Below, piece by piece: positions 1 through 64,000 of a DNA stretch of 64,000 bases. Positions within the stretch are counted from its first letter, which is position 1. The number at the start of each line of letters is the position of its first letter. This DNA is from an uncultured Bacteroidales bacterium (GTDB lineage Bacteria; Bacteroidota; Bacteroidia; Bacteroidales; Muribaculaceae). The notes beneath the pieces are model-generated. The model saw only the letters and a list, made by a program, of their open reading frames with translations, did no database searches and was not told the origin of the DNA. Both the position numbers and the translations under genes were made by a program. Location: NCBI GenBank assembly GCA_902777835.1, contig CACYVC010000017.1:1-64000 (forward strand), read 5' to 3'.

Positions 1-2
1 CT

Positions 3-1346
3 TATAATCCAGTGGATAAGAAGATGCTTGTAGGCGGCGAGTATGTTTACAACATCAATATTGCTGAGACAGAGAATGGTACAGTGACTACGGATCCTGC
101 AGGTCCAGTGGCAGCAGAAACTCAGGTTACAATCAATGCAACACCTATTGACGACAACTATAGGGTTGAATCCATTACCGTAACTTATGGTGAAGGCGAG
201 AACATCACAACAGTTCCTGTTACTGATAACAAGTTCACAATGCCAGCTGCCGATGTTACCGTAACCGTTACCTTCACCAAGATTCTTACTAACAACGCTC
301 TCACTTGGAACGTTCCAGCTGAGAAGGGTACTGTAACTGCTACCGTTGACGGCGAAACTGTTGAGAACGGTGGTCTCGTTCAGGAAGGCAAGACTGTTGT
401 TGTCACAGTAACTCCAACTGCTGAGTGGACTGTAAGCAAGGTTAGTGTTAACAATGAAGATCTTACTCTTGCTGATGGTACTTACACCTTCACAATGCCT
501 GCTGCTCCAGCTGAGATTGTTGTTGAGTTCACCGCAGTTCAGCACAATATCACAATAACTCCAAATGAGTTTGTAACAGTTACCACTGACCCAGCTAATA
601 CAGCGGCTGCTGGTCAGGAAGTTACTGTAACCGTAACTCCTAACACTCCTGATGACTTCGTTGTTGGCGGCGTCAAGGTTAATGGAGAGTTGGTAGAACC
701 CAATGAGGATGGTACTTACACCTTTGTGATGCCTGCAGGCGATAGTGGTGTTACTATCGACGTAGTTGTTGAGGCTAAGATTCAAGGTGTTTCGTTCACT
801 GCCGACCGCAACTGGGCAACCTACATTGGTGCATACAACCTTGTTAAACCCGAGGGCATTAAGGTTTATGTTGTAACAGGCGTTGCAAGTAATGCTGTTG
901 TGATTGAAGAGGTTGATTACATCCCAGCCAATGTGGGTGTACTGCTCTACGGAACTGCAGGTGAGGACCTCACTACACCTCTCTATACTGGCGAGACTAG
1001 AACTTACACCAGCAAGTTGGTGGGTAGCGCAACTGAGGCTCAAACCATCACTGCCGGTTATGTTCTCTACAACAACAACTTCATCCGCAGTGAGGAAGGC
1101 ACCGTTGCAGCTCACCGCTGCTACCTGCCCGCTAGCGAAGTTGCTGGTGCTCCACGCATGCTGAAGATTGGTTATGACGGCGATGTTCCAACCGCTATCG
1201 AGAGCATCATTGCTCAGGGCAATGTGGCTGGCATCAAGTATGTGAACATCAATGGTATGACAAGCAATGAGCCATTCCGTGGCATCAACATCGCTGTGAT
1301 TACTTTCACCGATGGCACTACTTGCACAATGAAAGTTGTTAAGTAA
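3..1346 (+). CDS. Secreted InlB-like beta-repeat protein, C-terminal part (5' end outside window)
   Basis: The frame is open through the left edge, so the GTG at 12 is internal and the gene starts outside the window. The protein shows at least three diverged copies of a ~75-residue beta-rich repeat of the InlB B-repeat type, each built as NGTV, then G..VTVTVTP, then a TFTMPA or FVMPA closing motif. A non-repeat region follows from GVSFTADRNW, and the last ~35 residues carry YVNINGM, GINI, DGT and KVVK. That tail is shared with the proteins ending at 5028 and 7823 and resembles a type IX secretion C-terminal sorting domain. Role is probably cell-surface or secreted, with ligand unknown. A strong terminator follows at once and the next gene encodes the same repeat family, so the two look like a tandem duplication. 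The family call is good; secretion by T9SS is inference. Confidence 0.8.
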   Translation, partial: YNPVDKKMLVGGEYVYNINIAETENGTVTTDPAGPVAAETQVTINATPIDDNYRVESITVTYGEGENITTVPVTDNKFTMPAADVTVTVTFTKILTNNALTWNVPAEKGTVTATVDGETVENGGLVQEGKTVVVTVTPTAEWTVSKVSVNNEDLTLADGTYTFTMPAAPAEIVVEFTAVQHNITITPNEFVTVTTDPANTAAAGQEVTVTVTPNTPDDFVVGGVKVNGELVEPNEDGTYTFVMPAGDSGVTIDVVVEAKIQGVSFTADRNWATYIGAYNLVKPEGIKVYVVTGVASNAVVIEEVDYIPANVGVLLYGTAGEDLTTPLYTGETRTYTSKLVGSATEAQTITAGYVLYNNNFIRSEEGTVAAHRCYLPASEVAGAPRMLKIGYDGDVPTAIESIIAQGNVAGIKYVNINGMTSNEPFRGINIAVITFTDGTTCTMKVVK

Positions 1347-1357
1347 TAGGTTTAAAT

Positions 1358-1398
1358 TAAAAGGTGGGTTCTCCACTTTAATGAACCCACCTTTTTAT
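1358..1398 (+). terminator. Rho-independent terminator
   Basis: A 13-bp stem (AAAAGGTGGGTTC with GAACCCACCTTTT) closes an 11-nt loop and runs into a T tract. It lies 12 nt after the stop of the upstream repeat protein, so the next gene at 1415 is probably transcribed separately. Confidence 0.85.
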
Positions 1399-1414
1399 AA
1401 AAACTGTTTATACG

Positions 1415-3718
1415 ATGCACATTAAAAAACAATTAATACTGCTGGCAATGCTCTTGTGTGGCTTCACTGCCACTTGGGCCGCTCAGAAGGTTACTGTGGC
1501 CGCAACTCAAAACGGCACAGTTGTCGTGGATAAGCCCAATGCAACTGCGGGTGAGACCGTGACTGTCACAGTAACTCCTGCCACCGACTACCAAATCGCC
1601 AAGAGCGACATAGTAGTTGAGGCGACTATCGACCCAGGCAGTGCTCAGGTTCCTGGCCTTAAGGCCGAAGGTCCTGGTGTGGGATTGAAAATCGAGCTGC
1701 AAGGCGATGATCCTTCCGACCTACGGCAAGAGCGCACTTACACGTTTGTAATGCCCGAAGCACCATTAGATGTGCTCATTACTGCCACATTTAAGGGTGT
1801 AACATATTATAACGTCACGATTGACTCCAACATTGAGAATGGTAGTGTCGAAGCCGACAAGAATCGTGCCGTTGAGGGCGAAACAGTAACTCTCACCGTT
1901 ACTCCAGCAACTGGTTATGAGCTCGATGAGCTATATTACATGAATGGCAATGACAAGGTGACCATTACTGGCACTTCGTTCCAGATGCCTGCAGCCGACG
2001 TGGTGGTTCATGCTACATTCAAAGCAATCGACTACGCCATTACCGTGACCGAAGGCATTGAGAATGGTAGCGTTACTGCTCCTGCAACAGCTCAATATGG
2101 TCAAGAGGTAACTGTTACCGTTACTCCAGCAACCGGTTATGAGCTCGAGACATTGACATATACAGCTGAGGGCGGCAATCCTGTGGCAATTGAGAATAAC
2201 AAGTTCAACATGCCAGCAGCCAATGTTACTATCAATGCTACATTCAAGGCTATAGACTACACCATCACCGTAGCCCAGACTCAGAATGGTACCGTTACCG
2301 CTCCTGCTACAGCACAATATGGTCAAGAGGTAACCGTTACCGTTACTCCAGCAACCGGTTATGTACTCGAGACATTGACCTATACCGCTGAGGGCGGCAA
2401 TCCTGTGGCAATTGAGAACAACAAGTTCACAATGCCTGCCGCCAATGTCACTATCAATGCCACCTTCAAGGCTGTCGACTACACCATCACCGTTGCCGAA
2501 GGCATTGAGAATGGTAACGTTACTGCTCCTGCAACAGCTCAATATGGTCAAGAGGTAAACGTTACCGTTACTCCAGCAACCGGCTATGTGCTCGAGACAT
2601 TGACATATACCGCTGAGGGCGGCAATCCTGTGGCAATTGAGAACAACAAGTTCAACATGCCAGCGGCCAATGTCACTATCAATGCTACCTTCAAGGCAAT
2701 CGACTACACCATCACCGTTGCCGAAGGCATTGAGAATGGTGGCGTTACTGCTCCTGCTACAGCACAATATGGTCAAGAGGTAACCGTTACCGTTACTCCA
2801 GCAACCGGTTATGAGCTTGAGACCTTGACCTATACCGCTGAGGGTGGTGAGCCTATGGCAATTGAGAACAACAAGTTCACAATGCCTGCCGCCAATGTTA
2901 CTATCAATGCTACTTTCAAGGCTATCGACTACACCATCACCGTTGCCGAAGGCATTGAGAATGGCACCGTTGAGGTTCCTGCAACAGCACAATATGGTCA
3001 AGAGGTGACCGTTACCGTAACTCCCGCTACTGGTTATGTGCTCGAGACTCTGACTTATACTGCTGAGGGCGGCGAGCCTGTGCCTATCGAAAACAATAAG
3101 TTCAACATGCCAGCAGCTAATGTTACCATCAATGCTACCTTCAAGGCTATCGACTACACCATCACCGTAGCCGAAGGCATTGAGAATGGTACCGTTGAGG
3201 CTCCTGCAACAGCACATTATGGTCAAGAGGTAAACGTTACCGTTACTCCCGACGAGGGCTATGAGCTCGATGAACTTGTGGTAATGCCCGCTTATAACTC
3301 AGTAACATGTGCTGAAGTCATAGCTGGAGCTGATGATATGATTTATCGCGTTAGCGGTAAAATTACACATATTAGTAGCATGGAATATGGAAACCTCTTT
3401 TTGGCAGATAATACAGGTGAGATTTTCATTTATGGAACTCTCGACAAAGAAGGAAACACTAACAACTTTGAAAGTTTAGGCTTAAAAGAGGGTGATTATG
3501 TAATTGTTGAAGGTCCTAAAACCACATATCAAGGCATTGTTGAACTTATTGATGTTACAGTCGTTGGTGTTGAAATAGAAACCAATGTTACAGGAAATGG
3601 TTATACATTTACCATGCCCGCCTGCGATGTGGTTGTTAGTGCCACCTTCAAATCGACCAGTCACACCTACACTGTGGCTGGTGAGCCTGCGACATTGACA
3701 ATGAAAATGCCGAGATGA
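1415..3718 (+). CDS. Large secreted InlB-like tandem-repeat protein, N-terminal part before a frameshift
   Basis: The protein begins with a signal peptide (MHIKKQLILLAMLLCGFTATWAA). Two diverged beta-repeats follow, then six units of 74-75 residues that are nearly identical and spaced 222-225 bp (starts near 2030, 2255, 2477, 2702, 2927, 3152). Each unit contains ENGTV, APATAQYGQEV, TVTPATGY, LETLTYTAEGG and KFTMPAANVTINATFKAID. In the last unit, about residues 628-722 are replaced by an OB-fold-like segment (YRVSGKI, GNLFLADNTGEIFIYG, EGDYVIVEGP), after which the repeat resumes (YTFTMPACDVVV). The frame ends at a TGA at 3716 in the middle of a recognisable module whose continuation is in the +1 frame, so this is most likely the first half of one gene running to 5028. 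Function is unknown; a surface adhesin or glycan-binding role is a guess. Confidence 0.8.
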   Translation: MHIKKQLILLAMLLCGFTATWAAQKVTVAATQNGTVVVDKPNATAGETVTVTVTPATDYQIAKSDIVVEATIDPGSAQVPGLKAEGPGVGLKIELQGDDPSDLRQERTYTFVMPEAPLDVLITATFKGVTYYNVTIDSNIENGSVEADKNRAVEGETVTLTVTPATGYELDELYYMNGNDKVTITGTSFQMPAADVVVHATFKAIDYAITVTEGIENGSVTAPATAQYGQEVTVTVTPATGYELETLTYTAEGGNPVAIENNKFNMPAANVTINATFKAIDYTITVAQTQNGTVTAPATAQYGQEVTVTVTPATGYVLETLTYTAEGGNPVAIENNKFTMPAANVTINATFKAVDYTITVAEGIENGNVTAPATAQYGQEVNVTVTPATGYVLETLTYTAEGGNPVAIENNKFNMPAANVTINATFKAIDYTITVAEGIENGGVTAPATAQYGQEVTVTVTPATGYELETLTYTAEGGEPMAIENNKFTMPAANVTINATFKAIDYTITVAEGIENGTVEVPATAQYGQEVTVTVTPATGYVLETLTYTAEGGEPVPIENNKFNMPAANVTINATFKAIDYTITVAEGIENGTVEAPATAHYGQEVNVTVTPDEGYELDELVVMPAYNSVTCAEVIAGADDMIYRVSGKITHISSMEYGNLFLADNTGEIFIYGTLDKEGNTNNFESLGLKEGDYVIVEGPKTTYQGIVELIDVTVVGVEIETNVTGNGYTFTMPACDVVVSATFKSTSHTYTVAGEPATLTMKMPR
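2030..3275 (+). repeat. Near-identical 225-bp in-frame tandem repeats
   Basis: Six consecutive copies start at the GACTAC word at 2030, 2255, 2477, 2702, 2927 and 3152. Spacings are 225, 222, 225, 225 and 225 bp. Copies two to five differ at only a few positions at DNA level, and the sixth diverges after about 120 bp. One more diverged copy precedes them (1806-2029). Such arrays change copy number by recombination and are also prone to assembly collapse. Confidence 0.9.
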
Positions 3719-5028
3719 CTCCTGGCGAGAATGGTCTCTACACTTGGACTTCAGAGCCCACCTATCTCGATGGCAACGTAGAGTTTAAGATTGTTCAAGA
3801 CGGTAGCTTTGACACTTCTTATCCCGCCAGCAATTATGTGATTAATGCTCCCAAACCAGGCACTTACACCGTTACCATTACATTCAATCCTGCAACTGGA
3901 GAGATCACAGTTAACCTTGAGGGTCAGGCCGATGTTTATGTCTTTGGCAACGTCAATGGCAACAGTTTCGCTCCAAACCAGGGCATAAAGTTGACAAGTG
4001 ACGACGGCAAAATTTATACCACAACTGTCACAATTCCCGACGTGGAGAACGGTTTTGGTTTCTTTGCCTTCACTCACAAGCTTGGCACCGATGCCGATGA
4101 TTGGTTCACAGCCAATGCTTATCGCTTCCTTGCACAGAGCAATGGCAACTTCCTTGTGACTGGTCCAACCATGAACGTAGAGTTGCCAATGGGTTACAAT
4201 GGCGACAACTCGATGCAGATTCCTGCAGGTGACTACACTCTCTTTGTTGACCTCGAGAATATGAAGCTCACTATCAGTGGTGGTACTCAGTTGAGCTACA
4301 TCCTCGCCAGCGGTGTTGAGGGTGTTGACTACACCGTTATCAATGATCTCGCTGTGGTAGAGAGCAGTGCTGTGACCAAGCAGTTCTTCGTGAGCGATGG
4401 CAACAACAACTGGATTGCCCTCAATGCAGGTGACTACTTTAATGAGATTGACGCTTTCAAGGGCGGATATGTGAGTGGCGTGTTCGGCGGTAAGAACCTG
4501 AACCCATATCTCAATCTCTCGGTGGCTCCAACTGAGGGTGAAGATGTTGCTGAAGTTGATCCTTTGACCTATCTACTCTCGGGAGAGTTCGCTCCAAAGG
4601 TTGACGAGGTTATCATCATCAGTAAAGCCTACTACAAGGCCAGCGAAAACGCTTTGCGTGCTTATTCACCAGGTGGAGCTCAAGGTCAGAGCTGTACTGT
4701 TGACAACAGCCTCTACAGTTACGACTTCCAGGATGGAAGGAAGTACACTGTTAAGGGTGTCATCAACATCAAGGAGCCTTGGAATTCTAAGGCCAACATG
4801 ATGGACTATGAATATCCATTCCAGAACTACAAGCTGCTCGTTACTGAAGTTACCGAGGAGGATCCTGCAACCGCAATTAACAGCATCTTCCTTGAGGATG
4901 GCGTTAAGAACGTGCGCTTCTACAATGCAGCAGGCCTTGAGAGCAATGTTCCATTCCAGGGCATTAACATCGTAGTTAAGGAAATGAACGACGGCTCAAG
5001 AGTAACCACTAAGGTTATTATCAAGTAA
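3715..5028 (+). CDS. C-terminal part of the repeat protein (after the frameshift), with T9SS-like tail
   Basis: The ATG at 3715 overlaps the upstream TGA (ATGA), but this fragment has no signal peptide and starts in mid-domain. TYTVAG before the shift and ENGLYTWTSEP, VEFKIVQDGSFD and YTVTITFNPATGEI after it read as one carbohydrate-binding-like beta module of the kind seen in Bacteroidales surface proteins. A second such module follows (ADVYVFGNVNG, GKIYTTTVTIP, NMKLTISGG). Next is a ~150-residue region with VDPLTYLLSG and KYTVKGVI, and the terminal RFYNAAGLESNVPFQGINI tail. That tail matches those at 1346 and 7823. It could be expressed by translational coupling, but a lost T in the TT at 3695-3696 explains the arrangement better. 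Confidence 0.75.
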   Translation: MTPGENGLYTWTSEPTYLDGNVEFKIVQDGSFDTSYPASNYVINAPKPGTYTVTITFNPATGEITVNLEGQADVYVFGNVNGNSFAPNQGIKLTSDDGKIYTTTVTIPDVENGFGFFAFTHKLGTDADDWFTANAYRFLAQSNGNFLVTGPTMNVELPMGYNGDNSMQIPAGDYTLFVDLENMKLTISGGTQLSYILASGVEGVDYTVINDLAVVESSAVTKQFFVSDGNNNWIALNAGDYFNEIDAFKGGYVSGVFGGKNLNPYLNLSVAPTEGEDVAEVDPLTYLLSGEFAPKVDEVIIISKAYYKASENALRAYSPGGAQGQSCTVDNSLYSYDFQDGRKYTVKGVINIKEPWNSKANMMDYEYPFQNYKLLVTEVTEEDPATAINSIFLEDGVKNVRFYNAAGLESNVPFQGINIVVKEMNDGSRVTTKVIIK

Positions 5029-5057
5029 AGTCCTTCTCCTTTTACGATTAATTTCTA

Positions 5058-5097
5058 CAGGCGGCATCCCAGTTAAAACCAGGGTGCCGCTTGTTTT
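5058..5097 (+). terminator. Rho-independent terminator
   Basis: The stem GCGGCATCCC (5061-5070) pairs with GGGTGCCGC (5082-5090), with one G-T pair, and is followed by TTGTTTT. It sits 30 nt after the stop at 5028 and ends the repeat-protein transcript. Confidence 0.8.
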
Positions 5098-5178
5098 ATG
5101 TAACGACCAGAGAGAAATCTTAGCCCACTTATACATCGAAAAAACTGGGGCAATTATATTTCTTCCAAAGATTTTCTT

Positions 5179-5186
5179 TAATTTTG
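5179..5186 (+). promoter_or_regulatory. Bacteroidota -7 box TAATTTTG
   Basis: This matches the Bacteroidota consensus TAnnTTTG and lies 20 nt before the ATG at 5207. It decides the start: the longer frame that opens at 5084 would begin upstream of the promoter and inside the terminator. Confidence 0.6.
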
Positions 5187-5206
5187 TAGCGACGAAAATA
5201 TCAATC

Positions 5207-5971
5207 ATGTTGACGAGCCTATTTAAAAATATTGTTTATCCCCCTAAATCAGTCAGCAACAAGAAGCTGAGTGAGGCTTTTGCGGGCAAGTGGGTGGTGA
5301 TTACTGGAGCCTCGTCGGGGATTGGCGAGGCATTGACTCTAAGGCTGATTGAGGCTAAGGCAAATCTATTTCTCATTGCCCGCAATGAGGAGAAATTAGT
5401 GCAACTTTGCAACAAGGCTCGGGGAAATGGCTGCGAGGCGCGTTACAAGACTATAGATCTTAGGCAACGCGACGAGCTTGATGCCTGGTGCGAAACACTA
5501 AAAGAGGAGCTGCCTGCGGTGTCTTTCCTATTTTGCAACGCAGGGAAATCCATCAAACGAAGCATTAGTTTATCCCTCGACCGTATGCACGACTTTGACC
5601 GCACTATAGACCTGAACTACCGTTCAATGGTGTCGCTGTCGCTCGCCTTGATGCCATCGCTCAGGAATGCCGGCGGTTCGATCGTCTATACCTCCTCGGT
5701 GAGCAGCCGTTATCCATTTGCGCCTGGCTGGTCGGCCTATCACGCATCAAAATGCGCCGCCAATGCATGGTGCCGTACTGCCCGCCACGAGCGCAAAAAA
5801 CTTGGTGTGAAAGTGCAGGTTGCATATATTCCACTAGTGCACACTCCCATGTCGGATGTGAACGAGACTTATAAAAATCTTCCTGCCTATTCTGCCGACG
5901 AGGCAGCGTGCATTTTGCTGAAGCTGGCAATGAGCAAGAGATTCCGATACAAACCATGGTGGGCACTTTAG
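5207..5971 (+). CDS. Short-chain dehydrogenase/reductase (SDR), NAD(P)-dependent
   Basis: This is a classical SDR of 254 residues. The Rossmann motif TGASSGIG is at residues 33-40, the NAG motif appears as CNAGKS, serines lie in YTSSVSS (about 161-167), and the catalytic YHASK is at 178-182. The start at 5207 is chosen because a TAnnTTTG box lies just upstream. Only 4 nt separate it from the acyl ligase, so the two form an operon. An SDR beside an adenylate-forming ligase suggests activation and then reduction or oxidation of an acyl or hydroxyacyl substrate. The substrate cannot be read from sequence. No signal peptide; cytoplasmic or membrane-associated. Confidence 0.88.
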   Translation: MLTSLFKNIVYPPKSVSNKKLSEAFAGKWVVITGASSGIGEALTLRLIEAKANLFLIARNEEKLVQLCNKARGNGCEARYKTIDLRQRDELDAWCETLKEELPAVSFLFCNAGKSIKRSISLSLDRMHDFDRTIDLNYRSMVSLSLALMPSLRNAGGSIVYTSSVSSRYPFAPGWSAYHASKCAANAWCRTARHERKKLGVKVQVAYIPLVHTPMSDVNETYKNLPAYSADEAACILLKLAMSKRFRYKPWWAL

Positions 5972-5975
5972 ATCA

Positions 5976-7550
5976 ATGAATAGGACAATATTCACAAAGC
6001 TAGTAAAACTGCATATCCTCACCCCAGGAGGCATCTGCACTCTGCTCGGAAGTTTCTTTCGTGACGGAATTTCGCTGATGGCACTGATGCGCTTTGCAGC
6101 AAAGTATTATCCCAAGCACTGCGCGTTGGCATATAAAGACAAACGACTCAATTACAAAGAGTTTTATGACCACACCCAGCGTCTTGCCAAGCTGCTCTAT
6201 TGTGACCATAGCCTTAAGACGGGGATGTGCGTGGGGCTGCTATGCCGTAATCACATAACGATGGCATTGCTGCTACCAGCCTTGTCACGACTTGGGGTGA
6301 AAGTAAAACTGCTGAATACCGACATAGCTCCCATCAAGTTGAAAGAACAGGTGGAGAGGAACAAAATAAACTTGCTAATCTATGACGCTGAGCTGAAAGA
6401 GAACCGGGTCCCCACCGACCTTCCTTGTGAAACGCGAGAAAGCGAGGACCTTTACAAAGAAATCTTCGACAACACGCATGGGTCATGTGGAAAGCGAGAA
6501 GTCGAATGTTCCGTTCCTCGTTCCACTTTCCACCATTCACTAGGTACAGACGTGAGATTACCACGCATCAGGCGAGGCGGTGAGATTTCGGTCTTCACTG
6601 GCGGATCAAGCGGCAGAAGCAAAGAAGCGCCTAGGAAGATGTCGGTCGGCCAGTTCTTGCCGCCATTTTATGCTTTACTCGAGCAGCTGCGCCTCGACGA
6701 GTACGCCAGTGTGCTGCTCGCGCTGCCTGTGTATCATGGTTTCGGGCTCGCCACACTGATAATGTCGTTAGTGATGGGCAAGAAAGTGAGTCTGATGAGT
6801 CACTTCGATGCTAAGACTGCCCTGAAAACCATTGCCGACGAGAAAATAGAAGTCGTGCCAGTGGTGCCCGCTATGCTCGCCCGATTGTGGCAAATCAACG
6901 AGGCAACCACTATCATGAAGACCGTCAAGTGCATCATCAGCGGCGGTGACCGTCTCGATAAGAAATGGGCCGATATCACGCAAAAACATCTGGGAAATGT
7001 TCTCTTCAATCTCTTCGGCACATCCGAGGCAGGATTTTTCATGATCGCCTCTCCAGATGATTTGTCAAGAAATGAAGAAGTACCCATAGGTCGCCCCATT
7101 AGTGGCGTAAAATGCAAAGTAGATAATATTGACAGTCACGGTATTGGCTCGCTTTGGGTGCGCTCTAGATGGGCGATGATAAGCCTAAAAAACAAATGGC
7201 AAGACACCGGCGACCTAGTATATTGCGACGGCAAGGGTTGCTACTTCTATCGTGGCCGTAGCGACAACATGGTGGTTTGCGGCGGCGAGAATGTCTTTCC
7301 CGAGAATGTGGAGAAAGTAATAAACTCACACCCTGAGGTGATTAATTCAATGGTTTCCCCAGCGCAAGACACTGATTTTGGCACCGTCTTGAATGCTAAA
7401 GTTGAGCTAAAGCCCGACTCCACCCTACTCCCCGACACCCTCAAAGTCTGGCTCCAACCCCGCCTCACACGCGCCGAGATGCCCCATCACATCACTATCA
7501 CGACCATCAGAACACTGAATTCAGGAAAAATAGACAGAAAAGAAGATTGA
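5976..7550 (+). CDS. AMP-dependent acyl ligase / acyl-CoA synthetase-like (class I adenylate-forming)
   Basis: The protein has 524 residues and the ANL-family motifs in order. The phosphate loop is VFTGGSSGRSKEAPRK at about 206-221, the A5 motif is NLFGTSEAG, the A7 motif is DTGDLVYCDG followed by YRGRSDNMVVCGGENVFPENVE, and the A10 lysine (K518) is in NSGKIDRKE. Known chemistry is ATP-dependent adenylation of a carboxylate followed by transfer to CoA or a carrier protein. The phosphate loop is unusual: the usual STGTTGxPK is replaced by GGSSGRSKEAPRK, with two extra residues before the PRK. A stretch around residues 140-200 is poorly conserved and rich in charged residues. The gene lies 4 nt after the SDR. 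No carrier protein is encoded nearby, so a CoA ester product is the simpler guess. Confidence 0.82.
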   Translation: MNRTIFTKLVKLHILTPGGICTLLGSFFRDGISLMALMRFAAKYYPKHCALAYKDKRLNYKEFYDHTQRLAKLLYCDHSLKTGMCVGLLCRNHITMALLLPALSRLGVKVKLLNTDIAPIKLKEQVERNKINLLIYDAELKENRVPTDLPCETRESEDLYKEIFDNTHGSCGKREVECSVPRSTFHHSLGTDVRLPRIRRGGEISVFTGGSSGRSKEAPRKMSVGQFLPPFYALLEQLRLDEYASVLLALPVYHGFGLATLIMSLVMGKKVSLMSHFDAKTALKTIADEKIEVVPVVPAMLARLWQINEATTIMKTVKCIISGGDRLDKKWADITQKHLGNVLFNLFGTSEAGFFMIASPDDLSRNEEVPIGRPISGVKCKVDNIDSHGIGSLWVRSRWAMISLKNKWQDTGDLVYCDGKGCYFYRGRSDNMVVCGGENVFPENVEKVINSHPEVINSMVSPAQDTDFGTVLNAKVELKPDSTLLPDTLKVWLQPRLTRAEMPHHITITTIRTLNSGKIDRKED

Positions 7551-7730
7551 TAAAGAATCAAATTGTTCACAAAGAGGCCGTGTCAAAAATAAAAAACCAC
7601 TGATTTTTCTGAAAAATCCGAAAAAATCAGAACATTCAGATATTTCAGTTGTTTGTAATTTGAGTTCGATTTTGGCAAACCCTCCTTTTTGTCGCAATCG
7701 TCTATTTCAGCTTAACTCTTTTATTTTTTG

Positions 7731-7763
7731 TGTTAAACTTATTTTTATTGCGATGTCGCATGG
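7731..7763. repeat. Left copy of a ~42-bp direct repeat flanking the gene at 7823-8734
   Basis: TGTTAAACTT followed by a T-rich run and TTGCGATGTCGCA closely resembles the sequence at 8752-8782 (GTGTTAAACTTAAT and TTGCGTTGTCGCA) on the other side of the secreted-protein gene. The right copy is that gene's leader; the left copy has no gene attached and may be the remnant of a duplicated leader. Confidence 0.6.
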
Positions 7764-7826
7764 GAGTCATGGAGGATTGTTAACTCCCTAACTCCTAAAA
7801 CTCCGTAGAAAAACTGTATTGGTTAT
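7762..7826. repeat. ACTCC-type dispersed repeat, copy 1 (left outer arm missing)
   Basis: GGGAGTCATGGAGGATTG, then TAACTCCCTAACTCCTAAAA, then CTCCGTAGAAAAAC matches the element at 9013-9078 almost base for base. It keeps the inner GGAGT/ACTCC repeats but lacks the left TCTACGGAGT arm. It overlaps the stop codon of the leftward gene ending at 7823 and could act as its terminator region. Confidence 0.65.
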
Positions 7827-8734
7827 TTGATTATCTTCTCGCTTGAGCGGGTGCCGTCGGTGTAGGTTATGACCTTGATGTTCAAGCCTGGCTGAGGCTC
7901 GGCGCTCTCCGCGCCAGCGAGGTTGTAGTAACGCACACTCTCCACCTGCTTGTCGCCAGCGATAGTAGTGATTTCAGCAAATTGACTTGCCATATCATAT
8001 AGGCAGCCTTTATATATCAGTTCATCGCCATCATATACAGCAACCAATCCAGGCCATTCGGCCCATGACAAAGGGAAATCAACAGGTTGAGGGGTGAGCA
8101 AATCGCCCGAACGGCTATCAACACCTATGCTCTCAATCACCTTTGCCTCAAAAAAGAAGTCACCTTCGTTAAGTATATAGGCATTGCAAATATCATCTCC
8201 AATCTCAACTGTTGTCTGTCGATTTATGTTACGAAATAAGTATAAATAATCAAGTTCATCAGATGAGATTATATCATAAGGAGGCCCAGGAAGATAACCA
8301 CTTATATTGAAATTGTAGATTTCGTATAATCCATCTTCCGGACTATACCACATAGGTCTTTCATTTGAATAATGAGGCCATTCAAAATCTTCTATTGGTT
8401 GATTAGGCCAGTCTTCGGGTACTGGATAGCGCTCAACAACACGTTTGGACTCATTCTCTATTAATAAAGCAACAATAGAAGATTCACTTATAGGATCCAT
8501 GTTGTTGTCTAACAATGTGAGATAAACCTCACCTAATTGATTTATATCACCAAATTGCCTTATATCAAGAGAATAAAGCTGTAATGGTCTTATTGTATTG
8601 GAGCTGGAAATCTGCTCACACATCAAGTAAACCCATTTCCTACCATCTTTTACTAGAGGGTGGTAGTCATCCTCGACAGCTTGAGCACTAGTCATAATCA
8701 GCAGGCCCAGCAAGGTAAAAATAATCTTTTTCAT
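7823..8734 (-). CDS. Secreted hypothetical protein with T9SS-like C-terminal tail
   Basis: The protein has 303 residues and a clear signal peptide (MKKIIFTLLGLLIMTSAQA). The mature part starts DDYHPLVKDGRKWVYL, a pattern common at the N terminus of lipid- or surface-exposed Bacteroidales proteins of unknown function. The central part is acidic and rich in aromatic residues, with no motif I can name. The last ~35 residues (VRYYNLAGAESAEP, GLNIKVITYTDGT, KIIK) match the tails at 1346 and 5028, which supports export through the same system, probably type IX. A TAnnTTTG promoter lies 48 nt upstream. The gene is flanked by imperfect direct repeats and sits in a repeat-rich accessory region. Confidence 0.75.
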   Translation of the reverse strand: MKKIIFTLLGLLIMTSAQAVEDDYHPLVKDGRKWVYLMCEQISSSNTIRPLQLYSLDIRQFGDINQLGEVYLTLLDNNMDPISESSIVALLIENESKRVVERYPVPEDWPNQPIEDFEWPHYSNERPMWYSPEDGLYEIYNFNISGYLPGPPYDIISSDELDYLYLFRNINRQTTVEIGDDICNAYILNEGDFFFEAKVIESIGVDSRSGDLLTPQPVDFPLSWAEWPGLVAVYDGDELIYKGCLYDMASQFAEITTIAGDKQVESVRYYNLAGAESAEPQPGLNIKVITYTDGTRSSEKIIK

Positions 8735-8781
8735 AGCTCTGTTTATTTTTATGTGTTAAACTTAATCTTGTTGCGTTGTCG

Positions 8782-8789
8782 CAAAGTTA
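8782..8789 (-). promoter_or_regulatory. Bacteroidota -7 box TAACTTTG (minus strand)
   Basis: It matches TAnnTTTG on the minus strand and lies 48 nt upstream of the ATG of the secreted protein at 7823-8734. The leader between them contains the repeated GCGACAACGCAA and TAAGTTTAACAC words. Confidence 0.6.
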
Positions 8790-8998
8790 TAAACATTTTT
8801 TTAATTTTACCCCCCCCATTTGTTAAATTTCATTAAATAACAAAATTTAGTGATTTTTGAATGACTTTCTGACTATTCCAAAAAAAGGTTGGCAATATTA
8901 GAGCAGTTAAGTTTACAATGTAACTATAAAAGTTGTCATCTTCGCAGAAAAGGTTGACTGGAGTTTTGGAACAATCTTATCTGCTTGATGAGAGTGAC

Positions 8999-9063
8999 TT
9001 TCTACGGAGTCTTGGAGTAATGGAGGTTTGTTTAACTCCTTAACTCCTAAAACTCCGTAGAAA
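8999..9063. repeat. ACTCC-type inverted repeat, full-length copy
   Basis: Outer arms of 12 bp are perfect: TTTCTACGGAGT (8999-9010) and ACTCCGTAGAAA (9052-9063). Inside, GGAGT (9014-9018) pairs with ACTCC (9043-9047) and GGAG (9022-9025) with CTCC (9036-9039), giving a long phased hairpin. A near copy lies at 7762-7826 and a degenerate one at about 9411-9452, so this is a dispersed family, possibly a REP- or MITE-like element. Confidence 0.75.
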
Positions 9064-9082
9064 AACAGTGTTGGCTATTGGC

Positions 9083-9205
9083 CCTCTTCGAGGCCCGTGG
9101 CGGGAATGTGATACGACATGTACCCCACGCCACGCAGCTCTTCGAGCTACGCGCCGCGGGGTTATACATTTTGCCCTCTTCGAGGACATTGTGGCCTCCG
9201 GCCAC
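9083..9205. repeat. Cluster of triloop mini-hairpins
   Basis: Four short palindromes with three-base loops occur in 123 bp: CCTC-ttc-GAGG (9083-9093), AGCTC-ttc-GAGCT (9136-9148), CCTC-ttc-GAGG (9175-9185) and GTGGCC-tcc-GGCCAC (9191-9205). The block is much more GC-rich than its surroundings and encodes nothing recognisable. Confidence 0.6.
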
Positions 9206-9244
9206 ACCACCCCGACCGCATAAAGGCCTCATCTCGCATAAATA

Positions 9245-9388
9245 GTCGCCATGCACTGGCATGCAGGAAAATTTTAGCGCGTCAGCGCCATTTCAATTTT
9301 AGCACGCAGTGCTCCAATTTCCACTCCGTCAGGAGTGGCCAAAAGTGATCAATATGCAATTTTAATAAAATTTTAAGTGCGTAGCACG
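9245..9388. repeat. Composite mini-hairpin array, copy 1
   Basis: Different palindromes follow one another, separated by AATTTTA-rich spacers: CATGC-actg-GCATG (9250-9263), GCGC-gtca-GCGC (9277-9288), AGCAC-gca-GTGCT (9301-9313), CCACTCC-gtca-GGAGTGG (9321-9338) and GTGC-gta-GCAC (9377-9387). The same palindromes in the same order recur at 22698-22945. Confidence 0.7.
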
Positions 9389-9410
9389 CCATTCGAGAAT
9401 CTAACGCCTT

Positions 9411-9452
9411 GAGATTTGTTTAATTCCTGAACTCCTCAAACTCCATAGAACT
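9411..9452. repeat. ACTCC-type repeat, degenerate copy 3
   Basis: GAGATTTGTTTAATTCCTGA, then ACTCCTCAAACTCCATAGAA aligns with the right half of the inverted repeat at 8999-9063, with several substitutions and no matching left arm. Confidence 0.5.
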
Positions 9453-9495
9453 TGAAGATATCCTCACGCATAGCCGGGATTATGTTTTTGGTGCT

Positions 9496-9528
9496 ATGAA
9501 AAAACCCGCCATTCACATGGAGGGTTTT
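9496..9528 (-). terminator. Hairpin terminator for the leftward small gene
   Basis: Read on the minus strand, AAAACCCTCCAT (9528-9517) and ATGGCGGGTTTT (9512-9501) pair with one mismatch around a 4-nt loop, followed by a T run. It lies about 80 nt past the stop at 9608. Confidence 0.65.
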
Positions 9529-9607
9529 CAGTTAAAATGAAGTCGAACAAATTTACGAGTAATACAAGTTTTTCAAGGTTTCGATTTAAGGAGTGTTTGT
9601 TTTATTG

Positions 9608-9901
9608 TCAATTGAATAATGAAGCTTGACGAAATTGGTTTGGTAATGCAGTTTGGAATGAGGGGCGTGGGGCGCATTGGCGCGATGCAAGAGAGAGGTT
9701 CATAGCCCAACCTTGGGTCTTGTTGCGGATATTAAGGCGAGCCAAGCCCATGAAGCGACCTGCCATGGCACAGATGAAACGCACGATCTCGTTGACACTA
9801 GAGAAATTTGACTTGCAAATGCTAGCCACAGTCTTTCCACCCACTTCGAGAGTGGCAAAAATCTGGTCGTTAACCGATAATGATGTTGCGTTGATATTCA
9901 T
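9608..9901 (-). CDS. Small conserved-looking hypothetical protein (97 aa)
   Basis: I do not recognise a named family. The protein is soluble, has no signal peptide or membrane segment, starts MNINATSLSVNDQIFATLEVGG and is basic towards the C terminus (GRFMGLARLNIRNKTQGWAM). It is likely real: a TAnnTTTG box lies 57 nt upstream, a hairpin terminator follows, and the ATG is preceded by GGAGG at 8-nt spacing, a strong Shine-Dalgarno that is rare in this phylum. The 5' leader also contains a small GGCAC/GTGCC hairpin. The last ~25 residues look less constrained than the first 70. Isolated between repeat-rich DNA and the FabK-like gene, which is divergent from it. Confidence 0.6.
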   Translation of the reverse strand: MNINATSLSVNDQIFATLEVGGKTVASICKSNFSSVNEIVRFICAMAGRFMGLARLNIRNKTQGWAMNLSLASRQCAPRPSFQTALPNQFRQASLFN

Positions 9902-9957
9902 AGTTTTGTCCTCCGTTTTTTATGGCACTTTTATGTGCCTTGATTAATTTTACACTG

Positions 9958-9965
9958 CAAAATTA
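9958..9965 (-). promoter_or_regulatory. Bacteroidota -7 box TAATTTTG (minus strand)
   Basis: It matches TAnnTTTG and reads leftward towards the small gene at 9608-9901. TTTTG occurs further upstream on the same strand (9984-9980), but at 14 nt that spacing is shorter than usual for a -33 element. Confidence 0.5.
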
Positions 9966-10092
9966 AAGCACCATTGGGCCAAAATACTGCCCACCCAAAA
10001 CAAATGACGTTAAACTAATGACTTTTTCTTTTTTTTCGCGTAAAACATCATCAAACCACCAAATTACTTAGTGCTATTTTAGAAAAAAGATG

Positions 10093-10100
10093 TAACTTTG
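10093..10100 (+). promoter_or_regulatory. Bacteroidota -7 box TAACTTTG
   Basis: It matches TAnnTTTG exactly and lies 28 nt upstream of the ATG at 10129. No clear -33 TTTG is visible at the expected spacing. Confidence 0.6.
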
Positions 10101-10128
10101 AGGTCGGAAACAAATAAACGACAGAATT

Positions 10129-11085
10129 ATGAAAAGCAGAATAACCAAACTTTTTGGAATTGAATACCCTATCATTGCCGGCGGCATGGTGTGGTGCAGT
10201 GGTTGGAAACTGGCGTCGGCAGTGAGCAACGCTGGTGGTTTGGGACTTATAGGTGCTGGCTCGATGACCGCCGAGGTGCTGCGTGAGCACATCCAGCAGT
10301 GCCGTGAGGCTACAGTGGTCGATGGTGAACAAAAACCCTTTGGTGTGAATGTGCCATTGATGAAACCCAACTCTGCCGAACTAATGCAAGTGATAGCCGA
10401 GGAAAAAGTGCCAGTCGTGTTCACCAGTGCTGGCAGCCCCAAGAAGTGGACTGCGTGGCTGCATGAGCGCGGCATCAAGGTGGCGCATGTGGTGGCGTCA
10501 TCGACCTTTGCCCGCAAGTGCGAAGAGGCTGGCGTGGATGCTGTTGTTGCCGAGGGCTTTGAGGCAGGAGGTCACAACGGCAAAGAAGAAACAACCACGA
10601 TGTGCCTTATCCCTGCTGCGCGCAAAGCCACCTCGCTACCCCTGATTGCTGCTGGTGGCATAGCCAGTGGCGAGGCGATGCTCGCAGCGATGGTGCTGGG
10701 CGCCGAGGGTGTGCAGATAGGAACCCTCTTTGCTCTAACTCAGGAGAGTGGTGCTCATGAAGCATTCAAGCGTCGCTGCCTTGACCTGAACGAAGGTGAC
10801 ACAAAGCTGCTGCTGCGCAAGCTCTCGCCTACACGCTTGGTGAAAGGTGGATTTTACGATGCCATTGAGGAGGCCGAGAACCGTGGAGCCAGTCCCGAGG
10901 AGCTACTGGATATCATTGGCATAGGAAAGACAAAGGTTGGAATCTTTGACGGTGACGTCGAGAATGGCGAGTTAGAGATAGGTCAAGTTGCATCGCTGCT
11001 CAAGGGCAACGACATCGAGCCTGTGGCAATAGTGATGCAGCGCCTAGTATTAGAATATGAGCAAGCGCTCGCCAGCCTGACATAA
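10129..11085 (+). CDS. FabK/nitronate monooxygenase-type flavin oxidoreductase
   Basis: This 318-residue TIM-barrel flavoprotein belongs to the 2-nitropropane dioxygenase / FabK superfamily. Signatures are the N-terminal YPIIAGGMVWCSG, the mid-barrel AEGFEAGGHNG, the FMN phosphate-binding LIAAGGIASGEAM and the following GAEGVQIGTLFALTQES. Known members are either enoyl-ACP reductases (FabK, last step of fatty-acid elongation) or nitronate monooxygenases, and sequence inspection alone does not separate them. In Bacteroidales such proteins often serve as FabK. Single-gene unit with its own promoter, closed by a bidirectional terminator. No signal peptide; cytoplasmic. Confidence 0.85.
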   Translation: MKSRITKLFGIEYPIIAGGMVWCSGWKLASAVSNAGGLGLIGAGSMTAEVLREHIQQCREATVVDGEQKPFGVNVPLMKPNSAELMQVIAEEKVPVVFTSAGSPKKWTAWLHERGIKVAHVVASSTFARKCEEAGVDAVVAEGFEAGGHNGKEETTTMCLIPAARKATSLPLIAAGGIASGEAMLAAMVLGAEGVQIGTLFALTQESGAHEAFKRRCLDLNEGDTKLLLRKLSPTRLVKGGFYDAIEEAENRGASPEELLDIIGIGKTKVGIFDGDVENGELEIGQVASLLKGNDIEPVAIVMQRLVLEYEQALASLT

Positions 11086-11108
11086 TAGAAGCTAGGAATA
11101 GCCCAAAA

Positions 11109-11158
11109 AACTAAGGAGTGACAGGAATATTAAAATCCTTTCACTCCTTAAATTTATA
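11109..11158. terminator. Bidirectional terminator between convergent genes
   Basis: TAAGGAGTGA (11112-11121) and TCACTCCTTA (11141-11150) form a 10-bp perfect stem, with inner AGGA/TCCT, flanked by A-rich sequence on the left and T-rich on the right. It serves both the rightward gene ending at 11085 and the leftward operon ending at 11175. Confidence 0.8.
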
Positions 11159-11174
11159 TTTCTTAAGTCGTTAA

Positions 11175-12038
11175 TTACTTCTTTTTCTTCTCCTCCTTCA
11201 CTGGCCAACGGTTTTTACTCAAAGGAATGCTGTAATAGAGCGAGAGGCCAAAGGCCCATTTGCCGTTGCGGACACCATAGCCAGGGACATACCATGGCTT
11301 GCTGTTGTTACTTTTCTTGTATTTGAAAATGTTATGGAACTTGATTTCCCAGCCTAGTGACCAATTGCTAGCGATGTTTACTTTAAGTCCTGCCAAGAAC
11401 TCTCCCCACAAGGCATTGGAGCTCACCCCCTTGAGTTGATAACTTTGGTCAAACTCCCCCCAGTAGGGATTATTGATGCTTACATCGGTAATATCATACT
11501 TAAAAGCGCTAAATCCAAGTCTTGCGCCCAAATAGAGCTGATATTTTGGCTCGTTCTTGAAAAGGAAGTTATAGTTGGCACCAATCTTGAAATACGGCGA
11601 AAGTTTACCTGTGTAGGTGTAGTTCATATCGTCTGGGGTGTCTTTGGCGCGCCCTAAACCCATTATCAGCACTGGCTGGAAACGGTTCCACATATTGAGG
11701 GTAGCACTAACGTCAAATGAAGAATACTTCTGCCCAAACGCCATAAGAATAGCATCTCCAAAGTTTAGACCAAGCGACAATTCGGTGAGTTTTGGATAGC
11801 GTGGATAGATTTTCGCTAAAGAGTCTTTAACCTCTTGAGCTCGAGCTTGTGCTGTGTCGCCAGTGAGATACTGCTGTATTATCTTCTCATCAGTGCCTTT
11901 TGGTGGCGTGAGCACCTTGTTGGTCGAAGGTTTCACTGGTGTCACCTTGCGCTGTTGTTCCTGCTCTTGAGCGTAACCATTAACGGTCACCGCCATCAGA
12001 AAAGCGACACACATTATGCTATGTAAAAACCTTCTCAT
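11175..12038 (-). CDS. DUF6048-family outer-membrane beta-barrel-like protein
   Basis: The protein has 287 residues with a signal peptide (cleavage near GYAQ) and then a Q/E/K-rich linker. It continues with alternating amphipathic strands rich in G, Y, F and N (TELSLGLNFGDAIL, YFKIGANYNFLF, YLGARLGFSAF, WAFGLSLYYSIPL) typical of a small outer-membrane beta-barrel, and ends in a lysine run. I match it to DUF6048 from pattern and context: it follows a DUF6452-type lipoprotein with a 4-nt ATGA overlap. Biochemical role unknown. It is last in an operon with DUF4199 and GT2 genes, which suggests an envelope-assembly function. Confidence 0.75.
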   Translation of the reverse strand: MRRFLHSIMCVAFLMAVTVNGYAQEQEQQRKVTPVKPSTNKVLTPPKGTDEKIIQQYLTGDTAQARAQEVKDSLAKIYPRYPKLTELSLGLNFGDAILMAFGQKYSSFDVSATLNMWNRFQPVLIMGLGRAKDTPDDMNYTYTGKLSPYFKIGANYNFLFKNEPKYQLYLGARLGFSAFKYDITDVSINNPYWGEFDQSYQLKGVSSNALWGEFLAGLKVNIASNWSLGWEIKFHNIFKYKKSNNSKPWYVPGYGVRNGKWAFGLSLYYSIPLSKNRWPVKEEKKKK

Positions 12039-12514
12039 CGCAAATAGATTTTAATCGAAACGACATCGGCGTTAGTAATCAAGGGATCGGAAATTATCAC
12101 AGAGTCGATGGCGTTGATAGTGTGCTCCATCGAGGTAATCCTGAAATTATACATAGCCCCACACTCATGCGACTCAAAATAAGGTATCGCGTCATAACCA
12201 AGCGTTATTGTGTCGTTGCCAACACCTTCAGTGTTATAATTAAAGACATACTTGCAACTGCTGGTTGAAAGTCGCAGTGGAAGATACACATTTTTTGCGC
12301 TCACCTTGTCGATTATCACGCTATCGTTGGGAGCCCCAATGCCATAGACGGTTAGACTATTAATAGAGACTGCTTTATTCTCTCTATAAAAGCCCGCTAG
12401 TGGTATTCCAGTGCTGTTACCAATGCAGTTGTCGTTGTTGCACGACGAAGTAATGGCAGCAAGACCCACTGCCACAACAACAGCCAAAGTGATATGTCGT
12501 AAAATGTTTCTCAT
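12035..12514 (-). CDS. DUF6452-family lipoprotein
   Basis: The protein has 159 residues. A lipoprotein signal peptide ends in AAITSSC, with the lipidated Cys about residue 25, followed by NNDNCIGNSTGIPLAGFY. The rest is predicted beta-rich and ends SIKIYLR. The start codon directly follows the stop of the GT2 gene and its stop overlaps the start of the DUF6048 gene, so the three are translationally coupled. The neighbour pattern (DUF6452 with DUF6048) is what supports the family name. Likely anchored at the outer membrane, function unknown. Confidence 0.75.
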   Translation of the reverse strand: MRNILRHITLAVVVAVGLAAITSSCNNDNCIGNSTGIPLAGFYRENKAVSINSLTVYGIGAPNDSVIIDKVSAKNVYLPLRLSTSSCKYVFNYNTEGVGNDTITLGYDAIPYFESHECGAMYNFRITSMEHTINAIDSVIISDPLITNADVVSIKIYLR

Positions 12515-13468
12515 TTATTTTATCTCCTCTTCAATCTCGTAGTGGTTACGGTTCTGTGAGTTGCGGGCGATAAGTTCGCCTAAGAATCCCGTGAGGAACA
12601 GCTGCGTACCCAGTATCATACAGGTGAGAGCAAGGTAGAAATAGGGCGAGTCGGTCACTAAGATGTAGTGGTTGCCTGCATGCATATTGTAAAGCTTGAT
12701 GGCGCCCACTGCAATAACGGCAATCAATCCTATGAAGAACATGAGGCTGCCGAGCAGTCCAAAGAAATGCATAGGTTTAACACCAAACTTCGACTGGAAC
12801 CACAGTGTCATCAGGTCAAGATAGCCATTGACGAAGCGGTCGAGGCCAAATTTTGACTTGCCATATTTCCGTGCCTGGTGCTTCACAACCTTCTCGCCAA
12901 TCTTGTCGAAGCCGGCATTCTTGGCAAGATATGGAATGTATCGGTGCATATCGCCATAAACCTCAATGTGCTTCACCACCTCGCGGCGGTAGGCCTTGAG
13001 GCCGCAGTTGAAGTCATGAAGGTTCTTGATGCCGCTCACCTTGCGAGCTGTAGCGTTGAAGAGCTTGGTTGGAATAGTCTTCGACAGAGGGTCATAACGC
13101 TTCTGTTTCCACCCGCTCACCAAGTCATACTTCTCCTCGGTAATCATACGGTAGAGCTCAGGAATCTCGTCGGGAGAGTCTTGCAGGTCGGCATCCATAG
13201 TGATGACGACATCGCCTTTTACCCTCTCAAAACCTGTGTGCAAAGCCGGCGACTTGCCGTAGTTCCTCCTGAAATGAACTCCCTTGATGCAGGGGTTCTT
13301 CTCGCTGAGTTCTTTAATTACCTGCCATGAGTCGTCGGTGCTGCCGTCGTCGATCATGAGCACTTCGTAAGTGAAGTTGTGCTCATTCATCACACGCTCA
13401 ATCCACGCCGCCAGCTCAGGCAGCGACTCTGCTTCGTTGAAAAGGGGTACTACAACCGAAATGTCCAT
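12515..13468 (-). CDS. GT2 family polyprenyl-phosphate glycosyltransferase (DPM1/GtrB-like)
   Basis: The protein has 317 residues. The N-terminal GT-A domain shows VVVPLFNEAESLPEL, the nucleotide-binding IDDGSTDDSW, the metal motif MDADLQDSPDEIP (DxD) and the acceptor-side NCGLKAYRREV. Two transmembrane helices near the C terminus (about 235-260 and 275-300) anchor it in the inner membrane. This layout is typical of enzymes that load a sugar onto undecaprenyl phosphate for transfer outside the cytoplasm. First coding partner after DUF4199 in the operon (29-nt gap). The exact sugar cannot be assigned. Confidence 0.88.
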   Translation of the reverse strand: MDISVVVPLFNEAESLPELAAWIERVMNEHNFTYEVLMIDDGSTDDSWQVIKELSEKNPCIKGVHFRRNYGKSPALHTGFERVKGDVVITMDADLQDSPDEIPELYRMITEEKYDLVSGWKQKRYDPLSKTIPTKLFNATARKVSGIKNLHDFNCGLKAYRREVVKHIEVYGDMHRYIPYLAKNAGFDKIGEKVVKHQARKYGKSKFGLDRFVNGYLDLMTLWFQSKFGVKPMHFFGLLGSLMFFIGLIAVIAVGAIKLYNMHAGNHYILVTDSPYFYLALTCMILGTQLFLTGFLGELIARNSQNRNHYEIEEEIK

Positions 13469-13497
13469 AATAAATATGTAATGTTCTAAATGTTATC

Positions 13498-14025
13498 TTA
13501 ATGTCGTTTATAAGGTATTTTCTCAGCAATAAATGCTGTGATGGCTCCTCCTAGGCTCCCTAAGCAGGCAAATATCCAAAACAGCATCATACTGAATTCA
13601 AAAGCAGATGGCAAGGCACGATGAGCAATCATCTTTTTCAGCGTCTTTGCTGTTTCAGAATCGATATCAGGCACGTTATCAAGGAAATATTGCATCTGAT
13701 CATAAAGGAAGTCGGGCCTTATAAAAGTAATTGTCAGATAACATGCCAGCACCATGATAAGCGCTCCACCTAATGTGGTGAAAATCGCCAATATCCACAG
13801 CTCGCTAAACAGTGCGAAACCATCAAGAGCGACAAACCGCTTGCGTTGGAAAATGCATAGTACTACTGGTGCAACCAGCATTAAAAAAGATGTCAGTATG
13901 CTTAATGATGGCACTTTGTCATAGAATATGAGCGTCACTGCCAATAGCGACAGCAGAATTCCAAACGGAATTCCAAGCTCGGCACTCAATGTGTATATGT
14001 TCTTTTTAAAGTCAAAGCGAATCAT
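13498..14025 (-). CDS. DUF4199-family four-helix membrane protein
   Basis: A start at 14025 gives 175 residues (MIRFDFKKN). An in-frame ATG at 14037 would add four residues (MQCK) and cannot be ruled out, because the TAnnTTTG box at 14052-14059 allows either. Four hydrophobic helices are visible (GIPFGILLSLLAVTLIF, ILTSFLMLVAPVVLCIF, LWILAIFTTLGGALIMVLACY and MMLFWIFACLGSLGGAITAF). DUF4199 proteins are inner-membrane proteins of unknown function, very often found next to a DPM1-like GT2 in Bacteroidota, as here. Confidence 0.82.
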   Translation of the reverse strand: MIRFDFKKNIYTLSAELGIPFGILLSLLAVTLIFYDKVPSLSILTSFLMLVAPVVLCIFQRKRFVALDGFALFSELWILAIFTTLGGALIMVLACYLTITFIRPDFLYDQMQYFLDNVPDIDSETAKTLKKMIAHRALPSAFEFSMMLFWIFACLGSLGGAITAFIAEKIPYKRH

Positions 14026-14051
14026 TTTGCACTGCAAATTATTCCAAACTG

Positions 14052-14059
14052 CAAAGGTA
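14052..14059 (-). promoter_or_regulatory. Bacteroidota -7 box TACCTTTG (minus strand)
   Basis: It matches TAnnTTTG and drives the leftward DUF4199-GT2-DUF6452-DUF6048 operon. The leader is very short (about 10-25 nt). Confidence 0.6.
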
Positions 14060-14065
14060 AAGAAA

Positions 14066-14100
14066 AGTTTTGAGTTATCAGTTATTAGTTGTGAGTTTTT
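14066..14100. repeat. Heptad repeat (AGTTnnn)5
   Basis: AGTT begins at 14066, 14073, 14080, 14087 and 14094, an exact 7-bp phase with a variable last three bases. It directly adjoins the CTAG nonad repeat at 14109. Confidence 0.8.
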
Positions 14101-14108
14101 GTCTTTTT

Positions 14109-14157
14109 CTAGATTCTAGAAGGTCTAGATTGACTAGAATTTCTTGATAGTCTAGCA
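14109..14157. repeat. CTAG nonad repeat
   Basis: CTAG occurs at 14109, 14116, 14125, 14134 and 14152. After the first 7-bp step the spacing is 9, 9 and 18 bp. It lies between the heptad repeat and the stop codon of ligA. Confidence 0.7.
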
Positions 14158-14169
14158 GACAAGGTGCAC

Positions 14170-16257
<2,088 letters not shown>

Positions 16258-16263
16258 TTAATG

Positions 16264-17265
16264 TTACATTGACATTATCACCTCGTTGATGAGGTCGGCA
16301 TTGAATTGCTCGATGTCGGTAAGTTCCGTTTGGTTGCTGTTCTTCTTGTACCAGGGTTGAGCATCGAAGTATTTCTGATACTTGGCATCTTCGAAGATGT
16401 TGCCGTGACGAGCGAAGATTTCAGCGTACATTAATTCGAGAGCATCCTTCGGGAAGAGTCTGAGCAATCTGTGTGTGAGAGGCATCACCGAAGTGAACGC
16501 CCATTTGCCGTCGATGCCTTTCCACGGGCACTGCACCTTGGTGAGCATGTTGCTGCCATCTGCGAGACGAGGGCGGTGGTCAACAAATTTATCGCCATAA
16601 GTCTCTTGGGCCAATAAGCCATCGGCAGTGAGCTTTAGCTCCCACATTAAGAATGGGCAGATGGCACCAGCACCACCGCCTCCCGGTATCCCATAATAGG
16701 GGGAGTTAGGATCACCATGGCTCACACGTTCAAAGCTATGGGCAATATCTATTTTGTCATTCCCCATTTTTACAATGCGATATACTCCAGGATCGGTGTT
16801 ATACTTGCTTCCTGTGTAAAAATCTTGCCACAGTCCGAAAATTGAATTCTTTCCATTGGTGAGCATATAGTTCCCAGCCAAGATATACTGAACGTAGATT
16901 GATAATTCAACCTCAGAATGTAAACGGTTAGTGTAGTAATAGACCTCAACTGGGTCGTCAATGGCATTGCGATATACAAGCACGGTGTCATTGCCCAGTT
17001 TCTCGACAGAGAGTGTGAGACCATCTTTATTATTAGTCTCAATATGGCATAGTTCTAGACCATCGTAGGAAAGATGTATGGGATTGGCAAAGAACTGCTT
17101 TGTGTCAAGCACCTGTCGCTTATCGAAGCGGTGCTCAAGTTGAGCAATAATGCCATTTTCAAATAGGGCTTTAATCTGTTTTTCCTGTGGAAAGCGGGAA
17201 ACTGCGTTGCCAGCGAATGTGAAGATGGCAATTGCTGTGGCCAATAGGAAGATTCTTTGTTTCAT
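16264..17265 (-). CDS. Secreted YARHG-domain protein, paralogue A
   Basis: The protein has 333 residues with a signal peptide (MKQRIFLLATAIAIFTFAGNA). The C-terminal ~80 residues form a YARHG domain: LELMYAEIFARHGNIF, then YFDAQPWYKK. YARHG is a small extracellular domain of unknown ligand. Upstream of it are shared landmarks: LEHRFDKR, YILAGNY, FYTGSKY..DPG, a PGGGGAGA glycine loop and VQCPWKGIDGKWAF. The same architecture is encoded at 17362-18495 and 22969-24099. This copy is the most diverged (shorter N-terminal region). ligA starts 12 nt downstream. Confidence 0.82.
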   Translation of the reverse strand: MKQRIFLLATAIAIFTFAGNAVSRFPQEKQIKALFENGIIAQLEHRFDKRQVLDTKQFFANPIHLSYDGLELCHIETNNKDGLTLSVEKLGNDTVLVYRNAIDDPVEVYYYTNRLHSEVELSIYVQYILAGNYMLTNGKNSIFGLWQDFYTGSKYNTDPGVYRIVKMGNDKIDIAHSFERVSHGDPNSPYYGIPGGGGAGAICPFLMWELKLTADGLLAQETYGDKFVDHRPRLADGSNMLTKVQCPWKGIDGKWAFTSVMPLTHRLLRLFPKDALELMYAEIFARHGNIFEDAKYQKYFDAQPWYKKNSNQTELTDIEQFNADLINEVIMSM

Positions 17266-17361
17266 AGTAGTTTATAATAATTTTGTGGGTATTGGTTGTT
17301 TGTATCTCTGTTCACTAATAAAAACAATCTTAATCTCAAAAAAGAAAGCTTTTTAGAGTCA

Positions 17362-18495
17362 TCATTCTCCTGCCATCACTTGCTTGATGAGGGCAGCGTT
17401 GAATTTCTCGATGTCGGAGAGTTCGGTTGGAGACTTACTCTTTTTGTACCACTTTTGTGCGTTGAAGTAATTTTGAGTCTCGGTGTCATCGAAAGTTGCG
17501 CCATGGCGAGCGTAAATCTCGGCACACATGAGTTCGAGAGCATCTCTAGGGAAGAGTTTGAGCAACTCATGGGTGAGAGGAATCACCGAGGCGAATGCCC
17601 ACTTGCCGTCAACACCCTGCCAGGGACACTGCACCTTGGTGAGCACGTTATTATCTTTGTTGTCGAGTCGAGGATTGTGATCCACAAAAGGCTGATCTTT
17701 TACAATCTTTACCAGAAGCCCTTGCGAGGTGAGTTGAACCTGCCATTTCATGGGGCCCATTTTGGCTCCTGCGCCCCCACCTCCAGGCATTTTGCCGTGC
17801 TTTGGGCTTTTGGGGTTGCCGTGGCTCACCCTGCCTTTGCCATAACTGACATTTATGAGGTTGGTTTCGGGCACAAATTCTATCTGGAAAATTCCTGGGT
17901 CGTGGTCATACTTGCTGCCTTCATAAAAGTCCATCTTCGGTCCAAACACCGAGTGTTTGTCATTCTCAAGACAGTAGTTTCCTGCCAGGATGTAGTGGAT
18001 GAAAATGTAGTCTTGCCAACTATTTGTTTTGCATTCCCTCTCCTCGATGCTGTAAAATGCCTTTACCGGATGGTTCTGTGCGTTGCGGTAAACGAGCATG
18101 GTGTATTGGCCTATTTGCTCTACTGTCACTGTGAGTTTGTCGCCATACTCTTCCACTATTTTGCCGCCATCGACATTCAACCAAAAAACATCTTTGGTGG
18201 GCACAACGTCTTTGGTGGAATGGTAATTATATCCTGAGACAATCTTTTTGACGTCAAGATCATATCTTGTTGTGAAAACATACCTACCGTCACACCAATA
18301 TAGTACCTTGCCAGTCATCAACGTGTCCATAGTGCTCAACAGGCATGCCATGTCGTTGCGGTGCTCAAGGTCGGTAGCGATACCTTCTTTTAGGGTGTTA
18401 TACACATTTTCGGCTCTGAATGGATGCACTACCTGGGCATAGCCGCTATTGATCAGTGTTATCATTGCTAATAATAAAAATAAATTCTTTTTCAT
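17362..18495 (-). CDS. Secreted YARHG-domain protein, paralogue B
   Basis: The protein has 377 residues with a signal peptide ending near GYAQ. Landmarks are LEHRNDMACLL, YILAGNYCLEND, FGPKMDFYEGSKYDHDPG, MPGGGGAGAK, VQCPWQGVDGKWAFAS and the YARHG core AEIYARHGATF with YFNAQKWYKK. It is closest to paralogue C at 22969-24099; their last 130 residues are nearly the same except around the loop before the final WYKK. Own promoter at 18525-18532. Function unknown; periplasmic or surface location is inferred from the signal peptide. Confidence 0.82.
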   Translation of the reverse strand: MKKNLFLLLAMITLINSGYAQVVHPFRAENVYNTLKEGIATDLEHRNDMACLLSTMDTLMTGKVLYWCDGRYVFTTRYDLDVKKIVSGYNYHSTKDVVPTKDVFWLNVDGGKIVEEYGDKLTVTVEQIGQYTMLVYRNAQNHPVKAFYSIEERECKTNSWQDYIFIHYILAGNYCLENDKHSVFGPKMDFYEGSKYDHDPGIFQIEFVPETNLINVSYGKGRVSHGNPKSPKHGKMPGGGGAGAKMGPMKWQVQLTSQGLLVKIVKDQPFVDHNPRLDNKDNNVLTKVQCPWQGVDGKWAFASVIPLTHELLKLFPRDALELMCAEIYARHGATFDDTETQNYFNAQKWYKKSKSPTELSDIEKFNAALIKQVMAGE

Positions 18496-18524
18496 GACTA
18501 TCTGTTTTGGTTCGTCTTCTTCTG

Positions 18525-18532
18525 CAAAAATA
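18525..18532 (-). promoter_or_regulatory. Bacteroidota -7 box TATTTTTG (minus strand)
   Basis: It matches TAnnTTTG and lies 30 nt upstream of the ATG of YARHG paralogue B. It is back to back with the rightward box at 18586-18593. Confidence 0.6.
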
Positions 18533-18585
18533 ATATTTTTTTTCGTTTCATGAGCATTCTGTGTGGTTTTATTGAGATTTTTTTA

Positions 18586-18593
18586 TATATTTG
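18586..18593 (+). promoter_or_regulatory. Bacteroidota -7 box TATATTTG
   Basis: It matches TAnnTTTG. It overlaps the TTG at 18591 that would open the longer frame, so translation must start downstream, at the ATG at 18624. Confidence 0.65.
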
Positions 18594-18623
18594 CAAAAAT
18601 CAACCATTAAAACTAAAAAAACT

Positions 18624-19466
18624 ATGAGAATTATAAATTGCAGATTATGGATTGTCGCAATAGTGGCATTGTTTTTGGTGGGCTCAACAACTGTTGTTGA
18701 TGCCAAAACCAAGAAAGGTAAGACTAAAACCACTACCACAAAAACTGGCAAAACTGGCAAAAAAACGCAAACTTCCAACAGCAATAACCTCACCTTCACT
18801 GTCAATGGCGTGAAGTTTGAGATGGTGAAAGTAGATGGCGGCTCATTCACGATGAGCAACCGAGTTGGTTATGATGAATATGAAGAAAATCAAGTGACAC
18901 TGGACACTTATTACATAGGTCAGACCGAGGTAACACAGGCACTGTGGAAAGCAGTGATGGGAGATAATCCAAGCCAGATTAAAAACGACAAGTTTCCCGT
19001 GACAGATGTCAGATATAAAGACTGCATACTATTTATCTATAAACTGAACGAGCTTACAGGAAAGGATTTTAGATTGCCAACTCTCGCCGAGTGCCAGTTT
19101 GCTGCTCGTGGCGGAAACAAAAGCAAGGGGTATAAATACTCAGGCGGCAACGACATCAACAAGGTGGCTTGGTATAGTGGCAACAGTAACGGCGACCCTC
19201 AAAAAGTAGCGACCAAAGCAGCTAATGAACTTGGCATCTACGATATGTGCGGCAGCATGAGTGAGTGGTGCTCCGACAACTATGACGATGGCACCCGTTC
19301 CACATCGCGAGAGGTGGGTCCTGGTCTTGCTCGACCTTCAGCTGCAGCCTACGGTGGGAATATTCACAGCGCACCCGAAGAATGTGAGATAAAGTTTATG
19401 GATAGATACGATACTTACGGCGCTCTTATCATTGGTCTGCGTCTCGCATTGTGTCCAGAAAAATAA
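18624..19466 (+). CDS. SUMF1/FGE-fold secreted protein (probably not a sulfatase-activating enzyme)
   Basis: From the ATG at 18624 the protein has 280 residues. It has an N-terminal hydrophobic segment (IINCRLWIVAIVALFLVGS), then a long K/T-rich linker, then a formylglycine-generating-enzyme-like domain. Motifs are MVKVDGGSFTM, YYIGQTEVTQALWKAVMG, FRLPTLAECQFAARGG, the degenerate GSMSEWCSDNY and a final IIGLRLAL. The paired cysteines of true FGE in the C-terminal RCxxxC region are not visible, so a structural or carbohydrate-related role is more likely than sulfatase maturation. No sulfatase gene is in the window. Promoter shared divergently with YARHG paralogue B. Confidence 0.8.
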   Translation: MRIINCRLWIVAIVALFLVGSTTVVDAKTKKGKTKTTTTKTGKTGKKTQTSNSNNLTFTVNGVKFEMVKVDGGSFTMSNRVGYDEYEENQVTLDTYYIGQTEVTQALWKAVMGDNPSQIKNDKFPVTDVRYKDCILFIYKLNELTGKDFRLPTLAECQFAARGGNKSKGYKYSGGNDINKVAWYSGNSNGDPQKVATKAANELGIYDMCGSMSEWCSDNYDDGTRSTSREVGPGLARPSAAAYGGNIHSAPEECEIKFMDRYDTYGALIIGLRLALCPEK

Positions 19467-19544
19467 TGTTCAATAATTAACATCAAAGAATCTTTGCAAT
19501 CTGAATCGTTATAGAACAACAATAACTTCAAAATATAAACAAAA

Positions 19545-22487
19545 ATGAAAAAATTATCCTTACTCATTCTCATGGCTTTAGTTTCCATGACGTCGCATGC
19601 CTATACCTACTACAGTAACATTGAGATAGGCAACTTCAAGTACTCTCAACTGGGCTTGGGTTCTTCATCAAGCGAGGAGAATATTGCTTTTCTGAGTGGT
19701 CTTTCCAGTACAGCAAGCACTTCGCTCACGACGCTCGATATCCCGGGTTATGTGATTTACAACGGCAACCGCTACCGTGTCAAGCAAATCAATCAAAATG
19801 CGTTTCACAACAACACCAAGATCACTAATGTCACTTTTGGCTATGGTGTGGAATATATCAGCAGTTATGTCTTTGATGGCTGCACAACGCTCAAATATGT
19901 GAACCTGCCGAGCTCGGTGAAGGAAATAGGGCAGTTCGTGTTCCAGAACTGCACGAGTCTTCTTGTTGTGGCCTTTGCAGGAGATAAGGCACCAAAGATA
20001 TATGACTACACCTTCAACCTGTCGAGCACGACCAAAAAAGCCTCCACAGCGACCTACCGCGGCATGAACGCCCTGAAGGCCGACGCCAAGTGGGTAGCAG
20101 CTTTTGGAGCCAGCAACATCCTTCGCCATTATAATTACACGGTTAGCGATTTTAAGGTTTACAATTCCACCAACGGCTGCTGGCAATACTATGTCATCAA
20201 GAACGGCATCCCCTATAACAGCAACAGCAGCAATCCAGCAGTGCGTTCCTCGTGTGTGCTGGTGGGAGCCACATTTACCGACGGATCAAACTATACCATC
20301 AGTTTGCCACAAACTGTAGGCAATTCTTCTAACAATTCCCCTGGCGGCTATAAGTTCTATGGTGTTGCCGACAGCGCGTTCCTTAACAATAATGCCATCA
20401 CCAAGATAACCAACAACAACACTATGGCATATAAAATAGGCGTTAGAGCGTTTCATAGCTGCTCAAACCTCACAAGCGCCGATGTGCCTGTCGATACCAT
20501 CGGCGATTATGCCTTCTATAATTGCTCCAATCTCACCTCTGTTAATTTTGCCAGCAGTTTGTGTAATTTGGTTTATCTAGGAAATTTTGCCTTTGGCATG
20601 TGTGGGCTCACTGGTACAGTGAACATACCCGCTGCAACCAAAGATATTGGTTGCGCTCCCTTCTACTACTGCTCTTCACTGGAAAGCATCAATGTTGATA
20701 AGAACAATACCAATTATCGGAGTATTAGCTATGTCGGTTGTGAGCTGTACGACAAATCCGGTACTGAGCTTATTCAGGTTCCAGGAAAATGTACTGGTGG
20801 TACGGAGTTGTTATATCACCCAGGCAGCCCAAAACTTCTACGAATCCGTCAATATGCTGCTGCAGGATGCAATATGAAACATCTAGAATTGACCTATAAT
20901 GTCAAATACATTGAAGCGAATGCGTTTTATAGCTGCAAAGCATTAGAAGAAGTGCACATTCCATCATCGGCAACAGCGGTGGCTAGCAATGCGTTCGCTT
21001 ATTGCGATAAGGTCAATTGTGTGGAGCTGAACTTGACGACACCACCCACTGTTGACTTGTTCCCTGCTGTGACCGATAAAAGCTCTGTGGCGCTTTACAC
21101 ACCGCATGAGGCATATACAGCCTATGACAACAGCTCAATCTGGAAGCAATATAACCGAAAAACTGGCACCTATGACCACACCAACTGTTGGGACATAAAA
21201 AAACATATAAATGGATATGGTGTCTACTATACAGTTTTGGTTCCATACACGGGAGGTGAAATACCTGGTAAAGTTAATGTAGTCGGTATCAGGCTTGATG
21301 CTAATAATAATGGATATGTTAGTATCCCTTCAGAGATAGTAAATGGCTGGAGCACTTCTGGTATTTACTATTCAGAGCCTTATCGCCCCGTATCGATTGG
21401 ATATAGAGTAGCCGACACCAACAAAGAATTTACCATTGATGGTGCCTCCACTATACTAACGATAGATGATTATGCTTTTGCCGGTTCAAAGCTGAAAAAC
21501 TTCCCATTCACAAATGTTAATAGTATTGGCGCTTATGCATTTTTTGACTGCACCAAGCTGAATGTGGATTTAGGATACGAAGATTTTGGGAATATCACGG
21601 ACATAAAGGAATCTACATTCTTTGGTTCTGCCATCAAGACATTTTCACCTCCAGCAACACTCAAAACTATAGGCCAATATGCTTTCTACGCTTGCAGCAA
21701 TCTCACTGAGATCTACCTTATCCACGCCGAAGGAAACACTATAACCTGCGGAAAAGAATTTTTTGGTGGTAATGCCAGCGACTTCAAGTGCTGGGTGGAC
21801 TACCGCAAGTTGCCCGATTTCTTGAATACCACAAATTGGGACACATCAAAGATTTATCCGTTCATCTTTTTTGGCGGTAGCGGCGAGTGGAAGTCATTTG
21901 CATGCGTCAAAGACATTGACTTTAGAGGGGCATTCAATAATGGCATGCGTGCCTACATTGTGAGCGCCTACGACCAAAACCAGAAGAAAGCCACACTTAC
22001 CGAAATCGACTATTTGAAAGCCAATAATGGTGCAGTGCTGTATGGTCAACCAGGCAAAACCTACCGATTAGACTATCCAACAAGCGGTAGTAATCCTTCA
22101 ACTTCATCGTGGATGGTGGGAGTGACTGGCTCGTCACAAACTGTGAACTCCAACAACACAACAAGCTACTTCATGATAAATGGCTCGTCACCTCAGTTTG
22201 ACAAGATTACCAGCAACACCACTTTCAATCGTGGTTATGCCTATCTCAAGATTCCGACCAACCAGACTGGTGGCGCAAGCACTATTTACACCAACCTGAG
22301 CAGTAACGTGGCAATCCCAGGCGACGTGAACGGTGACGGCGAGGTCACCGCTGCCGACATCACAGCACTCTACGACGTGCTGCTCAACAACGACTACTCA
22401 CACATTGTCAATGGCGACCAAACCGGCGACAACATCATTACCGCCGCCGACGTGACTGCAGTTTACACTATCCTGCTGGAGAATTAA
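19545..22487 (+). CDS. BspA-like leucine-rich-repeat surface protein with C-terminal dockerin-like domain
   Basis: The protein has 980 residues and a signal peptide (MKKLSLLILMALVSMTSHA). Many BspA-type LRR_5 units are present, recognised by INQNAFHNNTKITNV, YVFDGCTTLKYVNLPSS, IGDYAFYNCSNLTSV and IGQYAFYACSNLTEI, in at least three blocks separated by non-LRR segments (about residues 200-260, 530-620 and 770-900). The last ~60 residues carry two EF-hand-like dockerin segments (GDVNGDGEVTAADITALYDVL and GDQTGDNIITAADVTAVYTIL). BspA proteins bind host or microbial surfaces. No cohesin is visible in the window, so the dockerin partner is unknown. It lacks the YYN..G..GINI tail found on other exported proteins here. 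Confidence 0.9.
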   Translation: MKKLSLLILMALVSMTSHAYTYYSNIEIGNFKYSQLGLGSSSSEENIAFLSGLSSTASTSLTTLDIPGYVIYNGNRYRVKQINQNAFHNNTKITNVTFGYGVEYISSYVFDGCTTLKYVNLPSSVKEIGQFVFQNCTSLLVVAFAGDKAPKIYDYTFNLSSTTKKASTATYRGMNALKADAKWVAAFGASNILRHYNYTVSDFKVYNSTNGCWQYYVIKNGIPYNSNSSNPAVRSSCVLVGATFTDGSNYTISLPQTVGNSSNNSPGGYKFYGVADSAFLNNNAITKITNNNTMAYKIGVRAFHSCSNLTSADVPVDTIGDYAFYNCSNLTSVNFASSLCNLVYLGNFAFGMCGLTGTVNIPAATKDIGCAPFYYCSSLESINVDKNNTNYRSISYVGCELYDKSGTELIQVPGKCTGGTELLYHPGSPKLLRIRQYAAAGCNMKHLELTYNVKYIEANAFYSCKALEEVHIPSSATAVASNAFAYCDKVNCVELNLTTPPTVDLFPAVTDKSSVALYTPHEAYTAYDNSSIWKQYNRKTGTYDHTNCWDIKKHINGYGVYYTVLVPYTGGEIPGKVNVVGIRLDANNNGYVSIPSEIVNGWSTSGIYYSEPYRPVSIGYRVADTNKEFTIDGASTILTIDDYAFAGSKLKNFPFTNVNSIGAYAFFDCTKLNVDLGYEDFGNITDIKESTFFGSAIKTFSPPATLKTIGQYAFYACSNLTEIYLIHAEGNTITCGKEFFGGNASDFKCWVDYRKLPDFLNTTNWDTSKIYPFIFFGGSGEWKSFACVKDIDFRGAFNNGMRAYIVSAYDQNQKKATLTEIDYLKANNGAVLYGQPGKTYRLDYPTSGSNPSTSSWMVGVTGSSQTVNSNNTTSYFMINGSSPQFDKITSNTTFNRGYAYLKIPTNQTGGASTIYTNLSSNVAIPGDVNGDGEVTAADITALYDVLLNNDYSHIVNGDQTGDNIITAADVTAVYTILLEN

Positions 22488-22502
22488 TGCAGAATGCACA
22501 AT
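22482..22502. repeat. Heptad repeat at a gene end (AATTAAT GCAGAAT GCACAAT)
   Basis: Three 7-bp units ending in AAT begin in the last codons of the BspA-like gene; the first unit contains its TAA stop. Confidence 0.55.
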
Positions 22503-22555
22503 TGGGCTGAGCATGGCTTTTTTTAAGACGATTAATGACAATCAATATTAACGCT

Positions 22556-22597
22556 GCGCGTGGAGGGATTACTGACAATTCCTCCACGCTGGCTTTT
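22556..22597 (+). terminator. Rho-independent terminator
   Basis: GCGTGGAGG (22558-22566) pairs with CCTCCACGC (22581-22589), with further GATT/AATT pairing inside, followed by GGCTTTTAT. It ends the BspA-like transcript. Confidence 0.75.
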
Positions 22598-22697
22598 ATC
22601 TGGTATTCTCCTAAATCATACAAAGCCAACAAAGCCTGACAAGAACAACAAAAATATTTATTAGACTTGTTATGACTTGTTACCACGCAGCAAGGGG

Positions 22698-22945
22698 TCG
22701 CCATGCACGTTAGTGCATGGAAATTAGAGAGCCTATGGCTCTAAAATTATATTGTTGCTTCGCACTAAAATTTTAGTAAATACATCGCCAAAGAATGAGA
22801 ATGATATTTTAATCAAGAAATTTTAGCGCGTCAGCGCCCATACAATTTTTAGCACGCAGTGCTTTGATTTCCACTCCGGCCAGGAGTGGGAAAAGGGTGC
22901 AGAGAAATTTTAAAATAAATTGTAATCAAATTTTAAGCGAAGCGC
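22698..22945. repeat. Composite mini-hairpin array, copy 2
   Basis: It starts with the same GTCGCCATGCAC word as the copy at 9245. Palindromes: CCATGCAC-gtta-GTGCATGG (22701-22720), AGAGCC-tat-GGCTCT (22728-22742), CTAAAATTTTAG (22765-22776), GCGC-gtca-GCGC (22826-22837), AGCAC-gca-GTGCT (22851-22863), CCACTCC-ggcca-GGAGTGG (22871-22889) and GCG-aag-CGC (22937-22945). The middle three match copy 1 in sequence and order. About 80 extra bp lie between the first and fourth hairpins. Confidence 0.7.
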
Positions 22946-22949
22946 CCCC

Positions 22950-22977
22950 ATGCATTATAAATTATGCATTAATTAAG
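22950..22977. repeat. Heptad repeat at a gene end (ATGCATT ATAAATT ATGCATT)
   Basis: Units of 7 bp at 22950, 22957, 22964 and 22971. The last two include the stop codon and final residues of the leftward YARHG gene. Confidence 0.6.
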
Positions 22978-24099
22978 TGTTGCCATCACTTGCTTGATGA
23001 GTGCGACGTTGAACTTCTCAATGTCGGTGAGGACTACGGGGTTGCCGCTCTTCTTGTACCAAGGTTGCTGGTCAAAGTATTTTTGATTTGCTGGGCTCTT
23101 GAAGGTGTCGCCGTGACGGGCGTAGATTTCGGCGCGCATGAGTTCGAGAGTTTCCTTAGGGAACAATTTGAGCAACTCGTGAGTGAGAGGAATCACCGAT
23201 GCGAAAGCCCACTTGCCGTCAACGCCTTGCCAGGGACACTGCACCTTGGTGAGAACGTTTTTGCCTTTTGCCAATCTTGGGTTATGGTCAACAAAAGGTT
23301 CGTCATGAGTCACTCTGGCGTCAAGCCCCTCATTTGTAAGCTTCACCTGCCATGTCATAGGCCCCATAATCGCTGCAGCTCCACCGCCGCCTGGCATCTT
23401 CCCATATTTTGGATCACTTGGGTCACCATTGCTTACACGACCTTCACCATAGATTATGTCGATAAGATTGTTGTCGGGGTAAATGTAGAACTGATACAAT
23501 CCTGGGTCGCTTGAATAGCGGTCACCCTCATAGAAATCTTGTTTGGGCCCAAACACAGAATACTTACCATCGGCGAGTGCATAGTTGCCGGCAAGGATAT
23601 AGTGCAGGAATATTGTCCAGTTTCCATTGTTCCTCATGTCGTTTGTGATGCTGTAATAGGCCCTCACCGGTGCGCCTTGCGCGTTGCGATACACGAGCAT
23701 GGTGTATTGCCCCAGTTTCTCAACTGTGACATTGAGTGATGACTCACCTGCCACCTTCACCTTATTGCCCACGACATTCATCTTATGCGGCATTGCCATG
23801 GTTGGAGTTGGCTCCATAGATTGGTTGTAGCCAGCATAAATTAATTTAGTCTTGCGGTTATACATTGTTGAGAAGATGAAGCGTCCATCGGTCCATAGCT
23901 GTTCGATGTTGCTTATGAGCGTCTGCTCATTGTTGAGCACTTGCAGTTTGTCGTTGCGGTGCTCAAGGTCGATTGGCAACGATTGTTCAAACAAATCGTA
24001 TATAGACTCCTTGTCGCTCCGGAAAATGTATTTGCTATTTTGCGCGCTGGTACTTAAAGCCATCATAATGAGCAGGAATAAAATGATTTTTTGTTTCAT
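22969..24099 (-). CDS. Secreted YARHG-domain protein, paralogue C
   Basis: The protein has 376 residues with a signal peptide (MKQKIILFLLIMMALSTSAQ). It shares with paralogue B the landmarks LEHRNDKLQVL, YILAGNYALADGKYSVFGP, FYEGDRYSSDPG, MPGGGGAAA, VQCPWQGVDGKWAFAS and the YARHG core AEIYARHGDTF with YFDQQPWYKK. The gene end lies in a heptad repeat. It is separated from paralogues A and B by two genes on the other strand, which suggests duplication followed by insertion or rearrangement. Confidence 0.82.
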   Translation of the reverse strand: MKQKIILFLLIMMALSTSAQNSKYIFRSDKESIYDLFEQSLPIDLEHRNDKLQVLNNEQTLISNIEQLWTDGRFIFSTMYNRKTKLIYAGYNQSMEPTPTMAMPHKMNVVGNKVKVAGESSLNVTVEKLGQYTMLVYRNAQGAPVRAYYSITNDMRNNGNWTIFLHYILAGNYALADGKYSVFGPKQDFYEGDRYSSDPGLYQFYIYPDNNLIDIIYGEGRVSNGDPSDPKYGKMPGGGGAAAIMGPMTWQVKLTNEGLDARVTHDEPFVDHNPRLAKGKNVLTKVQCPWQGVDGKWAFASVIPLTHELLKLFPKETLELMRAEIYARHGDTFKSPANQKYFDQQPWYKKSGNPVVLTDIEKFNVALIKQVMATLN

Positions 24100-24124
24100 A
24101 GTTATATAGTTTTTATTAGTAACC

Positions 24125-24132
24125 GCAAAAAT
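24125..24132 (-). promoter_or_regulatory. Bacteroidota -7 box TATTTTTG (minus strand)
   Basis: It matches TAnnTTTG and lies 26 nt upstream of the ATG of YARHG paralogue C. It is divergent from the galactanase promoter at 24205. Confidence 0.6.
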
Positions 24133-24181
24133 ATATATTTTTCTTGTGACGGCAAAGTTTATGAGTTTTTTTGTTGGATGC

Positions 24182-24212
24182 TTGTATATCTCATAAAAAA
24201 GTGTTATCTTTG
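24182..24212 (+). promoter_or_regulatory. Bacteroidota promoter: -33 TTG and -7 TATCTTTG
   Basis: TTG at 24182-24184 is followed after 20 nt by TATCTTTG (24205-24212), the Bacteroidota arrangement. The box covers the GTG that opens the longer frame, so the galactanase start is the ATG at 24230. Confidence 0.65.
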
Positions 24213-24229
24213 TGAAAAATGATTATATC

Positions 24230-25228
24230 ATGAAAAAAATCTCATTATTTATTATGGCTTGCGTCATGGCATTCGGAGCGATGGCGCAGGAGTTTTGGTT
24301 GGGTGCCGACATAAGTGGCACAAGTGCGCTTGAGCGTTTTGGTGTAAAGCTTTACAACAACGCGGGTGAGGAACGAGACAATATCACGTTAATGCGCGAG
24401 TTGGGGCTTAATGCGGCACGATTCCGCGTGTGGGTCAATCCTCGTGGTGGAGAATGCGACATGCACGACGTGCTGGCGATGGCCAAGCGCGCTCAGGCTC
24501 AAGGTATGGCTATTATGATTGACTTTCACTACAGCGACTGGTGGGCCGATCCAGGCAAGCAGAACATACCTGCACGGTGGAGACATTACAATTACGAAGC
24601 TATGAAACGTGCTCTGGCGATGCACACCACTGAGACACTGCAGCTGCTTAAAGACAACGGCGTAGATGTGAAATGGATACAGATAGGTAACGAGACCACC
24701 AATGGATTCCTGTGGCCCATGGCTCACACTCCCGAGAACATGAAACAATATGCTGGCCTCACCGAAGCAGGATATCGTGCGGCAAAAAAAGTATATCCAA
24801 AGGCCATCTGCATCGTGCATCTCGATGCCGCCTGCGACATCGACCGTTATCACACCATTTTCAATGGTCTGAAAAAGTATAAGGCTCACTTCGACATGAT
24901 AGGTGTGAGCGTGTATCCCTACTGGGACATGGACGCAGGTCTAACTAAAAGCGAGGACGAAACCCTAGAGCGCGTAATTGAGAACATCAACACCTTGAGC
25001 AAGGAATATGGCTGCCCTGTGATGATTGTTGAGACTGGCTATGAGGCACGCCGTCCCGAGGCAGGCAAGGCATTCATGACACGCCTCATCGATGCCGCCC
25101 GCAACCAAACCAACGGCAACTGCCCTGGCGTCTTCTACTGGGCTCCCGAAGCCGAAGGGCACTACCCCTTAGGTGCCTTCCAAAACCATCGACCCACTGT
25201 AATTATGGATGCGTTTAAAGCTAAGTGA
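24230..25228 (+). CDS. GH53 endo-beta-1,4-galactanase
   Basis: From the ATG at 24230 the protein has 332 residues, with a signal peptide (MKKISLFIMACVMAFGAMAQ). The GH53 TIM barrel shows FWLGADISGTSALE at the N terminus, then ARFRVWVNP and MIDFHYSDWWADPGKQ. The acid/base Glu is E155 in IQIGNET and the nucleophile Glu is E268 in IVETGYE. The family hydrolyses beta-1,4-galactan side chains of pectin (type I arabinogalactan). The protein is barely longer than the catalytic domain, so it has no extra binding module. No SusC/SusD pair or other pectin genes are nearby, so this is a stand-alone glycan enzyme. Confidence 0.92.
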   Translation: MKKISLFIMACVMAFGAMAQEFWLGADISGTSALERFGVKLYNNAGEERDNITLMRELGLNAARFRVWVNPRGGECDMHDVLAMAKRAQAQGMAIMIDFHYSDWWADPGKQNIPARWRHYNYEAMKRALAMHTTETLQLLKDNGVDVKWIQIGNETTNGFLWPMAHTPENMKQYAGLTEAGYRAAKKVYPKAICIVHLDAACDIDRYHTIFNGLKKYKAHFDMIGVSVYPYWDMDAGLTKSEDETLERVIENINTLSKEYGCPVMIVETGYEARRPEAGKAFMTRLIDAARNQTNGNCPGVFYWAPEAEGHYPLGAFQNHRPTVIMDAFKAK

Positions 25229-25250
25229 TAAAGGAAAGTGTCAAATAATT

Positions 25251-25284
25251 CTAGATTTTCTAGAAATTCTAGACTATCTAGATG
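25251..25284. repeat. CTAG nonad repeat (CTAGnnnnn)4
   Basis: CTAG begins at 25251, 25260, 25269 and 25278, an exact 9-bp phase with A usually following. It lies between the GH53 and sbcD genes. Confidence 0.85.
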
Positions 25285-25325
25285 ATCTTATAAAAAACTA
25301 ATAACTAAATAATAGCAACTAAAAA

Positions 25326-26489
25326 ATGAAGGTATTACACACTAGCGATTGGCATCTTGGCCATACGCTCTACGGTTATGACCGCACCGAGGAACAGCAG
25401 TCAATGCTCAATCAGATTAAGGAAATTATTAAGAACGAACAGCCCGACGTGATGGTGCTAAGTGGTGATGTATATCACACTTCACAGCCCAGCGCAGCGG
25501 TGCAGACCATGTTTACCGAAGCCATCGTGGCAATGCATCGAGCATGCCCCGAAATGACCATCGTCGTCACTGCCGGCAACCACGACAGCGGTTCCAAACA
25601 TGAAATCTACCAGACTCCTTGGCGGGAACTTAAAGTGTTTGCCATAGGAAATATCGACAAGGAAAAACTTGAAAACCACATCATTGAAGTGCCAGGCAAA
25701 GGATTTGTCATTGCAGTTCCCTATGCCTACGAGCGCAACATTCCCGAGCGCTTCTTCCAGCAACTGCTTGCAATGGTAGAAGAGAGAAATACCGAAGGCC
25801 TACCTGTGGTGATGATGGCCCACACAACAGTCGAGGGTTGCAACTTTACTGGTCACGACCTAACGGGTCCTAATACAGTGGGCGGTGTTGATGCTGTAGT
25901 GCATGATTACTTTGGCATGGGCTATGATTATTTGGCGCTTGGACACATTCACCACGCGCAATTCATTCACGACACTGAGCACCGCATGCGCTATAGCGGC
26001 ACCCCACTGGTAGTGAGTTTCGATGAAGACTATGAACACAGCATCTCGATGGTGATAATTGAGAAACACGGTGCCGCACCACAAGTTAAGGAAATTCGCA
26101 TCAACAACCCTCACCCCCTTGTTACACTGCCTTTAGAAGGGACAGCAACTTGGCAAGATGCTAAAGAGATGCTTAAAGACTTCCCTAAAGACAAACCAGC
26201 TTTCATTAGGCTTAATGTTGAGGTTGAAGACTTTCTGCCTGCAGGCGCAAGCGAAGAGGCTCAGGCTATTGCAGCAGGCAAAGAGTGCAAAGTGTGCCAC
26301 ATTAACGCCAAGCGCCCTGAGCGCGAGCGCACATCTGGTCAGGCGCTTACCGTACAGGAATTGCAAGAGATTTCGCCTATTGAGATAGCAAGGCGTTACA
26401 TTTCTAATGTAGCTGGCTCATTTGATGAAGACATGGAAGCCATGTTTAACGAAGCATTAGAGGCAATTAACCAAGAAAACAACAAATGA
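25326..26489 (+). CDS. sbcD: Exonuclease SbcD (Mre11-like nuclease subunit)
   Basis: The protein has 387 residues. Metallophosphatase motifs are HTSDWHLGH at the N terminus, then LSGDVYH, TAGNHDSGS and LALGHIHHAQ, plus YSGTPLVVSFDE. With SbcC it forms the SbcCD complex, which cuts DNA hairpins and processes double-strand ends. The stop lies 7 nt before the sbcC start, so they are co-transcribed. It is plausibly relevant that this genome segment contains many palindromes. Length is typical. Confidence 0.95.
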   Translation: MKVLHTSDWHLGHTLYGYDRTEEQQSMLNQIKEIIKNEQPDVMVLSGDVYHTSQPSAAVQTMFTEAIVAMHRACPEMTIVVTAGNHDSGSKHEIYQTPWRELKVFAIGNIDKEKLENHIIEVPGKGFVIAVPYAYERNIPERFFQQLLAMVEERNTEGLPVVMMAHTTVEGCNFTGHDLTGPNTVGGVDAVVHDYFGMGYDYLALGHIHHAQFIHDTEHRMRYSGTPLVVSFDEDYEHSISMVIIEKHGAAPQVKEIRINNPHPLVTLPLEGTATWQDAKEMLKDFPKDKPAFIRLNVEVEDFLPAGASEEAQAIAAGKECKVCHINAKRPERERTSGQALTVQELQEISPIEIARRYISNVAGSFDEDMEAMFNEALEAINQENNK

Positions 26490-26496
26490 TATAATT

Positions 26497-29400
26497 ATGA
26501 AACTACTGAATCTTAAGATGCATAATATTGCATCGATAAAAGACGCCACCATCAACTTTGGGCAAGAACCACTTGCAACAGCCAAAGTGTTTCTTATAAC
26601 TGGCAAGACTGGCGCGGGAAAATCAACAATTCTTGATGCGATATGCTTGGCGCTATATGGCAATACTCCACGCATGGAGAGCACTCAACTAGTAAAAAAG
26701 CAAGATAAAGACACGGTTGTTGAAAATACTCTTGAGGTAAAAATCAACGACCCCAGGCTGATTATGCGGCGTGGATGTAATGAGGCGGCAGTAGAACTAA
26801 CTTTCGAAGGTGGCAATGGAAAGCACTACAAAGCAACCTGGAGCGTATCAAGAGCTGCACGCACAGGCAATCTTCAAAAGGCAAAAAGGACGCTTGAAAT
26901 ATTAGGGGAAGATACTTTGCTCACCAATGCTCAGATACCTGAGGAAATCAACATGGCCGTTGGTCTCGACTTCACACAATTTTGCCGTACCACAATGTTG
27001 GCGCAGGGTGAGTTCACAAAATTCCTCAATAGCAAGGACGAAGACAAGAGCTCAATTCTTGAGAAGATTACTGGTGTTGACACATATACAAGAATAGGAC
27101 TCAAAATCAATGAGATATGCAACCAGAAGAAACGCGATTGGGAGACCGCCAATTTGCGTCTTGCAGGCATCGAAGTGCTCAATGAGGAACAATTTGAGCA
27201 AATGAAAGAGCAAATGAAGCAATGTGATGCCGAATATAAAATTAAAAAGCAACAACAGGAAGAAATCAAACGCAAACTTCAATGGTTAAGCAACGATAAC
27301 TTGATAAGAGTGGAACTTGAAAAGTTACAAACCGTGCTATCTGAAGCACGCGTCCAGCTCGAAAGTGAGGACTTTAAAAAGAAGGACGCGCTCGTCAAGG
27401 AGTGGAATGCCACCATCGAAGCCCGTAACTGGCTCAGCGGCAAGAATAAGGCTCTCAATGAAATCAATAGACTGAAAAGTGGCCTTGATGGGTTGTTGCC
27501 AGAATTTAAGAGAATCAAAGCGGGGCTGATGTGGCTCAAGAAAGATATTGAGGACAAGAAAGAGCAGCTTAGAGCAACTCAGCAATTTCTTAAAGAGCAA
27601 GACAGCAAAAAGAACGTATATGCCAACGAACAAACAATCTCGGCTCATCTTGCAGCAATCTCTAAGTGTAAAGATAGTATCCAGAAGGAGCAAAAAGACA
27701 TAGATAAGGCAAATAATCTGCTAAATGGTGAGCTTAACAGAAAACTCGAAGAGGCAAAGGCGGCTGTTCACACTAAAAAAGAAAAAGTGAAAGAATGCCA
27801 AGAGTTGTTTGACTTGCTTGATCGAGAGCTTACTGAGATGAAACTTCCTGAGCTCCGGAAGAAAAAAGACGAACTAGCTAAAATCATTACAAACATAGGC
27901 ACAGCATTGCTCATGATTGACACTCTCAACAAAGCGAAAGATGGTGTTAAATCTGTAGAGGATGCTATCTCATCAATAAAAACGAATATTGGTGAACTCG
28001 ACGAAAAGTTGAAACAACAAGAAACAGAGAAAAACGCCACTCAAGTGAAGCGTGATGATGAGAAAGCCGTGTACGACAAGCTCCGTGAAAGCGTTGACAA
28101 ATGGGCAAAGAACATGCGCTCAAAACTGAAAATTAATGATATGTGCCCTGTTTGTCGGCAAAAAATCACCCATGAATTGCCTCATGAGGATTTTCTTGAC
28201 GGCATCTTTGAGGAAGCCGAAAAGAGATTGAAAGATCTGGAAGAATTGCTGAAATCTCAAATGGAGGTCAGCAATCTCACAAAAGCAAATATCGAAACTC
28301 AGAAAAAACTGCTCAACAATAGAGTTGAAGAACTTGAAAAAGCTAAAAAACAGCTTGATGTAGAGAAATCCAAAGTTCTTGAGGCGTGTGAAAAATGCGG
28401 CATAAATTCTATTAATGACAATACTAAGCAGCAACTTGAGGTTTTGAAAACACAAGCCAACGAAAAAAATGAGGTGGTGCAACAACAAGTTGCTGCTGCC
28501 GAAGCCAAAGAGAGCGGACGCAATGACCAGAATAAACTAGTTTTAGAGCATCAAAACGAACTTGCTAATCTAAATAATAAACTCAATGAGATTAAAGAAG
28601 AAATTGGCAAGTACAAGGCCGAAATTCAGTCAAGTGGTAGAATCATTGAGACAAAACAAAACGAACTAACTGGTCACCAAAACGAGGTGGAGATGCTTAT
28701 CAATCCAAGCGACTGGAATATCGACTGGAAGACTATGCCAAGCCAGTTTGCTGATGAGTTGAAAAAGGCGACCGAACTATTCAAGCAGCACGTAGAGAAA
28801 GAGCAAAAACAAATCGTTGCTATAGATAATGCTTCAAGCGAATATAACAACGCTGTTGATTCGGTTAAAACCATTGTGAAGACCATGCCACAATGGCACG
28901 AGGTTACTGTTGATCGCATGCAAGAAATGAAACTACTGATAAATGCGGCCAATGATTTAAATACCAAGATTGCTGGTCTTCAGGCACAAATTATTCAGTC
29001 GCAAAATGAAGAACGCGAAATGAGTTCTAAGCTTGATGCCTGGCTTAAGGATAATCTTTCTCTCAACGTTGAGGCTTTAGTGACACTATCGAAACATAGT
29101 CAGAATGAAATCGGAGAGATACAGCAATCGCTTAATAAACTTAGAGACAATGTGCTGCAATCTAAAACATCGGTGGATAATTGCAATAGTAGGCTAAAGA
29201 TTCACAACGAAGAGAAACCTGAGTTTGCCGAAAACGAGACAACCGAATCGCTAAATGCTTTGAGCTTAGTGGTGGAAGATGCTGTCAAGAAACTGGGCGA
29301 ACAAATTGGCGGCATTAAGGAAAAACTCGATAATGATGAGCGACAAAAGCAACAACAGAGTCAACTCCTTGAAGAATGCGACACAAAGAAAGAGATTTAT

Positions 29401-29907
29401 GGCAAATGGGAACGATTAAACAAGTATATTGGAGGCACCAATGGTAAAAGGTTCCGTAATATCGCGCTGAGTTATATCCTTGAGAATCTCATTCATTCGG
29501 CCAACGCCTTCTTGAAGACGCTCACTAATAGATATCGACTCACAGTGGAAAAAGGAACATTCTTTATTCTTGTGGAGGACGCCTATGAAGGTTATGCAAG
29601 AAGACCCGCTAGCACCATCTCGGGTGGTGAGAGTTTCATTGTATCACTAGCACTGGCTTTAGCGCTGAGCGATATTGCACAGCAACTGAGAGTAGAGATG
29701 TTGTTTATTGATGAGGGATTTGGAACACTGAGCGGCGAACCTTTGCATAAGGCCATTGAAACACTTAACACTCTATATGAGAAGACTGGCCGCCACGTGG
29801 GCATCATCAGCCACATTGATGAGTTGAAAGAAAAGATCCCCGTGCAGATTAGAGTAAACCAAGAAGGTAACTCATCGAGTAGCACAGTCGAGGTGGTGAG
29901 TTTATAG
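26497..29907 (+). CDS. sbcC: Exonuclease SbcC (Rad50-like ATPase)
   Basis: The protein has 1136 residues. Walker A is GKTGAGKST at 36-44. Two long coiled-coil arms flank a zinc hook at residues 550-553 (CPVC, in INDMCPVCRQKI). The C-terminal ATPase half has the ABC signature TISGGES around 1042 and Walker B MLFIDEGFGTLS (D1072, E1073). It dimerises through the hook and controls SbcD nuclease activity with ATP. Length is at the upper end for Bacteroidales. Translated directly after sbcD. Confidence 0.95.
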   Translation: MKLLNLKMHNIASIKDATINFGQEPLATAKVFLITGKTGAGKSTILDAICLALYGNTPRMESTQLVKKQDKDTVVENTLEVKINDPRLIMRRGCNEAAVELTFEGGNGKHYKATWSVSRAARTGNLQKAKRTLEILGEDTLLTNAQIPEEINMAVGLDFTQFCRTTMLAQGEFTKFLNSKDEDKSSILEKITGVDTYTRIGLKINEICNQKKRDWETANLRLAGIEVLNEEQFEQMKEQMKQCDAEYKIKKQQQEEIKRKLQWLSNDNLIRVELEKLQTVLSEARVQLESEDFKKKDALVKEWNATIEARNWLSGKNKALNEINRLKSGLDGLLPEFKRIKAGLMWLKKDIEDKKEQLRATQQFLKEQDSKKNVYANEQTISAHLAAISKCKDSIQKEQKDIDKANNLLNGELNRKLEEAKAAVHTKKEKVKECQELFDLLDRELTEMKLPELRKKKDELAKIITNIGTALLMIDTLNKAKDGVKSVEDAISSIKTNIGELDEKLKQQETEKNATQVKRDDEKAVYDKLRESVDKWAKNMRSKLKINDMCPVCRQKITHELPHEDFLDGIFEEAEKRLKDLEELLKSQMEVSNLTKANIETQKKLLNNRVEELEKAKKQLDVEKSKVLEACEKCGINSINDNTKQQLEVLKTQANEKNEVVQQQVAAAEAKESGRNDQNKLVLEHQNELANLNNKLNEIKEEIGKYKAEIQSSGRIIETKQNELTGHQNEVEMLINPSDWNIDWKTMPSQFADELKKATELFKQHVEKEQKQIVAIDNASSEYNNAVDSVKTIVKTMPQWHEVTVDRMQEMKLLINAANDLNTKIAGLQAQIIQSQNEEREMSSKLDAWLKDNLSLNVEALVTLSKHSQNEIGEIQQSLNKLRDNVLQSKTSVDNCNSRLKIHNEEKPEFAENETTESLNALSLVVEDAVKKLGEQIGGIKEKLDNDERQKQQQSQLLEECDTKKEIYGKWERLNKYIGGTNGKRFRNIALSYILENLIHSANAFLKTLTNRYRLTVEKGTFFILVEDAYEGYARRPASTISGGESFIVSLALALALSDIAQQLRVEMLFIDEGFGTLSGEPLHKAIETLNTLYEKTGRHVGIISHIDELKEKIPVQIRVNQEGNSSSSTVEVVSL

Positions 29908-29960
29908 TTCACAGTTCTGAGTTCACAGTTCTGAGTTCACAGTTCTGAGTTCTGACTTCT
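29906..29960. repeat. Heptad repeat (AGTTCAC / AGTTCTG)7
   Basis: AGTT begins at 29906, 29913, 29920, 29927, 29934, 29941 and 29948, with decayed units at 29955 and 29962. CAC and CTG endings alternate. The repeat starts at the sbcC stop and supplies the last seven codons of the convergent methyltransferase gene. Confidence 0.9.
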
Positions 29961-30749
29961 CAACTGCCAGAAGGCTACTGCCGAGGCGGCGGCAACGTTA
30001 AGCGAATCTACGCCATGGCTCATGGGGATGCGCACCACATAGTCGGTCTGCTCTATGGTTTCCTGGGGCAGACCGTCGCCTTCGGTGCCCATCACTATCG
30101 CCAGGCGTGGCTCTGAAACAAGAATTGGATCATCAAGAGAAATGGACTTGTCGGTTAACGCCATTGCCACAGTTTTGAATCCAAGTGAATTAAGGCTTTT
30201 CACAGGTTCTTCAAGCCAAGTCCATGGCACCAGGAACACCGAGCCCATCGACACTCGCACGGCACGGCGGTTCAACGGGTCGCAGCTGGTGGGCGTTAGC
30301 AGCACAGCATCAATGCCTAATGCTGCTGCTGAACGGAAAATGGCGCCTATATTTGTTGTGTCGGTCACTCCGTCAATCACAACTACACGATGGGCATCGC
30401 GGCACACTTGCTTAACGCTTGGCAACAATGGCCGCCGCATAGCGCACAGCACGCCCCGAGTGAGAGTGTAGCCGGTGAGCTGCGCTAGGAGTTCGCGCTC
30501 GCCAGTATATACTGGAATGTCGCCACATCGTGCTATGATACCAGCCGCATCCCCCTCAATGTGTTTGCGCTCGCAAAGCAGCGAGAGCGGCTCAAAACCA
30601 GCGTTTAGCGCCACGTCAATCACCTTAGGACTCTCGGCGATGAAGATGCCTTTCTCTGGTTCCAATCGGTTGCGCAGCTGCGCCTCAGTTAGAGTGCCAA
30701 ACACCTGCACCCCCTCATGGTCAAGCGATGTGATTTCTATAATTGCCAT
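29937..30749 (-). CDS. TrmH/SpoU-family RNA 2'-O-ribose methyltransferase
   Basis: The protein has 270 residues. An N-terminal substrate-binding region precedes a knotted SPOUT catalytic domain with motif 1 TNIGAIFRSAAALG, motif 2 IVMGTEGDGLP and motif 3 HGVDSLNVAAASAVAFW. Members methylate the ribose 2'-OH of 23S rRNA or tRNA using S-adenosylmethionine; the exact site is not readable. The final seven residues (RSQNSEL) are encoded by a heptad repeat, so the original C terminus probably ended just after FWQL. Divergent promoter with the 60-residue gene. Confidence 0.9.
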   Translation of the reverse strand: MAIIEITSLDHEGVQVFGTLTEAQLRNRLEPEKGIFIAESPKVIDVALNAGFEPLSLLCERKHIEGDAAGIIARCGDIPVYTGERELLAQLTGYTLTRGVLCAMRRPLLPSVKQVCRDAHRVVVIDGVTDTTNIGAIFRSAAALGIDAVLLTPTSCDPLNRRAVRVSMGSVFLVPWTWLEEPVKSLNSLGFKTVAMALTDKSISLDDPILVSEPRLAIVMGTEGDGLPQETIEQTDYVVRIPMSHGVDSLNVAAASAVAFWQLRSQNSEL

Positions 30750-30768
30750 TTGAACTATTTTTGAGCCA

Positions 30769-30776
30769 CAAAATTA
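30769..30776 (-). promoter_or_regulatory. Bacteroidota -7 box TAATTTTG (minus strand)
   Basis: It matches TAnnTTTG and lies 20 nt upstream of the ATG of the methyltransferase at 30749. Confidence 0.6.
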
Positions 30777-30837
30777 CAAAATCATTGCATAACAGCAAAA
30801 AAGCAAGCAGCATTTTGGCGATTTCGGAAAAAGGAAG

Positions 30838-30845
30838 TAATTTTA
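30838..30845 (+). promoter_or_regulatory. Weak Bacteroidota -7-like box TAATTTTA
   Basis: One mismatch to TAnnTTTG at the last base; 28 nt upstream of the ATG of the 60-residue gene. Position is right but the match is imperfect. Confidence 0.35.
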
Positions 30846-30872
30846 CGCATTATTTCTAAAAAAGCTTTTATT

Positions 30873-31055
30873 ATGGCACACACCTGCGAAAACTGCAAAT
30901 TCAGAGCTCAATATGACAAAAATCCAAAGTCATTGTTAGGTCGCTTCTGGCGCTGGCACATCAACTTCTGCCCAGGTTGGAAAGGATATTTCACCAGTCA
31001 AAGCGAGGAGAAGAAGGCTGAGCTGCGCAAGAAGTATAACTTTACTAAATATTGA
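30873..31055 (+). CDS. Small Cys/His-containing protein (60 aa)
   Basis: The protein is short, basic and soluble. A CENC motif (C5, C8) and a later HINFC (H29, C33) could together hold one zinc ion. The segment WRWHINFCPGWKGY is rich in aromatic residues, and the C terminus is a charged helix. The sequence looks conserved (dense W, C and H with no low-complexity regions), and similar short proteins occur in Bacteroidales genomes, but I know no function. It stands alone with a weak promoter, 33 nt before the RhuM/Fic gene. Confidence 0.65.
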   Translation: MAHTCENCKFRAQYDKNPKSLLGRFWRWHINFCPGWKGYFTSQSEEKKAELRKKYNFTKY

Positions 31056-31088
31056 TACTAAAGGTCAATTCCAGTTGTCTTAGCTGCA

Positions 31089-32060
31089 ATGGAACAAAAC
31101 AAGATAATCATATATCAAACTGAAGACGGACAGACACAAATTGATGTCCGAATGGAGAACGATACCGTTTGGCTCACTCAAGCTCAAATGGCAGAGCTTT
31201 TTGAGAAAAACCAATCTGTTATAGCTCGTCATATCTCTAACGTTTTCAAGGAAGGTGAACTTGAAGAAAATAGTAATATGCATTTTTTGCATAATACTCA
31301 ATACAAATATAGACCAACAAAGATTTATAGTCTTGATGTCATCATCTCCGTTGGTTATCGCGTTAAAAGTAAGCGTGGTACTGCTTTTCGTATTTGGGCT
31401 CGAAAAGTGTTGAAAGACTACCTCATTAAAGGTTATGTTATCAATGAACGCATCCGTCGTGAGCAGATTGGTGAGCTTCGCCAATTAGTGCAAATGGTGG
31501 GTCGAGCTCTTGAGCATCAGGAATTAGTTTCTAATGACGAAAACAAGGCTTTGTTAGATATTGTTGTTGACTACACCTATGCCCTAGACACCCTTGACGA
31601 TTACGATTATCAGCGCATTAATATTAGCGAAACAACGCAAGCAGAGAAGTTCCGTGCCACATACGACAATGCCATGAGCGTAATTAACACATTGCGAAAC
31701 AAGTGGGGCAACAGTACCTTGTTTGGCAACGAGAAAGATGAGTCTTTCAAGAGTAGTATAGGGCAAATTTATCAAACGTTTGGTGGTGAAGAATTGTACC
31801 CAAGCGTTGAGGAAAAAGCTGCCATGCTTCTTTATCTAGTGACAAAAAACCATTCTTTCAGCGATGGGAACAAACGCATTGCCGCTACGCTTTTCCTGTG
31901 GTTTCTCAACAACAATGGCATTCTTTATCGTAATGATGGGACTAAACGTATCGCCGATAACACACTAGTTGCCTTAACCTTAATGATTGCCGAGAGTCGC
32001 ACAGAGGAAAAAGATGTCATGGTGAAAGTTGTAACAAATCTCATTAATCAAAAGAACTAA
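31089..32060 (+). CDS. RhuM-Fic/Doc fusion protein
   Basis: The protein has 323 residues. The N-terminal ~140 residues are a RhuM ('virulence RhuM') domain: VWLTQAQMAELFEKNQSVIARHISNVFKEGEL, then YSLDVIISVGYRVKSKRGTAFRIWA. The C-terminal half is a Fic/Doc domain with the active-site loop HSFSDGNKR starting at H255. Fic proteins transfer AMP or another phosphate-containing group to target proteins. The glycine-asparagine of the canonical loop (HPFxxGNGR) is replaced by a Doc-like DGNKR form. No small antitoxin gene lies upstream, unless the 60-residue protein plays that part, which I cannot support. Confidence 0.85.
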   Translation: MEQNKIIIYQTEDGQTQIDVRMENDTVWLTQAQMAELFEKNQSVIARHISNVFKEGELEENSNMHFLHNTQYKYRPTKIYSLDVIISVGYRVKSKRGTAFRIWARKVLKDYLIKGYVINERIRREQIGELRQLVQMVGRALEHQELVSNDENKALLDIVVDYTYALDTLDDYDYQRINISETTQAEKFRATYDNAMSVINTLRNKWGNSTLFGNEKDESFKSSIGQIYQTFGGEELYPSVEEKAAMLLYLVTKNHSFSDGNKRIAATLFLWFLNNNGILYRNDGTKRIADNTLVALTLMIAESRTEEKDVMVKVVTNLINQKN

Positions 32061-32077
32061 CTCAAAACAAAATAACA

Positions 32078-32566
32078 ATGAAAAAAATCTTAACACTTGC
32101 GATTTTAGTTGTCTTGGCGCTGGGGGCAAATGCCCAGCTCAAGAAAGTATATGACGAGAGCATCAACCCATTGGAGCAAATCGACAAAGCCCTAGTCCAA
32201 GCCACTGAGCAGGGCAAGTTTGTAATTTGCCAAGTGGGCGGCAACTGGTGCCCCTGGTGCCTGCGCTTTGCCGATTTCATCACTAAAGATGAGGAAATCG
32301 CCAAGGTCATTGACGAGAACTTCGTGTATATCCACGTCAACTACAATCCCCGCAATTCGAGCGACGAAGCACGCGACAAAGCAATGCTTCAGCGACTGGG
32401 TAATCCTGGCAGATTTGGCTATCCCGTGTTCGTAGTGCTCGACACCAAAGGCAATGTAATTCACATTCAGGATTCCAGCTTCCTTGAGGAAGGCAAGAGC
32501 TACAACAAGGAAAAAGTGTTACGCTTCTTCAATGCTTGGACTCCAAATGTCGTCAGTGCACAGTGA
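32078..32566 (+). CDS. Periplasmic thioredoxin-fold protein
   Basis: The protein has 162 residues with a signal peptide (MKKILTLAILVVLALGANAQ). The redox motif is CPWC at 58-61 (GGNWCPWCLRF), followed by a DENFVYIHVNYNP strand and the cis-proline region GYPVFVVLDTKG. It resembles the thioredoxin_7 / DUF255-like group of exported disulfide reductases. The stop TGA overlaps the next ATG by one base (TGATG), so the next gene is translationally coupled. Confidence 0.85.
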   Translation: MKKILTLAILVVLALGANAQLKKVYDESINPLEQIDKALVQATEQGKFVICQVGGNWCPWCLRFADFITKDEEIAKVIDENFVYIHVNYNPRNSSDEARDKAMLQRLGNPGRFGYPVFVVLDTKGNVIHIQDSSFLEEGKSYNKEKVLRFFNAWTPNVVSAQ

Positions 32567-32985
32567 TGATTGATATCGAAGATTTCCTTTCCAAGCCTTA
32601 TTGGATCATTGACATCCTGCCCAAGCAGGTACCAGCCAATGCAGGCGGACAGTATTTCACGATAGAGAAGTACTTCCTGTCTCCTCCTCACGTGGATGTT
32701 ATTCATCGCAAATTTGCCAACATGATGTTGAAGCTTAATTGCTATGAAGACTTTATGGTGTTCCAAATTAATGAAGAAACTTGGACAGAAAATCCTAATC
32801 CTAACGAGTTGGAGCGAATGGTGCTTGAACGCAAACCGTTATTTGTAATCCTCAAGCATGCCCATGCCATGATTTCCATCACTGGTGAAGACCACAACAT
32901 GACGGTATATGGCGCTAACGAGGAAACGTTGAAACTACTAAGTTCCATCGCCTCTACCGAAGGGCTCAACGTGTGGAAACCATAA
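32566..32985 (+). CDS. Conserved-looking hypothetical protein (139 aa)
   Basis: I do not recognise a family. The start ATG at 32566 overlaps the stop of the thioredoxin gene. The longer frame opening at 32536 would lie inside that gene. The protein is soluble, with an alternating alpha/beta pattern (PYWIIDILPKQVP, FTIEKYFLSPPHVDVIHRKFANMMLKL, RKPLFVILKHAHAMISITGEDHNMTVYG). Four-gene run: thioredoxin, this gene, a small membrane protein and a GNAT acetyltransferase with gaps of 5 nt or overlaps, so it belongs to one operon. Confidence 0.6.
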   Translation: MIDIEDFLSKPYWIIDILPKQVPANAGGQYFTIEKYFLSPPHVDVIHRKFANMMLKLNCYEDFMVFQINEETWTENPNPNELERMVLERKPLFVILKHAHAMISITGEDHNMTVYGANEETLKLLSSIASTEGLNVWKP

Positions 32986-32989
32986 TAAT

Positions 32990-33277
32990 ATGAAGGACTA
33001 CATCATTAGTGTTTTCCGCAAGATTAAGCAATGGCTTCAGTCATTGTCATTCAGGACTGGCGTGATTGTATTGCTCTGTTGCATACCTTTCTATATCTTG
33101 TCGTTCGCACAGATGCTACTGCCCATTAGCGTCACAGCAAAGGGAATACTATGGACTGTCCTCTTCGGGTTGGCAAAGACCTGCCAATATGGAGGCTTGA
33201 CGATTCTTGGCGTTGAGGGCTACAAACGATTAAAAAGCAAATTCAAGAAGAAAACAGAACCAATTGAAACAAAATAA
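32990..33277 (+). CDS. Small two-helix membrane protein (transporter-suffix-like)
   Basis: The protein has 95 residues with two transmembrane helices (GVIVLLCCIPFYILSFAQMLL and GILWTVLFGLAKTCQYGGLTILGV) and a basic cytoplasmic tail (KRLKSKFKKK). The layout resembles short 'transporter suffix' proteins that pair with membrane transporters, but no transporter lies in this operon. It overlaps the next gene by 14 nt. Confidence 0.6.
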   Translation: MKDYIISVFRKIKQWLQSLSFRTGVIVLLCCIPFYILSFAQMLLPISVTAKGILWTVLFGLAKTCQYGGLTILGVEGYKRLKSKFKKKTEPIETK

Positions 33278-33824
33278 AATATCGGAATTACAGCAAAGCG
33301 ACTGCATAGAAGAAGTGCGCCACCTTTATGAAACCGCATTCCCGCCCGAGGAGCAGATTCCTTGGGACGACGTGATGGTGCTGGTGGAGAGGATGCCGCT
33401 TGATTTCACCATCTATTATGATGAGGAGCAGTTGCTGGGATTTACCATAGTTTATCCCCGTAAGTCGTTCAACTGGTTCTGGTACTTCGCTGTGCCCGAG
33501 CAGTTGCGCGGCAGGGGTGTTGGACAGCAAATCTTGTCACAAGTGATAAAGAAATACAAAGACGGTACCACCATCCTTGACATGGAGAGCCCTGAGCAGG
33601 AGTGCGAGAATCAAGCGGTGCGCCGTCGCCGTCACGCATTCTACCTGCGCAACGGCTTCCGCGACACTGGCGTGGGGCGCTCGTTTGCCGGCATCGATTA
33701 CACCATCATAATAATTGGCGACGGCAACTTCACTATGCAAGACTACGACCAAATTATCGCCGAGCTACGCTCACACTTGGACAACATGCCAAAACCTGAA
33801 GAAAATAAAGAGACAAACAACTAA
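33264..33824 (+). CDS. GNAT-family N-acetyltransferase
   Basis: The protein has 186 residues. The acetyl-CoA-binding motif A is YFAVPEQLRGRGVGQQILSQVI, followed by the AFYLRNGFRDTGVG strand-helix element typical of GNATs. The start is a TTG at 33264 inside the previous gene; no ATG or GTG precedes the first conserved helix (VRHLYETAFPPEEQ), so a TTG start is the best fit. The substrate is unknown. The C-terminal tail (PKPEENKETNN) is low complexity. Confidence 0.8.
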   Translation: MKQNKISELQQSDCIEEVRHLYETAFPPEEQIPWDDVMVLVERMPLDFTIYYDEEQLLGFTIVYPRKSFNWFWYFAVPEQLRGRGVGQQILSQVIKKYKDGTTILDMESPEQECENQAVRRRRHAFYLRNGFRDTGVGRSFAGIDYTIIIIGDGNFTMQDYDQIIAELRSHLDNMPKPEENKETNN

Positions 33825-33856
33825 TTCACAATATTTTCACTAAACAATACTTAACT

Positions 33857-34372
33857 ATGAACATTCTTATTTTACAAGGCTCGCCACGAGCAAATGGTAA
33901 CACTGCCTGGATGGCTGAAGAGTGCAAGAAGGCTGCCGAGGCAGCAGGTCATAACGTAACATTGGTGAATGTTGCCCGCAAGAAAATCGCTGGTTGCTTA
34001 GCCTGCGAGTATTGCCACACCAAAGGCAACGGCGCGTGCATTCAGAAAGACGACATGCAGGAACTCTATCCACTAATGGCCGAGGCAGAAGTTCTCGTGC
34101 TTGCCGCTCCAATCTATTACTTTACATTAGCAGCACAGCTCCAAGCGCCCATCCAGCGCATGTATTGCGTAAATGCTCCCGCTAAGGTCAAGAAGATGGC
34201 GCTGATGATGTCGAGCTATTCACCAGGCGTGTATGACGGCGCAATGGCCGAGTACCGCGACATCTGCAACTACTGGAATGTTGAAGACTGCGGCATCATC
34301 ACTGCCAAGAACGACGAGCAAAAGAGCGACGACATCAAGCAGAAGATTGCTGACATCATTGCTAAATTATAA
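33857..34372 (+). CDS. NADPH-dependent FMN reductase / flavodoxin-fold protein
   Basis: The protein has 171 residues. The flavin phosphate loop is [15 protein letters not shown], followed by a cysteine-containing [13 protein letters not shown] loop. The [22 protein letters not shown] region is typical of iron-sulfur-flavoprotein-like NAD(P)H oxidoreductases. The paired Cys (CEYC) may act in redox chemistry or bind a cluster. It is followed 17 nt later by the acetyltransferase and YjbR-like genes in the same direction. Confidence 0.85.
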
Positions 34373-34389
34373 CCCTCTTGAACAAGCCT

Positions 34390-34959
34390 ATGACAATTCA
34401 AGAATTCAGAGACTTCATGGCCACTGGCGAACCCATTGATGGCGGTTCGCCAGTGCATGCCATGTTTTACAAGCTCTCGCAGGAGGCTTTAAAAATCACT
34501 GCTGAGATAAATGGAAAATACCACACGCCCGAAGAGCTTCACTCGTTGCTCGAGAAACTCTTTGGCCGCGAGGTGCCCAAGAGCGTGGGAATGTTTCCAC
34601 CGTTCCACACCGACTGCGGAAAGAACACCATATTGGGTGAACGGGTGTTCATCAACATGGGTTGCAAGTTCCAGGACCAGGGCGGCATTACTATTGACGA
34701 CGGTGCGCTGATAGGCCACAACGTGGTGCTTGCCACCCTCAACCATTACCTCGATCCAGAGCGACGCGGAGGCATGACCCATGCCCCCATCCACATTGGC
34801 AAGAATGTGTGGATAGGTGCCAATGCCACAGTGCTCGCAGGCGTGACAATAGGCGATGGAGCTATTGTGGCCGCTGGCGCTGTAGTAACTAAGGATGTGG
34901 AACCCAACACCATAGTTGGCGGCGTCCCAGCCAAATTCATAAAGAGAATAGAACTATGA
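34390..34959 (+). CDS. Sugar O-acetyltransferase (maltose/galactoside acetyltransferase-like hexapeptide protein)
   Basis: From the ATG at 34390 the protein has 189 residues; a TTG twelve bases earlier is possible. The N-terminal helical cap ([14 protein letters not shown]) precedes a left-handed beta-helix of hexapeptide repeats ([53 protein letters not shown]) and the closing [10 protein letters not shown]. The catalytic His is in LNHY. Such enzymes acetylate sugar hydroxyls using acetyl-CoA. The stop overlaps the next start (ATGA). Confidence 0.85.
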
Positions 34960-35309
34960 ACATCGAGGAGTTCCGCGACTACTGTCTCTCATTGCCCGGT
35001 GTGACCGAAGCCACACCTTTCGAGAAATTCTCGCGGGGCAAATACACTATCCTCGTGTTTTACGTGGGAGGACACATGTTCTGCTACTTCAACATCGATC
35101 ATTTCAATTTTATCACCATAAAGTGCCACCCTGAACTGATGGCAGAGCTTAAAGAGCGTTATCAGGCCATTGGCGATCCCTTCAACGGTGACAAACGTTA
35201 CTGGATAAGCGTTGACGTGAATGGAGATGTCGATGACAACACCTTAAAAATGCTGGTACGTCAGTCCTATGAACTGGTAAAAGCCCGAAAACAGCCGCGC
35301 AAGCATTAG
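34956..35309 (+). CDS. MmcQ/YjbR-family protein
   Basis: The protein has 117 residues with the CyaY-like fold signature of this family: [15 protein letters not shown] near the N terminus, [26 protein letters not shown], and YWISVDV. Often annotated as DNA-binding, but the biochemical role is not established. It overlaps the acetyltransferase gene by 4 nt, implying coupled translation. Confidence 0.8.
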
Positions 35310-35331
35310 CCCACCGAGACAAACGCCAAAA

Positions 35332-36423
35332 CTATTTTTTCTCTATCGTCGCCACTATATATTCTGAGCGGGTGCCTATGCGGTATTTCCCGCCCCAAAT
35401 GCCTAGGCCTGAGGAAATGTAGTATTGGGTGTCGCCTTTTTGAAGTGGTCCCCAAGCTTTCTCATACATAGCGTTGACTATCAAACTAATTGGCCACACT
35501 TGACCCTCGTGAGTATGTCCGCTGAATTGGAAATCAACTCCTGCTTGTTGCGCCTCCTCAAGTTTGTAAGGTTGGTGGTCGAGCAAGATAATATATTTAG
35601 TGCTATCTACACCTTCAAGCAGGTGCTTCAGCGGTTTGCGCTTACGACTGAAACGATCGTCGCGACCCACTATCACGAGGTCACCAATAGTGACAGTAGA
35701 ATCGCGCAACAGCGTGAGTCCTGCCTGGCGATAGAAGTCGAGCGACTCATCGATGCCTGTGATATACTCATGATTGCCAAGACACGCCACTACTGGAGCA
35801 TTTAGCTGATGGAAGCCGGCGGCCATATCTTCTTCGAGCAGCGGTCGCATGTGTCCGTCAATGATATCGCCCGCCACCAATATCAGGTCTGGGTTCTCGT
35901 CATTTATCATCTTTACCCATCGTTGCCACTCGGCCTTACGGTTATGGTATCCTAGATGCATATCACTAACCATCACCACCTTAATGGGCTTTGATAACTT
36001 TTTATTGGTTCCCAAGGTCAATGGTTCTCGCACTTTGTTGTTGTAATGGATATTGCCATAGACAAGAAGTCCTGTAATAACAGCAGTAATAGCGCCCGCC
36101 GTCCATGCGTTGCAAAAAAGCCATTCCTTAGGTACAAGATGGCATAGACGACCTACATCGAGCAGCAAGAAAGCAATAAGCAGATAAAGAAACACTATTA
36201 GCCACGATGTGCTTATATTGTAGCACGACGACGCAAGCCACAGCGGCATACGGTCATATAGACCCGAAAATCCCACAAACAGCATTGCAAGTGACGCAAC
36301 CATAAGTCCAACCACTGTCCATTTTGCCCACACAGGCAACGGAAGCACCTGATACACATGCCATAGCACATAAACATGAACAACTACCGCCAGAAGTATA
36401 ACAATGATGAAACCAATCTTCAT
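35332..36423 (-). CDS. Membrane-anchored metallophosphoesterase (YkuE-like)
   Basis: The protein has 363 residues. Four N-terminal transmembrane helices occupy about residues 1-125. A calcineurin-like phosphoesterase domain follows with VSDMHLGYHN (about residue 152), VAGDIIDG, CLGNHEYITG and FSGHTHEGQVWP. The family includes UDP-diacylglucosamine-type and lipid phosphoesterases, but substrate is not assignable here. Own promoter at 36453-36460; convergent with the YjbR-like gene. Confidence 0.88.
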   Translation of the reverse strand: MKIGFIIVILLAVVVHVYVLWHVYQVLPLPVWAKWTVVGLMVASLAMLFVGFSGLYDRMPLWLASSCYNISTSWLIVFLYLLIAFLLLDVGRLCHLVPKEWLFCNAWTAGAITAVITGLLVYGNIHYNNKVREPLTLGTNKKLSKPIKVVMVSDMHLGYHNRKAEWQRWVKMINDENPDLILVAGDIIDGHMRPLLEEDMAAGFHQLNAPVVACLGNHEYITGIDESLDFYRQAGLTLLRDSTVTIGDLVIVGRDDRFSRKRKPLKHLLEGVDSTKYIILLDHQPYKLEEAQQAGVDFQFSGHTHEGQVWPISLIVNAMYEKAWGPLQKGDTQYYISSGLGIWGGKYRIGTRSEYIVATIEKK

Positions 36424-36452
36424 AAGTAAAAGGAAAAATGATTTTTAAGGCA

Positions 36453-36460
36453 CAAAAATA
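36453..36460 (-). promoter_or_regulatory. Bacteroidota -7 box TATTTTTG (minus strand)
   Basis: It matches TAnnTTTG, 30 nt upstream of the ATG of the metallophosphoesterase. Confidence 0.6.
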
Positions 36461-36513
36461 GTCATTTTAATTTTTATTCACGCAGGCAAGGCGTTTTTTT
36501 CAAATAAATTCAT

Positions 36514-36521
36514 TATTTTTG
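36514..36521 (+). promoter_or_regulatory. Bacteroidota -7 box TATTTTTG
   Basis: It matches TAnnTTTG, 19 nt upstream of the ATG of the nitroreductase-like lipoprotein at 36541. Confidence 0.6.
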
Positions 36522-36540
36522 TCAAAAATTTTTTATCACC

Positions 36541-37143
36541 ATGACAAATTGCAAATTATTTATCCTAGGGATTATTTCGCTTATGGCAAGTTGTAGTATA
36601 GAGGCTGAGGTGCTTCCAACACCTCAGATTACAGGCGGCAAACCTCTCATGCAAGTTATGAGTGAGCGCAAGTCAAGTCGCGACTATCAAGAGAATCAGA
36701 CAATTACAAAGCAAGATTTGAGCAATATGCTCTGGGCCGCTTGGGGCATCACACACGATGGCAAGCGCACTATTGCCACCGCCATGAACCGTCAGGAGTT
36801 AGTTCTCTACGTCATCACCCCCACCGAAGTGAGCCGTTATAACCCCGAGGCAAATACACTCACTGTTGTCAACACTGGCGACTTCCGCAAATATTGCACC
36901 ATGCAGGACTTTGCTGCCATTGCACCAATCAACATTGTGTTGGCAGTAGATGTCACCAAACAAAACAAACCAGAGTTCCAAGGCTACACAGCAGGCGCTG
37001 CTTCTCAAAATATCTACCTCTACTGTGCCCAAGCCGGACTCAAGAGCGTAGTAAGAGCAGGTTTCGACAAGGACAATCTTCCCAAAGTGCTTAAACTAAG
37101 CGAGAACGAGCGCATTATGTTTGTTCAAACCGTTGGTAAATAA
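36541..37143 (+). CDS. Nitroreductase-family (SagB-like) lipoprotein
   Basis: The protein has 200 residues. The signal peptide ends in LMASCS, which fits a lipoprotein with Cys about residue 18. The nitroreductase FMN-binding fold is indicated by MSERKSSRDYQ at the start of the domain, LSNMLWAAWGITHDGKRT, and a C-terminal AGAASQNIYLYCAQAGLKSVVRAGFD. Such proteins catalyse NAD(P)H- or flavin-dependent reductions. Export of a flavin nitroreductase as a lipoprotein is unusual but occurs in Bacteroidales. DUF5715 follows after 8 nt. Confidence 0.8.
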   Translation: MTNCKLFILGIISLMASCSIEAEVLPTPQITGGKPLMQVMSERKSSRDYQENQTITKQDLSNMLWAAWGITHDGKRTIATAMNRQELVLYVITPTEVSRYNPEANTLTVVNTGDFRKYCTMQDFAAIAPINIVLAVDVTKQNKPEFQGYTAGAASQNIYLYCAQAGLKSVVRAGFDKDNLPKVLKLSENERIMFVQTVGK

Positions 37144-37151
37144 TTCTGGTT

Positions 37152-37937
37152 TTGGCAAAAAAATCTTATAGACTGATAATCGTGCTTTTGGCAGCCATCT
37201 CAATGGTCGCCACATTGTCATTATCGTCTTGTAAGAAAGAGAAAAAACCTGAGAAAACTTTCCACAACTACTTCGACAAGTCACAACTGAAATACATAAA
37301 TCAACTTGGAAAAAGACCTCAACTGGAAGACCTTCACGACAGCATTGACACTCTAAGGGTAGATAAAAACGGGCTTCACCGCATATATTCTAACCCACCA
37401 CAGGGCAAATTCATTGAGGTTTTTAATGACACAAATCCTGTGCAGATTCCCTACGCCAAAAAGAACGGTATAGAACCTATCAAAAGTTTGCACGATGCCT
37501 ATAGACTAAGGCAGCCATTGGTGAAAATATCAACTTGCGAAGCCTATTTTCTCGACAGTCTATCTCACTCAATGCCCTATCTGGTGCCTAAGGCAGCAAA
37601 ACTGCTCGAAGACATAGGTTGTGCCTTTGCCGACACCATCAGAGCACGCGGAGGAAGCGCCTATCGCATCGTGGTAACGAGCTGCACTCGCTCACACTTC
37701 ACTGTTGGTAAACTATTGAAGGTGAATAGAAATGCTTCTGAACGCTCCTGCCACATGAATGGCACAACTTTCGACCTTAGCTGGGTGCACTATGAACCCT
37801 ATAACAATGACTTCCTCCTCAACCACGAAGACCTCACCAATGTGCTTGGTGAGATACTCTATGACTTTCGTCAAAAGAAGCGCTGCACTGTGCTCTTCGA
37901 GCGAGGACAATGCTGCTTCCATATTACTGTAATATAA
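37152..37937 (+). CDS. DUF5715-family lipoprotein with M15 peptidase-like motif
   Basis: The protein has 261 residues from a TTG start at 37152; no ATG is placed so that it would keep the signal peptide. The lipobox is LSLSSCKK. The C-terminal half matches DUF5715 and carries ASERSCHMNGTTFDLSWVHY, which fits the SxHxxGxxxD zinc motif of peptidase M15 (D-Ala-D-Ala carboxypeptidases and VanY). A final E..CCFHI could give the remaining Glu and His. This suggests a cell-wall peptidase, but activity is an inference. Eight nt after the nitroreductase gene, so co-transcribed. Confidence 0.72.
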   Translation: MAKKSYRLIIVLLAAISMVATLSLSSCKKEKKPEKTFHNYFDKSQLKYINQLGKRPQLEDLHDSIDTLRVDKNGLHRIYSNPPQGKFIEVFNDTNPVQIPYAKKNGIEPIKSLHDAYRLRQPLVKISTCEAYFLDSLSHSMPYLVPKAAKLLEDIGCAFADTIRARGGSAYRIVVTSCTRSHFTVGKLLKVNRNASERSCHMNGTTFDLSWVHYEPYNNDFLLNHEDLTNVLGEILYDFRQKKRCTVLFERGQCCFHITVI

Positions 37938-37968
37938 ACTAAAACAATAATAAACCACAAAACAAACA

Positions 37969-38703
37969 ATGACTGAACAAAATGCAATTGCCGATTATCT
38001 GAAATACACAGGCAAGAAATCGTTCAACTTTACCACAGCACTCATCGACATGGACGGAGTGCTTTTCGACTCAATGAAGAACCACACCCGCGCCTGGGTG
38101 AAACTGATGAAAAAGAACGGAATCAAGTGCACACGAGATGAGTTCTACATGTATGAAGGGATGACAGGACGCGACATCATCAAGATGAAATTCAAGAATG
38201 GTGCAGGCAAGAATGTCACCGACGACGAGGCTCAAGCCCTCTATAAAGTAAAAACGCGCTACTTCACCGAACTTGGTGACGTGGACGTGATTCCTGGCAC
38301 ACTCGAGGTGCTCAAAGCTCTCAAGGAGGCAGGCATTAAATGCGTGCTGGTCACTGGTTCGGGGACACATGCCATGCTCGACCGCATCGATACCGAATAT
38401 CCCGAAATCTTCGATGAGCAACGCGTAACCGCTGCCGACGTGAAGCGTGGCAAGCCCAATCCCGAACCCTACCTCAAGGCGATGGCAAAGATTAATGCCC
38501 AGCCCAACGAGTGCATTGTGCTAGAGAATGCGCCACTAGGGGTTCAAGCAGGACACACTGCTGGATGCTTTACCGTGGGAGTGACTACCGGTCCCATTCC
38601 AGAAAAAGACATGTACAAAGCAGGTGCCGACATGGTATATAAAGACATGGCAACCATGCTCGAAGCTTTGCCACAACTAATGGAAGCCTTTAAAAATGCA
38701 TGA
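37969..38703 (+). CDS. HAD-superfamily phosphatase/phosphoglucomutase-like
   Basis: The protein has 244 residues. HAD motif I is LIDMDGVLFDS, a helical cap holds FYMYEGMTGRDI, motif II is CVLVTGSGT, motif III Lys is in KRGKPNPEPYL, and motif IV is CIVLENAPLGVQAG. This is the beta-phosphoglucomutase / sugar-phosphate phosphatase subgroup (HAD-IA). The substrate is not deducible. The N-terminal ~20 residues before motif I are an extension. The stop codon lies inside a heptad repeat; aroB follows. Confidence 0.85.
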   Translation: MTEQNAIADYLKYTGKKSFNFTTALIDMDGVLFDSMKNHTRAWVKLMKKNGIKCTRDEFYMYEGMTGRDIIKMKFKNGAGKNVTDDEAQALYKVKTRYFTELGDVDVIPGTLEVLKALKEAGIKCVLVTGSGTHAMLDRIDTEYPEIFDEQRVTAADVKRGKPNPEPYLKAMAKINAQPNECIVLENAPLGVQAGHTAGCFTVGVTTGPIPEKDMYKAGADMVYKDMATMLEALPQLMEAFKNA

Positions 38704-38732
38704 TTCATAATGCTCAATGCATAATGAATTTA
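38698..38732. repeat. Heptad repeat at a gene end (GCATGAT TCATAAT GCTCAAT GCATAAT)
   Basis: Units start at 38698, 38705, 38712, 38719 and 38726, each ending AT or a decayed form. The first unit contains the last Ala codon and TGA stop of the HAD gene. Confidence 0.75.
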
Positions 38733-38756
38733 ATTATTCAACTATTTTAAAAAAGA

Positions 38757-39800
38757 ATGACTCTCCACATCACAAATGAAGTAAATGCCACCCTCAACTC
38801 ATATATTGAGGGTGGCAATTACAATGCAGTAATGGTGCTAGTTGATGAGAACACACGTCAACTGGTGCTGCCACTGCTACCATGCCTAAACAACGCCCAT
38901 ATCATCGAAATCGCCCATGGCGACCGCAACAAAAACCTTGACACCCTAGTCCTTGTGTGGAGAGATATGGAGGACTGTGGAGCAACGCGCAAATCACTAT
39001 TGGTGAACCTGGGAGGCGGCATGGTAACCGATCTGGGAGGGTTCGCCGCAGCAACTTTCAAACGAGGTATCGACTTCATTAATGTGCCAACCACTCTGCT
39101 TGGAGCAGTAGATGCCGCTATAGGTGGCAAAACTGGAATCAATTTCAATGGTTTAAAGAATGAGATAGGGGCATTCGCTCCTGCCACAGCAGTAATTGTG
39201 AGCACCTGTTTCTTCCCTACCCTACCTGAGCAAGAATTCAAGTCGGGCTTCGCCGAAATATTAAAGCATACCATGCTCTACTCTCATGTGAAGTTTGCTC
39301 TGATACAAGACTTCGACTTTAAGAATATCGATTATGAGTTTCTTCTAGAACTGCTCAAAGACTCACTGCTAGCGAAGCAGCACTTTGTGGAGCAAGATCC
39401 CATCGAGCAGGGCATCCGCAAAGCTCTCAACTTTGGGCATACTGTGGGACATGCCTTTGAGAGCAAGGCGCTCAGCGATGGCAAACCAGTGCCGCATGGC
39501 TATGCTGTGGCATGGGGATTGGTAGTAGAGAGTGTTCTCTCGCATATCATGCTGCAATTCCCGAGAACCGACCTCTACGCTCTCGCACGATTTGTAAGGG
39601 AAAATTATGGCGCATTTTACATCACCTGCGATCACTACGATCAACTCCTCGATTTCATGCGCCATGATAAGAAAAGCAGTAATGGCGAGATAAACTGCAC
39701 TCTTCTAAAGGAATGTGGCAACCCAACCATCAACAACACAATAAACGAGGACGACCTCAAAGCCGCCCTCGACATTTATCGTGATCTAATGGGAATTTAA
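38757..39800 (+). CDS. aroB: 3-dehydroquinate synthase
   Basis: The protein has 347 residues. It catalyses the second step of the shikimate pathway, cyclising DAHP to 3-dehydroquinate with NAD+. Motifs: GGGMVTDLGGFAAATFKRGIDFINVPTTLLGAVDAAIGGKTGIN for the nucleotide and substrate sites, FKSGFAEILKH, and the zinc ligand region NFGHTVGHAFES. Full length. Preceded and followed by heptad repeats, with no visible promoter box of its own. Confidence 0.95.
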   Translation: MTLHITNEVNATLNSYIEGGNYNAVMVLVDENTRQLVLPLLPCLNNAHIIEIAHGDRNKNLDTLVLVWRDMEDCGATRKSLLVNLGGGMVTDLGGFAAATFKRGIDFINVPTTLLGAVDAAIGGKTGINFNGLKNEIGAFAPATAVIVSTCFFPTLPEQEFKSGFAEILKHTMLYSHVKFALIQDFDFKNIDYEFLLELLKDSLLAKQHFVEQDPIEQGIRKALNFGHTVGHAFESKALSDGKPVPHGYAVAWGLVVESVLSHIMLQFPRTDLYALARFVRENYGAFYITCDHYDQLLDFMRHDKKSSNGEINCTLLKECGNPTINNTINEDDLKAALDIYRDLMGI

Positions 39801-39813
39801 TTGGGATCATATT

Positions 39814-39852
39814 AAGTAATAAGTAGTGAGCACTTTATACTTAACACTTATC
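39814..39852. repeat. Heptad repeat (AAGTnnn then ACTTnnn)
   Basis: AAGT at 39814 and 39821, then ACTT at 39832, 39839 and 39846, each set in exact 7-bp phase. It lies between the convergent aroB and lipoprotein genes and overlaps the stop of the latter. Confidence 0.6.
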
Positions 39853-40696
39853 TATAAGTGATTTTTACCGTATATCTGGGCACTTCATTAGTAGCATAGC
39901 TTTTTACATAACCCTCACTATCAAGTTCATAGGTTATATTGTAACGCTTGAGTTCAATGGTACCTGGAGGGGTAGTTTCGTTAACCTGAGTGTAGTCGTA
40001 ATCTTTCTTTATTACTGTGGGCAAGTAGGCGCTAGTGACGCCAAAAAGACCTGCATTACGCATAATGGCGCAAACATATTTTGTGAAAGTAAATGATTCG
40101 TTACCAATCACATCAATACCGCCTTTATTTAGCGGAGCACCTAAGCCATATTCATAAACCACACTGTCCTTCTTGTTTACTCCAGTGCTCTCCCACTGCA
40201 TAAGGTTGCCATTAAGCCAAGCCACTTTGGTCACGTCCGAAGAAGAAGGTGTGGAAATTTGGGCAAGTTCCAGCTCATTGACATAATTATATTGCAATGA
40301 AGCTGCAGTACGGCCAGTTGACACATTTTTGAGACTTGTGATTGCGCCATCGGAATTTACCTCAAACGAATAAGTCACATCCTGGATGCTCTTGTCGCAA
40401 ATTATCGCCCCATTCTTGTAGTCGAAATTGATGGTCTCCTCATTGCCTCCACCTGTATGATATTTTGTTTCTACTCTCACACTCTTGAGGTGGTTTCCAT
40501 CGTAGTCGGCTGTTGCCACAATCGATGTTCCATTGTCATAAATCTGCTCTATCTTACTGATTGACTTATGCCCTGCAGGAAGTTGAGGATAAATCATATT
40601 AAACTCGCGTGTGAAGTTGCTTTTAGGCTCATCATCACCGCAAGCTACCATCGTCAAAGCAAATAATGCAATTGCTAAATACTTAAAAATCTTCAT
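39848..40696 (-). CDS. Lipoprotein, DUF4595-like
   Basis: The protein has 282 residues with a lipoprotein signal peptide ending LTMVACGDD (Cys 19). The mature part is beta-rich with repeating strand pairs (KISKIEQIYDNGTSIVATADYDGN, YSFEVNSDGAITSLKNV, LQYNYVNELELAQIS, RYNITYELDSEGYVKSY, RYTVKITYR), the pattern of DUF4595 and related YD-like surface lipoproteins of Bacteroidales. Function unknown; outer-membrane anchored by inference. Own promoter at 40725-40732. Confidence 0.7.
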   Translation of the reverse strand: MKIFKYLAIALFALTMVACGDDEPKSNFTREFNMIYPQLPAGHKSISKIEQIYDNGTSIVATADYDGNHLKSVRVETKYHTGGGNEETINFDYKNGAIICDKSIQDVTYSFEVNSDGAITSLKNVSTGRTAASLQYNYVNELELAQISTPSSSDVTKVAWLNGNLMQWESTGVNKKDSVVYEYGLGAPLNKGGIDVIGNESFTFTKYVCAIMRNAGLFGVTSAYLPTVIKKDYDYTQVNETTPPGTIELKRYNITYELDSEGYVKSYATNEVPRYTVKITYR

Positions 40697-40724
40697 AGTT
40701 TCTCGTTTTTTTGATTATTGACCG

Positions 40725-40732
40725 CAAAGGTA
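40725..40732 (-). promoter_or_regulatory. Bacteroidota -7 box TACCTTTG (minus strand)
   Basis: It matches TAnnTTTG, 29 nt upstream of the lipoprotein ATG at 40696. It sits immediately before a heptad repeat. Confidence 0.6.
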
Positions 40733-40738
40733 GAAAAA

Positions 40739-40773
40739 AGTTTTCAGTTATCGATTATCAGTTGTCAGTTTTT
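40739..40773. repeat. Heptad repeat (AGTTnnn)5
   Basis: AGTT-type units start at 40739, 40746, 40753 (GATT), 40760 and 40767. Same word family and phase as at 14066. Confidence 0.8.
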
Positions 40774-40805
40774 TTTAGTTATTTTGCAGCCGTTTTTGAG
40801 AAACG

Positions 40806-42113
40806 ATGCGACTTTCAAAGATAAATAGAGAGATTATGGCGATATCGCTGCCAGCGATTATTGCCAATATCGCTGAGCCACTGTTGGGACTGCTCGACAC
40901 GGGTATTGCGGGGCATCTGGGTGCGCCACAATTCATCGGTGCGGTGGCCGTAGGCGCAATGATGATGAACGTTCTCTACTGGAACTTCGGATTCCTGCGC
41001 ATGGGCACCTCGGGACTCACGGCACAAGCCTACGGCAGTGGGTCGCATCACGACCAAGTAGATACCCTTCAACGCTCTAGTGCTATAGCCCTAGTTGCAG
41101 GCATTGCGATGATTGCTCTGCAAGCACCTATCCTATGGCTATTGCTTTGGATCATGGGTCCAGGGCCCGAAGTATCGGCACTCGCATCTACCTATTTCAC
41201 CATCGTGGTTTGGGGCGCTCCAGCAGTATTGCTCACCATGTCGATAAAAGGCTGGTTGCTTGGCATGCAGGACTCAGTAAGCCCTATGCTTATCTCCATT
41301 GGCGTTAATGTGCTCAACATGGCGGTAAGCCTCGTAGCTGTTTATTGGTTAGACATGGGTTTCAAGGGCATTGCAGTAGGCACACTTGTCTCGGTGTGGG
41401 TGGGCGCATTCTATGCCTGCTGGTGCGTTCGTCACCGCTTTAGAGCTATAGCCCGCGACTTGAGCTTATCTAAAGCCTTTAACTTCAAGGGAAGTGGTCG
41501 TTTTTTCAAAGTTAACAGCGACATCTTTGTGCGCTGCATCTTCATGCTAGCTGTAAACCTGTTCTTCATTCGTGCTGGTGCCATTAGTGGCGACATCGTC
41601 TTAGCGGTGAACACCTTGATACAGCAACTGTTCCACCTATTCAGCTACTTTATGGACGGCATAGCCTTCGCTGGCGAGGCAGTGGCAGGCAAGTATTATG
41701 GTGCCCGCGACCATAGCAATATGCACCGTTGCGTGCGGTGGCTCTTTGTGTGGGGCACAATAACGACGGCAGTCTTCGTCATAGCATATTCCCTTTTCCC
41801 TCATGCCATCTTTACCATGTTCACTAGCCAAAGCGATGTCGTTGACGAGGCGATGCACTACCACTGGTGGTGCGCCATAGTGCCAATAGTGAGCATGGCG
41901 GCATTTGTGTGGGACGGTGTTTTCATTGGTGTCACAGCCACTCGAGGCATGCTCACGGCAGTAGCGACGGCCTGTGCCTTGTTCTTCATTCTTTACTTCA
42001 CTCTCCCCACCTCATTAGGCAACCACGCCCTCTGGATTTCATTCGTCACCTTCCTCACCACCCGTAGCGTAGTGCAGACCGCAATCTGGCGACACAAATT
42101 CCACAATATTTAA
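40806..42113 (+). CDS. MATE-family efflux transporter (DinF-like)
   Basis: The protein has 435 residues and about twelve transmembrane helices. The N-terminal MATE signature is INREIMAISLPAIIANIAEPLLGLLDTGIAGHLG, and the half-repeat NFGFLRMGTSGLTAQAYGSG is also typical. The family exports cationic compounds or oxidised metabolites with Na+ or H+ antiport. DinF-type subgroup by overall pattern. Closed by a hairpin at 42111-42144 that overlaps the stop codon. Confidence 0.9.
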   Translation: MRLSKINREIMAISLPAIIANIAEPLLGLLDTGIAGHLGAPQFIGAVAVGAMMMNVLYWNFGFLRMGTSGLTAQAYGSGSHHDQVDTLQRSSAIALVAGIAMIALQAPILWLLLWIMGPGPEVSALASTYFTIVVWGAPAVLLTMSIKGWLLGMQDSVSPMLISIGVNVLNMAVSLVAVYWLDMGFKGIAVGTLVSVWVGAFYACWCVRHRFRAIARDLSLSKAFNFKGSGRFFKVNSDIFVRCIFMLAVNLFFIRAGAISGDIVLAVNTLIQQLFHLFSYFMDGIAFAGEAVAGKYYGARDHSNMHRCVRWLFVWGTITTAVFVIAYSLFPHAIFTMFTSQSDVVDEAMHYHWWCAIVPIVSMAAFVWDGVFIGVTATRGMLTAVATACALFFILYFTLPTSLGNHALWISFVTFLTTRSVVQTAIWRHKFHNI

Positions 42114-42144
42114 ACCCGAACCGGTCATTAATCGATTCGGGTTT
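42111..42144 (+). terminator. Hairpin at the end of the MATE gene
   Basis: TAAACCCGAA (42111-42120) pairs perfectly with TTCGGGTTTA (42135-42144) around a 14-nt loop. The stem begins at the TAA stop. The T tract after it is poor, so it may be an mRNA-stabilising hairpin rather than a full terminator. Confidence 0.55.
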
Positions 42145-42214
42145 AGGTTGTTGATATATTGTACCGTAAGCACGGTGTTCACTAGTAACCACATTACGTA
42201 TAGTTTTGGCAAAA

Positions 42215-42248
42215 AACTGATGAGTGACAACTGATAACTGGAAACTTT
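42215..42248. repeat. Heptad repeat (AACTnnn), reverse orientation
   Basis: AACT begins at 42215, 42229, 42236 and 42243, with a decayed unit (GAGT) at 42222. It is the reverse complement of the AGTT family seen at 14066 and 40739. Confidence 0.7.
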
Positions 42249-42252
42249 TTTT

Positions 42253-42260
42253 TAACTTTG
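42253..42260 (+). promoter_or_regulatory. Bacteroidota -7 box TAACTTTG
   Basis: It matches TAnnTTTG and lies 86 nt upstream of the ATPase ATG at 42347, giving a leader of about 80 nt. It directly adjoins a heptad repeat, which lies where the -33 region would be. Confidence 0.55.
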
Positions 42261-42346
42261 TGCGACTTTTCTCAACACCTTATATTTATTAAGGTCAGAA
42301 GCAAATATTTTCAGCACATTACAAGTCCTATATAACTCTTACCATA

Positions 42347-45163
42347 ATGGCTAACGGACATCATTATAGCGGATTGACCGAGGAGCAAGTTCTTGAGAGC
42401 CGCAAGAAACATGGTTCAAATGTCTATACTGCACCTAAAAAATCCACCCTTTGGGACAATCTTAAAGAGGCATGCCGGCATTGGATAGGCATAAGCACGA
42501 TAGCATTAAGCATTATTTTCTCGATAGTATCATTAGTTGCCGGCTGGGGAGGTAACGTTTTTTGGGCAATGCCTCTAATAGCGTTGATTTCTGCCACTCT
42601 GGTAATTTTGGTAGGCTTCTTTGGCGGTTTTAAGGATGCGCTTTTTAAAATCCTAATCACTGCTTTTGCTTTCTCATTAGGCATCTCAATTTATGAACAT
42701 GTGTGGGACCATGCTCCCTACACCGTGTTCTTCGAACCTATAGGAATCATTGTGGCGCTGCTGCTGGCAACGGGCGTCGCATTCTTTCTTGAACGAAGGA
42801 ACGAGAAAACATTTTTAAGCTTAAACGAAGTCAATGACGACACACTAGTAAAAGTAATTAGAAACAACAATGTTAGCCAAGTGCCACGCAAGGACATCGT
42901 GGTGGGCGATATCGTAATCCTTGAGACGGGCGAAGAAGTGCCTGCCGATTGCGAACTCCTGGAATCGCTGAATCTGCTTGTCAACGAATCATCGCTCACT
43001 GGTGAGCCTCAGGCCGAGAAAACCACCAAAGAAGAACATTTCGACAAGGATGCCACCTACCCTTCTAATCACATACTCAAAGGTACTATAGTCATCGAGG
43101 GATATTGCACCGCAAGAGTCTTCAATGTGGGTGACAAAACCGAAAGCGGAAAAGTATATGAGGCGGCACAAGTCAATGAAGGAGATCCAACACCCCTTAG
43201 CGAGAAACTCGACAAACTGGCTAAACTGATCACCAAAGCCAGTTATCTCATCGCAGCACTTATAATCGTTGGACGAATAATAACCTACTTTATCAACGTC
43301 CACTACGATATTGACTGGTTAGATTTCATAACCTACTTGCTCAACACCATCATGATAGCTGTTACACTCATTGTGGTGGCTGTACCCGAAGGATTGCCAA
43401 TGAGCGTCACGCTAAGTCTTGCCCTCAGTATGCGCAAACTGATGAAAGAGAACACCCTGCCACGCACTATGCATTCCTGCGAGACTATGGGCGCAACATC
43501 AGTGATATGTACCGACAAGACCGGCACACTGACGCAAAACCAAATGCAGGTAGCCGACGAAAACCTCGAAGACATAAAGCCTGAGCTTATAGAGGAAATG
43601 ATTGCTGTCAACTCCACCGCCAATCTCGACTTCTCTAACCCCTCATCAATAAAGGCCATAGGCAACCCAACAGAGGGAGCACTATTGATATGGATGAACA
43701 AAAGAGGTATCAACTACTTGCCTATCAGAGAACGTGTGGAAGTGATTGACCGTCTGCCATTCTCAACCGAGAATAAATACATGGCGACGATTGCCTACTC
43801 TAGTGTGCTCGGAAAGCGCGTCCTTTATGTAAAGGGAGCGCCCGAAATTATTCTTGCACACTCCAATCTCACAGATGAGCAGAAGAGAAAATATGAGCAA
43901 ATTCTGCTTGACTATCAGAACAAGGCAATGCGAACCCTCGCTCTTGCCTACCTTGTAATCGATGATGGAGATACCGTATTCTATAATGGCAAATTAAAGG
44001 ATGTAGAATTGAATTTCGCTGGCATCTTCGCCATCTCCGACCCCGTGCGTACCGATGTGCCGGCCTCAATCAAAGAATGCATAGACGCAGGTATTCAAGT
44101 GAAGATTGTCACCGGCGACACACCAGGAACCGCCAAGGAGATAGGACGACAAATTGGACTGTGGACCGATGAGGACGGAGACAAGAACATTCTCACTGGC
44201 AGCGACTTCACAGCCATGAGCGATGAAGAGCTTGCAGATTGTGTTCAAGACGTGAAAATCGTGTCACGAGCCAAACCCAACGACAAGGAGCGACTTGTCA
44301 AGTTGCTTAAGAAACAAGGATTAGTGGTGGCCGTGACTGGTGATGGAACCAACGACGCTCCAGCTCTTAATGTCGCCGATGTTGGGCTCTCGATGGGTGA
44401 TGGCACCGCTGTCGCCAAAGAAGCCAGCGACATGACTATTCAAGACAACTCGTTCAGCACCATAGCCTCGGCAGTGATGTGGGGGCGCTCGCTGTATAAG
44501 AACATCCAGCGCTTCATCATGTTTCAGATGACAATTAATGTGGTTGCATGCTTGATAGTGCTTATAGGCGCTTTTATTGGCACCCAATCGCCACTCTCGG
44601 TGACTCAAATGTTGTGGGTGAACTTGATAATGGACACCTTTGCTGCAATCGCCCTCGCCTCTTTGCCTCCCACACACAAGGTTATGCAGGAGCAGCCTCG
44701 CAAAGTCACCGACTCTATCATCAACAAGTTCATGGCATGGAACATACTTGGCGTTGGAGGTCTCTTCACAGTGCTGCTACTAAGCATTCTGCTAATCATG
44801 CAACACTCTGATGTCACCTCGGTCAACTGCCTAATTAATTTCAATTATGGCGATTACGATGGTCTTAGCGCCTACGAACTAAGTATGTTCTTTACCATCT
44901 TCGTGATGCTGCAGTTCTGGAACATGTTCAACGCAAAAGCATTCATGACCGGCAAGTCAGCGTTCGCCAGCATTAAGGACTGCGGTGGGTTCATGCTCAT
45001 TGCCGTTATTATCTTCGTTGGGCAAATACTCATTGTGCAGTTTGGTGGAAAAATGTTTAATGTCACTCCCCTTGAACCTTACGACTGGCTGATCATTATT
45101 GCTGCCACTGCGGTAGTCCTTTTGGCTGGAGAGATAATTAGATTTTTCTTCCGCGGGAAATAA
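42347..45163 (+). CDS. P-type Ca2+-transporting ATPase (PMCA-like, P2B)
   Basis: The protein has 938 residues. Phosphorylation motif is CTDKTGTLTQNQM with D390. M4 carries VAVPEGLPMSVTLSLA, the actuator loop has LVNESSLTGEP, and the hinge has VAVTGDGTNDAPALNVADVG. M6 has MLWVNLIMDTFAAIALA. The VPEGLP plus NxxxD pattern marks a P2-type Ca2+ pump with one transport site. About ten transmembrane helices. No autoinhibitory calmodulin-binding tail. Exports Ca2+ from the cytoplasm using ATP. Confidence 0.93.
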   Translation: MANGHHYSGLTEEQVLESRKKHGSNVYTAPKKSTLWDNLKEACRHWIGISTIALSIIFSIVSLVAGWGGNVFWAMPLIALISATLVILVGFFGGFKDALFKILITAFAFSLGISIYEHVWDHAPYTVFFEPIGIIVALLLATGVAFFLERRNEKTFLSLNEVNDDTLVKVIRNNNVSQVPRKDIVVGDIVILETGEEVPADCELLESLNLLVNESSLTGEPQAEKTTKEEHFDKDATYPSNHILKGTIVIEGYCTARVFNVGDKTESGKVYEAAQVNEGDPTPLSEKLDKLAKLITKASYLIAALIIVGRIITYFINVHYDIDWLDFITYLLNTIMIAVTLIVVAVPEGLPMSVTLSLALSMRKLMKENTLPRTMHSCETMGATSVICTDKTGTLTQNQMQVADENLEDIKPELIEEMIAVNSTANLDFSNPSSIKAIGNPTEGALLIWMNKRGINYLPIRERVEVIDRLPFSTENKYMATIAYSSVLGKRVLYVKGAPEIILAHSNLTDEQKRKYEQILLDYQNKAMRTLALAYLVIDDGDTVFYNGKLKDVELNFAGIFAISDPVRTDVPASIKECIDAGIQVKIVTGDTPGTAKEIGRQIGLWTDEDGDKNILTGSDFTAMSDEELADCVQDVKIVSRAKPNDKERLVKLLKKQGLVVAVTGDGTNDAPALNVADVGLSMGDGTAVAKEASDMTIQDNSFSTIASAVMWGRSLYKNIQRFIMFQMTINVVACLIVLIGAFIGTQSPLSVTQMLWVNLIMDTFAAIALASLPPTHKVMQEQPRKVTDSIINKFMAWNILGVGGLFTVLLLSILLIMQHSDVTSVNCLINFNYGDYDGLSAYELSMFFTIFVMLQFWNMFNAKAFMTGKSAFASIKDCGGFMLIAVIIFVGQILIVQFGGKMFNVTPLEPYDWLIIIAATAVVLLAGEIIRFFFRGK

Positions 45164-45282
45164 TCCTCTTTTGCACCAAATATACACTGTTAATTTAATT
45201 AACACACACAACAGACAAAGGTTAATGTCTGCATCTTTTAGTTAAACATTCTTTATTTAATATTTATTAGAATAATCTTTTA

Positions 45283-45290
45283 TAATTTTG
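45283..45290 (+). promoter_or_regulatory. Bacteroidota -7 box TAATTTTG
   Basis: It matches TAnnTTTG and lies 74 nt upstream of the kinase-like gene at 45365, which therefore has its own transcript start in the 201-bp gap after the ATPase. Confidence 0.6.
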
Positions 45291-45364
45291 CAGCTGGAAA
45301 TTTTTATTTACACATTGTTATTTATTAGCAAACAACACTAATCTACAAAAACAAACAAAGTTAA

Positions 45365-46228
45365 ATGGCTGCAAGTCAATTTGCTAAAGTAATCGCCGAA
45401 AGTTCATCAACCCGCTCCGAGTGGAGCTTAGTTGATGGAAACAACGTAGTAGCTCATGCTATCATTTCGGGTATCAACCCATATTTCTTAACTCGCAGAG
45501 AGATAAGCCACATTATCAGGCTTGAATTGCCTCGCGATTTCTTCAAACGTCGCTGGGACAAGGTATATTTCTATGGCGCAGGATGTTCCAATCCCGAGCG
45601 CAATAAAATCGTGGAACTGTCGCTTGTGGCACAGTTCAAGACTCCTGTAGTCGTTGAAAGCGACCTTGTGGGAGCAGCTCATGGCCTACTGCAGAATGAG
45701 GCAGGACTGGCTTGCATTCTAGGCACTGGCTCCAATTCCTGTTTCTACGACGGCGAAAAGGTAACCAAGAGTGTCACCTCGGGCGGCTTTATATTGGGCG
45801 ATGAAGGTAGCGGTTCATCAATGGGACGCATCTTCTTGAGCGACGTGCTCAAAAACTTGGCTCCAAAGGAATTAATCGAAGAGTTCTACGCTGTGAACAA
45901 AATCACCAGCGCCAATTTGATGGATGCCGTGTATAACAACCCACACGCCAACAACAACCTCCATGACTACTCCTTCTTCCTTGCCGATCATCTCGACAAC
46001 GAGTATTGCCACAACCTCGTTACCAATGAGATAAAGCGTTTCTTTGAGCGCAACATCTGTCAGTATGACTATAAAGACTACCCAGTGTGCTTCGTGGGAT
46101 CAGTAGCGACACGCTATAGCGAGATTCTGCTACAAGTTGCCTACACCTACAACGTCAACGTCAAGAAAATCGTAAGCGAATCAATGCCAGGGTTAGTAGT
46201 ATATCACTCAGTAGGAATGAAAGCCTGA
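45365..46228 (+). CDS. BadF/BadG-type amino-sugar kinase-like protein with altered phosphate-1 motif
   Basis: The protein has 287 residues in the ASKHA fold. It is a paralogue of the kinase at 61501-62343 and shares YFYGAGC, VVESDLVGAAHGL, ACILGTGSNSCFYDGEKV, ILGDEGSGSSMGR and CFVGSVA. The phosphate-1 loop, DSGSTK in the paralogue, is here ESSSTR (E12 to R17), so both the invariant Asp and Gly are changed. Either substrate or metal handling differs, or catalysis is reduced. Its place at the head of the salvage cluster suggests a sensor or a second kinase. It is followed by a strong terminator, so it is a separate transcription unit from the amidase operon. Confidence 0.82.
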   Translation: MAASQFAKVIAESSSTRSEWSLVDGNNVVAHAIISGINPYFLTRREISHIIRLELPRDFFKRRWDKVYFYGAGCSNPERNKIVELSLVAQFKTPVVVESDLVGAAHGLLQNEAGLACILGTGSNSCFYDGEKVTKSVTSGGFILGDEGSGSSMGRIFLSDVLKNLAPKELIEEFYAVNKITSANLMDAVYNNPHANNNLHDYSFFLADHLDNEYCHNLVTNEIKRFFERNICQYDYKDYPVCFVGSVATRYSEILLQVAYTYNVNVKKIVSESMPGLVVYHSVGMKA

Positions 46229-46263
46229 CAAACAACGACACACAACATATCTATAAAGCACAT

Positions 46264-46302
46264 ATCCATCAAGTTCAGCAGTTTGAACTTGATGGATTTT
46301 TG
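46264..46302 (+). terminator. Strong rho-independent terminator
   Basis: A 14-bp perfect stem, ATCCATCAAGTTCA (46264-46277) with TGAACTTGATGGAT (46284-46297), a 6-nt loop, then TTTTTGTT. It ends the kinase-like transcript. Confidence 0.92.
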
Positions 46303-46458
46303 TTACTAACCACAAAACAATTAAACCCAAATAACATAATCACACCAATATGCCCATTTGCTAAATCACCTCCTTTTTGACAACAAATTCTGTAAATTTT
46401 ACTAAAAATTCGTTTATAATCTATAAATAAAACACGTTTATGAAAAATGAACATTTTT

Positions 46459-46493
46459 TTTGTTTTATATTCAAAATGTTTGTTGTATTTTTG
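46459..46493 (+). promoter_or_regulatory. Bacteroidota promoter: -33 TTTG and -7 TATTTTTG
   Basis: TTTG (46459-46462) is followed after 23 nt by TATTTTTG (46486-46493). The amidase ATG is 29 nt further on. With short gaps or overlaps from 46523 to beyond 63273 and no internal terminator seen, this could drive the whole salvage operon. Confidence 0.6.
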
Positions 46494-46522
46494 TAATCTA
46501 AAGTTGAAAAACATAAAAAATT

Positions 46523-49500
46523 ATGGCAATAAATAAGAAAATACTAGTTTTCGCTGTTTCGGCCCTTATCTTGTCATCGCTGACGATAAAAGGGCAAACC
46601 TTAACACAAGACGAGATTAATAGGGTGCAACAAATCATCTCCTCCACCTTACCAGAGCACATGGGTATCGGAGAGTTAAAAGTTAGATCTATCGACGTTG
46701 TTGACGACTCCATCAAGATTGACCTGAGCGAGAACTTCGGCGACGTGCCTTTCACCGAGGAGAGCATCAAGAGTTTGAAAGCCGACATCTCAGCTGTTCT
46801 TGGTGAGCAATACCGCGACCACAAGGTGGCAATCAGCATCAGTGGTAACGACATAGAGAACTATTTCTCGGAATTCGACAATTCATATAAGCGCAAACAC
46901 AACGCTTTTGTCACCCCGCTCGACGAGAGCCGCCATTACAAGAAGGGCCTGAGCGGAAATATCGTAGCTGTGTGGCCCAGCCATGGCTGGTATTTCGAGC
47001 CTTACCTTAACCGTTGGGAGTGGCAACGCGCACGAATCTTCCAGACAGTGGAGGACATGTACACTCACAGCTACATGATTCCATTTATCATGCCTATGCT
47101 CGAGAATGCAGGAGCCTACGTGTGGGATGCCCGCGAGCGCGACACCCACAACTTTGGCGCTGTTGTCGATAACGACGGTGGCAACGCGCAAAAAGGCTAC
47201 CACGAGACCAACGGCAGTAAGAAGTGGAAAAATGGCGAAGGCAATGGATTTGCCTACAAACGCAACGAATATAAAGACTTCGAGAACCCCTTTGAAGAAG
47301 GTTCTTATCGCATGATCGAAGCCGAGAAAGACAAGAAAAAAGAAGCCATCGCATCATGGGATGTGGATATGCCAGAGGCAGGGACTTTTGCCATCTACGT
47401 GAGCTATAAGTCCTTACCCAACAGCGCGCATGACGCAACCTACACTATAAACTCCCTCAATGGCAGCCAGCAGTTCAAAGTTGACCAGAGTATGGCAGGC
47501 GGAGTGTGGGTTTATCTTGGCTCTTTTGAACTTGCAAAAGGCATTAACAAAAGCGTTGTTACTCTTAGCAACCACAGCAGCGACAAGAAGGCCGTCATCA
47601 CTGCCGACGCCATCAAGGTTGGCGGTGGCAAGGGCAACATAGTGCGCCGCGTGGCTCTTCCCACTCCCGAAAACAAAGCAATCGCCGAGAAAAACGATGA
47701 CATGAAATATCTGGGCAAAGAAGGTATCGACTACCAATATGTAGGCAGCGGTGACCATCCCTGGTTCCACCTTGGATCACGTTACTTCCTGCAATGGTCG
47801 GGCTTCCCCCATAAAGTGTATTCAACTAGCGACGGCATCAACGACTATGTTGACGACTACCGCAGCCGCGGCGAGTGGGTAAACTGGCTGGCAGGCGGCA
47901 GCGACGTGCTGCCTAGCAAGCCAGGTCTCAAGGTACCTGTGGATGTTTCGTTCTGCCTCCACACCGACGCTGGCACAACCCAAAACGATGACATCATTGG
48001 CACTCTGCTTATCTACTGCACAACAAAGAACGGAAAGCAGTTTGGGAAATATGAGAATGGCACGCCACGCGAGCTCTCTAGACAGTTTGCCAACATTGTC
48101 TCAACCGAGGTGGTAAATGACATACGAGCAAAATACGAACCCAACTGGACCCGCCGAGGCATGTGGGACAAGAGCTACTACGAGGCACGTGTGCCCGAAG
48201 TGCCTGCACTGCTAATGGAACTGCTTTCGCACCAGAACTTCGCCGACATGAAATATGGCCTCGACCCGCAGTTCCGTTTCGACGTTAGCCGTGCCATCTA
48301 CAAGGGCATTGCCAAGTTTATCGCCAAGCGCGACCACCGCGAGTGTGTCATCCAACCACTGCCAGTAAACTCATTTGCCATAAACAAGGTGAGCGAATCG
48401 CTTTACATGCTCAACTGGGAGCCAACTCCTGACCCATTGTGTGCAAGCGCTGTTGCCAAGAAGTATATCGTTCTGGAACAAGTGGGTGATGGTGGCTTTA
48501 AAGAGATAGAAATCGTTGATGACCCACACTATTCGGTGCACATCAGCGACAACGAGATTCACAGCTACAAGATTGTTGCCATGAACGAGGGCGGACGCAG
48601 CTTCCCAAGCGAAACCCTGTCGCTGGGAGTTGCCAAGAACAGCAAAGGCACAGTGATGGTGGTCAACAACTTCACACGCATCAGCGGTCCTGACTGGTTC
48701 GACAGCGGCAAGATGGCTGGATTCTACGACAACAAAGACCACGGAGTGCCCTACATGGAGCAAATCAACTTCCTAGGTTCACAATTTGAGTTCCGTCGCC
48801 ACCTGCCCTGGCGCGACGACGATGCACCAGGTTTTGGCGCATGCCGAAGCAACCACGAGACCGAGAACATCGCCGGCAACACCTTCAATTACCCATCGCT
48901 GCACGGCAAAGCCATCATGCAAGCTGGATATTCCTTTGTGTCAACCAGCGTTAAGGCGATAGAAAACGATGACGTTAATCCCGACGACTATTGTGCTCTC
49001 GACATCATTATGGGCAAGCAGAAAGAGACACCAACCGGACGAGGTGCAAAACCCTCGCGCTACAAAGCTTTAACAAGTGGACTGATGAACACCCTCACTG
49101 CCTACACGCGCAACGGCGGAAATGTGCTCATGACAGGTGCCTATGTTGCCAGCGACATCTGGGACAAAGACGCACCAGCCCAAAACGAGATGAACTTCGC
49201 CAAGAACGTGATGGGCTACACTTGGGTGGATGGACGAGCAACACTTATGGGAGAAGTTTATAGCGTGCCATCTGCCCTAAAGATGAGCGACGGCATGGGC
49301 AAACTCTCGTTCTTCAACACCCTCAACAGCGACTTCTATGCTGTGGAGTCACCCGACGCCATCAAAGCTAGCGACGAGCGCGGCGCAACCATCTTGCGTT
49401 ACAGCGAGAACAATATTCCCGCAGGCATCGCATCTAACCGTTATGGCTACAAGACCGTGGTTGTGGGATTCCCCTTCGAGACCATCAAGAGCGAATCCGA

Positions 49501-49552
49501 GCGCAATACATTTATGGGCCGAGTGCTCAACTTCTTCTCTAAAGACTATTAA
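46523..49552 (+). CDS. Secreted N-acetylmuramoyl-L-alanine amidase-like protein with golvesin-type insert ('xanthan lyase' annotation group)
   Basis: The protein has 1009 residues and a signal peptide ending near IKGQ. An amidase_3-like zinc fold is split: WPSHGWYFE (H154) and VEDMYTH (E177) precede a golvesin-like beta domain (about 250-375, MIEAEKDKKKEAIASW to ADAIKVGGG), and SFCLHTDAG (H480) and LLMELLSHQNF (E566) follow it. The H, E, H, E set matches the amidase_3 zinc and catalytic residues, but the usual GHGG is SHGW. A fibronectin-like part and a long C-terminal region (from MVVNNFTRISGPDWFD) complete it. Such proteins are often named xanthan lyase; in this cluster a role in cutting stem peptides from peptidoglycan is much more likely. 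No T9SS-like tail. Confidence 0.82.
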   Translation: MAINKKILVFAVSALILSSLTIKGQTLTQDEINRVQQIISSTLPEHMGIGELKVRSIDVVDDSIKIDLSENFGDVPFTEESIKSLKADISAVLGEQYRDHKVAISISGNDIENYFSEFDNSYKRKHNAFVTPLDESRHYKKGLSGNIVAVWPSHGWYFEPYLNRWEWQRARIFQTVEDMYTHSYMIPFIMPMLENAGAYVWDARERDTHNFGAVVDNDGGNAQKGYHETNGSKKWKNGEGNGFAYKRNEYKDFENPFEEGSYRMIEAEKDKKKEAIASWDVDMPEAGTFAIYVSYKSLPNSAHDATYTINSLNGSQQFKVDQSMAGGVWVYLGSFELAKGINKSVVTLSNHSSDKKAVITADAIKVGGGKGNIVRRVALPTPENKAIAEKNDDMKYLGKEGIDYQYVGSGDHPWFHLGSRYFLQWSGFPHKVYSTSDGINDYVDDYRSRGEWVNWLAGGSDVLPSKPGLKVPVDVSFCLHTDAGTTQNDDIIGTLLIYCTTKNGKQFGKYENGTPRELSRQFANIVSTEVVNDIRAKYEPNWTRRGMWDKSYYEARVPEVPALLMELLSHQNFADMKYGLDPQFRFDVSRAIYKGIAKFIAKRDHRECVIQPLPVNSFAINKVSESLYMLNWEPTPDPLCASAVAKKYIVLEQVGDGGFKEIEIVDDPHYSVHISDNEIHSYKIVAMNEGGRSFPSETLSLGVAKNSKGTVMVVNNFTRISGPDWFDSGKMAGFYDNKDHGVPYMEQINFLGSQFEFRRHLPWRDDDAPGFGACRSNHETENIAGNTFNYPSLHGKAIMQAGYSFVSTSVKAIENDDVNPDDYCALDIIMGKQKETPTGRGAKPSRYKALTSGLMNTLTAYTRNGGNVLMTGAYVASDIWDKDAPAQNEMNFAKNVMGYTWVDGRATLMGEVYSVPSALKMSDGMGKLSFFNTLNSDFYAVESPDAIKASDERGATILRYSENNIPAGIASNRYGYKTVVVGFPFETIKSESERNTFMGRVLNFFSKDY

Positions 49553-49599
49553 TGACTATTTCTTGATATTATTTTATTAAGGACAAAATATCCAGATTA

Positions 49600-51033
49600 A
49601 TGAAATCGCCATTTCAAATACCAGTTGTCACATGCGACAGAGTTACGACCATTACAAGTTGTGATGGAGACTTGCCGCTTGGAACGAGCATACGGAGCAT
49701 CAACCTAACTGGTTTTGGAATTGGGAACTCATGGATTCATTCTTTTAAAGGATTTAACGGTGAGAAATATGGACTTTATGTTCTAAATTCTAGGCACATC
49801 GAACTTGGGCACATGGCATTGCGCCGCATGATTAAGGTTGCTGAAGACACAAATGCGGCTATGGTCTATTGCGACCATTATAACCGCAAAAGCGACGGCT
49901 CGATTGTCAAGCATACAGTTATTGACTACCAGGAAGGTTCATTGCGTGATGATTTCGACTTTGGCCCTGTGGTATTGATTAATAGTGACGCTCTTTTGAG
50001 GTCTTGCCGTGAAATTGACAACGACTTAAAGAGACTTGAGTTCTCTGGGTTCTATGCTATGCGTCTGGCATTGTCGCGCGTTGGCAAGATTGTGCACATT
50101 CCTGAATATCTCTACACATGCGACAAAATCGACCAGCGTAGCAGTGGCGAACGAATCTTCGACTACCAGCGAGAAAGCGAGGCCGAAAAACAGAAAGAAA
50201 TGGAGGCAGTATGCACATGGCATCTCAAAAAGATTGGGGCCTATCTGCCGCCTAAACGTTATGAAGATGTTGACTTGAGCGAGAGTGAGTTCCCTGTACA
50301 GTGCTCAGTTATTATCCCTGTGCTCAACCGCAAAAACACGATTAGCAATGCAATCGAGAGTGTGCTTGCTCAAGATGCTCCGTTCAGTTTCAACCTTATC
50401 ATCATCGACAACCATTCTACCGACGGCACTACTGAGGTTATCGATAAGTTTGCCGATGACCCACGCCTCATCCACATCATTCCTGAACGACACGACTTGG
50501 GAATTGGCGGATGTTGGAACCTGGGGATATACGACAAACGTTGTGGCCGATTTGCCATAGGACTTGACAGCGATGATCTTTTTGCCACACCTCACGTTTT
50601 GGAAACTATGATTCAAAAATTCTATGAGGAAAAAGCGGCGATGGTCGTGGGCAGCTACATGACTGTTGACTACAACTTGCAGGAAGTGCCACCGGGCATC
50701 ATTGCACACCGTGAGTGGACATTGGAGAACGGTCGCAACAACCTGTTGCGTGTTAACGGCATTGGTGGCCCTCGTGCATTTTTCACTCCTATCTATCGCC
50801 GCATTTGCTTGCCTTGCAGCAGCTATGGCGAAGACTACGGCATGGGGCTGATGCTATCGCGCCATTACCGCGTGGGGCGAGTGTGGGACGTTATGACTCT
50901 TAACCGTCGTGGCGATGACAACACCGACTCCAACCTCACCATTGAGCAGGAAAACGCCAATAACCTCTACAAAGACCGCCTGCGCACTTGGGAAGTGCAA
51001 GCGCGACAAGCGTTATTGAAGACTGAAAATTAA
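49600..51033 (+). CDS. Twin-domain GT2-like glycosyltransferase, paralogue 1
   Basis: The protein has 477 residues, no signal peptide and no membrane helix. The N-terminal half resembles a truncated GT-A domain (AMVYCDHYNRKSDG, IDYQEGSLRDDFDFGPV). The C-terminal half is a standard GT2 domain: CSVIIPVLNRKNTISNAIESVL, IIDNHSTDGTTEVI, GIGGCWNLGI, and the metal motif GLDSDDLF. It ends GEDYGMGLMLSRHYRVGRV, then DDNTDSN and NLYKDRLRTWE. Soluble GT2s in a salvage operon are unexpected; acceptor unknown. A closely similar protein is encoded 22 nt downstream. Confidence 0.85.
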   Translation: MKSPFQIPVVTCDRVTTITSCDGDLPLGTSIRSINLTGFGIGNSWIHSFKGFNGEKYGLYVLNSRHIELGHMALRRMIKVAEDTNAAMVYCDHYNRKSDGSIVKHTVIDYQEGSLRDDFDFGPVVLINSDALLRSCREIDNDLKRLEFSGFYAMRLALSRVGKIVHIPEYLYTCDKIDQRSSGERIFDYQRESEAEKQKEMEAVCTWHLKKIGAYLPPKRYEDVDLSESEFPVQCSVIIPVLNRKNTISNAIESVLAQDAPFSFNLIIIDNHSTDGTTEVIDKFADDPRLIHIIPERHDLGIGGCWNLGIYDKRCGRFAIGLDSDDLFATPHVLETMIQKFYEEKAAMVVGSYMTVDYNLQEVPPGIIAHREWTLENGRNNLLRVNGIGGPRAFFTPIYRRICLPCSSYGEDYGMGLMLSRHYRVGRVWDVMTLNRRGDDNTDSNLTIEQENANNLYKDRLRTWEVQARQALLKTEN

Positions 51034-51055
51034 TAATCACAATACATATTACATC

Positions 51056-52558
51056 ATGACAAAAATTAATTGTTTTATTCCTTTTGCCAACGCCGAGCAG
51101 GCACAGGCCACAGTTGATGGGTTGAAGGCCAATCCATTAGTAAACAAAATCTATTTGCTTGCCAATGATGAAGCCCAAGGCTCTATCGACGGATGCGAGA
51201 TGCTCAAGGTGAACAACCTCACCTCCACCGCTACCATCAAGGCTATTGCCGAGCATAGCGACACCTGCGTGACTTTGCTTTATACTAAGTATGTAACCCT
51301 GAAGTTCGCGCCTTTCGCCATCGAGCGTTTTGTGAAGGTCCTTGCCGACACCGACAGCGGCATGGTATATGCCGATCACTACAACGTAACCGATAAGGGC
51401 GCTGTTAAGGCTCCAGTTATCGACTATCAGATTGGCTCTCTGCGCGACGATTTCGACTTTGGCTCAGTGCTAGTGTTCTGCGCCGACTGCTTCAAGAATG
51501 CTGCCGCTGCCATGAAGGCCACTTATGAGTTTGCCGGCCTCTATGACCTACGACTCAAACTCTCACAGCGCTGTCTCATCACTCACATTAATGAGTATCT
51601 CTACAGCGACGTTGAGCTTGACACCCGCAAGAGTGGTGAAAAGATTTTCGACTATGTTGACCCACGCAACCGCGGACGCCAAATCGAAATGGAAGCCGCT
51701 TGCACCGAGCACTTGAAGGAGATTGACGGTTATCTACCTCCCGTAAAGGTAATTGACGGCAAGGAAGTTCCCAACTTCAAGCACATAGAGTTCGACCACG
51801 ACAAGTTTGAGGTTGAGGCAACAGTGATGATACCCGTGCGCAACCGCATTCGCACCATACGCGACGCCATCGACAGCGTGCTTTGCCAAAAGACCAACTT
51901 CAAGTTCAATCTCATGGTTGTCGATAATTTCTCTACCGACGGCACACGCGAGGCAATCGCCGAATATGACGACCCACGCCTTATCCACATCATCGCCGAC
52001 TATTACGACATGGGAATTGGCGGATATTGGAACCTCGCCGCTCATCACTCTAAGGCAGGCAAGTTTATTGTCCAGCTCGACAGTGACGACATGTACAAAG
52101 ACGAGAACACTCTGCAGACTATGGTTAACGCTTTCTACGAGCAAAATGTGGCAATGGTTGTGGGCACCTATCTGATGACCGATATCCACTGCAACCCAAT
52201 CCCTCCAGGCGTAATCGACCATAAGGAGTGGACTCCCGAGAACGGCCGCAACAACGCCCTACGCATCAATGGCCTGGGCGCACCTCGCGCTTTCTACACT
52301 CCAGTGCTGCGTGAGGTGATGCTTCCTAACGTGAGCTACGGCGAGGACTACGCCCTGGGCCTCAACATATCGCGCACCTACCAGATTGGACGCGTATATG
52401 AGCCAGTTTACCTGTGCCGCCGCTGGGACGACAACAGCGATGCCAACGCCGATGTGGTGAAAATGAACAACAACAACCTCTATAAGGACCGCATGCGCAC
52501 CTGGGAACTCATGGCACGCATCGCAATGAACAAAAAACAATGCTGTAAATGCTGCTAA
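51056..52558 (+). CDS. Twin-domain GT2-like glycosyltransferase, paralogue 2
   Basis: The protein has 500 residues with the same plan as paralogue 1: an N-terminal degenerate half (MVYADHYNVTDKG, IDYQIGSLRDDFDFGSV) and a complete C-terminal GT2 half (TVMIPVRNRIRTIRDAIDSVL, VVDNFSTDGTREAI, MGIGGYWNLAAHHSKAG, LDSDDMYKDE, YGEDYALGLNISRTYQIGRV). N-terminal 40 residues differ from paralogue 1. It ends in a cysteine cluster (KKQCCKCC). No export signal. It overlaps the DUF4922 start by 10 nt. Confidence 0.85.
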   Translation: MTKINCFIPFANAEQAQATVDGLKANPLVNKIYLLANDEAQGSIDGCEMLKVNNLTSTATIKAIAEHSDTCVTLLYTKYVTLKFAPFAIERFVKVLADTDSGMVYADHYNVTDKGAVKAPVIDYQIGSLRDDFDFGSVLVFCADCFKNAAAAMKATYEFAGLYDLRLKLSQRCLITHINEYLYSDVELDTRKSGEKIFDYVDPRNRGRQIEMEAACTEHLKEIDGYLPPVKVIDGKEVPNFKHIEFDHDKFEVEATVMIPVRNRIRTIRDAIDSVLCQKTNFKFNLMVVDNFSTDGTREAIAEYDDPRLIHIIADYYDMGIGGYWNLAAHHSKAGKFIVQLDSDDMYKDENTLQTMVNAFYEQNVAMVVGTYLMTDIHCNPIPPGVIDHKEWTPENGRNNALRINGLGAPRAFYTPVLREVMLPNVSYGEDYALGLNISRTYQIGRVYEPVYLCRRWDDNSDANADVVKMNNNNLYKDRMRTWELMARIAMNKKQCCKCC

Positions 52559-53514
52559 ATGAGCAAATAGACGAACTTTGGGAGCGGCAGTTGCGTGAAT
52601 GGCAACTGGTGCGAGACAACTATGCAGCACTTGATGGATTGCATACTCGCGAAGTTAGCATCCCCACCAAGGAAAGTTTGCAAGACTCACGCATTGTGCT
52701 GCAATACAACCCAAAGAGATTGAGGTCATCGGCGGCAAACATCGACGATGACTCAATCAAAGCTCGTCCTTGCTTTTTATGCAGTGAAAACCAGCCTCAT
52801 GAGCAAGAAACGGTAGTTTGGGATGGCCGTTACAAAATTCAAGTCAACCCCTACCCCATCTTCTCACGGCATCTCACCATCTCGGCTTTAGAGCACACCC
52901 CGCAACGCATCAACGGCCGCATTGCCGACATGATGCAACTAGCAAAAGAGCTGCCTAGGTATGTGGTGTTCTACAACGGTCCACAGAGTGGCGCTTCAGC
53001 ACCCGACCATGCACACTTTCAAGCAGGGCTTTGCAACGAACTGCCCATTTGCAACGAACTATTTAATGCATCCACAAGCCTGTTTGATGCTAATAGTCAG
53101 GGCATATTTGGTGTTATCACTGAATTGGGCAGACCTGTGTTCTATATCGAAACTTCAAGCTTGGAGTTTGGTGAGCAGTGGTTCAATACTTTGCTCAACG
53201 CATTGCCTATCAAGGCTGGGCACGCCGAGCCACTAATTAACGTGCTCTGCTGGTGTGATGGTGGCTCATGGTGCATCGCCGTGTTCCCTAGACGCAAACA
53301 TCGCCCCGCCTGCTACGGCACTGATGAAGACCACTTTGTCATCAGTCCAGCATCGGTCGACATGGGTGGTCTTTGGGCAATCGCACGCGAAGAAGATTTT
53401 ATCAACCTCACTCTTCACGATATCACAATCATATATCTTGACGTGTGCATGTCGCCACAAGACGTAGAGGCTATTTCTGAGAATTTAAGACAATATTATT
53501 ATTCTAAACGATAA
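52549..53514 (+). CDS. DUF4922 GalT/HIT-like putative nucleotidylyltransferase or phosphorylase
   Basis: The protein has 321 residues. Two histidines in APDHAHFQAG (H154, H156, with Q158) match the HxHxQ active site of the HIT superfamily branch that holds GalT (hexose-1-phosphate uridylyltransferase) and Ap4A phosphorylase. A CFLC pair (C75, C78) just after the first domain could bind zinc as in GalT. Other blocks are YKIQVNPYPIFSRHLTI and VFYNGPQSGASAPDHAHFQ, also GalT-like. Known chemistry of relatives is nucleotidyl transfer through a His intermediate. The actual substrate is unknown; in this operon a HexNAc-1-phosphate is a reasonable hypothesis. No export signal. Confidence 0.78.
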   Translation: MLLNEQIDELWERQLREWQLVRDNYAALDGLHTREVSIPTKESLQDSRIVLQYNPKRLRSSAANIDDDSIKARPCFLCSENQPHEQETVVWDGRYKIQVNPYPIFSRHLTISALEHTPQRINGRIADMMQLAKELPRYVVFYNGPQSGASAPDHAHFQAGLCNELPICNELFNASTSLFDANSQGIFGVITELGRPVFYIETSSLEFGEQWFNTLLNALPIKAGHAEPLINVLCWCDGGSWCIAVFPRRKHRPACYGTDEDHFVISPASVDMGGLWAIAREEDFINLTLHDITIIYLDVCMSPQDVEAISENLRQYYYSKR

Positions 53515-53520
53515 CACACT

Positions 53521-54846
53521 ATGGCACAAGTTCCACAAGTGAGAGTAGGCATTATGAGTGAGCCTATGCTAGAGTTTGAACTCAACGGCGACTACCGTGT
53601 AAGCGGTGAGAAAGTGACTGGAAATCAGCTTGCACAATGCGTCGATGGTATGGTAGCTTGGAATGGTAAGAAGTACCGTGATTTGTTCTTTGAACCTACC
53701 AACGTAGATAGCGATTCCTTCACTCTCGAAAACGTGACAATCGGAGTCAGCTTCCACTGGAGGAGAAAAGAAAATCAAACTTTCCGCGGAGCACTCCACC
53801 TAATAGTCGAAAATGACAAAATCACTGCAATCAACATTCTCTCGGTGGAAGAATACTTGATGAGCGTGATTTCGAGCGAGATGAGCGCTAATGCTTCACT
53901 TGAACTGCTTAAGGCTCACGCTGTGATTTCACGAAGTTGGCTGCTGGCACAAATTCACAAAGACAACGTTGCCACAGCTGCCGAGCCAGGGCTCCATCAG
54001 GAGTTTGCCGAGAGCAACGCCGACGAGGAAATTAAATGGTGGGACCGCGATGACCACGTCAACTTCGACGTGTGCGCCGACGACCACTGCCAGCGATACC
54101 AAGGCATCACACGCGCCACAACCGAGGCAGTGCGACAAGCCATTGAGGCTACTTGGGGGCAGGTTCTCATGTATGGCGGCGAACTCTGCGATGCTCGATT
54201 CTCGAAGTCATGTGGAGGCGTGTATGAGCAGTTTGAGAACTGCTGGCAAGACAACCACCACCCCTATTTGGTTGCTAGGCGCGATGATGACGACGAGATG
54301 AACTTCCCCGACCTCACTCGTGAGGATAACGCCGCCGACTGGATTCTCTCCTCTCCACACGCTCACTGCAACACCACCGACAAAGAGATTCTCTCACAGG
54401 TGCTCAACGACTACGACCAAGAGACAACCGACTTCTACCGTTGGCGCGTGGAATACACCCAAGAAGAACTGAGCCGTATCATTCGAGAGCGCACGGGCGA
54501 CGACTACGGACGAATTATCGACCTTGAGCCAGTGGCACGTGGCACAAGCGGGCGTCTCTATAAACTCCGCATCGTTGGCGAAAAAATGACAAAAACCATT
54601 GGAAAGGAATTGACAATTCGCTACGCACTTTCACCAACATGCCTCTACAGTTCGGCGTTCATCGTCGAGGTGATAAATGAGGGCGACAGCGAATTCCCAG
54701 AGAAATTCGTGCTCAGAGGTGCAGGTTGGGGACACGGCGTGGGATTATGCCAGATAGGCGCAGCAGTAATGGGCGCCAAAGGCTACAGCTATCAGCAAAT
54801 CCTACTACACTACTTCATCGACGCACAAATCAAGAGCATATACTAA
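53521..54846 (+). CDS. SpoIID/LytB-domain protein (lytic transglycosylase-like) without signal peptide
   Basis: The protein has 441 residues. The SpoIID domain has the catalytic Glu in SVISSEMSANAS (E120), then LLKAHAVISRSWLL, FSKSCGGVYEQFENCW and the C-terminal GAGWGHGVGLCQIGA. SpoIID cleaves glycan strands of denuded peptidoglycan. The N terminus (MAQVPQVRVGIMSEPMLEFEL) is not a signal peptide and no upstream in-frame ATG would supply one, so it appears cytoplasmic, which is odd for a wall enzyme. Two cysteine-containing zinc-like loops (CADDHCQRYQG) are also present. It sits 7 nt after DUF4922 and 28 nt before the importer. Confidence 0.85.
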   Translation: MAQVPQVRVGIMSEPMLEFELNGDYRVSGEKVTGNQLAQCVDGMVAWNGKKYRDLFFEPTNVDSDSFTLENVTIGVSFHWRRKENQTFRGALHLIVENDKITAINILSVEEYLMSVISSEMSANASLELLKAHAVISRSWLLAQIHKDNVATAAEPGLHQEFAESNADEEIKWWDRDDHVNFDVCADDHCQRYQGITRATTEAVRQAIEATWGQVLMYGGELCDARFSKSCGGVYEQFENCWQDNHHPYLVARRDDDDEMNFPDLTREDNAADWILSSPHAHCNTTDKEILSQVLNDYDQETTDFYRWRVEYTQEELSRIIRERTGDDYGRIIDLEPVARGTSGRLYKLRIVGEKMTKTIGKELTIRYALSPTCLYSSAFIVEVINEGDSEFPEKFVLRGAGWGHGVGLCQIGAAVMGAKGYSYQQILLHYFIDAQIKSIY

Positions 54847-54873
54847 TTAGCATTTAACAAAAACACTATAACA

Positions 54874-56202
54874 ATGAGCGCATTAACAAAATTCAAGCAA
54901 AGCCCTTGGGCATGGGTATCTACCCTATATTTTATTGAAGGAATCCCATATTTTCTTGTAAATGAGATTTCAGTGATTCTTTTCAAGAAAATGGGAGTTC
55001 CAAATGGGCAAATGGCATTATTTACCAGCCTTATTTATCTTCCTTGGGTAATAAAGCCTTTGTGGAGTCCTTTTGTTGACATCATCAAGAAAAAACGTTG
55101 GTGGATTGTCATGATGCAGGCCCTAATGGCTGCTACTCTCATCCTGCTCACTGTAACATTGCCATCACCAGGTGAAGAAATGATTAAAGCCGGAACAACA
55201 CCAATGAGCATGTTCACGGTGACATTGATTTTCTTCGTTATAACTGCGTTTGCTTCAGCAACTCACGACATCGCTGCAGATGGATTCTACATGTTAGCAT
55301 TGACGCAGAAGAACCAATCAGCTTTTGTTGGCGTTCGTTCTACTTTCTATCGACTTGCCAATATTTTCGGTAATGGCGTGTTGGTGTGGATAGCTGGTTA
55401 TCTTGAGACAAAAACTTCTATTCCTGCAGCATGGAAGATTACTATGGGCATTGCATCAGCAATCTTGTGCTTATTCTACATCTACCATCTGTTCTTCATT
55501 CCTCGACCTGATAGCGACAAGTCATCGCTTGAAGGAGAGTTCAAAAACAACAGTTCACAAGTAATGGCAGAGTTTGGACGAACAGTAGTGACTTATTTTA
55601 AAAAGCCTGGTGTGTGGATTGCTATCATCTTTATGCTGCTTTATCGTTTGCCAGAAGCTTTCTTACTTAAGATGTGCAAGCCTTTCATGCTCGACCCAAC
55701 TGACAAAGGTGGTTTGGCAATGACCACACAAGATGTGGGACTCGCTTATGGCACCATTGGTGTTGCAGCACTATTGGCAGGTGGCATCCTGGGAGGTATT
55801 TTTTCATCAAAAGTCGGTCTAAAGAAAGCAATTTGGCTTATGGCAGCTTGCATGACATTGCCATGCTTAACATTTGTATATCTTTCGATGGCTCAGCCAA
55901 CTAACTTCTTTGTTATTAGCACTTGTATCGTTATTGAGCAATTCGGATACGGATTTGGATTCACCGCCTATATGCTCTACATGATGTTCTTCTCTGAAGG
56001 CGAGTTCAAGACATCTCATTACGCCATCTGCACGGCTTTCATGTCGTTAAGTATGATGATTCCAGGAATGTTCGCTGGCTACTTGCAGGAGTCTATGGGT
56101 TACTCGGCATTTTTCTGGATGGCTTTCGCTTGCAGTATAGCCACCATAGCAGTAACATTCCTAGCCGACCGCAAGATTGATCCAGACTATGGTCATAAGT
56201 AA
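54874..56202 (+). CDS. MFS transporter, AmpG-like
   Basis: The protein has 442 residues and 12 predicted helices. It begins SPWAWVSTLYFIEGIPYFLVNEISVILFKKMGVPNGQMALFTSLIYLPWVIKPLWSP, very like AmpG permeases, with ASATHDIAADGFYMLAL in the fourth helix region. AmpG imports GlcNAc-anhydroMurNAc peptides into the cytoplasm. Neighbours (NamZ, MurQ, kinase) agree with muropeptide or MurNAc import. Exact substrate is inferred. A longer loop lies between the two six-helix halves (about 205-235). Confidence 0.85.
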   Translation: MSALTKFKQSPWAWVSTLYFIEGIPYFLVNEISVILFKKMGVPNGQMALFTSLIYLPWVIKPLWSPFVDIIKKKRWWIVMMQALMAATLILLTVTLPSPGEEMIKAGTTPMSMFTVTLIFFVITAFASATHDIAADGFYMLALTQKNQSAFVGVRSTFYRLANIFGNGVLVWIAGYLETKTSIPAAWKITMGIASAILCLFYIYHLFFIPRPDSDKSSLEGEFKNNSSQVMAEFGRTVVTYFKKPGVWIAIIFMLLYRLPEAFLLKMCKPFMLDPTDKGGLAMTTQDVGLAYGTIGVAALLAGGILGGIFSSKVGLKKAIWLMAACMTLPCLTFVYLSMAQPTNFFVISTCIVIEQFGYGFGFTAYMLYMMFFSEGEFKTSHYAICTAFMSLSMMIPGMFAGYLQESMGYSAFFWMAFACSIATIAVTFLADRKIDPDYGHK

Positions 56203-56253
56203 TTAACTATCAGATTTACAAACAGAACTACGGTTTTTTATCCCCTTATTGAT

Positions 56254-57507
56254 ATGAAACGACACATTATATTGATTGCATTAGCGCTCGTGGCTGTGAT
56301 GGCTACCGCAGTGGTGAAACCTGGTGTTGAGGTACTGCGTGATGGTGGTTTTAAGGAGCTACAGGGCAAACGCGTAGGACTGGTGACCAACCCTAGCGGT
56401 ATCGATAACAACCTTAAATCAACTGTCGATATCCTCAACGAAGCGCCTGGCGTGAAACTCGTAGCACTCTTTGGTCCCGAACATGGTGTGCGCGGCAATG
56501 CACATGCCGGTGATGCGGTAGGCGATGCTATCGATCCAGCAACAGGAGTAAAGATGTATTCTCTCTATGGCAAAACCCACGAGCCCACTGCCGAGATGCT
56601 GAAAAACATTGACGTGCTTATCTACGACATTCAAGACATTGGCTGCCGCAGTTACACATTCTACGCCACAATGGGAGTGTGTATGCAAGCGTGTGCCAAA
56701 TACAATAAGGAATTTATGGTTCTTGACCGACCTAACCCATTAGGTGGCAACAAAGTTGAAGGCAATCTTGTGGAACCTGGCTATTTCTCCTTTGTGAGCA
56801 AATATGCAATTCCCTATCTCTACGGCTTGACACCTGGCGAACTCGCCCAGTACCTCAACGAGGAAGGCATCATCGCAAAAGAGTCGAAGACTGGTAAGAA
56901 ATGCAAGCTCACCGTCATACCCATGGAAGGATGGACACGCGACATGAAGTTCCGCGACACAGGCATGCCATGGGTGCTGCCATCACCACAAATTCCTGCT
57001 CCCGAGAATGCGTTTTTCTATCCCGTGAGCGGCATTCTGGGCGAACTCTATATCTTCAACACTGGGATTGGATACACATTACCCTTTGAGTGCTTTGCCG
57101 CCTCATGGATCGATGCCGAGGCTCTTGCCAAGAACATGAACGCCTTGAACCTGCCAGGCATGCACTTCAGACCCATAAACTATAAGCCGTTCTTCGCACT
57201 GAGCGTGGCAGTTGACAAGTCGTTGCAAGAGGTGCACGGTGTGCAGATTTATATCACAGACTTCGACAAAGCCAATCTTGTCCTCACACAGTTCTACTTC
57301 CTGCAAGTGATTCACGAGATGTATCCTAAACAGGAGCTCTTTGAGCAGAACCCCAAGCGCTATGCAATGTTCGACAAGGTGTGTGGCACCAAGGAAATTC
57401 GTGAGCGATTCTGCAAGCGCTACAAAGTGGAAGACATTATAGACTACTTCAACAAAGACACCGAGTCATTCAAAGCAAAATCTAGCAAATATTATCTTTA
57501 TCAATAA
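56254..57507 (+). CDS. namZ: Exo-beta-N-acetylmuramidase NamZ-like (DUF1343, GH171)
   Basis: The protein has 417 residues and a signal peptide (MKRHIILIALALVAVMATA). DUF1343 blocks in order: KRVGLVTNPSGID, LVALFGPEHGVRGNAHAGD, YSLYGKTHEPTAEML, DVLIYDIQDIGCRSYTFYATMGVC, VLDRPNPLGGNKVEGNLV. C-terminal YYLYQ. Characterised members (GH171) remove MurNAc from the non-reducing end of peptidoglycan fragments. The signal peptide places it in the periplasm or outside. In Tannerella forsythia such genes lie near murK and murQ, as here. The stop is followed by a CTAG nonad repeat. Confidence 0.9.
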   Translation: MKRHIILIALALVAVMATAVVKPGVEVLRDGGFKELQGKRVGLVTNPSGIDNNLKSTVDILNEAPGVKLVALFGPEHGVRGNAHAGDAVGDAIDPATGVKMYSLYGKTHEPTAEMLKNIDVLIYDIQDIGCRSYTFYATMGVCMQACAKYNKEFMVLDRPNPLGGNKVEGNLVEPGYFSFVSKYAIPYLYGLTPGELAQYLNEEGIIAKESKTGKKCKLTVIPMEGWTRDMKFRDTGMPWVLPSPQIPAPENAFFYPVSGILGELYIFNTGIGYTLPFECFAASWIDAEALAKNMNALNLPGMHFRPINYKPFFALSVAVDKSLQEVHGVQIYITDFDKANLVLTQFYFLQVIHEMYPKQELFEQNPKRYAMFDKVCGTKEIRERFCKRYKVEDIIDYFNKDTESFKAKSSKYYLYQ

Positions 57508-57508
57508 T

Positions 57509-57521
57509 CTAGAAGATCTAG
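57509..57521. repeat. Short CTAG nonad repeat
   Basis: CTAG at 57509 and 57518, 9 bp apart, beginning two bases after the NamZ stop. A third CTAG at 57482, inside the gene, is in the same 9-bp phase. Confidence 0.55.
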
Positions 57522-57536
57522 AACCTCTCGTGAAAA

Positions 57537-60329
57537 ATGGACAACCGCCACAACACATATCTAAAGCGCATCAGGGAGTTCATCCCTAAAGACCGCATCT
57601 ACACCGACGACCTGCATTGCCTGGCGTGGGGTACCGATGCGGGCTTCTACCGCAACATCCCGCAAGTGGTGGTGCGTTCCATGAATGAGCAAGAGGTGTC
57701 GCAACTTCTCGCCATCGCTAATGAGATGCGCCTGCCTGTGACTTTCCGTGCTGCTGGCACTAGCCTGAGCGGACAGACCAACACCGACTCTATCCTCATA
57801 GTCGCTGGCAAAAACTGGGAGAATTATGAAGTAGCACCCGACGCCAGCTACATCAAACTACAGCCTGGGCTCGTGGGCAGCGAGGTGGACAAGATTCTCG
57901 CTCGTCACAACCGTGCCTTCACTCCCGACCCAGCAAGCAAGAACTCGGCAATGGTGGGTGGCATCGTCATCAACAATGCCAGCGGCATGAGTTGTGGCAC
58001 ACACGCCAACAGTGACCGCATGATGCTCTCGATGCGCATAGTGCTTGCCGACGGAACTGTGTTAGACACAGGCGACAAGCGCAGCCGTGACAAGTTCAGC
58101 CTTTCTCATCCCGACTTCATCAAGCGCATTGAGGAAATTCGTGACCGCGTGATGGCCGATAAAGAGCTTGTTGAGCGCATTCGTCGCAAATATTCCATCA
58201 AAAACGTGACAGGCCTCAACATTTCGCCATTTATCCTCTATACTGACCCATTCGACATCATCACCCATCTCATCGTGGGCAGCGAGGGAACTCTTGCTTT
58301 TGCCAGCGAGTTCACAATGAAAACTGGCCACCTCTACCCCTGCCGAGCAAGCGCAATGCTTTATTTCCAAGACATGCGCGAGTCGTGCGAAGCAGTGGTT
58401 GCGATGAAGAAAGGTCCAGTGCATTGCGCCGAGATTCTCGACAAGAAATCGCTCGCAAGCGTTGACGATACTACAGGCGAAGGGCTCACTGCTGTTCTTA
58501 TCCAAACTTTTGCCGACAGTAAAGAAGAGCTTCAGAACAACATCAACGAGATAATGGCATTACTTGAGCCATTCCACCTTTATGTGCCTGCCGTCTTCAC
58601 TGATGACCCTAAAGTCTATGGCAAGTACTGGGCGATTCGGTCGGGCATTTTCCCGAGCGTGGGTGGCACACGTCCATTGGGCACCACCGTACTTATTGAG
58701 GACGTGGCATTCCACATCGAGGACCTGCCCAATGCCACAGTTGACTTAGCACAGATGCTCATTGACTATGGCTATGACGACAGCTGCATCTATGGTCACG
58801 CACTTGAGGGCAATTATCATTTCATAATCTCGCAGTCATTCGACACTCAAGAAGAAATCTCCCGCTACGAGAACCTTATGCGCGCAGTCGTGGAGCTGGT
58901 AATCGACAAATATGACGGCTCGCTCAAGGCAGAGCACGGCACAGGTCGCAACATGGCGCCATTTGTCAAAAAAGAATGGGGCGAGAAAGCCTATCAGGTG
59001 ATGCTCGACGTGAAGCAGCTCTTCGACCCGCGAGGCATTCTCAACCCTGGAGTTATCTTCAACGACGATCCTGAGTGCTTCATCAAGAACCTCAAACCCA
59101 TGCCACTGACTAATGATAACGTCAATAAGTGCATCGAGTGTGGGTTCTGTGAAGTTAACTGTGTGAGCTGTGGTCTCACCCTCTCATCGCGCCAGCGCAT
59201 CATTGTGCAGCGCGAAATCTCTCGACTAAAAGATACAGGCGAAGACCCTGAACGGTTGAAACGCCTTGAGAAACAATATAAATACTATGGCGAAGCCACC
59301 TGCGCCGCCGATGGGCTCTGCTCAACATCTTGCCCTATGGGCATCAATGTGGGAGAACTAACCCATGACTTGCGTGCCGAGCAGCATAGCAAAGGCACTA
59401 TGGCACATGGCATTGGCAGCTATGTGGCACGGCATTTCTCAATGACTAAAGGCAGCCTCAAGTCACTGCTCTATGTTGCCAATGCAGCACATTCGGTGCT
59501 GGGCGACGGTGGCATGAAGGCTTTTGGAAAAGCGATGCACGCCATTGGAGCGCCACTATGGACACCTGCCACACCAAAGCCTCACAAGATGAAGGCTTTG
59601 AACCAGTCAGTAAGCGACAAGAAAGTGGTTTACTTCCCCAGTTGCCTCAATCAGGCTCTAGGTAAGGACAAGCATAGCAACGACACCGACCTCGTGGATA
59701 AAGTGGTCGCCTTCCTCAATAAAGCTGGTTGGGAAGTCATCTACCCCGAAAACATGAACAACCTGTGCTGCGGCATGATTTGGAACAGCAAAGGTATGCC
59801 CGATATTGCACAACAGAAGACTGACGAGCTTGAAAAAGCACTGCTCAAGGCTAGCGAAAATGGCAAATATCCAGTGATATGTGACCAAAGTCCATGTCTG
59901 CACCACGCTCGCGAGCACATGAAGCAAGTGAAACCATTTGAACTCATGGAGTTCATTCACGACTATGTGGCGCAAGACTTGGAGTTCATGCCCACTGACG
60001 AGCCCATTGCACTGCACCTCACCTGCTCAACACGACTGATGAAGATTGACGATAAGATTCTTGACCTCGCAAAGCGATGTTCAAACAATGTTCTTGTTCC
60101 CGAAGGTGTTGGATGCTGCGGCTTTGCTGGCGACAAGGGATTCACTCATCCTGAGCTAAATGCCTACGCTCTGCGCAAGCTGCGTACACAAATCGAAGCT
60201 GTGGGCATAAAGCGCGGCTTCAGCAACAGCCGCACCTGCGAGATAGGTCTCACCACCCATAGCGGCGTGCCCTACCAGTCGCTTATTTACTTGATTGATG
60301 AATGTACAACCATAAAAAATGATAAATAA
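57537..60329 (+). CDS. FAD- and Fe-S-binding dehydrogenase, D-lactate dehydrogenase-like (GlcD-GlcF fusion)
   Basis: The protein has 930 residues. N-terminal FAD-binding type-4 domain: VTFRAAGTSLSGQTNTDSI and NSAMVGGIVINNASGMSCG, then a GlcD C-terminal domain with GHALEGNYHF and KAEHGTGRNMAPF. Two 4Fe-4S motifs follow: CIECGFCEVNC (C532 onward) and CAADGLCSTSCP. Two CCG domains, each with a CCG core (LCCGMIWNS and GCCGFAGDKG), complete the GlcF-like half. This is the architecture of respiratory D-lactate / 2-hydroxyacid dehydrogenases. MurQ, in the same operon, releases D-lactate, so oxidation of that lactate to pyruvate is the likely job. Stop overlaps the next start (TAATG). Confidence 0.88.
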   Translation: MDNRHNTYLKRIREFIPKDRIYTDDLHCLAWGTDAGFYRNIPQVVVRSMNEQEVSQLLAIANEMRLPVTFRAAGTSLSGQTNTDSILIVAGKNWENYEVAPDASYIKLQPGLVGSEVDKILARHNRAFTPDPASKNSAMVGGIVINNASGMSCGTHANSDRMMLSMRIVLADGTVLDTGDKRSRDKFSLSHPDFIKRIEEIRDRVMADKELVERIRRKYSIKNVTGLNISPFILYTDPFDIITHLIVGSEGTLAFASEFTMKTGHLYPCRASAMLYFQDMRESCEAVVAMKKGPVHCAEILDKKSLASVDDTTGEGLTAVLIQTFADSKEELQNNINEIMALLEPFHLYVPAVFTDDPKVYGKYWAIRSGIFPSVGGTRPLGTTVLIEDVAFHIEDLPNATVDLAQMLIDYGYDDSCIYGHALEGNYHFIISQSFDTQEEISRYENLMRAVVELVIDKYDGSLKAEHGTGRNMAPFVKKEWGEKAYQVMLDVKQLFDPRGILNPGVIFNDDPECFIKNLKPMPLTNDNVNKCIECGFCEVNCVSCGLTLSSRQRIIVQREISRLKDTGEDPERLKRLEKQYKYYGEATCAADGLCSTSCPMGINVGELTHDLRAEQHSKGTMAHGIGSYVARHFSMTKGSLKSLLYVANAAHSVLGDGGMKAFGKAMHAIGAPLWTPATPKPHKMKALNQSVSDKKVVYFPSCLNQALGKDKHSNDTDLVDKVVAFLNKAGWEVIYPENMNNLCCGMIWNSKGMPDIAQQKTDELEKALLKASENGKYPVICDQSPCLHHAREHMKQVKPFELMEFIHDYVAQDLEFMPTDEPIALHLTCSTRLMKIDDKILDLAKRCSNNVLVPEGVGCCGFAGDKGFTHPELNAYALRKLRTQIEAVGIKRGFSNSRTCEIGLTTHSGVPYQSLIYLIDECTTIKNDK

Positions 60330-61483
60330 TGGCTCAATCTAAAAGATTACTCTCGCTCGACATATTACGAGGCATCACAATAGCAGGCATGCTCTTGGTC
60401 AACAATCCAGGAACATGGAGTCACATTTATGCTCCACTAGAACATGCCGAGTGGATTGGCCTCACTCCTACCGACCTCGTGTTCCCATTCTTTATGTTTG
60501 TGATGGGTGTATCGATGTATTTCTCGCTGAGCAAATTCAAATTTGAGTTTAGCAGCAAAGTCTTTCTCAAGATATTAAAGAGAACCATCATCCTTTTCCT
60601 CATTGGCTGGATGGTGCAATGGTTCGGAATGTGGTTAAGAGGGCTTTATGATCCAGAGTCGCACTTCTTCACAAAGATGTTTGGAAACTTGCGAATTTTA
60701 GGAGTATTCCAACGTTTAGCGCTTGTATATTTCTTTGGGTCTATGATTGCTGTGCTTTTCAAGACCAAATTCATACCTTGGATAATAGGTGGACTATTAG
60801 TTGCCTATGCTTTCATTTTAGGATTTGGAAACGGTTATGAGTTCTCACTCGACAACATCCTCTCGCGAGTTGATTGCGCTGTGCTAGGCGAAGACCACAT
60901 GTATCACGAGAGTGCCTACGGCACTAGTCTCGCCCTCGACCCCGAAGGCATATTAAGCACTATAGCGTGCGTTGCCCATGTGCTAATAGGCTTCATGATG
61001 GGCAAGTGCATAAGCACCGTTAAAAACAACCGCGACCGCATCGTCGAGATTGCAGTGTGGGGCGCATTGATGCTTCTTGTGGGATGGCTGTTGCAATATG
61101 GCATTCCTTGCAGCAAGAAAGCGTGGACCTCGAGCTATGTGCTCATTACATGCGGTATGGCCTCGTGCATTCTGGCGATGCTCATCTATGCCATCGACAT
61201 AAAGGGGCACAACCGCTGGTGCCGATTCTTCCAGGCGTTTGGCATCAACCCACTGTTCTGCTATCTGGTTGGAACCATTCTCTCAATAGTGTTTGGCGCT
61301 GTACGCTTTGGCACCAACGCCACAGGCGATCCTATCACCATCCACACACTTCTCCATGACGGCTGCAAAGCAATCACCTGGTCGCCAGAGGCCGCCTCAT
61401 GTCTCTATGCCATCATCTTCGTGCTCATCACATGGTGCTTTGGCTACATCCTCTACAAGAAAAAAATATACATAAAAATATAA
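60329..61483 (+). CDS. DUF5009/NagX-like membrane protein (heparan-alpha-glucosaminide acetyltransferase fold)
   Basis: The protein has 384 residues and about ten transmembrane helices. The N-terminal SLDILRGITIAGMLLVNNPGTW and the following DLVFPFFMFVMGVSMYFSLSKF are signatures of the HGSNAT/DUF5009 (NagX) family. The human relative acetylates lysosomal glucosamine residues; bacterial NagX is linked to GlcNAc use, with transport suggested. In this operon it might move or modify amino sugars across the inner membrane. Start ATG overlaps the previous stop by one base. Confidence 0.85.
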   Translation: MAQSKRLLSLDILRGITIAGMLLVNNPGTWSHIYAPLEHAEWIGLTPTDLVFPFFMFVMGVSMYFSLSKFKFEFSSKVFLKILKRTIILFLIGWMVQWFGMWLRGLYDPESHFFTKMFGNLRILGVFQRLALVYFFGSMIAVLFKTKFIPWIIGGLLVAYAFILGFGNGYEFSLDNILSRVDCAVLGEDHMYHESAYGTSLALDPEGILSTIACVAHVLIGFMMGKCISTVKNNRDRIVEIAVWGALMLLVGWLLQYGIPCSKKAWTSSYVLITCGMASCILAMLIYAIDIKGHNRWCRFFQAFGINPLFCYLVGTILSIVFGAVRFGTNATGDPITIHTLLHDGCKAITWSPEAASCLYAIIFVLITWCFGYILYKKKIYIKI

Positions 61484-61500
61484 CAAAAAATTCTACTATT

Positions 61501-62343
61501 ATGATTTTAATTGCTGACAGCGGCTCCACCAAGATTGACTGGTGTCTGCTAAACGGAAAAAAGAAAGTTGCTCAAATCTTCACTACTGGCATGAACGCTC
61601 TGCTCATGACCGAAGAAGAGATGGCTGAGTGCATCATGAACGAACTCATGCCAAGTCTCAGAGGATATGAGGTTACTGAGATTTACTACTACGGAGCTGG
61701 TATCATAAGCGACGAGATTAAGAATCAGGTTATCAACGCCCTAAAGCGCAATATGCCTCATGTCAACAAGATTGAGGTTGAAACCGACCTGCTCGGTGCG
61801 GCACGTGCTCTGTGCCAGCATGAGCCAGGCATCGCCTGCATCCTCGGCACTGGCAGCAACAGCTGCTACTACGACGGAGAGAAGGTGGTTGACAACGTGT
61901 CGCCTCTGGGATACATCCTCGGCGACGAGGGTAGCGGTGCTGTGCTGGGCAAGCTCCTCGTGGGCGATGTGCTAAAGAAGCAACTTCCTGAGCATCTGTG
62001 CGAGAAGTTCCTCAAGGAGTATAACCTCGACCGCACTACTATTATCGACCGTGTGTATCGCAAACCAGCCGCCAACCGTTTCTTAGCGCAGTTCGCTCCA
62101 TTCCTTGAGCACAATATCAACGAGCCTTCTATCAAAGCACTTGTGATGCGCTCTTTCACCGACTTCTTCGTGCGCAACGTTGCAAATTACCCCAACTACA
62201 AAGAACTGCCTTGTAACTTCGTAGGCTCTATAGCTCTGTTGCAGAAAGATGTACTAGTAGAGGCGGCCAGCAAACTCGGCATCACCATTGGCAACATCAT
62301 CCAAGCCCCAATGGAAGGCCTCATCAAGTACCACTCTAATTAA
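61501..62343 (+). CDS. BadF/BadG-type N-acetylamino-sugar kinase (MurK-like)
   Basis: From the ATG at 61501 the protein has 280 residues; an in-frame extension to 61399 lies inside the previous gene and is rejected. ASKHA motifs are intact: phosphate-1 ADSGSTKIDW (D6, G8, T10), YYYGAGI, VETDLLGAARAL, phosphate-2 CILGTGSNSCYYDGE, ILGDEGSGAVLGK and adenosine-site NFVGSIA. MurK-type members phosphorylate MurNAc and GlcNAc at O6. Next to murQ the product is likely MurNAc-6-phosphate. It is the intact counterpart of the altered paralogue at 45365. Confidence 0.88.
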   Translation: MILIADSGSTKIDWCLLNGKKKVAQIFTTGMNALLMTEEEMAECIMNELMPSLRGYEVTEIYYYGAGIISDEIKNQVINALKRNMPHVNKIEVETDLLGAARALCQHEPGIACILGTGSNSCYYDGEKVVDNVSPLGYILGDEGSGAVLGKLLVGDVLKKQLPEHLCEKFLKEYNLDRTTIIDRVYRKPAANRFLAQFAPFLEHNINEPSIKALVMRSFTDFFVRNVANYPNYKELPCNFVGSIALLQKDVLVEAASKLGITIGNIIQAPMEGLIKYHSN

Positions 62344-62355
62344 TGCATAAATAAT

Positions 62356-62388
62356 CTAGATGTTCTAGAAAGTCTAGTAAGTCTAGAA
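62356..62388. repeat. CTAG nonad repeat (CTAGnnnnn)4
   Basis: CTAG begins at 62356, 62365, 62374 and 62383, exact 9-bp phase, directly followed by the heptad repeat at 62391. Confidence 0.85.
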
Positions 62389-62390
62389 GA

Positions 62391-62418
62391 ACTTAACACT
62401 TATAACTTAACACTTACT
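62391..62418. repeat. Heptad repeat (ACTTnnn)4
   Basis: ACTT begins at 62391, 62398, 62405 and 62412, exact 7-bp phase. It ends 5 nt before the murQ start. Confidence 0.8.
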
Positions 62419-62423
62419 AAGTT

Positions 62424-63245
62424 ATGGCTTTTATAAAAATTAGCGAACAGCCATCGCTCTACGACGACCTCGAGAAGAAGAGCGTTCATGAGCTACTCAC
62501 CGAGATCAACCAGGAAGACCACAAAGTGGCCGACGCTGTGCAGAAGGCTATACCACAAATCGAGAAGCTCGTCATAGGCATTGTCGAGCGCATGAAGCGT
62601 GGAGGACGCATCTTCTACATGGGTGCTGGCACCAGCGGACGCCTAGGCGTGCTCGACGCCAGCGAGATACCGCCCACCTTCGGCATGGACCCAGGATGGA
62701 TAATTGGTCTTATTGCCGGAGGCGACTACGCCTTGCGCAATGCCGTGGAGAACGCCGAGGATGATGAAACTCAGGGATGGAAAGACCTGCAAGAACACAA
62801 CATCACCCCCAATGACACCGTAATCGGTATCGCTGCCAGTGGCACCACTCCCTATGTGATTGGTGCTCTGCGCGATGCACGAGCCTATGGCTGCCTCACC
62901 GCTGCCATCACCAGCAACCCCGACGCTCCCATCAGCGAAGCTGCCGAGATTCCCATCGAGATGATTGTTGGGCCCGAATACGTCACAGGCAGTAGCCGCA
63001 TGAAGAGCGGCACAGGCCAAAAACTCATCTGCAACATGATTTCTACAAGTGTCATGATTCAGATGGGACGTGTTAAGGGCAACAAAATGGTGAACATGCA
63101 GCTCACCAACCAGAAACTCGTGGACCGAGGCACTCGAATGGTAGTTGATGAACTGGGGCTAAGCTACGATGAGGCTAAACGTCTCCTCCTCCTTCACGGT
63201 AGCGTGAAGAAGGCCTGCGATGCCTATAGAGGCAAAACTGAATAA
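62424..63245 (+). CDS. murQ: N-acetylmuramic acid 6-phosphate etherase
   Basis: The protein has 273 residues. SIS-domain enzyme that cleaves the lactyl ether of MurNAc-6-P to give GlcNAc-6-P and D-lactate. Motifs: FYMGAGTSGRLGVLDASEIPPTFG with the catalytic Glu E81, NAEDDETQGW, IGIAASGTTPYVIGAL, ITSNPDAPISEAAEIPIEMIVGPEYVTGSSRMKSGTGQKL. Slightly shorter than the ~300-residue enterobacterial MurQ because the C-terminal UBA-like extension is reduced. Preceded by an 81-bp gap filled by nonad and heptad repeats. Partners for both its substrate (kinase) and product (D-lactate dehydrogenase) are in the operon. Confidence 0.95.
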   Translation: MAFIKISEQPSLYDDLEKKSVHELLTEINQEDHKVADAVQKAIPQIEKLVIGIVERMKRGGRIFYMGAGTSGRLGVLDASEIPPTFGMDPGWIIGLIAGGDYALRNAVENAEDDETQGWKDLQEHNITPNDTVIGIAASGTTPYVIGALRDARAYGCLTAAITSNPDAPISEAAEIPIEMIVGPEYVTGSSRMKSGTGQKLICNMISTSVMIQMGRVKGNKMVNMQLTNQKLVDRGTRMVVDELGLSYDEAKRLLLLHGSVKKACDAYRGKTE

Positions 63246-63272
63246 TATTTCTCCACAACAAAAATTGCTATT

Positions 63273-64000
63273 ATGAAACGTGTTTTGATTCTATTAATTG
63301 GTGCTGTTGCGGTAATCACCTCATTGCAAGCACAACCACCCGAGCGCACTGCCAATCAGGACAAGTACTATGTGCGCCGCGCTACTCACTTCGATGACCT
63401 GCCAGTTTATCGCAACGACATCATCATGTTGGGCAACAGCCTTACCGATGGTGCCGAGTGGAACGAGCTGTTCGACAATCCTCACGTGAAGAACCGTGGC
63501 ATCATAGGCGACATTGTGCAAGGACTATATGAGCGCATGGAGCCCATCCTGCAGGGACAGCCACGCAAGATTTTCATCCTTAGTGGCGTGAACGACGTGT
63601 CGCACGGCGTAGATGGAGACAGCATTGGGCGGGCAATGGAGAAACTCATTGTCCTCATCAAAGAGCGTTCTCCACGCACCAAAATCTACCTCCAGTCTAT
63701 GCTGCCCTTCAACACCGATGTTCAGATGTGGAAACTACTCAAAGACCGAGAGCAAGTGGTAATAGATGGCAATAAAGCAATGGAGGAAGTTTGCAAGCGA
63801 CAAGGTGTCACTTGGATTAATCTCTATCCGCTATTTGTTGACAAGAACGGCAAGCTCCGAGAAGACCTGACCAACGACGGTCTGCATTTGCTTGGCCCAG
63901 GCTACATAATCTGGCGAGATGCCGTGATTAATTATGTAAATTCCGACAAAGGCCCAAAACATCCAAAGCACCACAAGCACCATAAACACGACAAACGCAA
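63273..64000 (+). CDS. Secreted SGNH/GDSL hydrolase (3' end outside window)
   Basis: The frame is open from the ATG at 63273 to the right edge (242 full codons). It begins with a signal peptide (MKRVLILLIGAVAVITSLQAQ). SGNH blocks: I in IIMLGNSLTDGAEW, II at NRGIIGDI, III in ILSGVNDVSHG, V in TNDGLHLLGPGY, so the catalytic domain is complete within the window. A His/Lys-rich tail (KHPKHHKHHKH) runs off the end. The family includes sialate and carbohydrate O-acetylesterases; at the end of a peptidoglycan salvage operon, removal of O-acetyl groups from MurNAc is a plausible role. It lies 27 nt after murQ. Confidence 0.85.
   Translation, partial: MKRVLILLIGAVAVITSLQAQPPERTANQDKYYVRRATHFDDLPVYRNDIIMLGNSLTDGAEWNELFDNPHVKNRGIIGDIVQGLYERMEPILQGQPRKIFILSGVNDVSHGVDGDSIGRAMEKLIVLIKERSPRTKIYLQSMLPFNTDVQMWKLLKDREQVVIDGNKAMEEVCKRQGVTWINLYPLFVDKNGKLREDLTNDGLHLLGPGYIIWRDAVINYVNSDKGPKHPKHHKHHKHDKR

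Follow-up and report, generated by a model that had tools for sequence, protein, structure and literature searches.

A GT2-type glycosyltransferase (GTb), a DUF4922 protein and a SpoIID-family protein, encoded directly before the muropeptide importer AmpG in an uncultured Muribaculaceae bacterium, probably form a module that processes imported wall disaccharides. The genes lie in the window – the whole stretch of 64,000 nucleotides that was analysed – which belongs to an assembly of 2.89 Mb in 52 contigs that is 90% complete. Among the best 80 of at least 561 relatives, the nearest named one found is Muribaculaceae bacterium RGIG7531, which has the same operon and a SpoIID protein of 93% identity. 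The module is real and conserved, and is the best candidate for the step by which wall sugars, once imported, are used where the usual enzymes are missing.

As originally predicted, and as the open reading frames and Pfam matches bear out, four adjacent genes on the + strand encode two glycosyltransferases, DUF4922 and SpoIID. The GT2-type proteins GTa (49600..51033; 477 aa) and GTb (51056..52558; 500 aa) match PF00535 at residues 236-385 and 256-385 respectively, the DUF4922 protein of the Apa2/GalT superfamily (52549..53514; 321 aa) matches PF16269 (E 5e-58), and the SpoIID-family protein, which has no signal peptide (53521..54846; 441 aa), matches PF08486 (E 1e-24) and TIGR02669 (E 4e-50). 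The gaps of 22 and -10 nt were given correctly, but the third measures 6 nt rather than 7. The genes downstream on this strand encode AmpG (54874..56202; TIGR00901 E 4e-53, its 180 bits being below the cut-off of 350), an exported NamZ exo-muramidase (56254..57507; PF07075 E 4e-85, and PF20732), a FAD-linked oxidase/Fe-S protein (57537..60329; labelled by sequence reading rather than by a family-library scan), a MurT-like membrane protein related to DUF5009 (60329..61483; PF16401 at 23.5 bits, under the cut-off of 25), a MurK-like BadF kinase (61495..62343; PF01869 and NF046058, both under cut-off) and a MurQ etherase (62424..63245; TIGR00274 at 313 bits, over the cut-off of 302). The open reading frame of the MurK-like kinase begins at 61399, and the later start was chosen by us; the FAD-linked oxidase is within the operon and outside the core, some relatives having it and some not. 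Upstream of GTa, also on the + strand, are an exported amidase-like protein (46523..49552; Golvesin_C, with Amidase_3 just under the Pfam cut-off), which may remove peptides from glycan, and a second BadF-type kinase (45365..46228) with no Pfam match and an NF046058 score of 26 bits, below cut-off.

This gene order is that of the T. forsythia ampG/murTKQ operon, for which MurK and the separate kinase K1058 are described in PMC5388701 and PMC10465942; the window has an extra glycosyltransferase and the FAD-linked oxidase. Tanf_08345-Tanf_08385 form one transcript from a promoter driven by the regulator GppX, and PMC5388701 gives the genes before ampG the names xanthane lyase, gtf, gtf and lytB; PMC10465942 places K1058 upstream of this cluster. 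The T. forsythia locus in our set (L119) reads amidase-like, GT, DUF4922, SpoIID, AmpG, NamZ, MurT, MurQ, which makes the second published gtf, judged by its place, the DUF4922 gene. The window's amidase-like gene occupies the position of the 'xanthane lyase' Tanf_08345, its MurT-like protein is by its murT-like place in the operon a putative MurNAc transporter, and the kinase at 45365..46228 is by position the likely counterpart of K1058, although in L119 the K1058-like gene is on the opposite strand. The idea that the operon was undescribed is not supported, since its co-transcription and GppX control are in print (PMC5388701). In open-access full text the three module locus tags of T. forsythia are named only in PMC5388701, and we found no function for the GT-DUF4922-SpoIID module in the open-access literature: the operon is known, the function of the module is not in print.

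The two glycosyltransferases are 45% identical, pass the PF00535 profile at 85 and 71 bits (cut-off 23.3) and contain DxD-type and ED motifs; DSDD and GEDY are kept in 105 of 106 module glycosyltransferases. Both are GT2 proteins, as predicted, but the 'twin-domain' description is unproven, Pfam seeing the C-terminal half only. GTb, which carries DSDD and GEDY and whose alignment (A3) has 30 rows and a mean column identity of 52%, is the conserved glycosyltransferase of the module. GTa has a single near row, L102 (path 0.59), with the next at 1.71, and looks like a fast-evolving, lineage-specific duplicate of GTb. The proposed four-gene unit accordingly had to be abandoned: one glycosyltransferase is enough, and among the loci read only L102 has a close GTa counterpart, the other relatives keeping one. 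The solved structure nearest to GTb is chondroitin synthase 2z87 (E 8.6e-21), an enzyme with two GT2-type domains.

In DUF4922, the CFLC (75-78) and HAHFQ (154-158) motifs lie where first noted, and C75, C78, H154, H156 and Q158 are invariant in an alignment of 31 rows. CxxC is kept in 113 of 114 DUF4922 proteins and HxHFQ in 108, the other six having HxHLQ (five) or HLHFH (one). The predicted GalT/HIT-like character is upheld by the fold and the HxHxQ active site, which place the protein in the GalT/Apa2 superfamily; it does not exceed the cut-off of the NCBIfam GalT model. One fold match stands out, the phosphorylase Apa2, also the sole sequence relative found in the PDB, and Apa2 and ADP-glucose phosphorylase (4i5t, 2h39) share both fold and HxHxQ-type active site with DUF4922. 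The CxxC pair is missing from Apa2 in the alignment and occurs also in GalT. From these fold neighbours DUF4922 is predicted to be an NDP-sugar phosphorylase; because the next matches are tied (ADP-glucose phosphorylase 9.6-9.8, uridylyltransferase 9.5), uridylyl transfer is also conceivable.

The SpoIID protein passes the SpoIID/LytB profiles PF08486 (87 bits over 23) and TIGR02669 (171 over 83.3), and does not reach the sporulation equivalog TIGR02870 (spore_II_D; 114 bits against 234.75). E120, H179, C185, H189 and C190 are invariant in its alignment (A2, 20 rows), and the catalytic glutamate (xxEM) and the CxdxxHCQ zinc motif are both found in all 141 sufficiently complete module-type homologues. 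PMC6934232 describes the glutamate and a His-Cys zinc motif for C. difficile SpoIID and reports that the Bacillus and Clostridium proteins cut peptide-free glycan. With those proteins (4rwr, 5txu, 5i1t) the module SpoIID shares the family, the catalytic motif and the clostridial zinc motif; it differs in having no signal peptide or membrane helix and in being fused, in relatives, to cytoplasmic-type domains.

PF08486 has a single match in the source genome, the SpoIID of the locus, and matches in 116 of the 198 order genomes. A module-type SpoIID is present in each of the 42 genomes whose DUF4922 match is strong: 27 in the DUF4922 loci (E 6e-75 or better), one at L088, 13 elsewhere in the genome, and the window's own. 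Two or three of the 27 sit some kilobases away. We also read 15 other SpoIID loci, six of them second copies from genomes that have DUF4922, the other nine from the 74 genomes with SpoIID and no DUF4922; 14 of these are of a different type, with 31-85 bits to the window protein and mostly hydrophobic N-termini as judged by eye. Membership of the window protein in the order's exported SpoIID family was rejected, the exported type scoring 31-85 bits and the module type 398-580. One genome, G096 (93% complete), has a module-type SpoIID and no DUF4922 match.

DUF4922 matches occur in 43 of the 198 order genomes, the window's included. The other 42 neighbourhoods (L032-L071, L088, L089) were read, and 41 have a clear DUF4922 gene; within 4 kb on its strand there is a GT in 34, SpoIID in 26, AmpG in 30 and all of them in 22, leaving 19 without the full core at that distance. 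A scan of genome contigs with the SpoIID alignment matched at least 591 stretches, at least 561 of them relatives, and among the best 80 relatives – a set that leans toward the window – a GT is found within 4 kb on one strand in 68, DUF4922 in 67, AmpG in 71 and all three in 60. This clustering (22 of 41 order loci, 60 of the best 80) exceeds chance, and the constant core is GT, DUF4922, SpoIID and AmpG. Other partners are less constant in the best 80 loci: within 9 kb, contig ends limiting, NamZ is present in 35, MurK in 30 and MurQ in 22. Of the co-occurrence originally proposed, the core families do stay together, the second glycosyltransferase does not, and namZ and murQ follow less regularly; the link to muropeptide salvage is supported by the adjoining AmpG and, often, NamZ, MurT, MurK and MurQ.

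In a phylum-wide sample of 395 genomes, module-type SpoIID (at least 550 bits) is present in 55, 49 of them outside the order, and 20 of these loci were read, 19 from outside. The whole core is found in L298, L299 and L300, without the GT in L301 (a short contig) and rearranged in L297, and L293 has DUF4922 only; 13 of the 19 have module-type SpoIID with no GT or DUF4922 nearby. Neighbours of SpoIID outside the order gave no functional lead; by eye they include genes we take to encode a GT4 glycosyltransferase, a BatA-like protein and HflX. Unfamiliar neighbours of 40 loci were clustered and then read by eye, and DUF4922 in plasmid records (five) provided no lead.

Export was scored as a 12-residue mean of hydrophobicity in the N-terminal region, positive at 1.9 or above – a simple, untrained score, applied to the module families, the amidase-like protein and NamZ; in relatives, the scored region reached as far as 30 residues upstream of the aligned start wherever the reading frame provides them. 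The four module proteins of the window score 0.21-1.03, against 2.80 for the amidase-like protein and 3.38 for NamZ, in agreement with the earlier observation that they have no visible export signal. A signal peptide from a better start was rejected: each reading frame already opens at the earliest start that its preceding stop allows. Among relatives, all 27 amidase-like and all 53 NamZ proteins reach the threshold, whereas 2 of 90 GT, 1 of 112 DUF4922 and 5 of 130 module SpoIID proteins do.

Fusions point the same way. The order sample contains DUF4922+SpoIID fusions at three loci, GT+DUF4922 at three and all three domains at one (L062, ending at a contig edge), and the best 80 of at least 561 relatives contain ten, five (L140, L141, L144, L160, L166) and twelve, two of the last incomplete. 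The ten full-length trifusions have 1251-1313 aa and each directly precedes AmpG, as in Segatella buccae ATCC 33574 (L174), Xylanibacter caecicola (L154) and Prevotella sp. KH2C16 (L178); in Prevotellaceae the smallest set is the trifusion plus AmpG. Because it is fused in one chain with an enzyme of nucleotide-binding type, SpoIID shares that enzyme's compartment. The predicted cytoplasmic location is thus supported by the rarity of export signals in all three families and by the fusions of SpoIID to DUF4922 and GT, and the module is probably cytoplasmic.

T. forsythia provides physiological context. Its AmpG is a functional muropeptide permease (PMC5388701) that imports wall fragments (PMC5388701, PMC7670621), and PMC7670621 reports that its major substrates are peptide-free GlcNAc-MurNAc and GlcNAc-anhMurNAc, that an ampG mutant grows poorly on wall fragments, that the wild type reaches an OD of about 1.3 on a GlcNAc-MurNAc digest and about 0.8 on a GlcNAc-anhMurNAc digest, and that free anhMurNAc supports poor growth. 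These data fit an enzyme that requires the disaccharide, and also poor uptake or slow use. The same text predicts no AnmK orthologue in T. forsythia and treats the processing of imported fragments as an unsolved question, and the same gap is found in 37 of the 43 DUF4922-bearing genomes of the order.

AnmK has no match in the window's genome (G000, 90% complete) or in two genomes of the same family that are 99% complete. In the order it is present in 135 of 198 genomes, 6 of the 43 that have DUF4922 and 129 of the 155 that lack it; Fisher tests that ignore kinship give p 4e-17 in the order and 3e-6 outside. When 70 of the 198 genomes are placed on an rpoB tree, AnmK and DUF4922 both follow large clades, and six independent pairs (one or two in opposite directions, none or one in the same) are not significant, although one well supported sister pair, G072/G176, is a clean swap. 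The tree sample is non-random (30 loci best by rpoB score and 40 picked, including every DUF4922 genome with a listed rpoB place), and G092, G028 and G068 are long branches. G171 was positive in the raw count through a weak, partial match (28.6 bits) and recoded as negative in the tree test on the ground that no module gene is seen at its locus (L089); AnmK of G038 and G430, fragmentary or weak, was scored present. Co-occurrence as proof that the module replaces AnmK was therefore rejected, the raw tests failing under independent pairs, and is kept as a lead. Outside the order, uncorrected counts give AnmK in 19 of the 49 genomes that have the SpoIID subfamily and in 251 of the other 340; among five with the core or most of it, G311, G455 and G414 have AnmK, and G292 and G269 have none.

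Seventeen isolate genomes were picked from the best 80 loci; every one has module-type SpoIID, and in 14 the locus also holds DUF4922. AnmK is missing from 13 of the 17, T. forsythia included, and present in four. NagZ does not exceed its curated cut-off in any of these or in the window's genome (0 of 18), the hexosaminidases examined being those of GH3. The best GH3 match of the window's genome reaches 171 bits against the NagZ cut-off of 207, and both of its GH3 matches have a hydrophobic N-terminus; of the best 18 GH3 rows, 16 score at least 2.0 for such an N-terminus, L313 scores 1.67 and L308 was translated in a wrong frame. MurQ is over cut-off in 12 of the 18 genomes and below it in G213 (257 bits); in G202, G204, G206, G212 and G214 it reaches 31-41 bits, no real match, and MurQ was rejected as an obligate partner.

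Compared with canonical NagZ-AnmK-MurQ recycling, AmpG import, MurQ and a disaccharide cargo are shared, whereas the window's genome has no AnmK match and no NagZ over cut-off, and GT, DUF4922 and SpoIID may stand in their place. The module would take AmpG-delivered GlcNAc-MurNAc and GlcNAc-anhydroMurNAc in the cytoplasm of bacteria with no recognisable cytoplasmic NagZ and, in most sampled module-bearing Bacteroidales, no AnmK. SpoIID would bind GlcNAc-anhMurNAc and run in reverse, so that an acceptor, water or a sugar, opens the 1,6-anhydro ring; the GT, also reversed, would convert GlcNAc-MurNAc and NDP to NDP-GlcNAc and MurNAc; and DUF4922 would phosphorolyse NDP-GlcNAc with Pi to GlcNAc-1-P, returning the NDP. 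The net reaction would be GlcNAc-(anh)MurNAc + Pi (+ water) to GlcNAc-1-P + MurNAc with no ATP, and MurNAc would pass to MurK/MurQ or AmgK/MurU and GlcNAc-1-P to GlmU. We infer the compartment, the substrates and the direction of all three reactions. Three points led to this chemistry: the imported cargo is of the kind that lytic transglycosylases produce, the fold of DUF4922 suggests phosphorolysis, and reversal of a GT coupled to a phosphorylase gives an energetically feasible net phosphorolysis of a disaccharide. Sucrose synthase is a precedent for a glycosyltransferase run backwards from disaccharide to NDP-sugar, although it differs in GT family and fold and has no phosphorylase partner.

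The full chemistry is put forward tentatively, and its extension to an ATP-free 'nucleotide-mediated phosphorolysis' – reversed GT, recycled NDP, Apa2-like phosphorylase and reversed transglycosylase – that replaces NagZ and AnmK is doubtful. GT2 enzymes normally synthesise, the AnmK pattern loses significance after phylogenetic correction, AnmK is present in three of the five core-type genomes outside the order and in four isolates, many SpoIID and DUF4922 loci (13 of 19 and 19 of 41, above) are incomplete, and phosphorylase and uridylyltransferase folds tie below Apa2. The original prediction ran in the building direction, with SpoIID cutting imported glycan, DUF4922 making an NDP-sugar from a sugar-1-phosphate and the GT building a glycan, lipid- or protein-linked in the form weighed here. 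The top fold match, a phosphorylase, does not support it, and with the smallest Prevotellaceae set joining the trifusion to an importer and the MurK and MurQ companions pointing to breakdown, it seems rather unlikely; a degradative reading fits AmpG, MurK and MurQ better, both directions being candidates.

It is unlikely, too, that SpoIID acts as an ordinary lytic transglycosylase, trimming longer imported chains at their MurNAc-GlcNAc bonds, with the GlcNAc ends dealt with by GT and DUF4922 in another manner, for example by capping or sugar-1-phosphate exchange. The activity of Bacillus and Clostridium SpoIID on peptide-free glycan (PMC6934232), the identity of the window's motifs with those of active SpoIID, and the amidase-like gene and NamZ in the operon would suit this, but the disaccharides reported as the major T. 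forsythia AmpG substrates (PMC7670621) hold no MurNAc-GlcNAc bond. The module could also make or break a small sugar signal or storage glycan that reports wall turnover, for which a single three-enzyme chain could pair synthesis and breakdown sites. In other Gram-negatives, what AmpG imports also serves as a signal; MurK and MurQ nevertheless point to catabolism and make this improbable. That DUF4922 is a plain Ap4A phosphorylase whose neighbourhood is a translational convenience would agree with Apa2 as its closest fold and sole PDB sequence relative, yet is highly improbable given the CxxC pair missing from aligned Apa2 and the several genera in which DUF4922 is fused to GT and SpoIID.

As a pathway, processing of imported disaccharides by the module would be a variant of muropeptide recycling, with new enzymology if confirmed. 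If the mechanism is true, it would conserve glycosidic-bond energy in a new manner, give a lytic transglycosylase a role in the cytoplasm and DUF4922 a function, and would bear on the uptake and release of host-sensed wall fragments by abundant gut bacteria. One Prevotellaceae protein with all three domains makes the question testable in one tube. The module is found beside a wall-fragment importer in some gut and mouth bacteria, at times as one fused protein.

At the sequence level, the glycosyltransferase GTa (49600-51033) is evolving far faster than its paralogue GTb. Relative to the counterparts in L102, the one locus among those read with a close GTa counterpart, identity is 72% for GTa versus 98% for GTb, and despite this rapid divergence GTa retains the DSDD and GEDY motifs.

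The AmpG importers vary in length, with those of L033, L034, L047, L085 and L102 (the five checked) having 624-677 aa compared to 442 aa in the window. All five align with the window protein over nearly its full length, and because this match is almost end-to-end they seem to contain an insert of approximately 180 aa or more.

Additional genes are present within the salvage operon. An FAD-linked oxidase gene (57537-60329, + strand) lies inside it in the window and is found in several relatives, although not at the Tannerella forsythia locus L119. At L032 and L041 a gene of ~617-625 aa, labelled by eye as an exported metallophosphatase, separates the amidase-like and glycosyltransferase genes; the same putative metallophosphatase is assigned by length and place at L113-L116, L118 and L124.

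Module arrangements also differ. One genome, G059, has the operon without DUF4922 and, at a separate site, a glycosyltransferase-DUF4922 fusion (L066 and L085). Outside the order, the signal-less SpoIID genes found in bacteria of families f135 and f153 (L284-L296) mostly have no adjacent GT2 or DUF4922 gene; in the one locus of this set that was translated, the adjoining gene is presumably GT4-like. The exported SpoIID is immediately preceded by a gene of 371-405 aa at 12 loci (L090-L101).
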